DNA of 64,000 nt, taken from assembly GCA_964019415.1 (NCBI GenBank), contig OZ025887.1:4330381-4394380 (forward strand), read 5' to 3'. Below the pieces are notes generated by a model. It was not told where the DNA came from and did no database searches. It saw only the letters and a program-made list of their open reading frames with translations. Source of the DNA: Ianthella basta (Eukaryota; Porifera; Demospongiae; Verongiida; Ianthellidae). Position numbers and translations under genes: made by a program. Of the stretch, positions 1 to 64,000 are shown one piece after another (positions within the stretch are counted from its first letter, which is position 1; the number at the start of each line of letters is the position of its first letter).

Positions 1-2948
1 GTTCATGGTGAGCTGACCAACATATCCAGGTATGCCATCTGGTAGGGCATCGGATGATGTAGTTTTCAGGTTTTTTGGGTCACAAAACAGGAGATGACGG
101 GTGTAAGACACCCACAGAGAAGCGGGGCTGACAATCAGACCATTGATACAATGCTCTACAATGTAACATTGGGAAGGCTTGTTAGTGGATTGTATTGCAC
201 TCAGTGTCAGCTCATACATGAATATGTATCCCTGTATTGTTCCAATGTAGACATGGGTATCACTGCAAGTGATGCAGGATACAGCAGTATTCTTCATATG
301 TATGCGGTGCACTCGTTGACGGGTGCTAGCACTAAAAATATCCAATTGACCGACAGTTTTGGAAGCCATCCATACATTGTCTCCACATACTGCCATGCAT
401 TGTACTTGATTGTCCTTGATCATATTCTGTCTGAGGATGGCCATGTCGTCAGCCTGGTAGACGGTTATCTCCGCTCCTTTGTCACTGTCACAGCAGAGCC
501 ACAGCTCCACATTAGGAGGGTCAAGGCTATCAGTGAGTGTGGCAGGAGTGGGAGCAGCAACAGGCTGCAGTGAAGGCTTTGAGATATAGCAGCAAGCAGT
601 TTGAATAGAGTAGTCACTGGCAATTGGGTGAACTCCCATTATCAGCTTAACACTGGGCTTGGCCAGCTGTGTAAGTATCTCATCTGTTGTTGGGCGATCA
701 GTAGGTCTGTGCTTCCAGCATCTCTTCATCAGACCAGTCAGGAAATGAAAACCAGTGTGGGCAACTGGAATGTTAACAATGTGAGGCCTTATTCCCTGCT
801 CAGTGTACCTCTTGATCTTTGGTATGTCACTCTTCTTGATACTATAGAAAGGGTCGTGACGTGTAACCATTTGATACAGAACCATGGCAAATGAGAAAAT
901 GTCAGCTTTGAAATCATATGTGGCATAGCTGCGATTTCCTCCTGCAAATGCAACCTCTGGAGCAATGAATCCTGGCGCGCCACATGCACCCTTTACACCA
1001 ATTGGGCCTGAGTGGGTTGCAATACCACAGTTGGCCAATTTGCAATTGACGATGTGGTCCATATCGAGAGACCACAGTAGAACATTAGCTGCCTTCAGGT
1101 TTCGGTAGATGAAAGAGTTACTGTGAAGGAACCTGAGAGCAGACGCTACTTGGGAAGAAAGCTTGAACAGGACCACTCGAGAGATGGCTGCACCATGCTT
1201 AATGAGTGGTCCATCCAATGAGCCAAGCGGGACCTTTTCTGTGATAAGACACGGTTGAGGGAGAATCAACACACCCACCATGCACACAAGGGAGGGGTGT
1301 TGGTTTCTCTGCAGCAATTGTATTTCGTTACGAAGCTGATTCAAAGCAAAAAGATAGTCATGTTTGCTTTGCACTTTGAACAGCTTGACAGCCACGGGTA
1401 TTTTTCTACAATGACCTTGAGTTAATGCAAAAGTACCATGACCATGGGGAAAAATCAACTGGCTATCTTTCTCATATGAAACATCTCCCTCTCCAAGTAA
1501 AAAGCGTTTGTCTATGCCTGCCAACATGAGATCTGGGAAAAGGTCAGCCAGTGCCACCTTATGACCCTTGGGGCAGGTAACATGGTCAGTGCATGCTGCA
1601 ATGTACTGTACCAGGCTCTCCTTGATGAATATATATGGATCTGAGCTGCCTTCAGTGAGACACTGGTAACAAACAGCTCTTTGTTTCAACCCTTGCTCTG
1701 CCGCATGGATGCCAAGAAGGCTGGGGTACCATTCCTCTACAGTGTTTAATACTATGTCCACTAGTTGCCCATACACCTTGCAACCCTCATGTCCTGGGGT
1801 CACAACAATACACACACCGTGCAACTCCACAACACCATCCTCCTTCTTGAGGTCTTCCATTAGTAAGTACAGGTCAGGGTCACAATAGCTACATCCTGAT
1901 TTCCAGTACTTGAAGACTGCATCGCCAACCTTCATTGCAGGCACAGAGGCTGACGCTGCTACTTTTGGCTTAGCCTCCTCCCCTTGCTGCTGTGCATCTT
2001 CTGAAATTGGCCCATCATCATTGGGCTCAGTGCGCAACAGTGACTGCACAGCATCTGTATGCCGGGAGCTAGCATGCACCAACATGCCCGGTGGTTTCCC
2101 CTTTGCCTTGTTGCCTGAAGCCCCTGACCAAGTATGCCGCAGTGAGTGTGATGTGTACAAGTCGGGATGAGACTCACTCACCTCATTCGCTACCTTACCA
2201 TGGGAAGCCTCAATGAGGTCTCGTAAGCACTGGACAGTGTGCATTACTCTGGCAAGGAGTCGGCTCCAGAAGCCAGGAGGAGTGGGAACAGGGAAAAGAA
2301 CTTGCCTCTCGTGACACACCTGGTCACAGGGTCTGTCAGTGCCATCAGGTCGTACATCAGGCAGCATGGATGGGATTAGGATGTGATTCATAGATAGGTC
2401 AAGGGGAAGGGCAACTTCAAAGCAGTCCAAAAGGACTAAGTACTGATCAAGACACTCAATAGGAAATTGCATGTCACAGTACACGAGAGAAAGATGGAAC
2501 CGATTAATGATACCATTCTTGATGAATCGGTTTCTTTCATTCACTGTGACCATGAGAGACATCATCTTACACAGCCAGCAAGGATCTACAAAGTAGAGGT
2601 CATCCAGGTTGTTTTTCCTCTCATCATAGTGCAGTAGAGAGCCCACTTCATGGAGGAACAGAGTTGCAGCCTTCACCTCCTCTTTGGAGCTGATGTCAGA
2701 CAGGCTCAGAGCACTGATTAGCTGTCTGAACTCAGAAGCACGCATTATGGGAGAGCGCTTACACTGCTGGCTGTCCTTCCGAATGCGGGCAAGTCTCAAC
2801 TCCAGGTCACGGTAGCTTGCAGGGATTTGTCGACCCATCACCTTCTCACCCTTGATGGTGTAAGACTCTGCTTCTTCATAGATTATCCTCTTGAGATGAT
2901 CCAAATTCTGTAACCTCCCATGAAGAGCTACACGAGCAGTATGCATGC
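1..2948 (-). CDS. Copy 1 exon 5: COR, pseudokinase, WD40-like (partial)
   Basis: Entered in phase 1 after TTTTTTGCAG; open without a stop to position 1. The offset to copy 2 is 13573 at both ends, so no net frameshift exists. The translated motifs FIYRNLKAANV, LANCG and KIPVAVK show the same loss of catalytic aspartates as in the other copies. About 315 residues of the C-terminus lie outside the window. Confidence 0.88.
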
Positions 2949-5900
2949 CTGCAAAAAAGAAGAAATTCATCATTTGAGGTACAGTATGCACACTGTATAT
3001 ACACAACCACAACCACATGTTTAAGCTCAAATACCTTGCAATTTCTTCTGATACAATTTGATTAGCTGGTCGACTTGCTGCAGAAGTTGGTCCACTTTGC
3101 CACCGTCTGCCTGGTCCTCCTGTGAGACCTTGTCATAGAAGGTAGCGACAATGATCACCTTGGAGTTGGGAGCTCTGAGGACAATGTTGTCCAGCCATGG
3201 TTTCAGCTCACGAACCCCTTCCTCTCCATGGGTGATGTTCCAGACTAGGAGATACAATGAACGCTCCGTCAGGAAACACTGGTGTGTGGCATAATACTGT
3301 TCCTGTCCTCCAAAATCCCAAACACTGAAAGTGAAGGTTTGCTTCAAAAATTTTGGTCTATACTGCCACTCACTAACATCAATTCCAACCGTTGACCTGT
3401 AGTTACCTTCCTTCACATTCTTCCGCTGGAGTCGAGCCACCAAAGTGGTCTTACCTGTTGCTTGTTTACCACAGAGAATGAGCTTCATGCGGTAATACTC
3501 TTGTGTATTCCTGAACTTCTGATTCAGGTATGTTATACAGTGCTCTGTATCGATTCGAATATCCTTGGGCGGATTATTTATATCATCAAGACCTTCCAGA
3601 TTAAGGGTTGTGAGGTTCTGAAGTCGGCCCATTTCCACAGGTAGCTTCAGAATATCTGCATTGTGACCAAGCGCCAAAGTTGTCAGAGTGGTGAAGGAGC
3701 AAATACACTTGGGCACCTGTCGAAACTTGTTGTGGTTAATGCAGAGGCACTTTAGATTGGGAGCTTCACAGTACTCGGGCAGGGACTGCAGCTCATTGTG
3801 AGACAGGTCCAGTACCTCAAGTGAGGTAGCCCAATAATAAACCTCAGGGATTTCCTGAAGTTTGTTGTGGGAAATATTCAAGTCTACAATGCAGGGAAGC
3901 TCAAGAAGGCAGCGAGGAATCTCTCTCAGCAAATTGGACTGGAGATTAATCTTAGTTACACATTTCAAGTAGCTACCAATCTGTGGGGGCAACGTCTTGA
4001 AGCCATTCCTAGCCAGCTGAAGCTTCCTCACCCAGTGAATACGCTTCAGCCAGGAAACCTCCAGCTCAATTAGCTGAAGGTCATGCCACAAAACTGTACC
4101 CTCAGCCCTGTTGGTGTCAGTTCTTAGCAGCAACTCTTCACGGACTGCCACCCGCCTTTCTCTACGAGCAACTGCAATAGGAACAGCAGTGGCAACTTGC
4201 TTCTCCTGAATGGCTGACTGGATTTCACGCAAGTCAGGATCACGAGTCAGAGGGTTGCTATTGTTGGGAACACTGGTTCCATACAAAATAGCCACCAAAT
4301 TCACGTCATCATCGTATGCTGCTTGCACTAGTAGAAGCATTGCACGCACGACATGAGACTTCATCTCTGTAGCATAGGTGAGTGCAGCTTTGATGTCCAG
4401 AGACTCTCGACCCTTAATGATGATCTTACCCACATTTACAGCACTATTATTCTCAACAGCTACCATGAGAGCCTTTTGTAGGCAAGTGCTGTCAAGTGAT
4501 TCTTTGGGAACTGCAAGCAACTGATCAAACCTTGCAGAGTTGCTCTCCACAGCTCTGATGATGGCTGCAAAGTGGATGGAAGGAAGTCAAAATCAAACAT
4601 GGTTGCAACACACAGAAATTAATCCAAAAAGCAGACTAAAGCACACTATAACATAGCATACAAATCACATTCTACCTACGTACGTACGTACGTATATATC
4701 TAACAGACGTCACTGACAAAAGACTACTCCCATGTTAATGTAATAGCAGGCCTCAGTGAAACTATAGCTGAATGAAGGCAGCAAAGAACAATTGAAGGCC
4801 AGGGATGAGCTTCTTTCAACGTACAGTGGAATCCCGCCTTGCGGACACCCCTGAAAAGCGGACACCTCAATTATGCGGACACTTTCTAAAGTCCCAACGA
4901 TTGGCCCTATTCTACCTGTATAAGCGTCCCCTTGAAATGCGGACACTCCGTTATGCCGTATTACGGACAACGCCCTGTGCACCGCCCTATACAACTCTGT
5001 ATAAAACTCACCCAATAATCCAGACATTTCGATCAGCGGACAGAAAATGGCCGCTCCCTGATTTGCACTGCTACCTCTGACAAGTGACAGGGACAGCACA
5101 GAAGTTGACGAGTGCCGCAAATTGTCTAAACTAAGGGTTCTGAAAGTGTCTTTAACATGGGAAAGTTCAGTGCGAACAGCTACCCTTCTGAATCGTCTTC
5201 AGAAATGGTGCGTGAGTCGAGTACTCAAGCGAACCACCTCTACCTTTGCAAATTCGTCTTATTTTGATACTTTTCATGCATACTAGATGGTGATTTTAAC
5301 GTATGGGCATATAAGCCGTACCTCTGAAATGCGGACACCCCTATAATCAGGACACTTCTCTTGTTCTGAAGGGTGTCCGCATTTTAGGGGTTCCACTGTA
5401 CTGAAGATAGCAATGCACCCACCAGCCTGGAGTACATATAACAGAAGGCACCATAGGTCACAGTACTGTTACCCCATTTTGCCTTTCATATCATTCTCCT
5501 TCTCCCCACTAATTTCCATGTGCTCCTAGCACATGATACAGGACACTTAAGGACCTACGTCATGTACAAGCACTTGCATATGATAGTGAAGGGCGAAGGT
5601 CTGAGCTCTGCGTAGCAATCCAATTGGTACAGTGTCGTAGTGAGTTCGGAGTGTGTTCTCCCATGCATTAACATACCCCAATGCCTCCATTTTGTTGGGT
5701 TCAGTACTTACACAAGTTACCTACATTCATCTACAGAATTGCTAAGGTACGTATAATGTAGATTACTGAGCGACAGAATTTAGACTTCTTTCAGCTGACT
5801 GCGGACCATTCAAAAGGCTCCACATGGACGTCCATGCAGGTTCCATGGGTAAATATCAAGAAAGTGATTCAAACTATGCATACGTATGTATCTCCCTTAC

Positions 5901-8900
5901 AACAAATGCATATGGTGTGCATCAGATTGGAGGCTCACCATATGATTTGAGGATCTTCTCTACTTCGGTCTTTGCAGCGAGCTGGGCTGTTTCAAGGGGT
6001 GTCTTCTGATGCTCATCCTTGGCAGTCAGGTCAGCTCCATGTTCTAGCAGGAGTCTGGCGCTTTCTGAGTGACCTCCAGAAGCAGCCAGGTGTAGAGGTG
6101 TGTACCTGCTGCTTGCCTCAGCATTGACTGGACCGTGTTCCTTTAGAAGGAGCTCAAGGACTTCTGTTTGTCCTTCACTTGCAGCCTCATGGAGTGGTGT
6201 GTAGCCGAAGACACCCAGCTTCTCATTCAGTTTGGTTTTGATGTCCACTTTGTTTGCTCTCATTGCGCTTAGTAGCTCTTTCACCTTCTCAACGTGGCCT
6301 TCATTGCAGTACCCATGCAGCCGTTGGTCAGCCACTGCCCTACGCAACCCAGGTGAGTCATGTGAACCATTGTCACCTGGAAAAGGGAGTTCCTGGGCCT
6401 CAGCATCATTGCTGCTGGAACTACTACTGAGACCTACCCTCATGGGAGAAGAACGAATAGATTCTACAGCATTGCAAAATGCCATATGTTTGTGTTGTCG
6501 AGCAACTTCTAAAAGAATACTAATTGGGAACTCCTCATTATCAAGTACAGCTTGAATGTGAGGGAGATCTGGATCATTGGTAACTGGAACATCGGTAGTT
6601 TCCTTCCCAAAGAGTGCTAGCACTTGCTGGGAGTCATCTGTGTAAGCTGCTTGTAGCATTCGCAGAACTGTGTATGCACCATACGCCTGAATCTCTTTTG
6701 CGCGAGCGAGACTTTTATCGATGTCGGGCAGTTTGTGGGTACCTTTGGCTAGCTGTGCTACATTCAGAGCACTGTTTTTCTCAACTGCCAAGTCTAAAGC
6801 CTGCTGAAGGTGTTCAACTTCAAACAAATCATTTGGAAACTCACACACAACATTCAACATTTCAGTAGAGCCCTTCTGTATGGTTTTGAGAGTAGCTAAA
6901 GGGAGAGGAATTACAGCATACATTAAAGCTACACAAGCATAGATATGAATATCTGCAGTACAAAGTCAAATCTATCTAATGCAGGCACACAACAACAAAC
7001 AAATATACTGTATGCTGCATCTCTCATGCAGATAGGCAACTGTAATACACAATAGAATGAAGGTTTAAAAATCACGCACTTATAGAGCAGCGTATACATG
7101 GCATACATTATAGCAGTTGAGGGCACACACACCAATATACATGTATCTGCATATGTACTGAGGGCTCATGGCAGTCTGTAACAGTATTATGGGCTGAAGC
7201 TATGTACGCAGAATACATACTGTGTACACAGGTTCCTGAGCCCCTCGTCTGGCAACTACCTGGTGCAAGCAGAGACTCGACAAAAAGGCATCAATCCATC
7301 TATCGAATCCCGTGCAATACACCCCACATGTGAGTCATCTCGTAGTGAACCTGACTTTGTTCGACTCATTTGCACAACACCAGTAGCCGTCGGCAGGTGG
7401 TAGTCTCACACGCCAGCCCCTATTATTGCGCAATCGCGTGTAGAATAGGGTCTGGTCAGATTTGACATGTTCTTGGGATCTCTACTGGAATTTGAGTAGA
7501 CCAATCAGATTGCAGGAAAGGTGTTTGTGGTTATTGAACTCCTTTGATCTTGGACAAGGGAGCATGCTGCTCTTCAGAAAGAAGGTTTTCCACCTCTTCA
7601 GGGAGTTGTGTACTCCGGATTCTGGGTTTTGGTGTGCTGGAGTGAGTCCATAAAGAGCGGCGAAACGGAAATAGGTACTTTAGCCCAGTGACAAAGCTGC
7701 GCGTCGGCTAGAGAGTTACAGTGTAGTGGGACGCGGCTCCAACGAGTTACAACTTCGACTATTCACTCGTTGAGGACGCGTTCCAGTATATTGTGACCCT
7801 CTGGCAGACGAGCAGCTCTCTCAATTATGTGTACCGTCCAGTTTCACTCCTCCAACGGCCGCGCACGACAACTGACAACTTTGTGTACTGGCGAAATCGA
7901 CAGCAATATCACCGAACGCTTTTTCCCTACAACACTGAGTAGTTCACAGCGTTCACCATGGCTGCTTCTGGTCCTGCTGGCCGTATAATCCAAAGCTCTA
8001 ATCTGGCTTTGATGACGTCACACATTCCACACATTCCATGGTGACCCAGGAACCGGTCAAGTCTGACCAGACCCTATTTCTCCGCGATTGCACAATAAGG
8101 GAAATAGGGGCTGGCGCGAGAGACTAGGCAGGTGGTTGCATGGTGACGCAGGGTATGATTGTAATCACATTAGGCCTTCAGACAAGAATAGCAATAAAAC
8201 AACAGCACGTTTGAGAAATGAAGATTCAATTGTACAGACAATTGGAGTGCTAATTAAATGGCCAATGGAGTCTTCGGTGATGCCAATTACAGTGGTCCCG
8301 CACTGTGAAATTTAAAAGCATGTTTCGGACGAAGTTTACTTACCTTCCTATATGACCTTGACAATAAATTCATGTGGGAAGTGCAGAAGCAAAATGACAG
8401 ATGAGCAGCATACTGTTGCTTAGTCAGTGTGAGAGTGAGTGTCAGTCACAAGTGAATTTCTCCTGAACAGTAAGTGAAATTGCAGTGAAACTTTCAGGCA
8501 GGTATTCTACTTTAAGATGCCACGGCTTGGCACTGAAAACAAATTTTGTTTCAACGCTCTATTGACAGGAGGCCTTCAATTATCACCTCCAAATTCAGAG
8601 GATACTGCACAAGTTGTATGCAGGCATCGTACTAGACCCTTTCCCAACGCAATACTAACCTATAATCAGTTACTTATAGAATCTCACCTGCTGAGTGGAG
8701 ACATTTCAGAACATGGTCACCACTGGCCACATGCAGTGCAGTGGCTCCTTCGTCATTCTTCAGAAAGCAGTCAGCTCCCTTGTCCAAGAGTTCTTGGACA
8801 CAGTCTGCATGTCCACAGGCAGCTGCAATGTGAAGGCAAGTGTCACCACTGTCCTGGTTCTGCTGGTTCAGATTAAAAGGGAGGTTAAGTTTCTCAGCCA

Positions 8901-11272
8901 GCCTTAAAGCTTGCAGAAGCTGCTCTTTGTTGCCATTGCGACAACATTCTTCCATTGGACGGTACAGCCTATGCATCTAGAAGATACAAGGGTGTTAAGG
9001 ATGGTTAAAATGTTCAGCAATGGTCTAGTCATGGAGAGAAACACAAGTGTACTAGGATTCCAAATATCGATTGAGTTTAGCAATACCTTTAAGCAGTAGA
9101 GGTGCTGCCATGCTCAGGAGTATATGTACACTCAGCATACATGAAAGGACATGTTGAATTTCCAACTAAAAATATTCACATACCATAACCTCACTCTCTA
9201 TGTGGGGATGGTATGGGAAGAAGTGCCTCCCCGTATAGAAACATGTAAGTAACAAAACCACAGGATGACTGCTAAACATCACCAAGCTATGTCTAGGATG
9301 TTGAGAATCGGCAAGCAAGCACTCCACAACTGCGAATGGCGATGCCCTATCCTATACACATCACAAGAGATGATTACAAGGGATAGTTTACATACCTAAG
9401 GCTATTCTTTTCCAGTCACCAAACCACAACTCACTAATGGAAACAATAATGTGCTCAGCTCAGGTACCAACTGCATGCTTCCATGGTACTATATGTGCTT
9501 TTGCATAGGGTCAGGGGTACCATTAGCAACTTGTCCCCTTAGTGGTCCTTGCCCTCTACAGCTTGCTAGTATTTCAATAGCAACCAGCAGTTACATTTTT
9601 ACTGCTATGAGCATGATACCACGTATGCTATCATTTTGGTGGGGTTAATTTTTGTGGTTTAGCAGATCAGCAACCAACCGCAAAATTCCATCCTGAGAAA
9701 ACTTACACAAGGCTTTAGCTACTGTATTCTGCCTGAGACTCGCCAACCACAAATGTTACGTAAAGCAAATACGACATGCATGTACTGTGTGTCCAATTGG
9801 TGGCAGTGTTAGTGGTATACTGTATATACCAGCTATGCATATCTACAGTACATCTCATCAAAATGACATGAAACACTGTTGGGAGCCTATAACCAACACT
9901 GGGATATTGCAAATGAAAGCAGACCCTCGGGAGGGTCCAAACCCACAGCAGGGGATACTAAACAGGTCATGTGTACTGTGACTGCTATTGCTGTAAAGTT
10001 TCCTGTGTAGCAACCCCAATGATGGCTTATTATACATAGCCAAAACCCCATCCTTTGGATAGGTTCCAGACTGTCATCCATAATTAGTCAATGGAATTGT
10101 CTATTTCAATTGCATATTTCTGCATGACCCCCTAAATTTTCTTGAGCACAGAATTTTGATTCATTTCATCTGAAGGAAGCCAGTGGCAACGATGCCAACT
10201 ACATACTGCCATGGTGAAGTCTAACATGTTTGCAGTTGATTAGTAGAAAACTGATGGAAGAGGTTGCAAAGAACCAATAAAATGACCTTTGTTTGTCATT
10301 AAATATGAAGACAAAGTATGTAAACACACAGATTTGTTTCTGGTATATTGAAGTTTACAACAAACCTATGTCTTTATTCTACAATTGTCAGACAAAAGAA
10401 CAACAATAGGAACTTACATCAGATGCCTCCGGCAGCATCAAGCTGAGGCAGAAATAGATGCTGAAAACATCAGGTCTGGCTTCAAGGTCATGCAAGCATT
10501 GCAAGATGAGAGGCTTTAACACATGGTTGTCTGAGAGCAGGGCTAGATCGGAAGCACGACGGTCCTTCTCTGGTTGTACACCGATGCCCTGTAAGCCAGA
10601 GGAGGGTAAGGGTGGTGTCTGAGTTGCAATCTGCAGCATCAGCACACCGAGGGAGAAAACATCTCCTTTGTGATTGAATTGCACCTGATGTGCAAGAGAC
10701 TCGGGAGGCATGTACACCACACATCCAGGGATGCTAGATAAGAATTCTTTGTTGGCAGGTCTGAACCTAGCTAGACCAAAGTCACTGATCTTGACAGTAT
10801 TTCCGTCCTTGTTCAGTAACACATTTTTGGCATTCAGGTCACGATGCAATATCTGGGGATTGTGCTGGTGAAGAAACTGTAGCCCGTTTGCCAGTTTGAG
10901 ACAAATTTCCAATTGCTTTGCTACAGGTAGGCCTTGATCAGTGTCCAGAAACGTTTCTAGCGTCTGATCCATCAGTTCCATAATCAACAAAACTTCTTCC
11001 CCTTCGCTGCGCCACTCAATACACTCCACAACGTGCTGGTGCTTGGCGGCATGGAGAACTTCGTACTCGCGCCTAAACTGTATGACAATAGGGTTGAGCT
11101 GCGGATCTCTATCACTTGTCCGCAGCAAATTATTGTGAATCTTCTTGACTGCCACCGGCCTAGATCCAAGCTTTCCTTGGTAGACTACGCCATAGGCTCC
11201 CCTACCAAGCTCCTTCTCTTTTCTTAAAGAGGCTCGAGAATCTGTAGGTTTGACAAACGGTGAATTTCCCAT
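1..11272 (-). CDS. Dual-kinase ankyrin-LRR-ROCO protein, array copy 1 (3' end cut by window)
   Basis: Five coding exons join in phase: 10418-11272, 8688-8976, 5939-6895, 3035-4564 and 1-2948. The last stays open to the window edge with no stop. The start is the MGN methionine at 11272, with an in-frame TGA a few codons upstream. The front kinase has an intact glycine loop, VAVKK lysine, HRDLN and DFG. The later kinase fold has YRN and NCG in place of HRD and DFG, as in the other copies. This copy differs from copies 2 and 3 at more positions than they differ from each other. The role is presumably GTP-regulated signalling or scaffolding as in LRRK/ROCO proteins; substrates are unknown. One transcript spanning all five exons is inferred from splice phases, not proven. 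Confidence 0.8.
3035..4564 (-). CDS. Copy 1 exon 4: helical module B, LRRs and ROC GTPase
   Basis: 1530 nt, phase 1 on both sides. Module B has the core LQKALMVAVENNSAVNV and is homologous to module A. Six or seven leucine-rich repeats follow (for example LEVLDLSHNELQSLP), then a ROC domain with GKQATGKTTL, TVGIDV, WDFGGQEQYY and ATFYDK. The acceptor used here is TTGCAG|CC; a second AG nine bases further in would keep frame. Confidence 0.88.
4565..5938 (-). other. Copy 1 intron 3 with pogo/Tigger-like MITE
   Basis: About 1.4 kb. A (TACG)n-like palindromic run sits near 4675-4695 and a 575-bp MITE at 4824-5398. No coding sequence is seen. Confidence 0.75.
4824..5398. mobile_element. pogo/Tigger-like MITE, unit 1
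   Basis: 575 bp bounded by TA on both sides. The ends are inverted: CAGTGGAATCCCGCC on the left and, reversed, CAGTGGAACCCCTAA on the right, with further GCGGACACC motifs inside each end. TA duplication and CAGTGGAA termini are typical of Tc1/mariner-pogo (Tigger) elements. No transposase is present, so it is non-autonomous. Confidence 0.75.
5939..6895 (-). CDS. Copy 1 exon 3: helical module A plus ankyrin repeats
   Basis: 957 nt, phase 1 on both sides (acceptor CCCTTTAG, donor G|GTGAGC). The first half is an unrecognised helical module with the core LQQALDLAVEKNSALNV. The second half has three to four ankyrin repeats (GYTPLHEAASEGQTEV, YTPLHLAASGGHSES). A serine-rich linker separates them. 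An open reading frame continues past the donor to a TGA, so a shorter product from unspliced RNA is conceivable. Confidence 0.85.
6896..8687 (-). other. Copy 1 intron 2 with MULE-like MITE
   Basis: About 1.8 kb. It contains the 726-bp terminal-inverted-repeat element at 7401-8126. Nothing else is recognised. Confidence 0.75.
7401..8126. mobile_element. MULE-like MITE, unit 1
   Basis: 726 bp with inverted ends of about 65-70 bp beginning TAGTCTC and ending GAGACTA, flanked by a perfect 9-bp duplication GGCAGGTGG (7392-7400 and 8127-8135). Long terminal repeats of this kind with a 9-bp duplication fit Mutator-like elements. No transposase is visible. Its inner ends share a GGGTCTGGTCAGA motif. 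Confidence 0.8.
8688..8976 (-). CDS. Copy 1 exon 2: ankyrin repeats
   Basis: 289 nt, entered in phase 0 after a TTCTAG acceptor and left in phase 1 at CAG|GTGAGA. It encodes about two ankyrin repeats with the hallmark TCLHIAAACGHADCV and TALHVASGDH segments, preceded by a helix pair (MEECCRNGNKEQLLQAL). It links the front kinase to the first helical module. Confidence 0.85.
8977..10417 (-). other. Copy 1 intron 1
   Basis: About 1.4 kb between the kinase and first ankyrin exons. I see no coding potential. It lacks a segment of about 180 bp near 10290 that is present in the equivalent introns of copies 2 and 3. Confidence 0.75.
10418..11272 (-). CDS. Copy 1 exon 1: N-terminal TKL-like protein kinase
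   Basis: 285 codons from the MGN start to a GTAAGT donor just below 10418, phase 0. The kinase core is complete: GRGAYG loop, VAVKK, a MELMD hinge, HRDLNAKNVLL, DFGLA, PPE, GDVFSLG helix F and the EARPDV arginine. The HRDLNAKN form resembles tyrosine-kinase-like kinases (TKL group). It has a six-base insertion relative to copies 2 and 3 in the loop after helix F. Confidence 0.9.
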
Positions 11273-12357
11273 TGTTTCAGGTCATCATCGTCGATCTCCT
11301 TCGGAATATCAAGATGTTTACCAAAGTAAGAGCAGGGCGCTTATGAAGCGCAGGAGGGCGCATCTTAAGAAACACTCCCAAGCGCTCGCTACGTATATGT
11401 GTAACCACAGGGGGTCTATGGTGTAACGGCGCCATTCGATCTATATCGACACACACTGCAGCTGCTAGATCAAAATCTATGCCTGTATAATAAGCGTAGT
11501 ACAGGACGTGCACTCATATAAGTTGTTGCCAAGGGTGTTGCAAGTGTCATCTTCTTCATCACTTGTGTCATGTGAATCAAAAGAGTCATCATCAGTTGAG
11601 GTGTTCCTGAGTGGCAGAGGAGAGAGGAACACAGCAGAATATAACACATGGGCTCAATCTTCAAGGCCACCCTGAAGAACGTCGGTTGACTCACACCTTA
11701 TTACCAGTTACTCTGCAATATGGCAACACTGCACTTAGAAAATGGCCTTCAATTTTACTCCCTTTGAAAGAGGTGGCACATAGAATAGAACGTCTGTTTC
11801 ATGTTAGTGTGACTGTTTCTCCAACAACTTCTCAAATATTGCCATACACAAGACACAGCAGTCACAGACTATTGATTCCAATAGCCTCCATCTTACCAAA
11901 GGGGGCATGGTTTATCATCAGATTGCGATCTGCAAAACACATCCTGTGAAAATGTCCTGTTTAATGGTTAAAATGTCAATTTCAAGATTATTGCTGAATT
12001 TTCACCTGTGGATTTCCCAATTTTAATAGTAATGGTATTGTATCACACACAAGCACAACAGAGTGTACCATCCAGTCTATTCTGTTCATAGGAGAGCAAC
12101 TCCCAGCACTGAGACCACACCCACCACCCTCTCCGTACCCGGATCTCGATTCCCCCTCCTCATCCTCCTCCAGTTCCTGGTACCTCAAACTGGCCAGATT
12201 GTCCAACTGAGGCTAATAAGGGCAAAAACACACCATATGTGGCCCATACAGTAAGTGTGGTTAGGCTTCGTACCACTAGCTCCCCACTATCCTCACATTC
12301 ATGCTGTGACTGTCATGGGTGCATCTGTACTTTAGCTTCTAAGAAGGTCGTGGAAGC
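11273..12357 (-). other. Promoter-side spacer upstream of copy 1
   Basis: About 1.1 kb between the copy 1 start codon and the copy 2 poly(A) signal. It should contain the copy 1 promoter and 5' UTR; no convincing TATA box is seen. Two short minus-strand frames recur in all three units: one rich in Asp/Ser around 11540-11620 (STDDDSFDS) and one at 11988-12206 (YQELEEDEEGESRSG). The acidic frame ends differently in each unit, so I do not call either as a gene. Confidence 0.5.
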
Positions 12358-12363
12358 TTTATT
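12358..12363 (-). terminator. Probable poly(A) signal of copy 2
   Basis: AATAAA on the minus strand, about 270 bp downstream of the copy 2 stop codon at 12635. It is conserved at the same distance in copy 3. No stronger candidate lies between stop and signal. Confidence 0.5.
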
Positions 12364-12634
12364 AGTGACAACCACGTTCCTTACACCCTGTAGAGGATGG
12401 ATCATCATCACAGGCATCTTTCAACTTTAGAAGGCCCACACACATGCAATTATGCATCCTTCCAGTTTGATTTTCACACCGCCCATATAAGAGGAGGACA
12501 AGCGAAGTGATCAAGCCTCAATAACAGGCAATAAACAATTAATCAACAACAAAAGTATCAGTCTCACAAGATGTGATCATGCATAGTACACACATGTTTG
12601 CAATTGTGACAATTAACTAAATACTCAAGTTAAG

Positions 12635-15600
12635 CTAATCCAGGTTGGTACAGATGTGTGGGCGGTCTTGGAGTGCCAAATAGTTAACAAGCTGATCTTG
12701 ATTAGACAGCTCCTCCACTGTACCATGTTCGTTCCTCCAGAATAGTGACACACTGCCAGTGATACCACCTTGGGTGTGCACATTTTCCTGAAGCTTCTGG
12801 AGCAGCACTGGCTTCTGGCAAACTACTAAGAGTTTCTTACCATCAGGAAGAATGACAGACATATTTTCCTCAGTCTGTGATGCTGGGTCGGATTCCCACA
12901 CATCTTCTGAAGTGCTGATACACCTGGAAGTTGCAATTTGTGAACAACTTGTCATTTCTCCATCCTTGCTGGAACAAGAAAGGCGGCCGGGGGACTGTCC
13001 CATTCTCCTCTTGCTCTCTTCCCACTCCTGTTCACACTTCAGCACATTGCCATGTGAGGCCCACGTGTTTCCCTTCGCTAGTATCCTCACTTGATGCATG
13101 TAGCATGCTCTCAGAGCCTCCCATACAATCACTGTACCAGACTCTGGGGGTGAATCTTCTTTCTGTTTCTTTGCAGCATCTGATTCAAACACATCGTCAC
13201 TGACGTCCTCCAGGTACTCATTCTTGATGTACTTCTTCCCACCACTCACCACCATACACTCCTCACTCAAGCAAGGACCAGTGCTGGAAATTGGGAGAAG
13301 GAAACGAATGTACTCTTGGTAAGGTTGGAAGTGCAGAAGGAAGTCTTGCTCCTCTGAAAAGACCAGGATGTGGCCTGTGCTCATGCCGCACCACACAGTG
13401 TCCAGGGCACTGCACACAGCAGTGATGACACAGTCATTAGGCTGTGTGGCAGGCTCCACCTTCAACATAGCAGGTCCAACATCAATAGTGAACTTGAAGG
13501 TCTGTTGCAGGGTCTGCCAGGCACACAGAATGTGGCCTCTCATGGGTGCACTCCATACCAAGGACTTGCTGTTGCTCAGAGTGAGGTGACCAACATATCC
13601 CTGTATGTCATCTGGTAGGACTGTGGAAGATGCAGTTTTCAGGTTCTTTAGGTCACAAAACAGGAGATGACGGGTGTGAGACACCCACAGGGAATTGGGG
13701 CTGATAATCAGACCATTGATGCAATGCTCTGTGACGTAACACTGAGTTGGGCTGTCAGTTGATTGTATTGCACTCAGTGTTAGCTCATACATGAATATGT
13801 ATCCCTCCTTTGTTCCAATGTAGACATTGGCGTCACTGCAAGTGATGCAGGATACAGCGGTATTCGTCATACGTATGCGGTGCACTGGTTGACGGGTGCT
13901 GGCACTAAAAATATCTAGCTGACGGTTAGTTTTGGAAGCCACCCATACATTGTCTCCACACACTGCGATGCATTGAACTTGGTTGTCCTTGATCATAGTC
14001 TGTCTGAGGATGGCCATGTTGTCAGCCTGGTAGACGGTTATCTCTGCTCCTTTGTCACTGTCACAGCAGAGCCACAGCTCCACATTAGGAGGATCAAGGC
14101 TATCAGTGAGTGTGGCGGGAGTGGGAGCAGCAACAGGCTGCAGTGAAGGCTTTGAGATATAGCAGCAGGCAGTTTGAATAGAGTAGTCACTGGCAATTGG
14201 GTGGACTCCCATTATCAGCTTAACACTGGGCTTGGCTAGCTGTGCAAGTATCTCATCTGTTGTTGGGCGATCAGTATGCCTGTGCTTCCAGCATCTCTTC
14301 ATCAGACCAGTCAGGAAATGAAAACCAGTGTGGGCAACTGGAATGTTAACAATGTGAGGCCTTATTCCTTGCTCAGTGTACCTCTTGATGTTTGGTATGT
14401 CACTCTCCTTGATACTATAGAAAGGGTCGTGACGTGTAACCATTTGATACAGAACCATGGCAAATGAGAAAATGTCAGCTTTGAAATCATATGTGGCATA
14501 GCTGCGATTCCTTCCTGCAAATGCAACCTCTGGAGCAATGAATCCTGGTGTGCCACATGCACCCTTTACACCAATTGGGCCTGAGTGGGTTGCAATACCA
14601 CAGTTGGCCAATTTGCAATTGACGATGTGGTCCATATCCAGAGACCACAGTAGAACATTAGCTGCCTTCAGGTTTCGGTAGATGAAAGAGTTACTGTGAA
14701 GGAACCTGAGAGCAGATGCTACTTGGGAAGAAAGCTTGAACAGGACCACTCGGGAGATGGCTGCACCATGCTTTATGAGTGGTCCATCCAATGAGCCAAA
14801 CGGGACCTTTTCTGTGATAAGACACGGTTGAGGGAGAATCAACACACCCATCATGCACACAAGGGAGGGGTGCTGGTTTCTCTGCAGCAATTGTACTTCA
14901 CTACGAAGCTGATTCAAAGCAAATAGATAGTCATGTTTGCTTTGCACTTTGAACAGCTTGACAGCCACGGGTATTTTTCTACAATGACCATGAGTTAATG
15001 CAAAAGTACCATGACCATGGGGAAAACTCAACTGGCTATCTTTCTCATATGAAACATCTCCCTCTCCAAGTAAAAAGCGTTTGTCTATACCTGCCAACAT
15101 GAGATCTGGGAAAAGGTCAGCCAGTGCCACCCCATGACCCTTGGGGCAGGGAATATGGTCAGTGCATGCTGCAATGTACTGTACCAGGCTGTCCTTGATG
15201 AATATATATGGATCTGAGCTGCCTTCGGTGAGACACTGGTAACAAACAGCTCTTTGTTCCAACCCTTGCTCTGCCGCATGGATGCCAAGAAGGCTGGGGT
15301 ACCATTCCTCTACGGTGTTTAATACTATGTCCACTAGTTGCCCATACACCTTGCAACCCTCATGTCCTGGGGTCACAACAATACACACACCGTGCAACTC
15401 CACAACACCATCCTCCTTCTTGAGGTCTTCCATTAGAAAGTACAGGTCAGGGTCACAATAGCTACATCCTGATTTCCAGTACTTGAAGACTGCATCGCCA
15501 ACCTTCATTGCAGGCACAGAGGCTGATGCTGCTACTTTAGGCTTAGCCTCCTTCCCCTGCTGCTGTGCATCTTCTGAAATTGGCCCATCATCATTGGGCT

Positions 15601-16521
15601 CCGTGCGCAACAGTGACTGCACAGCATCTGTATGCCGGGAGCTAGCATGCATCAACATGCCTGGAGGTTTTCCCTTTGCCTTGGTGTCTGAAGCCCCTGA
15701 CCAAGTATGCCGCAGTGAGTGTGATGTGTACAAGTCGGGATGAGACTCACTCACCTCATTCGCTACCTTACCATGGGAAGCCTCAATGAGGTCTCGTAAG
15801 CACTGGACAGTGTGCATTACTCTGGCAAGGAGTCGGCTCCAGAAGCCAGGAGGAGTGGGAACAGGGAAAAGAACTTGCCTCTCGTGACACACCTGGTCAC
15901 TGGGTCTGTCGGTGCCATCAGGTCGTACATCAGGCAGCATGGATGGGATTAGGATGTGATTCATAGATAGGTCAAGGGGAAGGGCAACTTCAAAGCAGTC
16001 CAAAAGGACTAAGTACTGATCAAGACACTCAATAGGAAATTGCATGTCACAGTACACGAGAGAAAGATGGAAGCGATTAATGATACCATTCTTGATGAAT
16101 CGGTTTCTTTCATTCACTGTGACCATGAGAGACATCATCTTACACAGCCAGCAAGGATCTACAAAGTAGAGGTCATCCAGGTTGTTTTTCCTCTCATCAT
16201 AGTGCAGTAGAGAGCCCACTTCATGGAGGAACAGAGTTGCAGCCTTCACCTCCTCTTTGGAGCTGATGTCAGACAGGCTTAGAGTGCTGATCAGCTGTCT
16301 GAACTCAGAAGCACGCATTATGGGAGAGCGCTTACACTGCTGGCTGTCCTTCCGAATGCGGGCAAGTCTCAACTCCAGGTCACGGTAGCTTGCAGGGATT
16401 TGTCGACCCATCACCTTCTCACCCTTGATAGTGTAAGACTCTGCTTCTTCATAGATTATCCTCTTGAGGTTATCCAAATTCTGTGACCTCCCATGAAGAG
16501 CCACACAAGTAATACAGATGC
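12635..16521 (-). CDS. Copy 2 exon 5: COR, Cys-rich linker, pseudokinase, WD40-like C-terminus
   Basis: 3887 nt, one uninterrupted frame ending HICTNLD-stop at 12635. COR occupies the first third. A linker holds VCYQCL and CPKGHG cysteine/histidine pairs, as in LRRK1-like proteins. In the kinase fold the VAVK lysine and the APE motif remain but the catalytic Asp is Asn (YRN) and the metal-binding Asp is Asn (NCG), so phosphotransfer is unlikely. WD40-like repeats follow. An upstream methionine codon in this frame lies in the preceding 86-bp intron and is not the start. Confidence 0.92.
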
Positions 16522-19500
16522 CTGCAAAAAAGAAGAAATTCATCATTTGAGGTACAGTATGCACACTGTATATACACAACCACAACCACATGTTTAAGCT
16601 CAAATACCTTGCAATTTCTTCCAATAGGATTGGGCTAGTTGTCTGACTTGCTGCAGAAGTTGGTCCACTTTGCCACCGTCTGCCTGGTCCTCCTGTGAGA
16701 CCTTGTCATAGAAGGTAGCAACAATGATCACCTTCGAGTTGGGAGCTCTGAGGGCAATGTTGTCCAGCCATGGTTTCAGCTCACGAACCCCTTCCTCTCC
16801 ATGGGTGATGTTCCAGACTAGGAGATACAGTGAACGCTCTGTCAGGAAACACTGGTGTGTGGCATAATACTGTTCCTGCCCACCAAAATCCCAAACACTG
16901 AAAGTGAAGGTTTGCTTCAAAACCTTTGGTCTATACTGCCACTCACTAACATCAATTCCAACCGTTGACCTGTAGTTACCTTCTTTAACATTCTTCCGCT
17001 GGAGTCGAGCCACCAAAGTGGTCTTACCTGTTGCTTGTTTACCACAGAGAATGAGCTTCATGCGGTAATACTCTCGTGTATTCCTGAACTTCTGATTCAG
17101 GTATGTTATACAGTGCTCTGTATCGATTCGAATATCCTTGGGCGGATTATTTATATCATCAAGACCTTCCAGATTAAGGGTTGTGAGGTTCTGAAGCCGG
17201 CCCATTTCCACAGGTAGCTTCAGAATATCTGCATTGTGACCAAGCGCCAAAGTTGTCAGAGTGGTGAAGGAGCAAATACACTTGGGCACCTGTCGAAACT
17301 TGTTGTGATTAATGCGGAGGCACTTTAGATTGGGAGCTTCACAGTACTCAGGCAGGGACTGCAGCTCATTGTGAGACAGGTCCAGTACCTCAAGTGATGT
17401 AGCCCAATAATAAACCTCAGGGATCTCCTGAAGTTTGTTGCGGGAAATATTCAAGTCTACAATGCAGGGAAGCTCAAGAAGGCAGCGAGGAATCTCTCTC
17501 AGCAAATTGGACTGGAGATTAATCTTAGTTACACATTTCAAGTAGCTACCAATCTGTGGGGGCAACGTCTTGAAGCCATTCCTAGCCAGCTGAAGCTTCT
17601 TCACCCAGTGAATACGCTTCAGCCAAGAAACCTCCAGCTCAATTAGCTGAAGGTCATGCCACAAAACTGTACCCTCAGCCCTGTTGGTGTCAGTTCTTAG
17701 CAGCAACTCTTCACGGACTGCCACCCGCCTTTCTCTATGAGCAACTGCAATAGGAACAGCAGTGGCAACTTGCTTCTCCTGAATGGCTGACTGGATTGCA
17801 TGCAAGTCAGGATCACGAGTCAGAGGGCTGCTTTTGTTGGGAACACTGGTTCCATACAAAGTAGCCACCAAATTCACGTCATCATCGTATGCTGCTTGCA
17901 CTAGTAGAAGCATTGCACGCACGACATGAGACTTCATCTCTGTAGCATAGGTGAGTGCAGCTTTGATGTCCAGAGACTCTCGACCCTTAATGATGATCTT
18001 ACCCACATTTACAGCACTATTATTCTCAACAGCTACCATGAGAGCCTTTTGTAGGCAAGTGCTGTCAAGTGATTCTTTGGGAACTGCAAGCAACTGATCA
18101 AACCTTGCAGAGTTGCTCTCCACAGCTCTGATGATGGCTGCAAGGTGGATGGAAGGAAGTCAAAATCAAACATGGTTGCAACACACAGAAATTAATCCAA
18201 AAAGCAGACTAAAGCACAATATAGCATAGCATACAAATCACATTCTACCTACGTACGTACGTATATATCTAACAGACATCACTGATAAAAGACTACTCCC
18301 ATGATAATGTAATAGCAGGCCTCAGTGAAACTATAGCTGAATGAAGGCAGCAAAGAACAATTGAAGGCCAGGGATGGGCTTCTTTCAACGTTTAGTGGAA
18401 TCCCGCCTTGCGGACACCCCTGAAGAGCGGACACTTTCTAAAGTCCCAACGATTGGCCCTATTCTACCTGTATAAGCTTCCCCTTGAAATGCGGACACCC
18501 CGTTATTCCGTATTGCGGACAACGCCCTGTGCACCGCCCTATACAACTCTGTATAAAACTCACCCGATAATCCGGACATTTCGATCAGCTGACAGAAAAT
18601 GGCTGCTCCCTGATTTGCACTGCTACCTCTGACAAGTGACAGGGACAGCACAGAAGTTGACGAGTGCCGCAAATTGTCTAAACTAAGGGTTTTGAAAGTG
18701 TCTTTAACATGGAAAAGTTCAGCGCGAACAGCTACCCTTCTGAATCGTCTTCAGAAATGGTGCATGAGTCGAGTACTCAAGCGAACCACCTCTACCTTTG
18801 CAAATTCGTCTTATTTTGATACTTTTCATGCATACTAGATGGTGGTTTTAACGTATGGGCATATAAACCGTACCTCTGAAATGCGGACACCCCTATAATC
18901 AGGACACTTCTCTTGTTCCGAAGGGTGTCCGCATTTTAGGGGTTCCACTGTACTGAAGATAGCAATGCACCCACCAGCCTGGAGTACATATAACAGAAGG
19001 CACCATAGGTCACAGTACTGTTACCCCATTTTGCCTTTCATATCATTCTCCTTCTCCCCACTAATTTCCATGTGCTCCTAGCACATGATACAGGACACTT
19101 AAGGACCTAAGTCATGTACAAGCACTTGTATATGGTAGTGAAGGATGAAGGTCTGAGCTCTGCGTAGCAATCCAATTGGTACAGTGTCGTAGTGAGTTCG
19201 GAGTGTGTTCTCCCATGCATTAACATACCCCAATGCCTCCATATTGTTGGGTTCAGTACTTACACAAGTTACCTACATTCATCTACAGAATTGCCAAGGT
19301 ACGTATAATGTAGATTACCAAGCGACAGAATTTAGACTTCTTTCAGCTGACTACGGATCATTCAAAAGGCTCCACATGGACGTTCATGCAGGTTCCATGG
19401 GTAAATATCAAGAAAGTGATTCAAACTATGCATACGCATGTATCTCCCTTACAACAAATGCATACAGGTGTGCATCAGATTGGAGGCTCACCATATGATT

Positions 19501-22500
19501 TGAGGATCTTCTCTACTTCGGTCTTTGCAGCGAGCTGGGCTGTTTCAAGGGGTGTCTTCTGATGCTCATCCTTGGCAGTCAGGTCAGCTCCATGTTCTAG
19601 CAGGAGTCTGGCGCTTTCTGAGTGACCTCCAGAAGCAGCCAGGTGTAGAGGTGTGTACCTGCTGCTTGCCTCAGCATTGACTGGACCATGTTCCTTTAGA
19701 AGGAGCTCAAGGACTTCTGTTTGTCCTGCACTTGCAGCCTCATGGAGTGGTGTGTAGCCGAAGACACCCAGCTTCTCATTCAGCTTAGTTTTGATGTCCA
19801 CTTTGATTGCTCTCATTGCGCTTAGTAGCTCTTTCACCTTCTCAACGTGGCCTTCATTGCAGTACCCATGCAGCCGATGCTCAGCCACTGCCCTACGCAA
19901 CCCAGGTGAGTCATGTGAACCATCGTCACCTGGAAAAGGGAGTTCCTGGGCCACAGCATCATTGCTGCTGGAACTACTACTGAGACCTACCCTCATGGGA
20001 GAAGAACGAATAGATTCTACAGCATTGCAAAATGCCATATGTTTGTGTTGTCGAGCAACTTCTAAAAGAATACTAATTGGGAACTCCTCATTATCAAGTA
20101 CAGCTTGAATGTGAGGGAGATCTGGATCATTGGTAACTGGAACATCGGTAGTTTCCTTCCCAAAGAGTGCTAGCACTTGCTGGGAGTCATCTGTGTAAGC
20201 TGCTTGTAGCATTCGCAGAACTGTGTATGCACCATACGCCTGAATCTCTTTTGCGCGAGCGAGACTTTTATCGATGTCGGGCAGTTTGTGGGTACCTTTG
20301 GCTAGCTGTGCTACATTCAGAGCACTGTCTTTCTCAACTGCCAAGTCTAAAGCCTGCTGAAGGTGTTCAACTTCAAACAAATCATTTGGAAACTCACACA
20401 CAATATTCAACATTTCAGTAGAGCCCTTCTGTATGGTTTTGAGAGTGGCTAAAGGGAGAGGAATTACAGCATACATTAAAGCTACACAAGCATAGATATG
20501 AATATCTGCAGTACAAAGTCAAATCTATCTAATGCAGGCACACAACAACAAACAAGTATACTGTATGCTGCATCTCTCATGCAGATAGGCAACTGTAATA
20601 CACAATAGAATGAAGGTTTAAAAATCACGCACTTATAGAGCAGTGTATACATGGCATACATTATAGCAGTTGAGGGCACACACACCAATATACATGTATC
20701 TGCATATGTACTGAGGGCTCATGGCAGTCTGTAACAGTATTATGGGCTGAAGCTAAGTACGCAGAATACATACTGTGTACACAGGTTTCTGAGCCCCTCG
20801 TCTGGCAACTACTTGGTGCAAGCAGAGACTAGACAAAAAGGTTCATTCAATAGACTATTAGCATCAATCCATCTATCGAATCCGGTGCAATACACCCCAC
20901 ATGTGAGTCATCTCATAGTGAACCTGACTTTGTTCGACTCATTTGCGCAACACCAGTAGCCGTGGGCAGGTGGTAGTCTCGCGCGCCAGTCCCTATTATT
21001 GCACAATCGCGTATTGAATAGGGTCTGGTCAGATTTGACATGTTCTTGGGATCTCTACTGGAATTTGAGTAGACCAATCAGATTGCAGGAAAGGTGTTTG
21101 TGGTTAACAAAATCCTTTGATCTTGGACAAGGGAGCATGCTGCTCTTCAGAAAGAAGGTTTTCCACCTCTTCAGGGAGTTGTGTACTCTGGATTCTGGGT
21201 TTCGGCGTGCTGGAGTGAGTCCATAAAGAGCGGCGAGACGGAAATAGGTACTTTAGCCCAGTGACAAAGCTGTGCGTTGACTAGAGAGTTGCAGTGTAGT
21301 GGGACGAGCTACAACTTCGACTATTCGCTCGTTGAGGACGCGTTCCAGTATATTGTGACCCTCTGGCAGATGAGCAGCTCTCTCACTTAAGTGTACCGTC
21401 CAGTTTGACTCCTCCAACAGCCGCACATGACAACTGACAACTTTGTGTACTGGCGAAATCGACAGCAATATCACCGAACGCTTCTTCCCTACAACACTGA
21501 GTAGTTTGCAGCATTCACCATGGCTGCTTCTGGTCCTGCTGACCGTATAATCCAAAGCTCTAAAGTGGCTTTGATGACGTCACACATTCCGCACATTCCA
21601 TGGTGACCCAGGAACCGGTCAAGTCTGACCAGACCCTATTTCTCTGCGATTGCGCAATAAGGGAAATAGGGGCTGGCGTGTGAGACTAGGCAGGTGGTTG
21701 CATGGTGACGCAGGGTATGATTGTAATCGCATTAGGCCTTCAGACAAGAATAGCAATAAAACAACAGCACGTTTGAGAAATGAAGATTAAATTGTACAGA
21801 CAATTGGAGTGCAAATTAAATGGCCAATGGAGTCTTCGGTGATGCCAATTACAGTGGTCCCACACTGTGAAATTTAAAAGCATGTTTGGGACGAAGTTTA
21901 CTTACCTTCCTACATGACCTTGACAATAAATTCATGTGGGAAGTGCAGAAGCAAAATGACAGATGAGCAGCATACTGTTGCTTAGTCAGTGTGAGAGTGT
22001 CAGTCACAAGTGAATTTCTCCTGAATAGTAATTGAAAGTGCAGTGAAACTTTCAGGCAGGCTTTCTGCTTTAAGATGCCACGGCTTGGCACTGAAAACAA
22101 ATTTTGTTTCAACGCTCTATTGACAGGAGGCTTCAATTATCACCTCCAAAATCAGAGGATACTGCACAAGCTGTATGCAGGCATCATACCAGACCCTTTC
22201 CCAATGCAATACTAACATATAATCAGTTACCTATAGAATCTCACCTGCTGAGTGGAGACATTTCAGAACATGGTCACCACTGGCCACATGCAGTGCACTG
22301 GCTCCTTCGTCATTCTTTAGAAAGCAGTCAGCTCCCTTGTCCAAGAGTTCTTGGACACAGTCTGCATGTCCACAGGCAGCTGCAATGTGAAGGCAAGCGT
22401 CACCACTGTCCTGGTTCTGCTGGTTCAGATTAAAAGGGAGGTTAAGTTTCTCAGCCAGCCTTAAAGCTTGCAGAAGCTGCTCTTTGTTGCCATTGCGACA

Positions 22501-25500
22501 ACATTCTTCCATTGGACGGTACAGCCTATGCATCTAGAACATACAAAGGTGTTAAGGATGGTTAAAATGTTCAGCAATGGCCTAGTTATGGAGAGAAACA
22601 CAAGTGTACTAGGATTCCAACTATCGATTGAGTTTAGCAATACCTTTAAGCAGCAGAGGTGCTGCCATGCTGCTCAGGAGTATGAGTACACTCAGCAGTA
22701 CATTTAGGGTACTCAGCATACAGTACATGAAAGGACATGTTGAATTTCCAACTAAAAATATCACATACCATAACCTCACTCTGTATGTGGGGATGATAAG
22801 AGAACTAGCACTGCCCCTTATAGAAATGTGCAAGAAACAACATCATAGGATGACTGCCAAACATCACGAAACTACGTATGTCTAGGATGTCGAGAATTGG
22901 CAAGCAAGCACTCCACAACTGTGAACAGTGATGATCCTATCCTACACACATCACAAGAGATGATTACAAGGGATTGTTTACATATACTTTTCCAGTCACC
23001 AAACCACAACTCACTAATGGAAACAGTAATGTGCTTAGCTCAGGTACCAACTGCATGCTTCCATGGTACTATATGCGCTTTAGTATAGGGTCAGGGGTAC
23101 CATTAGCAACTTGTCCCCTTAGCGGTCCTCGCCTTCTATAGCTTGCTGGTGTTTCAATAGCAATCAGCAGTTACATCTTTACTGCTATGGGTATTGATAT
23201 CACTAGCTGAATGCCCGCCCTTCGGGTGGGTTCTCAGTCTACAGTTGGTAATTTGAGTGTTGAACCAATCAAAACTGTCCATTCGATTGGTAGCATTCCG
23301 CAGACTCGCTCCGTAAAACTCCGTGCATACAGAATTTACTTATGCTAATCCATTTCGTGTAAAGGAGTTCAGTAGCGAAGGCACTAACCACCTTAGGTCA
23401 CCCCCCGTATTGCCGTAATATACTCTTCCAAGTTTGGCAAAGATTGATGAAAAATTGAGGGAGGAGTTTCTGGACAACGAAATACGATCTTTTCCCTATC
23501 TCTTAGATATAACGGCGACCGTAAAAGTGGCAAGAACTCTGATGGAACGACCTTAAACCAAATTTTGGCTTGGCGAGGTTACTCACAGTATGCCTCTTTG
23601 TAATCCTACCAAGTTTCATGACATTCTGTCCAGAGTTGAAGGAGAATATCCTGAACAATGAAATTGTGTATTACGTTTATTATAATAAGATGTACACTAT
23701 CAATTTCGCGGGGTTAAACTTTCACAGTTTTTGCAGATCAGCAACCATCCATGATAGTTTCATCCTGAGAAAACTTACGCAAAGCTTTTCTGCCTGAGAC
23801 TCTGCAACTGCAAAAGTTACGTAAAGTGAATACGCCGTGCATGTACTGTGTGTCTAATTGGTGGCAGTGTTAACTGTATACTATATACCAGCTAAGCATA
23901 TCTATAGTGCATCTCATCAAAATGACACGAGACACTGATGGGAGCCTATAACCAACATGGGATTATGAAAATGAAAGCAGACCTTTGGGAAGGTCCAAAC
24001 CCACAACAGGGGAGATTCAACAGGTCATGTGTACTGTGACTGCTATTGCTGTAAGGTTTCCTGTGTAGCAACCCCAATGATGGCTTATTATACACAGCCA
24101 AAACCCCATCCTTTGGATAGGTTTCAGACTGTCAGCCATAATTAGTCAATGGAATTGTCTATTTTAATTGCACATTTCTGTATGACCCCATACATTTTCT
24201 TGAGCACAGAATTTTGATTCAATTCATCTAAAGGAAGCCAGTGGCAACTACGCCAATTTCCTACTAACGTGATGAAGTCTGACATGTTTGCTGTTGATTA
24301 GTAGAAAACTGATGGAAGAGTTTGCAAAGAACCAAACTATGACCTTCATTGAGATATTGTATGCGACAACCATAAAGTTGCAAGTACAGTACTCAGGCAG
24401 AATGACTTTAAATCAATGTTGGTCTCTCCCAACACCTCCCTATATTCCTACCACATTCAGTGACCATTTGTCATGAACTGAAGGAGCATTCCCGAAACCA
24501 TTACGTACATTACCAAAGCTTAATATGCAAAGAACGTAGACATAAATAAAATGACCTTCGTTAGTCATCAAAAAGGAAGACAAACAAAGTATGCCAGCAC
24601 ACAGATGTGTTTCTGGTATATTGAAGTTTACAACAAACCTATGTCTTTGTTCTACAATTGACAGACAAAGGAACAATTATAGGAACTTACATCAGATGCC
24701 TCCGGCAGCATCAAGCTGAGGCAGAAATAGATGCTGAAAACATCAGGTCTGGCTTCAAGGTCATGCAAGCATTGCAAGATGAGGGGCTTTAACACATGGT
24801 CGTCTGGGAGCAGGGCTAAATCAGATTCACGACGGTCCTTCTCTGGTAGTACACCGATGCCCTTTAAGTTATAAGAGGGTGATGTCTGAGTTGCAATCTG
24901 CAGCATCAGCACACCATGGGAGAAAGCGTCTCCTTTGTGATTGAATTGCACATGATCTGCAAGAGACTCGGGAGGCATGTACATCACACACCCAGGCCTG
25001 CTAGATACAAAGTCTTTGTCGATAGGTAGGAACCTAGCTAGACCAAAGTCACTAATCTTGACAATATTCCCGTCCTTGTTCAGCAACACATTTTTGGCAT
25101 TCAGGTCACGATGCAATATCTGGGGATTGTGCTGGTGAAGAAACTGCAGCCCGTTCGCCAGTTTGAGACAAATTTCCAATTGCTTTGCTACAGGTAGGCC
25201 TTTATTAGTGTTCAGAAACGTTTCTAGCGTCTGATCCATCAGTTCCATAATCAACAATACGTCTTCCCCTTCGCTGCGCCACTCAATGCACTCCACAACG
25301 TGCTGGTGCTTGGCGGCATGGAGAACTTCGCACTCACGCCTAAACTGTATGACAATAGGGTTGAGCTGCGGATCTCCATCAGCTGTCCGCAGCAAATTAT
25401 CGTGAATCTTCTTGACTGCCACCGGCCTAGATCCAAGCTTTCCTTGGTAGACTACGCCATAGGATCCCTTCCCAAGCTCCTTCCCTATGGTTAAAGAGGC

Positions 25501-25539
25501 TGGGGGATCTGTAGGGTTGACAAACTGTAAATTTCCCAT
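12635..25539 (-). CDS. Dual-kinase ankyrin-LRR-ROCO protein, array copy 2 (complete, 2503 aa inferred)
   Basis: Exons 24691-25539, 22245-22533, 19492-20448, 16608-18137 and 12635-16521 total 7512 nt including the stop. Approximate residue layout: TKL-like kinase 19-272 (glycine loop 22-27, K43, HRD 143-145, DFG 164-166); ankyrin 295-375; helical module A 380-550; ankyrin 570-698; module B 699-850; LRR 878-1023; ROC 1057-1208 (P-loop GKQATGKT, switch WDFGGQE); COR from 1209; pseudokinase about 1691-1960 (VAVK lysine 1730, YRN 1823-1825, NCG 1848-1850, APE 1871-1873); WD40-like 2015-2400. The ROC-COR-kinase-WD40 order is that of LRRK1/LRRK2, and ankyrins before LRRs suggest LRRK1. The front kinase is extra. 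The MGN start could be myristoylated, though the residue at position 6 is not the usual serine or threonine. Family placement is firm; function is inferred. Confidence 0.85.
16608..18137 (-). CDS. Copy 2 exon 4: helical module B, LRRs and ROC GTPase
   Basis: 1530 nt, phase 1 on both sides. Same domain order as copy 1. The last residues before the splice (QVRQLAQSYWKKLQ) differ from copy 1 (QVDQLIKLYQKKLQ) but match copy 3. The visible difference from copy 3 is S versus N near residue 99 of the reading frame. P-loop and switch II residues are intact, so GTP binding is plausible. Confidence 0.9.
18138..19491 (-). other. Copy 2 intron 3 with pogo/Tigger-like MITE
   Basis: About 1.35 kb with the 558-bp MITE at 18393-18950. 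No coding sequence is seen. Confidence 0.75.
18393..18950. mobile_element. pogo/Tigger-like MITE, unit 2
   Basis: The same element at the same intron position, 558 bp. It has lost 17 bp near the left end and its first base has changed (TAGTGGAA). Unit 3 shares both changes. Confidence 0.72.
19492..20448 (-). CDS. Copy 2 exon 3: helical module A plus ankyrin repeats
   Basis: 957 nt, phase 1 on both sides, the same splice sites as copy 1. Module A core LQQALDLAVEKDSALNV, serine-rich linker, then ankyrin repeats ending at the KSY residues before the donor. It is almost identical to copy 3; one visible difference is EHRLHGYC against EQRLHGYC. Confidence 0.86.
20449..22244 (-). other. Copy 2 intron 2 with MULE-like MITE
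   Basis: About 1.8 kb, containing the 715-bp element at 20974-21688. Otherwise similar to copies 1 and 3. Confidence 0.75.
20974..21688. mobile_element. MULE-like MITE, unit 2
   Basis: 715 bp, the same insertion as in unit 1 with the same GGCAGGTGG duplication (20965-20973 and 21689-21697). It differs from the unit 1 copy by substitutions and small indels. Confidence 0.8.
22245..22533 (-). CDS. Copy 2 exon 2: ankyrin repeats
   Basis: 289 nt, phase 0 in and phase 1 out. It is nearly identical to the copy 1 exon (TCLHIAAACGHADCV appears as ACLHIAAACGHADCV) and clearly closer to it than to copy 3. It supplies two ankyrin repeats between the front kinase and module A. Confidence 0.85.
22534..24690 (-). 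other. Copy 2 intron 1 with private insertion
   Basis: About 2.2 kb, the longest of the three equivalents, because it carries the insertion at 23196-23690. No coding sequence is recognised. Confidence 0.7.
23196..23690. mobile_element. Unit-2-specific insertion of unknown type
   Basis: About 0.5 kb absent from units 1 and 3, inside intron 1. It begins near a CCCGCCCTTCGGGTGGG hairpin. It contains two diverged internal stretches, near 23430-23480 and 23610-23660, that resemble each other (CCAAGTTTGGCAAAG versus CCAAGTTTCATGACA, then GACAACGAAAT versus GAACAATGAAAT). It ends in an A/T-rich run. I cannot assign a family or exact duplication. Confidence 0.5.
24691..25539 (-). CDS. Copy 2 exon 1: N-terminal TKL-like protein kinase
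   Basis: 283 codons, MGN start, GTAAGT donor in phase 0. Motifs: GKGSYG, VAVKK, HRDLNAKNVLL, DFGLA, PPE. Helix F reads GDAFSHG where copies 1 and 3 have GDVFSLG; the structural aspartate is kept. The N-terminal leader differs from copies 1 and 3 (MGNLQFVNP versus MGNSPFVKP). Confidence 0.9.
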
Positions 25540-26964
25540 TGTTTCAGGTCATCGTCCGGTTCTCCTTCGGAATCAAGACGTTCACCAAAGCGAGAGCAGG
25601 GCGTTTGTGAAGCGCAGGAGGGCGCATCTTAAGAAATACTCCCAAGCGCTCGCTAGGTATAATATATAGTGTAACCACAGGGTCTATGGTGTAACGGCGC
25701 CATTCTATATCCACACGCACTGCTAGATCAAGATCTCTATATGCATGTATATATTAATTATAAGATCTCCTAACTGTGGGGCTCGCTCAGGCTCGCCCCG
25801 ATTATAAGAGTAGTACAGGACATGCACTCATATAAGTTGTTGCCAAGGGTGTTGCCAAGGGTTGCACTCACAATCAATAACAGTACACAAGTGTGCCAAA
25901 AATGTACACAGCTAGCTTACAAAAGTTACTGCACAAAGTTTACGCCACATACACTTACATTTCTAATTACAAATGAACTCACGTATTTATTTATGTCCTG
26001 CCTGCTGTAGCTACTTACAGTTGGAAATTCTAAGAATTACATACAATGCTAAATTGTTTAGGGTTTACTATAGCTAGTGGGTGGAATCTTCACGATTCAT
26101 CAGTAATGTCACTGTCATCAAGTGTCATCTTCTTCATCACTTGTGTCGTCTGAATCAAAAGAGTCGTCATCATCAGTTGAGGTGTTCTTGAGTGGCAGAG
26201 GAGAGAGGACACAGCAGAATATAACACATGGGCTCAATCTTCAAGGCCACCCTGAAGAACGTCGGTTGACTCACACCTTATTACCAGTTACTCTGCAATA
26301 TGGCAACACTTTGTTAAACAGGCTGTAATCAGACACTGCACTTAGAAAATGGCCTTCAATTTTACTCCCTTTGAAAGAGGTGGCACATAGACTGTACAGA
26401 ATGTCTGTTTCATGTTAGTGTGACTGTTTCTCCAACAACTTCTCAAATATTGCCATACACAAGATACAGCAGCCACAGACCATTGATTCCAATAGCCTCC
26501 ATCTTACCAAAGGGGGCGTGGTTTATCATCAGATTGCGATCTGCGAAACACATCCTGTGAAAATGTCCCGTTTAATGGTTAAAATGGCAATTTCAAGATT
26601 GTTGCTGAATTTTCACCTGTGGACTTCCCACTTTTAATAGTAATGGTATTGTACCACACACAAGCACAACAGAGTGTACCATCCAGTCTATTCTGTTCAT
26701 AGGAGAGCAACTCCCAGCATTGAGACCACACCCACCACCTTCTCCATACCCGGATCTCGATTCCCCCTCTTCATCCTCCTCCAGTTCCTGGTACCTCAAA
26801 CTGGCCAGATTGTCCAGCTGGGGCTAATAAGGGCAAAAACACACCATATGTGGCCCATACAGTAAGTGTGGTTAGGCTTCGTACCACTCCTCACTGTCCT
26901 CACATTCATGCTATGACTGTCATGGGTGCATCTGTACCTTAGCTTCTAAGAAGGTCATGGAAGC
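25540..26964 (-). other. Promoter-side spacer upstream of copy 2
   Basis: About 1.4 kb. A TATATA-like run near 25665-25671 lies roughly 130 bp upstream of the start codon, but it is missing in copies 1 and 3. The acidic and YQELEEDEEG frames recur near 26120-26200 and 26593-26799. A segment of a few hundred bases at 25740-26110 is shared with unit 3 and absent from unit 1. Confidence 0.45.
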
Positions 26965-26970
26965 TTTATT
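26965..26970 (-). terminator. Probable poly(A) signal of copy 3
   Basis: AATAAA on the minus strand, about 280 bp downstream of the copy 3 stop codon at 27249. It matches the copy 2 signal in position and context. Confidence 0.5.
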
Positions 26971-27248
26971 AGTGACAACCACGTTCCTTACACCCTGTAG
27001 AGGATGGATCATCATCACAGGCATCTTTCAACTTTAGAAGGCCCACACACATGCAATTATGCATCCTTCCAGTTTGATTTTCACACCGCCCATATAAGAG
27101 GAGGACAAGCGAAGTGATCAAGCCTCAATAACAGGCAATAAACAATTAATCAACAACAAAAGTATCAGTCTCACAAGATGTGATCATGCATAGTACACAC
27201 ATGTTTGCAATTGCTGCAAGTGACAATTAACTAAATACTCAAGTTAAG

Positions 27249-30200
27249 CTAATCCAGGTTGGTACAGATGTGTGGGCGGTCTTGGAGTGCCAAATAGTTA
27301 ACAAGCTGATCTTGATTAGACAGCTCCTCCACTGTACCATGTTCGTTCCTCCAGAATAGTGACACACTGCCAGTGATACCACCTTGGGTGTGCACATTTT
27401 CCTGAAGCTTCTGGAGCAGCACTGGCTTCTGGCAAACTACTAAGAGTTTCTTACCATCAGGAAGAATGACAGACATATTTTCCTCAGTCTGTGATGCTGG
27501 GTCGCATTCCCACACATCTTCTGAAGTGCTGATACACCTGGAAGTTGCAATTTGTGAACAACTTGTCATTTCTCCATCCTTGCTGGAACAAGAAAGGCGG
27601 CCGGGGGACTGTCCCATTCTCCTCTTGCTCTCTTCCCACTCCCGTTCACACTTCAGCACATTGCCATGTGAGGCCCACGTGTTTCCCTTCGCTAGTATCC
27701 TCACTTGATGCATGTAGCATGCTCTCAGAGCCTCCCATACAATCACTGTACCAGACTCTGGGGGTGAATCTTCTTTCTGTTTCTTTGCAGCATCTGATTC
27801 AAACACATCGTCACTGACATCCTCCAGGTACTCATTCTTGATGTACTTCTTCCCACCACTCACCACCATACACTCCTCACTCAAGCAAGGACCAGTGCTG
27901 GAAATTGGGAGAAGGAAACGAATGTACTCTTGGTAAGGTTGGAAGTGCAGAAGGAAGTCTTGCTCCTCTGAAAAGACCAGGATGTGGCCTGTGCTCATGC
28001 CGCACCACACAGTGTCCAGGGCACTGCACACAGCAGTGATGACACAGTCATTAGGCTGTGTGGCAGGCTCCACCTTCAACATAGCAGGTCCAACATCAAT
28101 AGTGAACTTGAAGGTCTGTTGCAGGGTCTGCCAGGCACACAGAATGTGGCCTCTCATGGGTGCACTCCATACCAAGGACTTGCTGTTGCTCAGAGTGAGG
28201 TGACCAACATATCCGGGTATGTCGTCTGGAAGTAGTGCGGAAGATGTAGTTTTCAGGTTCTTTGGGTCACAAAACAGGAGATGACGGGTGTGAGACACCC
28301 ACAGGGAATTGGGGCTGATAATCAGACCATTGATGCAATGCTCTGTGATGTAACACTGAGTTGGGCTGTCAGTTGATTGTATTGCACTCAGTGTTAGCTC
28401 ATACATGAATATGTATCCCTCCTTTGTTCCAATGTAGACATGGGTATCACTGCAAGTGATGCAGGATACAGCGGTATTCGTCATACGTATGCGGTGCACT
28501 GGTTGACGGGTGCTGGCACTAAAAATATCTAGCTGACGGTTAGTTTTGGAAGCCACCCATACATTGTCTCCACACACTGCGATGCATTGAACTTGGTTGT
28601 CCTTGATCATAGTCTGTCTGAGGATGGCCATGTTGTCAGCCTGGTAGACAGTTATCTCTGCTCCTTTGTCACTGTCACAGCAGAGCCACAGCTCCACATT
28701 AGGAGGATCAAGGCTATCAGTGAGTGTGGCGGGAGTGGGAGCAGCACAAGGCTGCAGTGAAGGCTTTGAGATATGGCAGCAGGCAGTTTGAAGAGAGTAG
28801 TCACTGGTAATAGGGTGAACTCCCATCATCAGCTTAACACTGGGCTTGGCTAGCTGTGCAAGTATCTCATCTGTTGTTGGGCGATCAGTATGCCTGTGCT
28901 TCCAGCATCTCTTCATCAGACCAGTCAGGAAATGAAAACCAGTGTGGGCAACTGGGATGTTAACAATGTGAGGCCTTATTCCTTGCTCAGTGTACCTCTT
29001 GATGTTTGGTATGTCGCTCTCCTTGATACTATAGAAAGGGTCGTGACGTGTAACCATTTGATACAGAACCATGGCAAATGAGAAAATGTCAGCTTTGAAA
29101 TCATATGTGGCATAGCTGCGATTCCTTCCTGCAAATGCAACCTCTGGAGCAATGAATCCTGGTGTGCCACATGCACCCTTTACACCAATTGGGCCTGAGT
29201 GGGTTGCAATACCACAGTTGGCCAATTTGCAATTGACGATGTGGTCCATATCGAGAGACCACAGTAGAACATTAGCTGCCTTCAGATTTCGGTAGATGAA
29301 AGAGTTACTGTGAAGGAACCTGAGAGCAGATGCTACTTGGGAAGAAAGCTTGAACAGGACCACTCGGGAGATGGCTGCACCATGCTTTATGAGTGGTTCA
29401 TCCAATGAGCCAAACGGGACCTTTTCTGTGATAAGACACGGTTGAGGGAGAATCAACACACCCATCATGCACACGAGGGAGGGGTGCTGGTTTCTCTGCA
29501 GCAATTGTACTTCATTACGAAGCTGATTCAAAGCAAATAGATAGTCATGTTTGCTTTGCACTTTGAACAGCTTGACAGCCACGGGTATTTTTCTACAATG
29601 ACCATGAGTTAATGCAAAAGTACCATGACCATGGGGAAAACTCAACTGGCTATCTTTCTCATATGAAACATCTCCCTCTCCAAGTAAAAAGCGTTTGTCT
29701 ATACCTGCCAACATGAGATCTGGGACAAGGTCAGCCAGTGCCACCTCATGACCCTTGGGGCAGGGAATATGGTCAGTGCATGCTGCAATGTACTGTACCA
29801 GGCTGTCCTTGATGAATATATATGGATCTGAGCTGCCTTCGGTGAGACACTGGTAACAAACAGCTCTTTGTTCCAACCCTTGCTCTGCCGCATGGATGCC
29901 AAGAAGGCTGGGGTACCATTCCTCTACAGTGTTTAATACTATGTCCACAAGTTGCCCATACACCTTGCAACCCTCATGTCCTGGGGTCACAACAATACAC
30001 ACACCGTGCAACTCCACAACACCATCCTCCTTCTTGAAGTCTTCTATTAGAAAGTACAGGTCAGGGTCACAATAGCTACATCCTGATTTCCAGTACTTGA
30101 AGACTGCATCGCCAACCTTCATTGCAGGCACAGAGGCTGACGCTGCTACTTTTGGCTTAGCCTCCTCCCTTTGCTGCTGTGCATCTTCTGAAATTGGCCC

Positions 30201-31135
30201 ATCATCATTGGGCTCAGTGCGCAACAGTGACTGCACAGCATCTGTATGCCGGGAGCTAGCATGCACCAACATGCCCGGTGGTTTCCCCTTTGCCTTGTTG
30301 CCTGAAGCCCCTGACCAAGTATGCCGCAGTGAGTGTGATGTGTACAAGTCGGGATGAGACTCACTCACCTCATTCGCTACCTTACCATGGGAAGCCTCAA
30401 TGAGGTCTCGTAAGCACTGGACAGTGTGCATTACTCTGGCAAGGAGTCGGCTCCAGAAGCCAGGAGGAGTGGGAACAGGGAAAAGAACTTGCCTCTCGTG
30501 ACACACCTGGTCACTGGGTCTGTCGGTGCCATCAGGTCGTACATCAGGCAGCATGGATGGGATTAGGATGTGATTCATAGATAGGTCAAGGGGAAGGGCA
30601 ACTTCAAAGCAGTCCAAAAGGACTAAGTACTGATCAAGACACTCAATAGGAAATTGCATGTCACAGTACAAGAGAGAAAGATGGAAGCGATTAATGATAC
30701 CATTCTTGATGAATCGGTTTCTTTCATTCACTGTGACCATGAGAGACATCATCTTACACAGCCAGCAAGGATCTACAAAGTAGAGGTCATCCAGGTTGTT
30801 TTTCCTCTCATCATAGTGCAGTAGAGAGCCCACTTCATGGAGGAACAGAGTTGCAGCCTTCACCTCCTCTTTGGAGCTGATGTCAGACAGGCTTAGAGTG
30901 CTGATCAGCTGTCTGAACTCAGAAGCACGCATTATGGGAGAGCGCTTACACTGCTGGCTGTCCTTCCGAATGCGGGCAAGTCTCAACTCCAGGTCACGGT
31001 AGCTTGCAGGGATTTGTCGACCCATCACCTTCTCACCCTTGATGGTGTAAGACTCTGCTTCTTCATAGATTATCCTCTTGAGGTTATCCAAATTCTGTGA
31101 CCTCCCATGAAGAGCCACACAAGTAATACAGATGC
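27249..31135 (-). CDS. Copy 3 exon 5: COR, Cys-rich linker, pseudokinase, WD40-like C-terminus
   Basis: 3887 nt in one frame, same stop context (HICTNLD) as copy 2. Substitutions relative to copy 2 are few (for example CAAPTPATL for VAAPTPATL, LIEDFKKED for LMEDLKKED). YRN and NCG replace HRD and DFG here too. The offset to copy 2 is 14614 at both ends, so no length change. Confidence 0.92.
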
Positions 31136-34100
31136 CTGCAAAAAAGAAGAAATTCATCATTTGAGGTACAGTATGCACACTGTATATACACAACCACAAC
31201 CACATGTTTAAGCTCAAATACCTTGCAATTTCTTCCAATAGGATTGGGCTAGTTGTCTGACTTGCTGCAGAAGTTGGTCCACTTTGCCACCGTCTGCCTG
31301 GTCCTCCTGTGAGACCTTGTCATAGAAGGTAGCAACAATGATCACCTTCGAGTTGGGAGCTCTGAGGGCAATGTTGTCCAGCCATGGTTTCAGCTCACGA
31401 ACCCCTTCCTCTCCATGGGTGATGTTCCAGACTAGGAGATACAGTGAACGCTCTGTCAGGAAACACTGGTGTGTGGCATAATACTGTTCCTGCCCACCAA
31501 AATCCCAAACACTGAAAGTGAAGGTTTGCTTCAAAACCTTTGGTCTATACTGCCACTCACTAACATCAATTCCAACCGTTGACCTGTAGTTACCTTCTTT
31601 AACATTCTTCCGCTGGAGTCGAGCCACCAAAGTGGTCTTACCTGTTGCTTGTTTACCACAGAGAATGAGCTTCATGCGGTAATACTCTCGTGTATTCCTG
31701 AACTTCTGATTCAGGTATGTTATACAGTGCTCTGTATCGATTCGAATATCCTTGGGCGGATTATTTATATCATCAAGACCTTCCAGATTAAGGGTTGTGA
31801 GGTTCTGAAGCCGGCCCATTTCCACAGGTAGCTTCAGAATATCTGCATTGTGACCAAGCGCCAAAGTTGTCAGAGTGGTGAAGGAGCAAATACACTTGGG
31901 CACCTGTCGGAACTTGTTGTGATTAATGCGGAGGCACTTTAGATTGGGAGCTTCACAGTACTCGGGCAGGGACTGCAGCTCATTGTGAGAGAGGTCCAGT
32001 ACCTCAAGTGATGTAGCCCAATAATAAACCTCAGGGATCTCCTGAAGTTTGTTGCGGGAAATATTCAAGTCTACAATGCAGGGAAGCTCAAGAAGGCAGC
32101 GAGGAATCTCTCTCAGCAAATTGGACTGGAGATTAATCTTAGTTACACATTTCAAGTAGCTACCAATCTGTGGGGGCAACGTCTTGAAGCCATTCCTAGC
32201 CAGCTGAAGCTTCTTCACCCAGTGAATACGCTTCAGCCAAGAAACCTCCAGCTCAATTAGCTGAAGGTCATGCCACAAAACTGTACCCTCAGCCCTGTTG
32301 GTGTCAGTTCTTAGCAGCAACTCTTCACGGACTGCCACCCGCCTTTCTCTATGAGCAACTGCAATAGGAACAGCAGTGGCAACTTGCTTCTCCTGAATGG
32401 CTGACTGGATTGCATGCAAGTCAGGATCACGAGTCAGAGGGTTGCTTTTGTTGGGAACACTGGTTCCATACAAAGTAGCCACCAAATTCACGTCATCATC
32501 GTATGCTGCTTGCACTAGTAGAAGCATTGCACGCACGACATGAGACTTCATCTCTGTAGCATAGGTGAGTGCAGCTTTGATGTCCAGAGACTCTCGACCC
32601 TTAATGATGATCTTACCCACATTTACAGCACTATTATTCTCAACAGCTACCATGAGAGCCTTTTGTAGGCAAGTGCTGTCAAGTGATTCTTTGGGAACTG
32701 CAAGCAACTGATCAAACCTTGCAGAGTTGCTCTCCACAGCTCTGATGATGGCTGCAAGGTGGATGGAAGGAAGTCAAAATCAAACATGGTTGCAACACAC
32801 AGAAATTAATCCAAAAAGCAGACTAAAGCACAATATAGCATAGCATACAAATCACATTCTACCTACGTACGTACGTATATATCTAACAGACATCACTGAT
32901 AAAAGACTACTCCCATGATAATGTAATAGCAGGCCTCAGTGAAACTATAGCTGAATGAAGGCAGCAAAGAACAATTGAAGGCCAGGGATGGGCTTCTTTC
33001 AACGTTTAGTGGAATCCCGCCTTGCGGACACCCCTGAAAAGCGGACACTTTCTAAAGTCCCAACGATTGGCCCTATTCTACCTGTATAAGCTTCCCCTTG
33101 AAATGCGGACACCCCGTTATTCCGTATTGCGGACAACGCCCTGTGCACCGCCCTATACAACTCTGTATAAAACTCACCCGATAATCCGGACATTTCGATC
33201 AGCTGACAGAAAATGGCTGCTCCCTGATTTGCACTGCTACCTCTGACAAGTGACAGGGACAGCACAGAAGTTGACGAGTGCCGCAAATTGTCTAAACTAA
33301 GGGTTTTGAAAGTGTCTTTAACATGGAAAAGTTCAGCGCGAACAGCTACCCTTCTGAATCGTCTTCAGAAATGGTGCATGAGTCGAGTACTCAAGCGAAC
33401 CACCTCTACCTTTGCAAATTCGTCTTATTTTGATACTTTTCATGCATACTAGATGGTGGTTTTAACGTATGGGCATATAAACCGTACCTCTGAAATGCGG
33501 ACACCCCTATAATCAGGACACTTCTCTTGTTCCGAAGGGTGTCCGCATTTTAGGGGTTCCACTGTACTGAAGATAGCAATGCACCCACCAGCCTGGAGTA
33601 CATATAACAGAAGGCACCATAGGTCACAGTACTGTTACCCCATTTTGCCTTTCATATCATTCTCCTTCTCCCCACTAATTTCCATGTGCTCCTAGCACAT
33701 GATACAGGACACTTAAGGACCTAAGTCATGTACAAGCACTTGTATATGGTAGTGAAGGATGAAGGTCTGAGCTCTGCGTAGCAATCCAATTGGTACAGTG
33801 TCGTAGTGAGTTCAGAGTGTGTTCTCCCATGCATTAACATACCCCAATGCCTCCATATTGTTGGGTTCAGTACTTACACAAGTTACCTACATTCATCTAC
33901 AGAATTGCCAAGGTACGTATAATGTAGATTACCGAGCGACAGAATTTAGACTTCTTTCAGCTGACTACGGATCATTCAAAAGGCTCCACATGGACGTTCA
34001 TGCAGGTTCCATGGGTAAATATCAAGAAAGTGATTCAAACTATGCATACGCATGTATCTCCCTTACAACAAATGCATACAGGTGTGCATCAGATTGGAGG

Positions 34101-37100
34101 CTCACCATATGATTTGAGGATCTTCTCTACTTCGGTCTTTGCAGCGAGCTGGGCTGTTTCAAGGGGTGTCTTCTGATGCTCATCCTTGGCAGTCAGGTCA
34201 GCTCCATGTTCTAGCAGGAGTCTGGCGCTTTCTGAGTGACCTCCAGAAGCAGCCAGGTGTAGAGGTGTGTACCTGCTGCTTGCCTCAGCATTGACTGGAC
34301 CATGTTCCTTTAGAAGGAGCTCAAGGACTTCTGTTTGTCCTGCACTTGCAGCCTCATGGAGTGGTGTGTAGCCGAAGACACCCAGCTTCTCATTCAGCTT
34401 AGTTTTGATGTCCACTTTGATTGCTCTCATTGCGCTTAGTAGCTCTTTCACCTTCTCAACGTGGCCTTCATTGCAGTACCCATGCAGCCGTTGCTCAGCC
34501 ACTGCCCTACGCAACCCAGGTGAGTCATGTGAACCATCGTCACCTGGAAAAGGGAGTTCCTGGGCCACAGCATCATTGCTGCTGGAACTACTACTGAGAC
34601 CTACCCTCATGGGAGAAGAACGAATAGATTCTACAGCATTGCAAAATGCCATATGTTTGTGTTGTCGAGCAACTTCTAAAAGAATACTAATTGGGAACTC
34701 CTCATTATCAAGTACAGCTTGAATGTGAGGGAGATCTGGATCATTGGTAACTGGAACATCGGTAGTTTCCTTCCCAAAGAGTGCTAGCACTTGCTGGGAG
34801 TCATCTGTGTAAGCTGCTTGTAGCATTCGCAGAACTGTGTATGCACCATACGCCTGAATCTCTTTTGCGCGAGCGAGACTTTTATCGATGTCGGGCAGTT
34901 TGTGGGTACCTTTGGCTAGCTGTGCTACATTCAGAGCACTGTCTTTCTCAACTGCCAAGTCTAAAGCCTGCTGAAGGTGTTCAACTTCAAACAAATCATT
35001 TGGAAACTCACACACAATATTCAACATTTCAGTAGAGCCCTTCTGTATGGTTTTGAGAGTGGCTAAAGGGAGAGGAATTACAGCATACATTAAAGCTACA
35101 CAAGCATAGATATGAATATCTGCAGTACAAAGTCAAATCTATCTAATGCAGGCACACAACAACAAACAAATATACTGTATGCTGCATCTCTCATGCAGAT
35201 AGGCAACTGTAATACACAATAGAATGAAGGTTTAAAAATCACGCACTTATAGAGCAGCGTATACATGGCATACATTATAGCAGTTGAGGGCACACACACC
35301 AATGTACATGTATCTGCATATGTACTGAGGTCTCATGGCAGTCTGTAACAGTATTATGGGCTGAAGCTATGTACACAGAATACATACTGTGTACACAGGT
35401 GTCTGAGCCCCTCGTCTGGCAACTACCTGGTGCGAGCAGAAACTAGACAAAAAGGTTCATTCAATAGACTATTAGCATCAATCCATCTATTGAATCCCCT
35501 GCAATACACCCCACATGTGAGTCATCCCGTAGTGAATCTGACTTTGTTCGACTCATTTGCACAACACCAGTAGCCGTGGGCAGGTGGTTGCATGGTGACG
35601 CAGGGTATGATTGTAATCGCATTAGGACTTTGGACAAGAATAGCAATAAAACAATAGCACATTAGAGAAATGGAGATTTAATCGTACAGACAATTGGAGT
35701 GCTAATTAAATGGCCAATGGAGTCTCAGTGATGCCAATTACAGTGGGCATGCACTGTGAAATATAAAAGCACGTTTGGGACAGAGTTTACCTACCTTCCT
35801 ACATGACCTTGACAATAAATTCATGTGGGAAGTGCAGAAGTGAGGTGACAGATTAGCAGCATACTGATGCTTAGTCAGTGTGAGAGCGAGTGTCAGTCAC
35901 AAGTGAATTTCTCCTGAACAGTAGTGAAATTGCAGCGAAACGTTCAGGCAGGCTTTCTACTTTAAGATGCCACGGCTTGGCACTGAAAACGAATTTTGTT
36001 TCAACGATCTATTGACAGGAGGCCTTCAATTTTCACCTCCAAATTCAGAGGATACTGCACAAGCTGTATGCAGGCATTGTACCAGACCCTTTCCCAACAC
36101 AATACTAACCAAATCATTTACTTATAGAATCTCACCTGCTGAGTGGAGACATTTCAGAACATGGTCACCACTGGCCACATGCAGTGCATTGGCTCCTTCG
36201 CCATTCTTTAGAAAGCAGTCAGCTCCCTTGTCCAAGAGTACTTGGACACAGTCTGCATGTCCACCGGCAGCTGCAATGTGAAGGCAAGTGTCACCACTGT
36301 CTTGGTTCTGCTGGTTCAGATTAGTAGACAGATGAAGTTCCTCTGCCAGCTCCAAAGCTTGTAGTAGCTGCCCTGCGTTGCCATTGCGACAACATTCTTC
36401 CATTGGACGGTACAGCCTATGCACCTAGAAGATACAGAAGTGTTAAGGATGGTTAAAATGTTCAGCAATGGTCTAGCCATGGAGAGGAACACAAGTGTAC
36501 TAGGATTCCAACTGTCGATCGATTGAGCCCCTTATAGAAATGTGTAAGAAACAACATCATAGGATGACTGCCAAACATCATGAAACTACGTATGTCTAGG
36601 ATGTTGAGAATTGGCAAGCAAGCACTCCGCAACTGCGAACAGTGATGATCCTATCCTACACGCATCACAAGAGGTGATTACAAGGGATTGTTTATGTATT
36701 CTTTTCCAGTCACCAAACCACAACTCACTAATGGAAACAGTAATGTGCTCAGCTCAGGTACCACATTCATGCTTCCATGGCACAATATGTGCTTTTGTAT
36801 AGGGTTAGGGGTACCATTAGCAACTTGTCCCCTTAGTGGTCTTCGCTTTTTGCAGTTTGCTAGTGTTTTAATAGCAACCAGCAGTTACATCTTTACTGAT
36901 ATGAGCATGATACCATGTACACTATCATTTTCGCGGGGTTAAACTTTCACAGATCAGCAACCATCCGCGATAGTCTCATCCTGAGAAAACTTACACAAAG
37001 CTTTTCTGCCTGAGACTCTGCAAATGCAAAAGTTACATAAAGCGAATACGACGTGCATGTACTGTGTGTCTAATTGGTGGCAGTGTTAGTGGTATACTGT

Positions 37101-38744
37101 ATATACCAGCTATGCATATCTATACAGTACATCTCATCAAAATGACATGAGACACTGTTGGGAGCCTATAACCAACATGGGATTGAAAATGAAAACAGAC
37201 CTTTGAGAATGTCCAAACCCACAGCAGCCAGCAGGGGAGACTCAACAGGTCATGTGTACTGTGACTGCTATTACTGTAAAGTTCCCTGTGTAGCAACCCC
37301 AATGATGGCTTATACACAGCCAAAACCCCATCCTTTGGATAGGTTTCAGACTGTCAGCCATAATTAGTCAATGGAATTGTCTATTAAAATTCCACATTTC
37401 TGTATAACCCCATAAATTTTCTTGAGCACAGAATTGTGATTCATTTCATCTAAAGGAAGCCAGTGGCGACGATGCCAACTACATACTGCCATGATGAAGT
37501 CAGACATGTTTGGTGTGGGTTAGTAGAAAACTGATGGAAGAGTTTGCAAAGAACCAAACTATGACCTTAATTTAGATATTGTATGCGACAATCATAAAAT
37601 TGCAAGTACAGTCAGGCAAAATGACTATAAATCAATGTTGGTCTCTCCCAACACCTCCCTGTACTCCTATACCACATTCAGTGTTCATTTGTCAAGAACT
37701 GAAGGAGCATTCCCGGGAACCATTACATACATAAGCAAATTGTGACGTAAAGAAAATGACCTTCGTTTGTCATCAAATAGGAAGACAAATAAAGTATGCA
37801 AGCACACAGATGTGTTTCTGGTATATTGAAGTTTACAACAAACCTATGTCTTTGTTCTACAATTGACAGACAAAGGAACAATTAAAGGAACTTACATCAG
37901 ATGCCTCCGGCAGCATCAAGCTGAGGCAGAAATAGATGCTGAAAACATCAGGTCTGGCTTCAAGGTCATGCAAGCATTGCAAGATGAGGAACTTTAACAC
38001 ATGGTCATCTGGGAGCAGGGCTAGGTCAGAAGCACGACGGTCCTTCTCTGGAAGTACACCGATGGCCTGTAAGCCACAGGAGGGTGGTGTCTGAGTTGCA
38101 ATCTGCAGCATCAGCACACCGAGGGAGAAAACGTCTCCTTTGTGATTGAATTGCACATGATCTGCAAGAGACTCGGGAGGCATGTACGCCACACACCCAG
38201 GGGTGCTAGATACAAAGTCTTTGTCGATAGGTCTGAACCTAGCTAGACCAAAGTCACTGATCTTGACAGTATCTCCGTCCTTGTTCAGTAACACATTTTT
38301 GGCATTCAGGTCACGGTGCAAGATCTGGGGATTGTGCTGGTGAAGGAAATGCAGCCCGTTTGCCAGTTTGAGACAAATTTCCAATTGCTTTGCTACAGGT
38401 AGGCCTTTGTTAGTGTTCAGAAACGTTGCTAGCGTCTGATCCATCAGCTCCATAATCAACAAAACGTCTTCCCCTTCGCTGCGCCACTCAATGCACTCCA
38501 CAACGTGCTGGTGCTTGGCGGCATGGAGAACTTCGCACTCACGACTAAACTGTATGACAAAAGGATTGAGCTGCGGATCTCCATCAGTTGTTCGCAGCAA
38601 ATCATCGTGAATCTTCTTGACTGCCACCGTCCTAGATCCAAGCTTTCCTTGGTAGACTACGCCATAGGATCCCCTCCCAAGCTCCTTCCCTATGGTTAAA
38701 GAGGCTGGGGGATCTGTAGGTTTGACAAACGGTGAATTTCCCAT
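27249..38744 (-). CDS. Dual-kinase ankyrin-LRR-ROCO protein, array copy 3 (complete, 2503 aa inferred)
   Basis: Exons 37896-38744, 36136-36424, 34106-35062, 31222-32751 and 27249-31135 join in phase to 7512 nt, the same length as copy 2. All ROC, COR, pseudokinase and WD40-like features of copy 2 are present and nearly identical. The front kinase differs from copy 2 at many positions (for example GDVFSLG versus GDAFSHG in helix F) but keeps every catalytic motif. Exon 2 is the most divergent of the three copies. In this copy the first codon of exon 2 is GTG rather than ATG, which shows it is an internal exon and not a separate start. It lies nearest the ZZEF1-like gene, about 2 kb away, on the same strand. 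Confidence 0.85.
31222..32751 (-). CDS. Copy 3 exon 4: helical module B, LRRs and ROC GTPase
   Basis: 1530 nt, phase 1 on both sides. Nearly identical to copy 2 over module B, the LRRs and ROC, including GKQATGKTTL and WDFGGQEQYY. The donor GTATTT opens the short 86-bp last intron. Confidence 0.9.
32752..34105 (-). other. Copy 3 intron 3 with pogo/Tigger-like MITE
   Basis: About 1.35 kb with the 558-bp MITE at 33007-33564. It is almost identical to the copy 2 intron. Confidence 0.75.
33007..33564. mobile_element. pogo/Tigger-like MITE, unit 3
   Basis: 558 bp, with the same 17-bp deletion and mutated left terminus as unit 2. Its presence at one site in all units shows that it was inserted before the array was formed. 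Confidence 0.72.
34106..35062 (-). CDS. Copy 3 exon 3: helical module A plus ankyrin repeats
   Basis: 957 nt, phase 1 on both sides. Nearly identical to the copy 2 exon in both module A and the ankyrin part. Splice acceptor CCCTTTAG and donor G|GTGAGC are conserved. Confidence 0.86.
35063..36135 (-). other. Copy 3 intron 2, without the MITE
   Basis: About 1.1 kb. It holds the unoccupied GGCAGGTGG target at 35579-35587, where copies 1 and 2 carry the MULE-like element. Nothing else is recognised. Confidence 0.75.
35579..35587. other. Empty target site of the MULE-like MITE, unit 3
   Basis: A single GGCAGGTGG runs directly into the TTGCATGGTGACGC flank, as expected if the element never inserted here or was exactly removed. 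It gives an exact definition of the element ends in units 1 and 2. Confidence 0.85.
36136..36424 (-). CDS. Copy 3 exon 2: divergent ankyrin exon
   Basis: 289 nt, same phases as in the other copies. It has AGQLLQALELAEELHLSTN where copies 1 and 2 have KEQLLQALRLAEKLNLPFN, and a GGH rather than CGH ankyrin turn. The first codon is GTG after a TTCTAG acceptor, so translation cannot start here in the usual way. The frame is intact. Confidence 0.83.
36425..37895 (-). other. Copy 3 intron 1
   Basis: About 1.5 kb. It lacks the copy 2 insertion. No coding sequence or recognised element is seen. Confidence 0.7.
37896..38744 (-). CDS. Copy 3 exon 1: N-terminal TKL-like protein kinase
   Basis: 283 codons, MGN start, GTAAGT donor in phase 0. 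Motifs GRGSYG, VAVKK, HRDLNAKNVLL, DFGLA, PPE and GDVFSLG are all intact. It shares the DPPASLTIGKEL leader with copy 2 and the SPFVKP leader with copy 1, so it looks mosaic between them. Confidence 0.9.
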
Positions 38745-40049
38745 TGTTTCAGGTCATCATCGTCGATCTCCTTCGGAATCAAGCTGTTTACCAAGCGAGA
38801 GCAGGGCGTTTGTGAAGCGCAGGAGGGCGCATCTTAAGAAATACTCCCAAGCGCTCGCTAGGTAACCACAGGGTCTATGTGTAACGGCGCCATTCTATAT
38901 CCACACACACTGCTAGATCAAGATCTCTATATGCATGTATATATAAATAATTATAAGAGCAGTACAAGACATGCACTCATATAAGTTGTTGCCAAGGGTG
39001 TTGCCAAGGGTTGCACTCACAATCAATAAGTAACAGTACACGAGTGTGCCAAAATGTACACAGCTAGCTTACAAAAGTTACTGCACAAAGTTTATGCCAC
39101 ATACACTTACATTTCTAATTACAAATGAAGTCACGTATTTATTTATGTCCTGCCTGCTGTAGCTACTTACAGCTGGAAATTCTAAGAATTACATACAATG
39201 CTAAATTGTTTAGGGTTTACTATAGCTAGTGGGTGGAATCATCACGATTCATCACTAATGTCACTGTCATCACAAGTGTCATCTTCTTCATCACTTGTGT
39301 CATCTGAATCAAAAGAGTCGTCATCATCAGTTGAGGTGTTCCTGAGTGGTAGAGGAGAGAGGACACAGCAGAAAATAACACAATCTTCAAGGGCACTCTG
39401 AAAAACGTCAGTTCACTCATACCTATTACCAGTTACTCTGCAATATGACAACACTTTGTTAAACAGGCTGCAATCAGACATTTCACTTAGAAGATGGCCT
39501 TCAACTTTATTCTCTTTCTTCCATCTTACCAAAGGGGGTGTGGTTTATCATCAGATTGCGATCTGCGAAACACATCCTGTGAAAATGTCCCGTTTAATGG
39601 TTAAAATGTCAATTTCAAGATTGTTGCTGAATTTTCACCTGTGGACTTCCCACTTTTAATTGTAATAGTATTGTATCACACACAAGCACAACAGAGTGTA
39701 CCATCCAGTCTATTCTGTTCATAGGAGAGCAACTCCCAGCATTGAGACCACACCCACCACCCTCTCCATACCCGGATCTCGATTCCCCCTCTTCATCCTC
39801 CTCCAGTTCCTGGTACCTCAAACTGGCCAGATTGTCCAACTGGGGCTAATAAGGGCAAAAACACACCATATGTGGCCCATACAGTAAGTGTGGTTAGGCT
39901 TCGTACCACTAGCTCCTCACTGTCCTCACATTCATGCTATGACTGTCATGGGTGCATCTGTACCTTAGCTTCTAAGAAGGTCGTGGAAGCTTTATTAGTG
40001 ACGTCCACACCAATACTGAGGAAGGCAACATTCCTTACTCCCTGTAGAA
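38745..40049 (-). other. Promoter-side spacer upstream of copy 3 and right end of the array
   Basis: It holds the unit 3 versions of the acidic frame (about 39230-39400) and the YQELEEDEEG frame (39615-39839). About 150 bp present in units 1 and 2 is missing near 39515. Similarity to the array stops near 40049, before the position where a neighbouring stop codon would fall. Confidence 0.55.
39991..39996 (-). terminator. Relic poly(A) signal at the right edge of the array
   Basis: The same AATAAA context as in units 1 and 2, but the ROCO gene that should end just to its right is absent. It could now serve the ZZEF1-like gene, whose end I cannot place, or be unused. Confidence 0.35.
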
Positions 40050-40576
40050 GATGGGAGTGACAGTCGTGTGGAAGTTATGAGTGACAGATGTGTCACTTGA
40101 GTCCAACTCATGTGACAGCTGTGTGTGACTGTTTTGTGACAGTTGTGTATAACTGTTATGTGAGAGTTGCATGTGGTGCATAAACTTAAGTACGTACAAG
40201 CCTCTAAACACTCTGTCTAAAGGCAGTGTGTGACATCATGTAGAGGTTTTGAAATTTTGAATGCTAAATCAATTTTAACTAGACACTCCAACTGTCAATG
40301 TACATGAGTTAGTTCTCACACTAAGTTGATAAGCAATGTGCAATACCCTAAATTGGACCAATATTTAAGTGGTACTAAATAAATTTACAAGAATGCAAAA
40401 CTCATCGTTTACGGGTGGCAACTCATAAACTACAATGCACAAAGTCAATCATGTCTACTCAGTCTTAGGCTCACATACTCGCTTTAGATGCAATCTCTTC
40501 AAGATAAGAACGACAAGATACATCACCACCCAGAAACAGAGGTGTGATGCTAGTCAGCAAAGATCATTGAGAAGGT
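40050..40576. other. Unique spacer between the array and the ZZEF1-like gene
   Basis: About 0.5 kb of single-copy sequence with imperfect repeats of a GTGACAGTTGTGT type at 40060-40160. No clear gene or poly(A) signal on the minus strand is seen. Confidence 0.5.
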
Positions 40577-40624
40577 TTAAACTGAAGGTGCTTCAGAAGT
40601 AAAGAAATGAATGCCTGTGCCCAC
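40577..40624 (-). CDS. Candidate terminal exon of the ZZEF1-like gene
   Basis: 48 nt after a TTCACAG acceptor, phase 0, 15 residues and a TAA. Phase fits the preceding exon, but the peptide is short and I cannot compare it with a family C-terminus. It is the best stop-containing option between the last exon and the array. Confidence 0.25.
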   Translation of the reverse strand: MGTGIHFFTSEAPSV

Positions 40625-40720
40625 CTGTGAACACACTGTGCCCACCTCTGTCTCGTGGCAGTAGGCATGTGTATGTCACAGACGTAGAATGGACGCCACA
40701 CACTACAAGCTAAATATTAC

Positions 40721-40792
40721 CTGTGCAAAGACAGCCATTAGTTTTTCATCCACCCAGAGCTCAGACATGAGCTGCTCTGCCATACCAAGGTC
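40721..40792 (-). CDS. ZZEF1: ZZEF1 exon (last well-supported)
   Basis: 72 nt in phase 0, DLGMAEQLMSELWVDEKLMA and onward to a CAG|GTAATA donor, so at least one more exon must follow. Confidence 0.68.
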
Positions 40793-40835
40793 CTACAGGA
40801 TACAGGAACAGTGAAGTACAAACACCACACGCACG

Positions 40836-40903
<68 letters not shown>

Positions 40904-42671
40904 TAGATATGTTGAAGTGGCAGTGTGTGTATACCTCCTCCTCACCTTACTGAAACTCTCAACCACAAGAAACAGCTCGCTTAGGGCTTGCACAACCTCT
41001 GGTACAAACTCTTTCTTCTTTCTCTTATCTGTGCCATTGAATGCAATCCATCATTCCATGTGACACTCAATCATGTCATCAAACAGAAAACAAGACAGAC
41101 TCTCCACCTACCTAGGTCCTCCAGAAGGGAGTAGTAGAGCTTCCAAAGTGGACGCAGGAGGCCAAAGTCAATCTTCTTCAAAGTGGAAGAGGTGGACGAG
41201 GAGGAGGAGGAACCAGAACGGCTGCTGAGTAGGTTGTCCTTGTAGAGCACAAGGATCTCCAGGATGAGTCCGATCATCTGCAGCCGTCTGCGACCAGTGT
41301 TCTGGCATGCAACAATGACAAGATGCTGCCAAAGGTCGGCCAGGGGGATTCCCCTATTTATGGTGGGACAGTGAACACAGTACGTATATTAGTAATGACA
41401 AGGGATTCCCCTGAAGAGGGCAGGCATTCAAAAAGGGACAACAGACCAGTCCTATCCACTAAATGCCCTCTTACCATTCCTTTGATCTTGCATTCGATAG
41501 CCACTTTCGAAGGATCAGGAACCCTGTTTCAAATCTACAGCAGACAATAGTCACCAGTTACCAGATGGATGCCTCCAGTAGTAAACAAAGGCTTGGTGTG
41601 CACAGAGAATGCATTGTACCTTCCAGTTTGGGAGCCGACCACATTCACCTTCCACCCCCAACTCTCTGTGTCCTCATCATCACAACTGATGGCCATCTTA
41701 ACAGCATCACCTGGAAGAGGTGGCATACAGAAGAGTTACAGTGGGCTGCTGTCACAAGGAGGATACAGTGTGGCTTGCATGGAGCACACACCAGCAGTGC
41801 CTCACATACCAGGCAGGATGTGTATCTTCCCAGCCAGTTGTGTGCCCTTCAGCTCCACCTTGTTGCTACCCATAGTGCTATTCAGTGTAAAGGTGCCCTT
41901 GAAGGTACAGCTGTAGGAGCAAGTGAAGGGAGGAGAGGGAGGGGAGGGAGGGAAGGAGAGAAGAGGGGTGAAGGGGAGTGGAGAGGGTGGAGGAGAGGGG
42001 AGGAGTGAAGGAGAGGTGCCCAGAAGAGGGAGGGGAGGTAATGGAGGGGAGGGGGGGAAATGGGTGGAGGAGAGTGGAGGGGTGGAGAGGGGTGGGGTTG
42101 ATGGGGAGGGAAGGAGGTGGAAGAGGGAAGAGGAGTGGAGGAGAAGGGTGGAGAGGGGTGGATGAATGGGGGAGGGTGGAGTAGGAAGTAAGTACACTGA
42201 CAAGTGATGGCCACGAATGATGCTATGTAAGTTGAAGGATGAACACTGCTTGTTTGCCCAATACTGTACCTGCTGTCAAAGGTTACTGTCACACTGGAGG
42301 CATTTGGTATTGTTACAGAGACCTGCAGGGAGACCATACACAAGTAGTCTTATAGCATCAGCTCACCCAAGATACATACTGTACATGTACAGTACTAACT
42401 ATCGCCTTCATCAACCTACACCCACCTCTTCCACCTTCCCAGCCTTCACTCCCAGGGGATGGGGGGACTCCCTCATCTGCGTACCCACAATGAGTTCTCC
42501 CATGCACTCAGCAGCCACAAGGACCAGTTTGGACACCTCTTGTGGGTCACCATACTCCATGATGTTCTGAGTTATCTGTAGCAACCACACAAGGTACGTA
42601 CATTTCAGATCTGTTCTGTGCCACTGGTTGTGTTACTGTACAGTACAATTAGTGTACAGATACACAACAGT

Positions 42672-42734
<63 letters not shown>

Positions 42735-42798
42735 TGAAACACCCTTATGAAGGACACCCTGAATTCCGCAAACTTCTCCGAAAAGCGCAGTGCTGGGT

Positions 42799-42833
<35 letters not shown>

Positions 42834-44259
42834 CACACATGCACACAGTGACACACATGCTAACTACAACATGGCCTTGCATACCATACCTTGTTCACAT
42901 CATCTGCTGGCTCCATATTGCTGATAAGGTCAATCATGCCAAATGTCTTCATAATGTCCTGAGAGCCAAACACCAGAGGAAGGCTGACCACCTTCTGTGC
43001 ACCCCACGGCCAGTGGGTGAGCGTGGACAAGATGAGCTGACGGGCTTGCAGCACAGCCACCGCTTCAGCAGTCTGGAGGGGGGGGAGTGGTGAGCAGGGG
43101 GTGAGAAAAGGAACATTGTGAGAATATGGGAAACATGAGGGGTGGGGTGCAATGAGAGTCGGGGAAATGATGTGAAGTAGTGAGGTGGGCTGGGAGGCAA
43201 GGGATTATGCAGGGAAGGAGTCTTACAAACAAGCCATGTTGTTTGGTGTGTAGGTGCACAGGTGGTGTAGAGAGGACTGTACCTGGTAAACCTGTGTACT
43301 GTCTGTCTGACCAACTTCCAGTGCTTTGAGCTCTCTAAAGAGCATCTCAAGGGATTCCTTGGCCATCTTCTTGTCTTTGTCCTTGTCCTGCCAGTAACAC
43401 AAGTGCAGCGCAACACAGCAAACGAAGAACTTGGATAAGTGACGTAACTCCCCAAACAAACAAACTCACAAATTACAAGCTCAGTGCAACATCATCAACT
43501 ATCCCCTCCCCTTAACACACAAGCAAGACGCCAGTACCTTGGTGTAGTTAACACAGCACAGGTGCATACTGTACACCCACAGTGTGGAAGTGGTCTATGG
43601 TGACTGCGTGCTGAGCCATGGTTGAATGTATGCACAAATGTTAAGATTCATCCAGCCCATGCACAGTATGTATAACTGGTGTTTCCTGTGTTTTAGCATA
43701 ACAAGACCACCCATGACAAAGAAACGTGCACCTATACCGCATATCCCTCCTTCTCTAGCACAGCAGGCAGACTGTCCCTTCTCATCTCTAACTGCCTGTG
43801 CAAGGACTCACAGCGGTGCCATCTCCCTCCTTCTTCTCCACAGTAATCTTAATCTTCAGTGGACCAGTTTCCTTCACAGCAGTAACGTTCCTACAGATGT
43901 GGAGATAAGGTTGATGTGCTTGTGGCGTGTAAATGTGCAGAGGAGTGCGGAGGGTTAAGGAAGGAATAAGCTGTTGTACACTCTCACTTGATGTCAATCT
44001 TGCGAGGAGTGAATGAGACCAGACCACTGTCATCTCCTGTGGCTTGAATCTTCTCTGCAATGGCCTCTACAGGCTGGGGCTCCCTGCAGCACAACAACAC
44101 ACAAACAAATCAAAACACTCAGAAGATATTGTACTCCTTGCACGTAAACATTCCGCACACAACACAACACATGCATACACAAACAACACATAACACAGAT
44201 ACATACATAAACGCAACACACAGATGTGTATGTAAACACAATATAAGATATTTACGTAT

Positions 44260-44355
<96 letters not shown>

Positions 44356-47300
44356 CACAAAAGAACACAAAATCATGTACACATGACTGCACACCATTCT
44401 TTGGCTTTCTCCAACACTGCATCAGAAGGCTTGAACACATTGTCCACAAAGCTGCAAAGGAGAAGAGGAGTCACATGAACACACACTGCAACAAGCTAAA
44501 ACGTTCCCGTGCAAGCAGGGGCTACTCTACACGCTTACAGCGGCTGCCTCATCTCCATTTGTAGCTACAGTGAACTCAGATGATGTTTCTGCAGGCAATT
44601 CCCACTTGGTAAGGCCTGGTGTATGTAACTACGAACTGAGCTCCTCCTGTATCCAATTGTTGAATAGCTTCAGAGACTAAAGACGTTGAAATGGCAGTGT
44701 TGCTACAGTACGCTGAAAAGCTGTGTGTGTAGGCCTCGTTGCAGCCGAAGTAGCTGCGTATTTACTAAGTTACTCCAGCCATGGAGTAACAACAAAAGCA
44801 GCGCATCCACAAAAGAATTCTTCTGAGCTCTTGCACATTCTTTCTGATCCACTAAGCACTTGGCAACGAAACGTTCGAAAGTTCAGCAAATTGGCAACAT
44901 TTACATTCTGAAACAATAAGCTAATTATAGTACACTAAGCCGGCCTATATGCTTCTTATTTCACTCGCCCTTGTGCAGTTTGCGCCCTCATGCAGCATGA
45001 AATAAAAAGCATATACGTAGGCTAGCTTAGCGTACTATAATTATAACTTATAAAACTGTACAAGGGTGCTTCCTTTGATGTGGTCAGGTCAATCAATAAT
45101 GTATGAACCGGAATACGGGTCAATAGGTTATTCATCAACTTCAGGCTCTTATCACAAACATGGGCTTTGCTTTAAATGCTTAAATATTACACTAATAAAA
45201 CAACAGTTCATATATTGGTTATAACTTCAGTCAAGTAGACTGCCTGCACTGTCAAAAATCAGGTGCTCCACATTACACAAGGTGGCTTACTGAAGTTGCA
45301 TTGACTCACACCCACAGTGCATACCTGTCCTGCAGCATCATGAGCCATCGCTCCACATCTCCCTCACTAATGTCATATGCAGCACGAAGGACGGCACGGG
45401 TGCAGTCAAATGCATCCACCATAGTCTGCATAGGCAAGATACGGTATGTAACAGTACATGTGGACTAGCTCATCCCATGACAGAGTTAACAATGAGCATT
45501 CAAGAGCTATAAATCCACAGATCAGTCTGTGGAGCACGGTATTCCGTACTAAAGCATCCCAGTCCACTAATTCATTGCCGAAGGGAACTTTCCATAGGAA
45601 ACACTTCACCATGACACTTAACAACCAGTTCATTCGAACCAGTTGGTCAAACGTGTAGCTGCCAAATGGACCAGTAGGTCTTGTCACTGTGAACCCATCA
45701 CAGGGGACAAGACTGTCATCACAGTTGAGTGTCTTGTGATTGTCTCTGCTCTGTGACATGGCACACAGCTGCCTGCTGATGCAATCACTGTGACAGTACT
45801 GTCTTAGCAAAAACAAGCCTTCACAGTGTAAATAAGTGCTAGATGGTGCATGGAGCCTGCTCACATCAAACATATCTGCAGCTGGTCCTTTCAATCCATC
45901 TTTTGGGTCCGTAGACATGCCTTCCTTCTTCTCCTCCTCCTCCTCACCTTCCTTGCTCTTCTTCTCCTTTTGCTGTGCCTCTGTTCCCTCCTCCTTGTCA
46001 GAGGACTTGTGCCGGTAACTATTAACAAGGTACATCTAGCAAGCAATAGTGTGGGGAAGAGGGGGATAGGGAGCAGGGGTAGATAGCATTCTCCAAATAG
46101 ACTACAGAACTTTACCATCAAGTACACATACACACAAGATGGCTGACTTATCTTCAATCATCTGTGCATCGTAGCAACAGCTACACATACATATTTCTTA
46201 CAGTATGATAAGTACTGTACTGTAGAAGCAATAAAATGCATATGTACGGTACGTATGTACGTACAGCAAGCCTGCAATCCTAAGCTACACCACCGCAAAC
46301 ATCTTCACCTGTGACCATCACCTACATGCAACAGTCTCAGAGTGCTGTGCGCATACGTGCATGCTACTGCTGATGTCACCGTGCACCCACCTCCAAATGT
46401 GGCAGCAACCACTTTTTGTCTCTTCCCGTTGGCTTCTGTGCCAGTCGAGTGAGCTCTGCCATCAGATGAGCGTCACTGATGAGACAGTTCAGCTGTCCAG
46501 CCTCCACCACCTGGATGGAGGTGAGAAGGAGGGTGAAGGAAGTTAGAGGGGAACAGAATAAGGAGAGGACAGGAGGGCAGAGTGAGGAGTGGGAAGGGAA
46601 TCAGAGAGGGTTTTATGCTCACGAACCCAAATTCTGCTTAGCATCAAGATCTAGACCGCTGGGTCTCTTGTGCAACAACCTTTAATGTTACATCCCCCAC
46701 ATACAGGGCACAAACAGACACAATCTCTTCAAATCCACATTGCAAAGACAACGCACACAGACCCTTCCCATCCAGGGGAGACACACTCACAGTGAGTGCT
46801 ACCCTGATTGCCTTCACAACAAGGCCCAGAATGAAGTAGATCTGTGCTGTCATCTGCTCCTGTGACATCCTCTCTATCTCAAGGATCTTCTTCAGCAGGT
46901 GGACCAATCCCTGCATGTGCGAGGACTCAACACAGCCTTGCGGTGGGTCTTCTAAGGTGACATCAGTTAGAGGGCTCTGCAGAAATAAGAAGCACTCACG
47001 TACATACGTACGTATGTAAGGGTTCTTGCTGAACAAGACCTATTGGCACATGGCCACTCTTCTAGTCACATGCACCAATCAGAATGCTCCCAAACAAGCT
47101 ACACCCACACACCAGCATAGTCTCTCTCTTGTCCAGGGTAATGAGAGCAGCTTGAGTGGTCTCTTTGATTTCTGTGATCACTGCACGGCGCTCCGACTCC
47201 TTCTCCCCAAACCGCACCACGGACCCAATACAGGGGAGACTGGGGAACCCGGCCAGTGTGTACAGACTGAACACAGCAGACATGTTCATCTCCTGAGAGG

Positions 47301-50300
47301 AAGGACCACAGAGAGGAAGGACCACAGCATGGTGATATATTGTCTAGCGGCTAGACTAGGTGAGACATCAATACAACAATTTAAATTCTATTATCAGTAG
47401 ACAACACTTTCATACACACAATTTATACAATAACTGCAAGCATTTGGGAAGGGTAAGAGACGTAAAGAGTGAACAAAGTAAAGCAACATTTCATCCAATT
47501 TGTGTTACTAGCAAAGAAAATTCTTCATCGACAAACAGAAACAAAGCATGGAATTGTAATAAAGCTTTAAATCTTCAGGAAACTTAAGTTGTAACGCTTT
47601 ATCTCCAGACCACGGTCACAAACATGTGACAAGATGACAACCATGTGACAACCATGTGACAACCATGTGACAACCATGTGACAACCATGTGACAACCATG
47701 TGACAACCATGTGACAACCATGTGGCATCCACATAAGGAAATCCATGCTGTGTACGTACCTGTAGTTTCATGTCCAGGCATTGCTTCAGCTGCATAGCTA
47801 CAGCTGGTTTCCATGACGCACAATTGGCCAACAATATGATCACCCTAGCAACCACAGATGCAGAGGTAAAGTCAGACTTCTCCAAATGGTGAGCACCAGT
47901 GGAGCACAGGTACTTGACAGCAGCGAGGCCGGACACGTCAGTGCCTCTCTCTCCCTCCTTGGTGGTGGTGGCGCTTCCCTCCTGTCCAGCTGCATACACA
48001 GCACGATCTGCTACCTGTAGTGGACCAGGGAAGGAGAGAGGGTGAAAGGAGGGGGTGGGAGTGGGGAATATGAAAGGAGGGAGGGGAAGCAGGAGAGGGA
48101 AGAGAGAGGACGGAGGAAGGATGCAGCAGAGAAGGGAACCAGGAAGTAGAGAGTGGATAGAGTGAAAGAAAGGCCTCACACAGGAACACTCACAGTTGCC
48201 ACCAAATTACTAATTTTTGCTTACTTACGTTGTAGAAGTAGACAGTTGTAGAAACACATGTGTGCACATACATATGTATGCACTTCTACAACTGCTTGCA
48301 TGACGTGCTGCCATGCACAGAATGCAACTCAACGGTACAGCACCAAACACACTCACGTCAGGGCTAATGCGCAGGAGGAACTGTGACAGAACTGAGAGTC
48401 CTTGGACAGCCAGCTCCGGATTGGAGCACCTGAGGAGAGAAGATGAGGATGAGGACAATGTTGAAGTGGACATTGCTAGAGACCACACAGACACATAAAT
48501 GCGCAATGCATGTAAATAATAATATTACATAGAAGACATAAGGTTAAAGTGAGCATCATGGAGAATCAGATGCATAGTAAATATCCACAAACCTTAACTT
48601 GCATAGTGTATGTGTTTTGTAGGGCCAAGCTATTGAACACCCCAAATGTTAAAGCAGTCAACAAAGTGTGGATCTGGTGTACTTGCCGGCTAATGTCAAT
48701 GAGTGTCGGTAGGAGCCGTTCCGACAGGAGCTGGCCAACATTTGGGTTCTGAGTAACCCACTTTGGGAGCTGGGATTGGAAGTGTGTTGAGAAGAAAGAT
48801 GGCTCACATCAAGCATGCTGTTCACCACAACATATCAATCCACTATTATCTAAGACATTTGTCACAACATACCTGTACTGTGCGAACCAGCACTAACCAT
48901 ACAGTTGCACACCAATGCATAGGGACAGCCACAAACCCACACACAGACACACACACGCAGATACTTTTAACATACTGAATGAGAAGTGACTGCTCCACCT
49001 TCCTGCATACTCCAACCACATATTGTTTTCTGACCCATTTCTCCCCTCTTCCCTCCCCCCTTCACTCACGTCCTTCTCCTTTGGCAACATGAGGGCCAAC
49101 AGGCCCATCAGCCGATCAAACATAGAGTAGCAAAACTCCTTCTCCATCTCGCCAATTTCATCGAACACTTCAGGGTGGTCCGTTATCGAGGTAACTCGCA
49201 GCAAGGGAGGCTTTGAGTTCTGACGCTCTGGGGTACCACCACGGGCAGCAGATGATGCATCTGTCTCTTTCTGCATGTCTGGAACACACGGCACAAGAAC
49301 ACAAGGTGGGGTGGGGGGGTGGGGGATACGTATGATAAGCAAGCAGGCGAGCAGAAGTACAAGGAAGCAGACAGTGAGGAAGGTAGACAGTGAAGGAGAT
49401 AAACAGTGAGGGAGAAACTAGTAAGTGGAAGGCATTGATGCGCTTACCTTTCTCTCTGGACATGGCAAGGCCAGAACGGAGGCAAAATGTGAGCAGCTTC
49501 AGACAATCAAGATAAATGACTGCCACAGTGTGCAGATAGCTATCCTCAATCCCTACAGAATACAGAATAACAGCATACTGGAGTAAAAGCAAGTAACCAT
49601 TCACATGTACCCAATGTGGCTCACTACCAACATATGTACTGTACCATACACCCCACCACAGCTCAAGCACACATTGACAGTAGAGTAGACCACTGCACAC
49701 CACACTAACCTGAGTCAGCTTGGTTCAGCACACTTGCAGTGGAGAGACAAATGTGCGTGAACAGGAGGAAGGAGTGCTGAGCAAGGTAGGCCTTGAGAGT
49801 TGCATTCTTGGGGTCCTTCTCGGCAGCTGACAGCGACACGCCTTTGGAGATCTCTGCAGAAGACAATTTGGCACACTGAACAGACAACTGGTGCGCTGAG
49901 AGAGATGTATGGTGTAGGAACACCACAATGAACATACAGATACACATATTGTGCCCAGAGTACATAAGAGATGTACTCTTGATTGCAATCATTACCAGAG
50001 AATCCAGGCTTGAGATAACACTGGATCTCACTCAGAAGCCAAATTAGCTAAGCTACTGTACAGTATCTGTAAATGGTGGAACAAGGGCTCATTCATGTTG
50101 TGCACATTCCTCACAATCACTTTGACAGTTTGATTATTTGCACATGCAACCACAATCCGATGAAGCGGACCAACCCTGTCTAACAGTCACAGCAAAAGTA
50201 ATGTCAGTGGAACTGCCACAGCTTATCGAAAATACAACCAAAATCCCCTCCAGCATCAAGATTGCACTGTTGCTGATGCTACTGGGTCATGTCGCGTGGT

Positions 50301-51250
50301 ATTGTGGCAAGATGATGTGAACAGGCTCAAACTGGACAAAACTATGAATCGGTGAATCTTACCGTAAGGATGTTTGATGGTACAAAGTACCTGTCAGTGC
50401 CTTCAAGTACTTTTATGGGCGTGCAACTGTAGGTAGACCAAACTACATGAACGGCACTGTACAGTGCAGCTTTGATGACGCCACGCTCTTAATGTCGCTC
50501 AGGCATGCAAGCTTTGTGCATCAGGAGATTGTGTCTTGTCTCTTTCCTATAACAAGTGACACACCTAGCTTTTGCAATAACCAGGGTATCTGTCCAGGAA
50601 ATACTCAGTCACAGTGTGTGAGCAGTAAGATTGCTACTCTTCACCTTGGTAAAACAGCAACTTTCGTGTTCACTTCTACCTTCTTGTTCAAGGGCAACTA
50701 ATCTCCAAAGCTGAGGTACAGACTAATGTAACTAGCACAGTGTAGTAACCTGGGGGGAATTGTGCATGAGTGTTTGTATCACCGTTTGATCATTCCGAAT
50801 GTTTGTAATGGTTATCCAATTTAAGTGATTTGTACTTGGTCATGCATGGACCTTTCTGGATGATCGCTTGCTGTTGTACTCAAGCTGCACTGCATGATGA
50901 GTATGTGATTAAGTCTGCAGTGTCCAGTGAGTCAAGGCTGGCTCGCTGCATGCTCTAGAAGTGTAGGCTTCGTAGGCCAGTGGTAACACACAGTTAATAT
51001 GGAGGCACTCTAGAATGACCTGGAGCACACAAACCGTGACTGGCAGCCAGCCTGCCACAACGAAGAGCAAAGGCAAATTATCTAGGACAAATGGATAGAG
51101 GTCTTGATATTTTACAAGATGGAAAAATGAGATAGATGTGAAGTCTGGGACAAAAGGCTGGAATGACTTAGAGGTGTGGGTGTCTGTTCAGACAAATACA
51201 CGCACACACACACACATGTACACACACGTACACACACACGTACACACACA

Positions 51251-51310
<60 letters not shown>

Positions 51311-54300
51311 AGCAACAGCACAACAGATCTGACCTCGCTTTGTGGTGTAGTAGCTGTTGGTCTTCTCTTCCTCGGGCTTGTGCAGAGTGAGGGGGTAAAA
51401 GGTCCATTTGTCATTGGGGCTGAGCGAGCCACTTCTCTCCTCCTTACGGTAACAGCCCAGGCAGAGATCATAATCATCTTTAGTTTCACAGTGCAGGCGG
51501 TGAGAGGTGATCATCAGGTGACAAATGTCACAACAGAAACGCATCTCAAGGAACTTGTGATCCCTGTGGTACAACTGTGGTCGTCTGTCAGGACGATCTG
51601 GAGCATGGAGGACAGAGTACAGCATGGATAGAGTGGAAGATGAAGAAATTCATACACAGCACCGATTTCAGTCCATCAAACACTCCATGCACTTAACACA
51701 CATGCTCAAAATAATGCAAATAACACATATTCACACTTAATACTCAAATACATGCGTAGTGGAACACATGTAGAACTCTGTGTAACATGATGGGTCTATG
51801 TGTGTCTATATGTGTAACCTGCTAGCTCTGTAGATCTAGGTGTTAACTATGTGTTGATTAGTAACGATTATAGGGTGCCCTGCGTCGCCACTCTATATGT
51901 AGCTTTTGCTCTTTGTTTGTACAAAACTACTTATGCATGTGGTACTTGCTGTATTGTGGGGTTGCATAATGATGTTGAGGCTGATGCCTGTCTTGTGAAG
52001 TCCATTCAAGAAGCGTTCACCGATGGAACATTACATACACATGAACACACACACGCGTGCACACATACATGCACACACACACATGCACACACACACACAC
52101 ATGTACACAGAAACAAAACACACACACATCTCAGGTCACACAAGGACTCACGAAAGTAACACGTCTGGCAGAGGTCAAGGTCACTTGCTTCCAAGTCCCT
52201 GTACCATGCAGAGGAAATGTCAGTGCGACAGCCGTCACACTGGACACTCACTGACAGGTTGCTATTGTGCCACAGCGATGACACAATGAAGAGGTGGCAC
52301 TCCTGCAGCCAAAGGTGAGATGCACATGGCAACTTGCTAGGACTAGGTCTTCCGTACGTTAATAGATACACATATTGAATGATTCGATTGAGTCAAGTAC
52401 CGCTACCGATCAGCTTGCTAAAATGCTTCGATTCACAGTGACCGCTATTTCCCAAGTTAACGAGGAAAGCACTTGCTGACGGCATCAGCACTAAAAATGT
52501 TCCCAGCACGGCTATCCGCCAGTGACTGCATACATGTACAGCTGCCTGACTCTCTGTCACATTCCAGAACAGCAGCGCTATGCAACTAAGACATTCTACC
52601 TGTTACTAGTACAAACGTGATCACTATCGGTATCAAGGAAGCTGTCAATCACTGCACCTTTCGCAGCAGCTAAGCCCTAAGTCAGGAAAGAACAGCAACT
52701 CAAGTAAGTACAAGCTAGTTTTCATTGCAACAAGCAGCTTCCTGTGCAGTATGTTTAATTCACAAGAAATCTTGGCTCATTCGCAAATAGTGATGCCCAA
52801 GCCATCTTTTCTGTCCCCACTAATTATCATGGATAGCCTGGGCACTATATCACTGTACTGTAATGTCAGCAATTTAGGGTTAGTGCACCCCCAGTCATTT
52901 GATTACCACAGCTGATTCACCCAAGAGAGGCGTACACATGTACGTACTGTATCTACTGTAGTCCGTACTAACTGCCTTATACACGTTCTCACATAATGTT
53001 TCATGTATAAATGACAAAGTACTAACAATGACAGTAGTTAGCCTTGTAAAACAGACTTGCCTCAACTCCTGCCATTTCTTGGTAGAAATAATTGTAGATT
53101 GATGCATGTACAAATATGTCGTTCGCGCTTTAATTCTTACAGAGTTCAATGTTCACGGTTGAAGACAACAATACGGATTTGTGGTGCATTCCTGTGTACC
53201 CCCTCCCCCCTCCCCCCTGCAATCACGTACCTTTTCATCAACAGTCACTGCTGATTCTCGCATTAGTTCTTGTAACTGTCCAAGAGATGTGACTGACTTG
53301 AGCACTGTGAGATAAGTCTGGAACCTCTCATAACGAGCCAGCATCTCATCCTCGTGTGGCTGCTTGGGAAGAACGCTCCTTGCACCATCAAACCGTGTTT
53401 GGATGGCAGTTGACAAAAGGAACTCCGGCAGGTGTTGGTCTCCAATGAACTGCATGTCGTAGTCTCTCCAGTGGGTATCGAACAAGTGAAGTAGATAGCC
53501 TTTGACAACCATCTTCTCCCAGGTGACTTCTTCATGTGCTTGTCCCACGCTACCATGTGACCTGAGCAACTCAAGCAATTGCATGATTATGTCATAATAC
53601 GACTGACGCACACGCCCCTCCAGCTCAAGGCCACACCCCTCCAGTTCATGAACATAGTGCTCTGGAAAGTGGTGCTGCTGGGAGAACAGCTGCGACAGGA
53701 AGGCCACAGAAGGTAGAGAAAAGATGTCCGCATTTCTCAGATGGTCTGACACAAAATTCAGCACAACAGCCAAATCCTTGGCAGCCTTCTGCCTCTGGGT
53801 AAGGAACTCTTCCACCATCTCTTTAGTGACTGATGTCTTGCGCACAAAGTCCATCACAATACAAAATGACGGATACTTCTGGGCTAGGCTCTGTTCAGTC
53901 TCCACGGCAACCTCCGGTGCACCAGCATCATCCTTGTCAACAGAGGCGGCAGAAGCACTTCGTTGCCACTGTCGGTATTTCATTAAGAAGCTGGTAGTCT
54001 GCTGTGGGATCACAGGCAGGAGTTTCTTGGATGTCGCAAGGCCAGCAAACCTCAACAGGAACAGGGCCTTGTTGAGACAGTCTTTGACGGGACCGTCCTC
54101 ATCCATCTTGCTCTGCTTGACAGGATCCTCCTCACTCTCTCGCGCCGCTGCAACCTTCTGTCTGGCCTCAACCAGCTCTCTGCGTAGAAACTGGGCCATT
54201 GCATAGGCATCTTTCATTCCCTGGGTGACTTTCAGAGATGTGCCTGTCAGTTAAGGAGAAGAATGGCAGTCATAGTGTGCGCATACAAGGCATGACCTGC

Positions 54301-57300
54301 ATGTACACATGCAAGCACAGTATAGGCAGCTATTAGAGGGAAAAGCATCCAGCTCCCATCACGCACTACTGCAGACAAGTACACAATAGTATTATTGGCC
54401 TGTTATTGTGAGGAGTTGTCAGTTTGTTGACTACACCTGTCACCTGTCACCTGTCACCTCCACACCTGTTACTCACAATTGCCCAATCTCTACATGACAC
54501 CAGTCACCTCCACGTCAATTTACCCCTCTTCTTGCAACATTTTGTAAAATAGTCACTATGAATGTCATTCAACTCACAATTCACCTCTGAAATTTGACCT
54601 CACTAGGGACTGCAAGCAGGGGAAACTGTTCACATACATTACTGCGCCAAAATTGAGGCCAAAGGCAGAGATGATCTGTGAGTCAAATGACTTTTGCAAT
54701 AACCATTTTGCAAAATTCTGCATCACTATCACATTTGTCTTTACCCTACCAAGTACGTTTACCTGTCACCAATCACCTCTACCTGTCAGCATCAACAGTC
54801 ACCTCACCTCACCTGTCAGTGTCACTAGTCACCTCACCTCACCTGTCAGTGTCACCACCTCTACCTTACACTTGTCATCCAACCATCCACGTCACCTCTA
54901 CCTGACACCTATATGCACTGCAACTACCCACTCACCAGCAGCTACTAGCTCTTCCCTGATTTGCTGTGAGTGCCAAACTAGAGCCGCAAAAACAGCATGA
55001 AGTGCTTGATCGACAACTGCTCCCCCATAATGCATTTGAGGGCCGCGGTGCATGGCCCTACAAGTCTCTATTATCTCCTGTCCACCATGGCCACTAGCCA
55101 GGCTTGTCAGCATCTCGTTGAACTCAGAACCGGCAGGAATGCTCGAATGCCGAGTGGACAAAGTGCGGCTAAACTTTTCAGTCATGCCACCACGAAACAG
55201 CTTCTTCCATGCATCGCTGCTGGTCAACCAGGACTCTGCCTTCTGGCCCAATTTCTTTCCTTCATCCTCCACAGGATCTTTCTCTTCCTCCTTGAGGTAT
55301 TTCTGTCTTCGGCTGCCCATTACAAAAGAACAGAACTTTCCTATCATGTGAGCAATAGTAAGCTGAAGATCAGCAAGAGGTCCCATGGATTGAGGCTGCA
55401 GCCCGTACGCACGAACAATGTACTTGTACATCCAACTTCCCGTAGAGGATATGACATTAAAACGGAATGTGAGCTTGTTGCCCTGGAATTCGATATGGGT
55501 AGGCCAATCAGATGACCCCACTGTTCCGTGAAGAGAATGCGTGCTGGATGAGTCGGAGCTTGTGAACTCCAGCTTGTCATACTGCCTCTCCACACGGCAG
55601 CTTGGGTCAAAGTCAACTGTCATCCTGGTGGCTCCTGGTGCAAGGAACGACTCCTCCTTGTGTACTTCATGCACAGCACCACTGGAGGACTCCCTCACCC
55701 ACATCTTGAGAACATGTGTGTCCTTGGCTTCTTCCTCCTTCACAGCATCACCTTCCTCAGTTGAAGAGTCCGGTTTTGGGACGGTGAAGACAAAGAGGTT
55801 GGGATGCTGCTTTTCAGTGTTAGCTACGGCCATCAGCAGCTCTTTCAGTGGCGGCAGGAGCTTCAGCGCAACAAAACTCCCTGGGAAGGGAATGGAATTG
55901 AGATAGAACAGAAGCTGCGGAAGAACACATCCAATGACAGTACAGGGCAGTTTCTCCATTGTGGCTTCATTCAGCTGAAGGCTGGCTAGTTGACCAAGCA
56001 GATCAACAGCTTTCTCCAATAGGAGGAAAGAGTATCGAATGATAAGTATGCCTGCAGCTTCCCTCAGATCCTTTTGCTTCCCTTCTATATGCCTGCTGCA
56101 CCACTGGAAGAAGCTGCACTGGATAGACTGAAGGAGTTGCACGATCATTTCTGCCTCCATTCCTACCTCACCCTTTAGGGTCATGCGAGTCTGGTTGCAA
56201 GCCACGTTAACTATGCGGAGGAGGGTATCCATCACCTTCTCAACGTCAATGTCATCCTTTGCCTTTGGGGAAGAAGGAAGCTGGAGTAGCTTGAAGCTAT
56301 CCTTCACAACAAAGTATTGGCAGAGCCCTTTGAACTTTAGCATCCACGAAGCCGACTGAACTCTTCCAACGGAGGCAAACATTTCCATGAGGTGCTCCTG
56401 TCGCGACTGCACACTTGGAAAGAACACAGGAACTCCAGAGACGACAATGTCCTTTGCAAGTTCGTGTGTCTTTGCATCCTCTTCAGCCGAGTCAATCAAG
56501 CTGCACAGGTGTGAAAGAATGGTCTGGCTCACTTCACCTCTTGTACTGCCACTGTTTCTCTTCCTGCCAGCAGACTCTTCCAAAAATGGAAGGGCTGCTC
56601 TCAGCAGCATGAGGCAAAGGTGAGCCAGTAACTTGCCGGATGGGTCAGGACTGATGGCCAGTGGAACATACAGACTCCAGATCTTCTCAAGGGATATCTC
56701 TTCCACTGAGAGATGGCCTTCCGTAAGGGAGGAGAGGTCTTGCTCTTGCACTTGCAATCGCTGCGCAATCGTCCTCAGGTCCACCAACATCTGAATGAGA
56801 AAGCCTACAATCCTTGTCAGCAGAATGGATCCAGACACTTCTGAATCACTGGGCAAGGGTGCACTCGAGCCAATCACTTGGTTAACCCCAAGCAGTGATT
56901 CTTCCTTCCTCACTGCCTTGCCATTGATTGTAATTTTCTGTATGCCCATCCTCTCTGCCTTGTCTCCCACAGTCCCAATGAACTTGAGGTAGATACATCT
57001 GCATGCGTCAGTGGTGCAGGTAAGGGGAACACGCTCCTCATCTTGAGTGCTACCAAAGAACGCTACAGGTACGTCTTCATTGTAGGTTTCCCCCTGCTTC
57101 CTTTCACTAACCAAGGCCGCCAGTTCTGTTTTACTCATGGTATCGTACTTGCTGAAGTGCTCAAAAAAATCAGAAGTAACAGCCTCCTTTCGTCTGAGGT
57201 AGAAGACCAGTCCCATTGCAGGGGCCTGGTCCCCCTTCTGACCCATGATGCTCAAACTCTGCACCTCCAACATCCTCTGCTGGTGGTGCTCTAGAACCAT

Positions 57301-59987
57301 GTTCACCACTTTCTTCCCTTCCTCGGTCACGTATGGCTTGGCAGAGGCTGGTGAGCTGCCTTTGCTTGTCTTCTCCGGCAGACTGATGCAGTTGTCAACC
57401 TTGTACTCTTCGTCCTTCTGCCCACCATCGCACTGGACCACCTGCATCCGAAGTGACACAGAGTGCTTAACCCTCATCTCCGTGGCAACGTCATCCAGCT
57501 GCTTTAGCAAGGCTTTGCAAGGGAAGGGCAGGTGCATATTCTCAAGTACCTGCTGCAAGACATCCAGGATCCCATTTGTGTTACCTGCACACAAAGAGGC
57601 AAAGGAACACCCTGTCATACACAAGACCATGCCCACATCACTGTCACGAGCAAGAGCACATACAGATCAGTGATACACACAAGGTCAATGAGAACTAGTG
57701 CCATGAGGAAGACCACGCAGGCCTTGTCAGCATCAACACATACAGCTGTCACACATGAGCAATGAAGGACCAACATCCTGACTCATATGTACGTACACAA
57801 ACACCCGCGTCTAACAGAGGCGTAGGAACACTTTCAAAACTAAGGGAGCCAAATATACAGAGCGGTGGGATAATATATTCATATTCAGGCCACGTGACAA
57901 TTGTGCAATCAGTAAAATGGCTTCCAGATGCAAGCCTCTTTCTCAGTTTAAAAAAAACAGGTTTTGTTGGATATAGATCTGGACGAAAATGCTGTGGACT
58001 CATTCTGTATACTTTGGTGAGATGACCTGAGCACTTACTAGCCAAATCAAAGATTACAGAGGTGAGAAGGGGCTAAACATCTATGGGGGCCTGGTCCCCC
58101 CTTCTGAAATCTGGGGGGCCATGGCCCCCCCTGGCCCCCATGGTTCCTACGCCTATGTAGACTAAAGTCCAGCTGGGACAAATGAACAGAATGAGAATTC
58201 TGTTATGTCTAATGCTATAGTAAACATTCCTGTTTAATATTATTAAGGCTCATTGCTACATACATTAATTTAACCCAGCAAATAGGGAACATCTGAGCAT
58301 GTGACACTGCAATAGATAAATAAGGTATTTCTGCTCTGTAGGCCTTTTTCAGTCAAGTCTAAGCAGCTGACAAAGGGGAACTGGGAATGAAGGAATACTT
58401 TGCAAACAGGGAACTTCTGAGCATGTGACATACAGTACGTAGCAATACATAATTAGCATATAAAAATGGGACCTACATGTGTTGTACGTACGAGGCTGCA
58501 GCATCCAGTTCATAATCTATGGATTGCTACGTCACATGTTCACTGTACAATGCATATTTCACGCATATGTGGCAGTCGAGAATAGAAATCAAAACTTACG
58601 CAATGTGTAAGTTTTCAGAAAATGGCATCGAAAGATTCGTGACCGAATGCAGCGGGAATGGTGCACCGTGCCTATGATTGGCTAATACGAACGTGTTTGG
58701 GGATCATTTGGCGACCTATCAGTGTTTATTTGAAAGCCATACGAGCTTGCACTGCAGAGAACAAGCTTCGATCTTGCAGTCATGTCTGTAGAGTCGCCGC
58801 ATATCAGCGAGTTTATGGCTTCGGAAACCATCTGCAGCACTCCCTGCACTACTGAGGTGGTCATTAGTATAACGCAGAACCTCACTGACCTAGTGTCAAG
58901 GTCGCCGCAAGGAAGAAAACGTCACCGACTGGAGAATTTCTTCACGGGGAAGTCAGGATTGGCTTATGGCCCAGCGCACACACTGGAGACAAGTATATCG
59001 AGCTTGGTAAGCTCAGCAACAAAAGAGGAATGTACAGAAGGGATGGAGCAGCATTGTAACAGTGGATGCAGTGGAGCAAATGCTTGAAATTTGACAAAAT
59101 ACACACCTGTCGTCTTCCCGGGCGGCCATTTTTTGCCTTCATTAATATTCAAAATGTCGAATATTGTGCGGAGAGGAATTCAGCTCTAGCACTTGGTACA
59201 CAGCTAGCTTAAGAGCCATTCTACACATTAATGCAAAAATCGCATTTCGGTTGTGTGACCTAATTTTTGATTTCTAATCTCGACTGTCACATATACAGTA
59301 CATACTGCATTGACCAGGCATCCACAGTGCACTGTAACACACACCTGCGATGAGCATATACTGCAGTAGAGTAGCTAGCTCTGCTGGATCCACCTCCACC
59401 GTCCCTACAGGGTCTTCCTCCTTGCGGCAGAGACGATGTACAAACTTGGTAAGTTCCTCCATGACAAAATTGTCCAGGAATGCTGGCCTGTCCTTGGATG
59501 AAGGGGACAGGGCAAAGGGCTGCAAGCTGCAGATGGTGCTCCTGGAAATAGAAACAAAAACAGAAAGCGAACCTAGACACACACAGGGTGCTTCTATGGA
59601 TTATACAGTACATACACAAGATAAGCAACGCAGCACATTTACATCAACTACAGGATTGTGTGCAAAATTGTTTTTATGTTTGTGTTGCCATCTTACTTTG
59701 CAAGCTACACTTACTGGATCACTTCAAAGTCACTACTACTGCCACAATCACAACTGTCACCCTTGTCACAGTCAACATCATCAGCACCCACGTTGTCACC
59801 ATTGTCAATGTCACATGTACACACTGAGCACACATATACACTGGACTGTACCCACCTTGTTTGGTTCAGGAGGGTGTTCCTCAGCAGAGGGGCCAAAGGC
59901 ATAGCAGCCTGTGCTGTAGCAGTCATGAGATTCAAGTTCCAGATCATCACCGAATCAAGTACAGTGGGCTGTGGCTCTTTGACATAT
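40721..59987 (-). CDS. ZZEF1: ZZEF1-like protein (5' end outside window, last exon uncertain)
   Basis: 29 exons on the minus strand total about 2550 codons. Two consecutive exons encode ZZ zinc fingers, and a CUB-like beta-sandwich is split over three exons near the end. Tandem ZZ fingers in a very large, mostly helical protein point to ZZEF1, a protein of nearly 3000 residues in mammals with an EF-hand and a DOC/APC10 domain in its first 400 or so residues. Those N-terminal domains are missing here and should lie right of 64000. ZZ fingers bind peptides such as histone H3 tails in other proteins; the molecular role here is not evident from sequence. HERC2 and other ZZ proteins were considered but lack this tandem pair. 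Introns are 55 bp to over 4 kb. Confidence 0.75.
40831..40899. repeat. (CA)n microsatellite
   Basis: About 69 bp, with GCAC variants at the left end, between two ZZEF1 exons. Confidence 0.95.
40946..41028 (-). CDS. ZZEF1: ZZEF1 exon
   Basis: 83 nt, phase 1 in and phase 0 out. DKRKKKEFVPEVVQALSEL and onward. The following intron holds a (CA)n tract. Confidence 0.68.
41112..41301 (-). CDS. ZZEF1: ZZEF1 exon with serine run
   Basis: 190 nt, phase 0 in and phase 1 out. It encodes RRRLQMIGLILEILVLYKDN, a run of serines, and LLRPLWKLYYSLLEDL. Confidence 0.7.
41562..41710 (-). CDS. ZZEF1: ZZEF1 exon, end of CUB-like fold
   Basis: 149 nt, phase 1 in and phase 0 out. DEDTESWGWKVNVVG carries the SxWGWKV signature that closes CUB-like domains. 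An earlier donor (GGAAG|GTACAA) would give the wrong phase for the next exon. Confidence 0.68.
41810..41911 (-). CDS. ZZEF1: ZZEF1 exon, middle of CUB-like fold
   Basis: 102 nt, phase 2 in and phase 1 out. CTFKGTFTLNSTMGSNKVEL and onward alternates like beta strands. Confidence 0.66.
41923..42182. repeat. Purine-rich (G/A) tract in a ZZEF1 intron
   Basis: About 260 bp of nearly pure G and A on the plus strand (GGGAGGAGAGGG-type units), with only scattered T and C. On the coding strand it is a pyrimidine tract. It fills most of the intron between two CUB-like exons. Confidence 0.85.
42270..42322 (-). CDS. ZZEF1: ZZEF1 exon, start of CUB-like fold
   Basis: 53 nt, phase 0 in and phase 2 out. 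VSVTIPNASSVTVTFDSR resembles a beta-sandwich strand pair seen at the start of CUB-like domains. The 260-bp purine tract lies in the following intron. Confidence 0.66.
42426..42575 (-). CDS. ZZEF1: ZZEF1 exon
   Basis: 150 nt in phase 0. ITQNIMEYGDPQEVSKLVLV and onward to KAGKVEE at a GTGGGT donor. Confidence 0.72.
42673..42733. repeat. (GT)n microsatellite
   Basis: About 61 bp of GT on the plus strand in a ZZEF1 intron. A (CA)n tract of opposite sense follows about 65 bp later. Confidence 0.95.
42800..42831. repeat. (CA)n microsatellite
   Basis: About 32 bp; with the (GT)n tract at 42673-42733 it could form an intronic hairpin. Confidence 0.93.
42890..43072 (-). CDS. ZZEF1: ZZEF1 exon
   Basis: 183 nt in phase 0. 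It encodes AVAVLQARQLILSTLTHWPW and a following helical segment ending NMEPADDVNK at GTATGG. Confidence 0.72.
43283..43387 (-). CDS. ZZEF1: ZZEF1 exon
   Basis: 105 nt in phase 0. DKDKDKKMAKESLEMLFREL and onward, a charged helix ending at a GTACAG donor. Confidence 0.68.
43388..43811 (-). other. ZZEF1: ZZEF1 intron, 0.4 kb
   Basis: No repeat or coding sequence is recognised. Confidence 0.5.
43812..43890 (-). CDS. ZZEF1: ZZEF1 exon
   Basis: 79 nt, phase 2 in and phase 0 out. NVTAVKETGPLKIKITVEKK and onward reads as beta strands. Confidence 0.67.
43988..44083 (-). CDS. ZZEF1: ZZEF1 exon
   Basis: 96 nt, phase 2 on both sides. It encodes EPQPVEAIAEKIQATGDDSG and LVSFTPRKIDI, likely the start of a beta-rich region. 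Confidence 0.68.
44262..44354. repeat. (CA)n microsatellite
   Basis: About 93 bp uninterrupted, the longest in the window, close to a ZZEF1 donor site. Confidence 0.95.
44395..44451 (-). CDS. ZZEF1: ZZEF1 small exon
   Basis: 57 nt, phase 2 on both sides, FVDNVFKPSDAVLEKAKE. Its donor is followed within about 45 bp by a 93-bp (CA)n tract. Confidence 0.65.
44452..45324 (-). other. ZZEF1: ZZEF1 intron, 0.9 kb
   Basis: It contains the hairpin element at 44922-45044. Nothing else is recognised. Confidence 0.55.
44922..45044. mobile_element. Small hairpin (foldback) element in a ZZEF1 intron
   Basis: Inverted arms of about 45 bp, beginning TAATTATAGTACACTAAGC and ending in the reverse complement of nearly the same sequence, surround a short loop. 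It lies in the 0.87-kb intron at 44452-45324. It looks like a tiny MITE; there is no coding capacity. Confidence 0.6.
45325..45425 (-). CDS. ZZEF1: ZZEF1 exon, UBA-like
   Basis: 101 nt, phase 0 in and phase 2 out. MVDAFDCTRAVLRAAYDISE followed by GDVERWLMML has the three-helix pattern of a UBA-like domain; this is a visual judgement. Confidence 0.65.
45550..46035 (-). CDS. ZZEF1: ZZEF1 exon with acidic/lysine-rich stretch
   Basis: 486 nt in phase 0. It starts MYLVNSYRHKSSDKEEG and has a highly charged run before a cysteine-containing region. The right end is placed at a GTACGG donor; a weaker in-frame donor lies about 70 bp further left. Confidence 0.6.
46036..46390 (-). other. ZZEF1: ZZEF1 intron, 0.36 kb
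   Basis: It contains a short GTACGTATGTACGTAC run near 46250. Nothing else is recognised. Confidence 0.5.
46391..46510 (-). CDS. ZZEF1: ZZEF1 exon
   Basis: 120 nt in phase 0, VVEAGQLNCLISDAHLMAEL and onward to PHLE at a GTGGGT donor. Confidence 0.7.
46791..46976 (-). CDS. ZZEF1: ZZEF1 exon
   Basis: 186 nt in phase 0, donor ACT|GTGAGTG. It encodes helices including MQGLVHLLKKILEIERM. Confidence 0.72.
47113..47292 (-). CDS. ZZEF1: ZZEF1 exon
   Basis: 180 nt in phase 0. It encodes MNMSAVFSLYTLAGFPSLPC followed by GSVVRFGEKESERRAVITEI, a possible small beta fold with a CAP-Gly-like look; I do not assign a domain. Confidence 0.72.
47639..47724. repeat. 11-bp minisatellite (CCATGTGACAA)n
   Basis: Between seven and eight nearly perfect copies of an 11-bp unit in a ZZEF1 intron. 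There are no spacers, so this is not a CRISPR array. Confidence 0.9.
47760..48014 (-). CDS. ZZEF1: ZZEF1 exon
   Basis: 255 nt in phase 0. It encodes VADRAVYAAGQEG and a helical region ending LDMKLQ at a GTACGT donor. The 11-bp minisatellite begins about 35 bp into the following intron. Confidence 0.72.
48357..48429 (-). CDS. ZZEF1: ZZEF1 exon
   Basis: 73 nt, CSNPELAVQGLSVLSQFLLR and onward, donor CCTGAC|GTGAGTG in phase 0. It must be entered in phase 2, which the preceding exon end does not supply as drawn. Confidence 0.62.
48683..48769 (-). CDS. ZZEF1: ZZEF1 exon
   Basis: 87 nt in phase 0, LPKWVTQNPNVGQLLSERLL and onward. The donor placed at CAA|GTACAC leaves a phase mismatch with the next exon, so either the donor is further on or a small exon is missing. 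Confidence 0.6.
49070..49278 (-). CDS. ZZEF1: ZZEF1 exon
   Basis: 209 nt, phase 1 in and phase 0 out, donor GGAC|GTGAGT. It encodes a polar stretch, then EFCYSMFDRLMGLLALMLPK. Confidence 0.72.
49448..49552 (-). CDS. ZZEF1: ZZEF1 exon
   Basis: 105 nt, phase 1 on both sides, donor AAAG|GTAAGC. It encodes DSYLHTVAVIYLDCLKLLTF. Confidence 0.7.
49710..49853 (-). CDS. ZZEF1: ZZEF1 exon
   Basis: 144 nt, phase 1 on both sides. It encodes ISKGVSLSAAEKDPKNATLK and a hydrophobic helix. It follows a 1.5-kb intron. Confidence 0.72.
50160..50430 (+). pseudogene. RPA/OB-fold-like fragment, broken
   Basis: In one frame the translation gives DCTVADATGSCRVVLWQDDV followed by a stop. A second frame then gives NLTVRMFDGTKYLSVPSS and stops. 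Together these fit the strand pattern of an RPA-type single-stranded-DNA-binding OB fold (VxDxTG...LW...N...VR.F.G.KYLS). Stops and a frameshift mark it as dead. Such genes are carried by some animal Helitrons, and a Helitron remnant lies 10 kb away on the same strand. Confidence 0.45.
51198..51309. repeat. CA-rich microsatellite with ACGTAC variants
   Basis: Imperfect on the left (CACACGTACACA units), then pure (CA)n, ending about 25 bp from the second ZZ exon. Confidence 0.93.
51334..51597 (-). CDS. ZZEF1: ZZEF1 exon with second ZZ zinc finger
   Basis: 264 nt, phase 1 on both sides. It contains FCCDICHLMITSHRLHC followed by DYDLCLGCYRKEERSG. A second ZZ finger directly after the first is the main reason for the ZZEF1 call. 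The donor lies next to a (CA)n tract. Confidence 0.82.
51598..52151 (-). other. ZZEF1: ZZEF1 intron with CA-rich tract
   Basis: A CA-rich interrupted tract (about 52038-52120) lies near the upstream exon. Otherwise nothing is recognised. Confidence 0.55.
52038..52120. repeat. Interrupted CA-rich microsatellite
   Basis: CACA and CATGCACA units, about 30 bp from the first ZZ exon. Confidence 0.88.
52152..52302 (-). CDS. ZZEF1: ZZEF1 exon with first ZZ zinc finger
   Basis: 151 nt, phase 0 in and phase 1 out. It contains VQCDGCRTDISSAWYRDL and then DLCQTCYF. CxxC...CxxC spacing with W and the DxDLC signature matches ZZ fingers. Confidence 0.82.
52303..53230 (-). other. ZZEF1: ZZEF1 intron, 0.9 kb
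   Basis: No coding sequence or repeat is recognised. Confidence 0.55.
53231..54243 (-). CDS. ZZEF1: ZZEF1 exon
   Basis: 1013 nt, phase 1 in and phase 0 out, donor AAAAG|GTACGT. It encodes a long helical region (MKDAYAMAQFLRRELVEARQ near its start) with a SKMDEDGPVKD acidic loop, immediately before the ZZ exons. Confidence 0.78.
54244..54935 (-). other. ZZEF1: ZZEF1 intron rich in CACCTG repeats
   Basis: Two clusters of degenerate CACCTGTCA-type repeats lie at about 54425-54510 and 54760-54910. No coding sequence is seen. Confidence 0.6.
54425..54910. repeat. Degenerate CACCTGTCA minisatellite clusters
   Basis: Short CACCTGTCA and ACCTCACCTCACCTGTCAG units recur at both ends of this interval, with unique sequence between. 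Each unit carries a CACCTG E-box-like hexamer. Confidence 0.6.
54936..57584 (-). CDS. ZZEF1: ZZEF1 giant exon with beta-sandwich regions
   Basis: 2649 nt in one frame, phase 1 on both sides (acceptor TGTGTGCAG, donor G|GTGAGT). Around its first third the segment YLKFIGTVGDKAERMGIQK resembles the edge of a galactose-binding/DOC-like sandwich. Later, TGSWMYKYIVRAYG closes a CUB-like or similar beta region. The rest is helical. It is far larger than every other exon in this gene. Confidence 0.82.
57816..58157. mobile_element. Foldback repeat with GGCGTAGGAAC ends
   Basis: About 340 bp bounded by AGGCGTAGGAAC on the left and GTTCCTACGCCT on the right. Near the right end there is a strong hairpin of G and C runs (GGGGGGCCATGGCCCCCC). 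It lies in the 1.8-kb ZZEF1 intron. A non-autonomous element is likely; the family is not assigned. Confidence 0.5.
58782..59007 (+). other. Possible plus-strand exon inside a ZZEF1 intron
   Basis: An open frame starts MSVESPHISEFMASETICS and meets a CTTG|GTAAGC donor after about 75 codons. No downstream exon was found, and no family is recognised. It may be chance or a relic. Confidence 0.2.
59345..59541 (-). CDS. ZZEF1: ZZEF1 exon
   Basis: 197 nt, phase 2 in and phase 1 out, with TTTCCAG acceptor and GCAG|GTGTGT donor. It encodes FVMEELTKFVHRLCRKEEDP and an acidic helix. It joins in frame to both neighbours. Confidence 0.72.
59856..59987 (-). CDS. ZZEF1: ZZEF1 exon (first in window)
   Basis: 132 nt, entered in phase 2 after a CACTAG acceptor and left in phase 2 at ACAAG|GTGGGT. 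It encodes a helical segment (YVKEPQPTVLDSVMIWNL). The next upstream exon is not in the window. Confidence 0.65.
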
Positions 59988-60069
59988 CTAGTGTACATGA
60001 GAGAAATAGCATAACTCACAGGAGTACATATAATATACAGCAAGCAACCAATAGTAACAGGCCAGATCA

Positions 60070-61760
60070 CTGTGTGCTATTGCTATACACTGTACACCAC
60101 TTTCAGCATCTGGCTAACACACAAGCTGTGTATGGCCAGCTTCTTGGCCAAAAACATGACAGCATTCCTGCTAAACAGTTGACAGTCGATGACGTCTTGA
60201 CTGATGAGCATAGTAGCAGTCAATCACAGTGTAGTGATGATTGCACCGATGATGACACAGTCAGCGACATCGACAGCAGTTCCTTCCTCCCACTTCCCAC
60301 GCAGCAGAGCACTGAAGACAATGCTATCTGCGCTGCACTCCATGGAGATGACCCGTTAGATTGGCCTGATATCAGTGGTGCGGCCATCAATGAGTTCCAC
60401 ACTCCACATCTCGCCACCCTGTCATTCCCAGCATTATTCCCGTATGGTACTGGAGATCCAACCTACGCAGGCCATCAGCGGCCTGTCTCACTAACTGAGG
60501 GATTAAAGCACCTTTTGAGGTATGGTGGGGTCGCAACAGATGGCCATCACTGTTGGCGCTTTGCGAGCCATCCCCGCTTCCCTTACTGGACCTTGAACAT
60601 GAAGTAGCGTCATCAGATGCTGTCCCAGGCCAGGATATTCCTCCAACAGATCACACATGATGCTGTGCTCTCACTTGATGAGCTACGTTCTATGATTGGT
60701 CACTTTAGTGCTGAGCAGCTCGTGAAGCGTCTCCAACGGTATGCGACAAAGGTACAAGGTTCTAATCAGTACTGGTTCCAGCACCACCAGGAACTTCAAG
60801 CCTGCTGGAGCAGAAGGGACCACCAACCTTCTTTTGGACTGTTAGCTCTGCTGACAGTTATTGGCCAGAGCTGCATGCCCTCATGCCACACATCACTGAT
60901 GCCCCGACACATGCCATGCGCATCAATACAGTCATCTGCAACTCCACATTACTGATTGGTATTTCACATCCAGACTGTCTGACTTTGTGGACCACTGGTT
61001 GTATGATGCACTGGATGCTGACTGGCACTGGTGTACTGCTACGAGTACCAAACACGCGGAAGCACACATGCTCATGGGTGTGCTAAGCTGAAGAACGACC
61101 ATGGCATCTGCACTCTGGTTGAGAGAGCTTCTGCAGGGTGGCTTGCAGAGCAACAGCTCCTAACCTCCACTGATAGCAACACTTGTGCCCAATTCACGCA
61201 TGCCATCCGCGATGCTAACAATGCCAGAGCTGAAGCTCTAGAGTATGCCAACTGGTTGGTAACTACCCGCAATAGTTCCTTGCCAGAGGACACCTGGGCC
61301 TTGCCTGTGCCACACCCTTGTGCTGTACACATACATGACATTTCTGATTTTGAGCATGACCATCAAGACCTGGTCAACTCTGTTCAGCGTCACACCCGTT
61401 GTGGTGCTGCATACTGCCTGCGCAGCAGGCCAGGTCAGCAAGGAGTGAAGTGTCACTTTCACTATCCTTGCCCTCTGCAGGAGTTGTCAACAATTGAGTT
61501 TGAGCAACTAGGTGATGGTTCCATCCGTGCAACATTGACAACTCGGCAAGATGACCCCCGCATTAATTCCCACAACCGTGTGATGCTTCAACACTGGCAT
61601 GCACATGTTGATCTTCAAATCATTGTTGACGTCCAAGCTTGTGCTCGGTACATGGCCAAGTATGCAGCTAAAGGGGAACCATGATCAAAGGCTGTCCACG
61701 CCCTTTCGCAGTCCAGCATTGACCAACACAGTAGCAGCAATGATGCATAGAGGTTCTCCA
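60070..61760 (+). mobile_element. Helitron remnant (Rep part, no helicase), frameshifted
   Basis: Open frames at about 60070-60607, 60617-60800, then 60840-60960 and 61031-61683 give Helitron-type protein pieces in order. FPALFPYGTGDP belongs to the N-terminal Helitron region. [12 protein letters not shown] carries the HUH metal motif. [14 protein letters not shown] carries the two-tyrosine motif. A stop and at least two frameshifts separate the pieces. Translation past 61683 in another frame continues for about 20 residues, then similarity ends. The PIF1-like helicase that normally follows is absent, so the copy is dead. Confidence 0.75.
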
Positions 61761-62174
61761 AGTCGGATCAAGCGGGGTCAAGGGCATTGGATTGGAAGAC
61801 CGGCACGGATCAGGGCCGCCTCCAGTGACAAATACCACAGCAGCGTACATGGGCAAGATAAGGAAGAATAAGAATAGGGTTAGGGCTAACCCTAAAGAAG
61901 AACATGAAGAGCTTAGTCCCATGAAATTACGAACATTAGTTGATCACAAAGAAGCTCTGCCTAAAGTCACCAAATATGACCATGCTCTGTAGCAGTGCAA
62001 GGCAGGTCCCTTACACAGTACTACATACGTTGTATAAATCATCTAATTGTGCCACTGTGACTCAAGAACATGCATTAGTATGCTACAGCTAGTGATACAA
62101 AACAGCATTTGTTTAAGAGGTGATTATTTGAAATCACAATTACAAATCACAAATTATGTAAAAAAAATTAGAAA
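61761..62174. other. Spacer between Helitron and LINE remnants
   Basis: About 0.4 kb. A short TTAGGGTTAGGGCTAACCCTAAA palindrome-like stretch is present near 61880. No gene is seen. Confidence 0.45.
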
Positions 62175-62179
62175 GCATC

Positions 62180-62211
<32 letters not shown>

Positions 62212-62221
62212 CATCATCATA
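62175..62221 (-). repeat. (ATG)n trinucleotide run
   Basis: About 47 bp of CAT on the plus strand, ATG on the minus strand. It lies downstream of the LINE fragment in the LINE's own orientation and may be its 3' tail, as RTE-like and related LINEs often end in short repeats. Confidence 0.8.
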
Positions 62222-64000
62222 AAGAACATTAATTTTGTCTCCAGGTCTGGGGGTCGTTCTAACAACAACGAACACTGATAATAATAGGAACAGGGTTTAA
62301 AACTTGCCAATAGTTCTATACTGCTTAAGGTGTCACTTGTAATCTAGTTTCTACTTCAGAACCCGTCTCGCCATCTCTTTCTGGGTCTTCCCCGGGCCTT
62401 CTTCCTTCCACCTCTCCTGTAATTACTTGCTCAACCAGACTTCCTGGCTTCTCTGTTCCTTTCACCCTCCAATTCTCCTTCCCCTCCAACTTCCACTATT
62501 GATCTCTGTTGTAGCCTACACCTAATATGCTCACTTCTAATACAATCCAGCCTAGTCACTCCTGCTACCTTCCTCAGGACACTCATTTCGGTTGCCTGCA
62601 GCCTGGCCTTTTCCCTCTCTTTCAACGCCCATGATTCACACCCATATGTCATCATTGGCACCACCATTGCATTATAGACTTCCATTCTCGCCTTCCTACT
62701 CGATTCTTTGCTTCCAAAAACAGTTTCCTTCAGTGCACCAAAGGCACTCATTGCACTACCAATTCTCCTATCCAACTCTCCATTCATTCTTCCACCTGCA
62801 TCATTGACACTCTTCACACTCTGCCCTTCAACCTTTATGTCACATTCTGTGGCTTCTCTGCTGATCACCATATGGCATTCGTCTTCCCCCAGTTGACAGC
62901 TAGCTTGTGTCCGCTTATCGCTTTTTGGAGTGCTTCGATGTCGTGTTGGATGTCCTTCTCATTGTCCATTACCTATACTGTGTCATCAGCGAACAGCAAG
63001 ACCTGCACTATATAAGCATCCACACTTACACCTCGCGGGAAGTTGGCTCGTACTTCTCTTACTACCATGTCTGGGAATATGTTAAAACGCCACGGCGACA
63101 TGGGACAGCCCTGTCTCACTCCCTGCTTCACCTCAAACCGTTCTGACATCACACCATCTACCCTCACACAGGCCACACCAGCCTGATACATTGCCATTAT
63201 GGCTCTCAGTAGATGACCTGACACACCATATCTCTACAAGCATCCCCACAGCTCCTCCCTACGTACATACGTACCTTGTCATAAGACTTCTTCAGATCCC
63301 CAAAAACTGCATACATCTTCCGTCCTTCTCAATCATCTTCTCTGCCAACTGTCTCATCACAAATATCTGCTCCTCACACCCTCTACGATTTCTGAACCCT
63401 GCCTGCTCCTCCATCATTTGACCATCCGTCACTCTTCGGACTCGGTTGTTGAGTACCTTTGCAAAAACCTTTACCCAGGAGCTGATTCCCCTGTAGTTTT
63501 TGCTCCCTTTCCTGCTGCCTTTCTTATGTATAGGTACAATGAGGGCACTCCGCCAGTCCATTGGGGCCACACCTGTCCTCCATACCATATTGCAGATCTC
63601 ATGTAACCTCTTCCTATGATCTCTCCGCCAGCCTTCAAAACCTCACCCTGAATGCCACACACACCACTAGCTTTTCCATGCCTTAACTTCCATATTTCCC
63701 TCCTAATTTCATCTTCTTTGATCTTGTCTGCCACACTTCCAATCGTCTCCACTGATAATCTCCTCATGTCTACCCCACTCACTTCATCCTCAAACAGTCC
63801 TCTGAAGTAGTTCTTCCACCTTATCTTGACTTCTTCCAGTTCTGTCAGCAGGGCACCATCTTCACTCTCAATTCCCAAACCTACCTTGTGCACTTCTTCC
63901 TTCCCTTTCATCTTCTTCCAGAATTTCCTTCTATTACCTAAGAAGTCTTTCTGCAACTCCTTCCCACATCTTACCAGCTACTCCTCCTTTGCCTCTTTCA
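62222..64000 (-). mobile_element. LINE (non-LTR retrotransposon) reverse transcriptase remnant
   Basis: Pieces run in order on the minus strand from the right edge. These are RRKFWKKMKGKEE and KIRWKNYFRGLFE (63956-63600); ALIVPIHKKGSRKGSKNYRG and EEQAGFRNRRGCEEQI (63560-63292); VRQGCPMSPWRFNIFPDM and the catalytic LLFADDTV (63224-62973); then MVVPMMTYGCESWALKEREK and a thumb/C-terminal region (62871-62431). Each piece is in a different frame or ends in a stop. The 5' end is outside the window. The family looks like RTE- or Jockey-type LINEs of marine invertebrates. Confidence 0.82.

Follow-up and report, generated by a model that had tools for sequence, protein, structure and literature searches.

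Tandem LRRK-type genes of the sponge Ianthella basta with an intact front kinase and a predicted, selectively maintained rear pseudokinase

Introduction

Roco proteins form three groups, of which that of DAPK1 (group 3) alone has a kinase before Roc-COR, and DAPK1 is without LRR; LRRK2 and LRRK1 (group 2) share the order ankyrin, LRR, Roc, COR, kinase and WD40 (PMC6337361). The aspartate of the LRRK2 YRD motif is D1994, and the same study indicates that the state of the kinase domain governs microtubule docking, out of step with activity (PMC8201809). LRRK2 D2017A is inactive, its docking to microtubules is lost or strongly reduced, and it samples a more open state, according to two reports (PMC6660771, PMC8201809). 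Since docking is set by the kinase state, a conformational role for a dead domain is credible, and the loss of docking in D2017A means that a DFG-dead domain need not retain every non-catalytic role. In the JAK kinases an active and a dead kinase share one chain, the dead one first; to our knowledge neither these nor the plant tandem kinase-pseudokinases carry Roc-COR, LRR or WD40. The plant proteins, such as wheat Yr15, likewise unite an active kinase with a dead one in a single polypeptide, as predicted here (PMC6170490). Exon shuffling is described for brown algal ROCO genes (PMC11378527).

Here we describe three tandem, putatively double-kinase LRRK-type genes (A, B and C) on the minus strand of a stretch of 64,000 nucleotides, hereafter the window (C20:4330381-4394380). 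Their COR-to-kinase part matches LRRK2 best, but unlike LRRK2 and LRRK1 they add an N-terminal kinase, and their C-terminal kinase is altered at the positions of D1994 and D2017 and in the glycine loop. The laboratory mutant D2017A lacks the same DFG-position aspartate, whereas in A, B and C, three germline genes under purifying selection, asparagine takes its place and the HRD aspartate and the glycine loop are lost as well. As in DAPK1 a kinase stands ahead of Roc-COR; however, A, B and C have LRR and a rear pseudokinase, and a place in group 3 is not indicated, with LRR present and no death domain found in a Pfam scan of exons 1, 3, 4 and 5. Among the literature matches listed, judged by titles and the openings of abstracts and with most subscription papers outside the scope, no LRRK/Roco protein with a second, N-terminal kinase and no natural LRRK pseudokinase is described.

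Materials and Methods

The genome of the same organism (209 Mb, 96 contigs) was searched with the rear exon, giving 41 matches (36 of 386 first-look candidates scored), and with the front exon, giving 132 scored matches of 942 candidates, the weakest listed at 215 bits. The best 30 of the 41 rear-exon matches were taken as loci, and the other 11, all weaker, were left out. Rear kinases were readable in 13 cases, including L027, which is the C-lobe exon alone. Left out of the 13 were broken pieces (L015/L017, L016/L021/L022/L026 and L012/L014/L018/L030), parts of L009, L010 and L011 (L013, L019 and L020), loci matching outside the kinase only (L024, L025 and L028), and L029, which was taken as another kinase (32% identity). 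Codon-model omega values came from IQ-TREE checkpoint files, and three-point omega was computed by hand from pairwise values. An AlphaFold model of the rear domain, run with six window kinases, was discarded at a mean pLDDT of 38.

Results

Each of the three copies has five exons with GT/AG borders and a single open frame, in the order front kinase; ankyrin-like; ankyrin; LRR-Roc; COR-rear kinase-WD40 (Table 1). The gene models of B and C are 2503 aa each with no internal stops, and A is truncated at the window edge. DNA identity among the copies is 95-98% across the rear 7-9.6 kb and about 90% across the front exon region; as near-identical tandem duplicates, they were counted as one event of rear-kinase loss. 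The Pfam scan of exons 1, 3, 4 and 5 identified Pkinase (E 1.9e-31 for the kinase after COR), Ank, LRR, Roc (2e-24) and COR-A (3e-13), and WD40 matches in exon 5 were weak, under the Pfam cut-offs. The Roc motifs look intact by sequence, with GKQATGKT, WDFGGQE and TFYDK present in exon 4 of copy B.

Table 1. Positions within the window of the exons and altered kinase motifs of copies A, B and C.
Feature	Position	Strand	Remarks
Copy A, exon 5	1..2948	-	dead rear kinase (predicted); WD40 end beyond window, whole exon in L003
Copy A, DFG-position Asn	1030-1032	-	AAC; NCG starts at 1032
Copy A, HRD-position Asn	1099-1101	-	AAC
Copy A, exon 1	10418..11272	-	front kinase intact
Copy B, exon 5	12635..16521	-	COR, rear pseudokinase, WD40
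Copy B, rear kinase domain	14207..15076	-	LRRK position; predicted catalytically dead
Copy B, NCG replacing DFG	14597..14605	-	AAC TGT GGT (GAC TTT GGT in L004, L005, L006)
Copy B, DFG-position Asn	14603-14605	-	AAC
Copy B, HRD-position Asn	14672-14674	-	AAC (intact paralogues GAC)
Copy B, broken glycine loop	14993..15025	-	FPHGHGTFALT (consensus LGxGxFGxV)
Copy B, exon 4	16608..18137	-	LRR and Roc GTPase
Copy B, exon 3	19492..20448	-	ankyrin repeats
Copy B, exon 2	22245..22533	-	ankyrin-like; acceptor TTCTAG, incoming phase 0, outgoing phase 1; ~30% identity to exon 3 repeats (tblastn)
Copy B, exon 1	24691..25539	-	ATG and intact front kinase (HRDLNAKN, DFG); donor GTAAGT, phase 0
Copy C, exon 5	27249..31135	-	with dead rear kinase (predicted)
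Copy C, DFG-position Asn	29217-29219	-	AAC; NCG starts at 29219
Copy C, HRD-position Asn	29286-29288	-	AAT
Copy C, exon 1	37896..38744	-	front kinase intact

Some other features of the window were noted. The intron between exons 2 and 3 holds an insertion of about 0.7 kb in copy B (20975-21688) and copy A (about 7402-8126), with short inverted ends AGTCTC...GAGACT and the direct repeat GGCAGGTGGT flanking both sides, whereas the corresponding site of copy C, at about 35579-35588, is empty; the insertion is a small mobile element. In the intron between exons 3 and 4, repeated 'gcggacaccc'-like motifs and inverted ends, seen by eye at 18380-18960, probably mark a second one. A minus-strand open frame of 922 codons (54898-57666) had no Pfam match at E 0.001.

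The best solved-structure match of the rear exon is LRRK2 (E 7.9e-64). The alignment and the codons bear out what the initial annotation had read from the three window copies: YRD is replaced by YRN and DYG by NCG in A, B and C alike, the asparagines aligning with D1994 and D2017 respectively, while VAVK, APEV, the helix-F aspartate and DRPT match LRRK2. The tyrosine of YRN is ordinary for LRRK2, which itself has YRD. The beta-3 lysine, alpha-C glutamate, catalytic-loop asparagine, APE, helix-F aspartate and helix-I arginine are retained. A lesion absent from that annotation is the glycine loop, which is broken in all three copies and reads LGQGGFGTVF in L004, L005 and L006. A pseudokinase is a kinase-related domain in which one or more of the VAIK lysine, HRD aspartate and DFG aspartate are missing, and here two of these three residues are gone. 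Because both catalytic aspartates and the glycine loop are lost, phosphotransfer by the rear domain is predicted to be very unlikely, in agreement with the earlier expectation from the aspartates. Roc-COR, the LRR and ankyrin ahead of Roc, and a kinase fold followed by WD40 are as in LRRK proteins, but the catalytic residues of the C-terminal kinase are not; given YRN, NCG and the broken glycine loop, we class A, B and C as LRRK-type on the grounds of their architecture and descent and not of predicted kinase activity.

The initial annotation had both aspartates lost in every copy, which holds for the recent triplet of the window but not for the genome, where the HRD aspartate is kept in 7 of 13 rear kinases (L004, L005, L006, L008, L009, L010 and L027). 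It is gone in the other six: A, B, C and L007 (YRN), L011 (YRG) and L023 (YRA). The DFG aspartate is gone in four (A, B, C and L023, the last with NFN), and L007 combines YRN with DFS. Glycine loop, YRD, catalytic-loop asparagine and DFG are all kept in L004, L005, L008, L009 and L010. In L006 (C20:4276430-4280317) both aspartates are kept and aspartate replaces the catalytic-loop asparagine (KAAD), perhaps a separate weakening. No relatives from outside the genome appeared in scans of genome contigs and viral contigs, two sets that are not eukaryote genome collections.

On C20, full copies of the front exon stand upstream of six LRRK genes, one per gene (A, B, C, L005, L006 and L007), and the only other match there is a broken copy with a stop (4288017). 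HRDLN and DFG are present in 6/6, so that the intact front motifs first reported for the window extend to the whole cluster. Among these six genes, then, both rear aspartates are gone in three (A, B and C), YRN stands with DFS in L007, and both aspartates are kept in L005 and L006. The 132 listed matches include none beside L004, L008, L009, L010, L011 or L023, although weaker kinases would escape this list. For L004, tblastn of 10 kb upstream also found nothing, the part covered not including about 8.7 kb that separate its ankyrin exon from its LRR exon; 10 kb upstream of L008 were read as well, and for L009, L010, L011 and L023 the absence refers to the genome search only. The close relatives L004, L008 and L009, for which no front kinase was found, have intact rear kinases, and L011 and L023 are distant relatives that have lost the HRD aspartate. 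A rear kinase with YRN and NCG and no front kinase, which the initial annotation had named as the case that would separate the loss from the fusion, was not found in this genome.

In a tree with 23 further family members sampled from 126, the six front kinases group together to the exclusion of the rest (100/100). The simplest history is consequently a single capture, the source being a large kinase family that has expanded in tandem on other contigs. The best solved-structure matches are mixed (an EGFR entry, IRAK4, TNNI3K). The catalytic loop HRDLNAKN is without lysine two residues after the aspartate and has lysine four after it, the position at which tyrosine kinases have arginine. The 132 scored places of the family lie mostly on C3 and C11 (L038-L060), many closely spaced, and many of the 23 open frames begin with MG by eye, which might suit N-myristoylation.

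The exon 1 donor follows EASD in phase 0 in 6/6 genes (GTAAGT or GTAAGA), and the sequence past it differs between A/B/C/L006, L005 and L007. A TAG acceptor immediately precedes exon 2 in all six, and the first codon behind it is ATG in A and B, GTG in C, ATA in L005 and CTG in L006 and L007; a codon so variable behind a constant acceptor is not a conserved translation start. Exons 1, 3, 4 and 5 are open also in L005, L006 and L007, exon 3 of L006 and L007 being without the ankyrin half. This argues strongly that the front exon is spliced in frame onto the LRRK core, as predicted from the in-frame exon 1-exon 2 splice sites of 6/6 genes; a fusion transcript would be expected from each, joining a kinase and a pseudokinase except in L005 and L006, which carry the aspartates in both kinases. 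On the minus strand an open frame of 396 codons (L036) adjoins the front exon of L007 and resembles part of a retrotransposon protein by eye.

In the rear-kinase tree, computed with the motif columns removed, L004, L005 and L006 form a clade (96/96), L008 and L009 lie outside, and L007 and A-C stand in an unresolved fork. Because the fused genes L005 and L006 still have the two rear aspartates, fusion most simply came before rear loss, and L004, nested with them, would most simply have lost its front kinase. The HRD codon changed from GAC to AAC, and the DFG codons from GAC TTT GGT to AAC TGT GGT in A-C and to GAC TTT AGT in L007. From the trees, the HRD aspartate may have been lost once or twice in A-C and L007: their clade has support of 66/60 in the kinase tree and 47/19 in the C-lobe tree and does not appear in the best tree of COR plus kinase, on which the change counts twice, and AU tests rejected none of the arrangements (p 0.07 to 0.37). 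The front kinase of L006, in contrast to its rear kinase, groups with A-C (100/99), and the AU test rejects a front tree in which A-C and L007 are kept together (p 1.8e-9). This conflict indicates that fronts and rears have been recombined, front exons having passed between genes whose rear kinase is live and genes whose rear kinase is dead.

Exon 5 is itself a mosaic. In its 60-codon glycine-loop block, A and B share only 49-62% DNA identity with L007, L004 or L006. Identity between paralogues is 94-96% in the block directly past the kinase and mostly 82 to 97% in later WD40 blocks, apart from one block that has 45% against L004 and L006. Between B and L007, dS is 0.18 in WD40 and 0.71 in the kinase. 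The dead kinase therefore lies within an older diverged block whose flanks on both sides were exchanged later. At the kinase-WD40 border (WD40 parts 12635-14206 and 27249-28820) paralogue identity rises from about 78-90% to 94-96%, a jump that points to gene conversion.

Among A, B and C the dead rear kinase shows 16 synonymous and 14 non-synonymous changes and departs from neutrality (P 0.0004, 0.0015 and 0.0048 at kappa 1, 2 and 4), counts that assume independence and would be disturbed by gene conversion between copies, which is likely. The C-lobe alone is significant (P 0.0006-0.004) and the N-lobe alone is not (P 0.17-0.34). Even the dead HRD codon carries a synonymous difference (AAC/AAT). 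Codon-model omega of the rear kinase is 0.36 for A-C, 0.37 with L007, 0.59 for L004-L006 and 0.23 with L008 and L009 added; three-point omega is about 0.30 in the A-C lineage, 0.27 in L007 and 0.42 in the intact L004 lineage. The front kinase of A-C has, by counts resting on the same assumption, 28 synonymous and 58 non-synonymous changes (P 0.03, 0.13 and 0.32 at the same kappa values), and omega of 0.78 (0.45 for all six). Contrary to expectation, constraint among A, B and C is lower on the front kinase than on the dead rear one.

Discussion

Purifying selection on the dead domain (omega about 0.3-0.4) points to a maintained pseudokinase and not a relic, and an LRRK-type core with a dead, selection-maintained kinase is well supported by the sequences analyzed here. 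The explanation that we consider probable overall is that A, B and C belong to a double-kinase type of ROCO/LRRK gene (front kinase - ankyrin - LRR - Roc - COR - rear pseudokinase - WD40) in which the rear kinase is kept as a non-catalytic element of the core and the front kinase supplies any phosphotransfer. An ancestral LRRK-type gene would have captured the front exon once, most simply, from the large kinase family, and tandem duplication of the fused gene would then have built up the array. The rear kinase would have lost its catalytic aspartate in one part of this array (A, B, C and, to a lesser extent, L007), and A, B and C would further have lost the DFG aspartate and the glycine loop. 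Within the Roc-COR-kinase-WD40 core, the rear domain most likely holds domains together and transmits the GTP state, a scaffold or allosteric role; the persisting selection fits the regulatory or scaffold pseudokinase initially suggested. Any phosphotransfer by the protein would come from the front kinase, possibly as sole catalyst, and the weak front constraint in A-C is odd for such a catalyst.

The initial annotation went further and proposed a swap of labour, catalysis having moved to the front kinase. The sequences support this in part: the order of events fits, insofar as fusion most simply preceded the losses, every front kinase of the cluster is intact, and it is plausible that a front kinase made rear loss possible. 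However, L005 and L006 carry catalytic aspartates in both kinases, and there is no statistical link between death and fusion in this family. These genes also favor an alternative that we regard as possible but rather unlikely, namely that rear loss was unrelated to the front kinase, some paralogues becoming scaffolds, decoys or dampers while intact L004, L005, L008, L009 and L010 catalyse in trans. The loss of the HRD aspartate in L011 and L023, where no front kinase was found, and the swapping of front exons between live and dead genes point the same way and, with the lower constraint on the A-C front kinase, weaken the proposed swap. Against unrelated loss, the deaths among the seven closest genes fall on fused ones and the sole unfused gene (L004) is intact, numbers that are too small to decide.

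That the rear kinase is a relic decaying without function appears highly improbable to us. Damage to glycine loop, HRD and DFG together would suit decay, as would the broken copies in the same genome (L015/L017, L016/L026, L012/L014/L030) and an N-lobe compatible on its own with neutrality; yet the frame is intact in 3/3 copies, the whole domain is under purifying selection (P 0.0004-0.005), and three-point omega in A-C and L007 is not above that of the intact L004 lineage. We give still less credence to a rear domain active by an unusual route or restored by A-to-I RNA editing. The lysine, alpha-C glutamate and catalytic-loop asparagine do remain, and the intact GAC differs from AAC by one G-to-A step that A-to-I editing could reverse (AAC read as GAC; AAT of copy C is also editable), but the change of the DFG phenylalanine to cysteine and the broken glycine loop are beyond repair by editing. 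A bolder extension of the maintained-pseudokinase reading, which we offer as speculation with little expectation that it will hold, is that the dead LRRK kinase would be a GTP-gated regulator of a swappable front kinase in one-chain kinase-pseudokinase GTPases, the fronts recombining along the tandem array and the dead core being kept, as in evolving innate sensors.

In conclusion, one tandem family offers a natural graded series in which the rear kinase is intact, half dead or fully dead, with and without a second kinase. LRRK2 is the Parkinson's protein, and how far its biology depends on catalysis, and how far on the shape of its kinase domain, is still an open question of medical relevance. 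Selection that retains a dead LRRK-type kinase points to a testable non-catalytic job of this domain.
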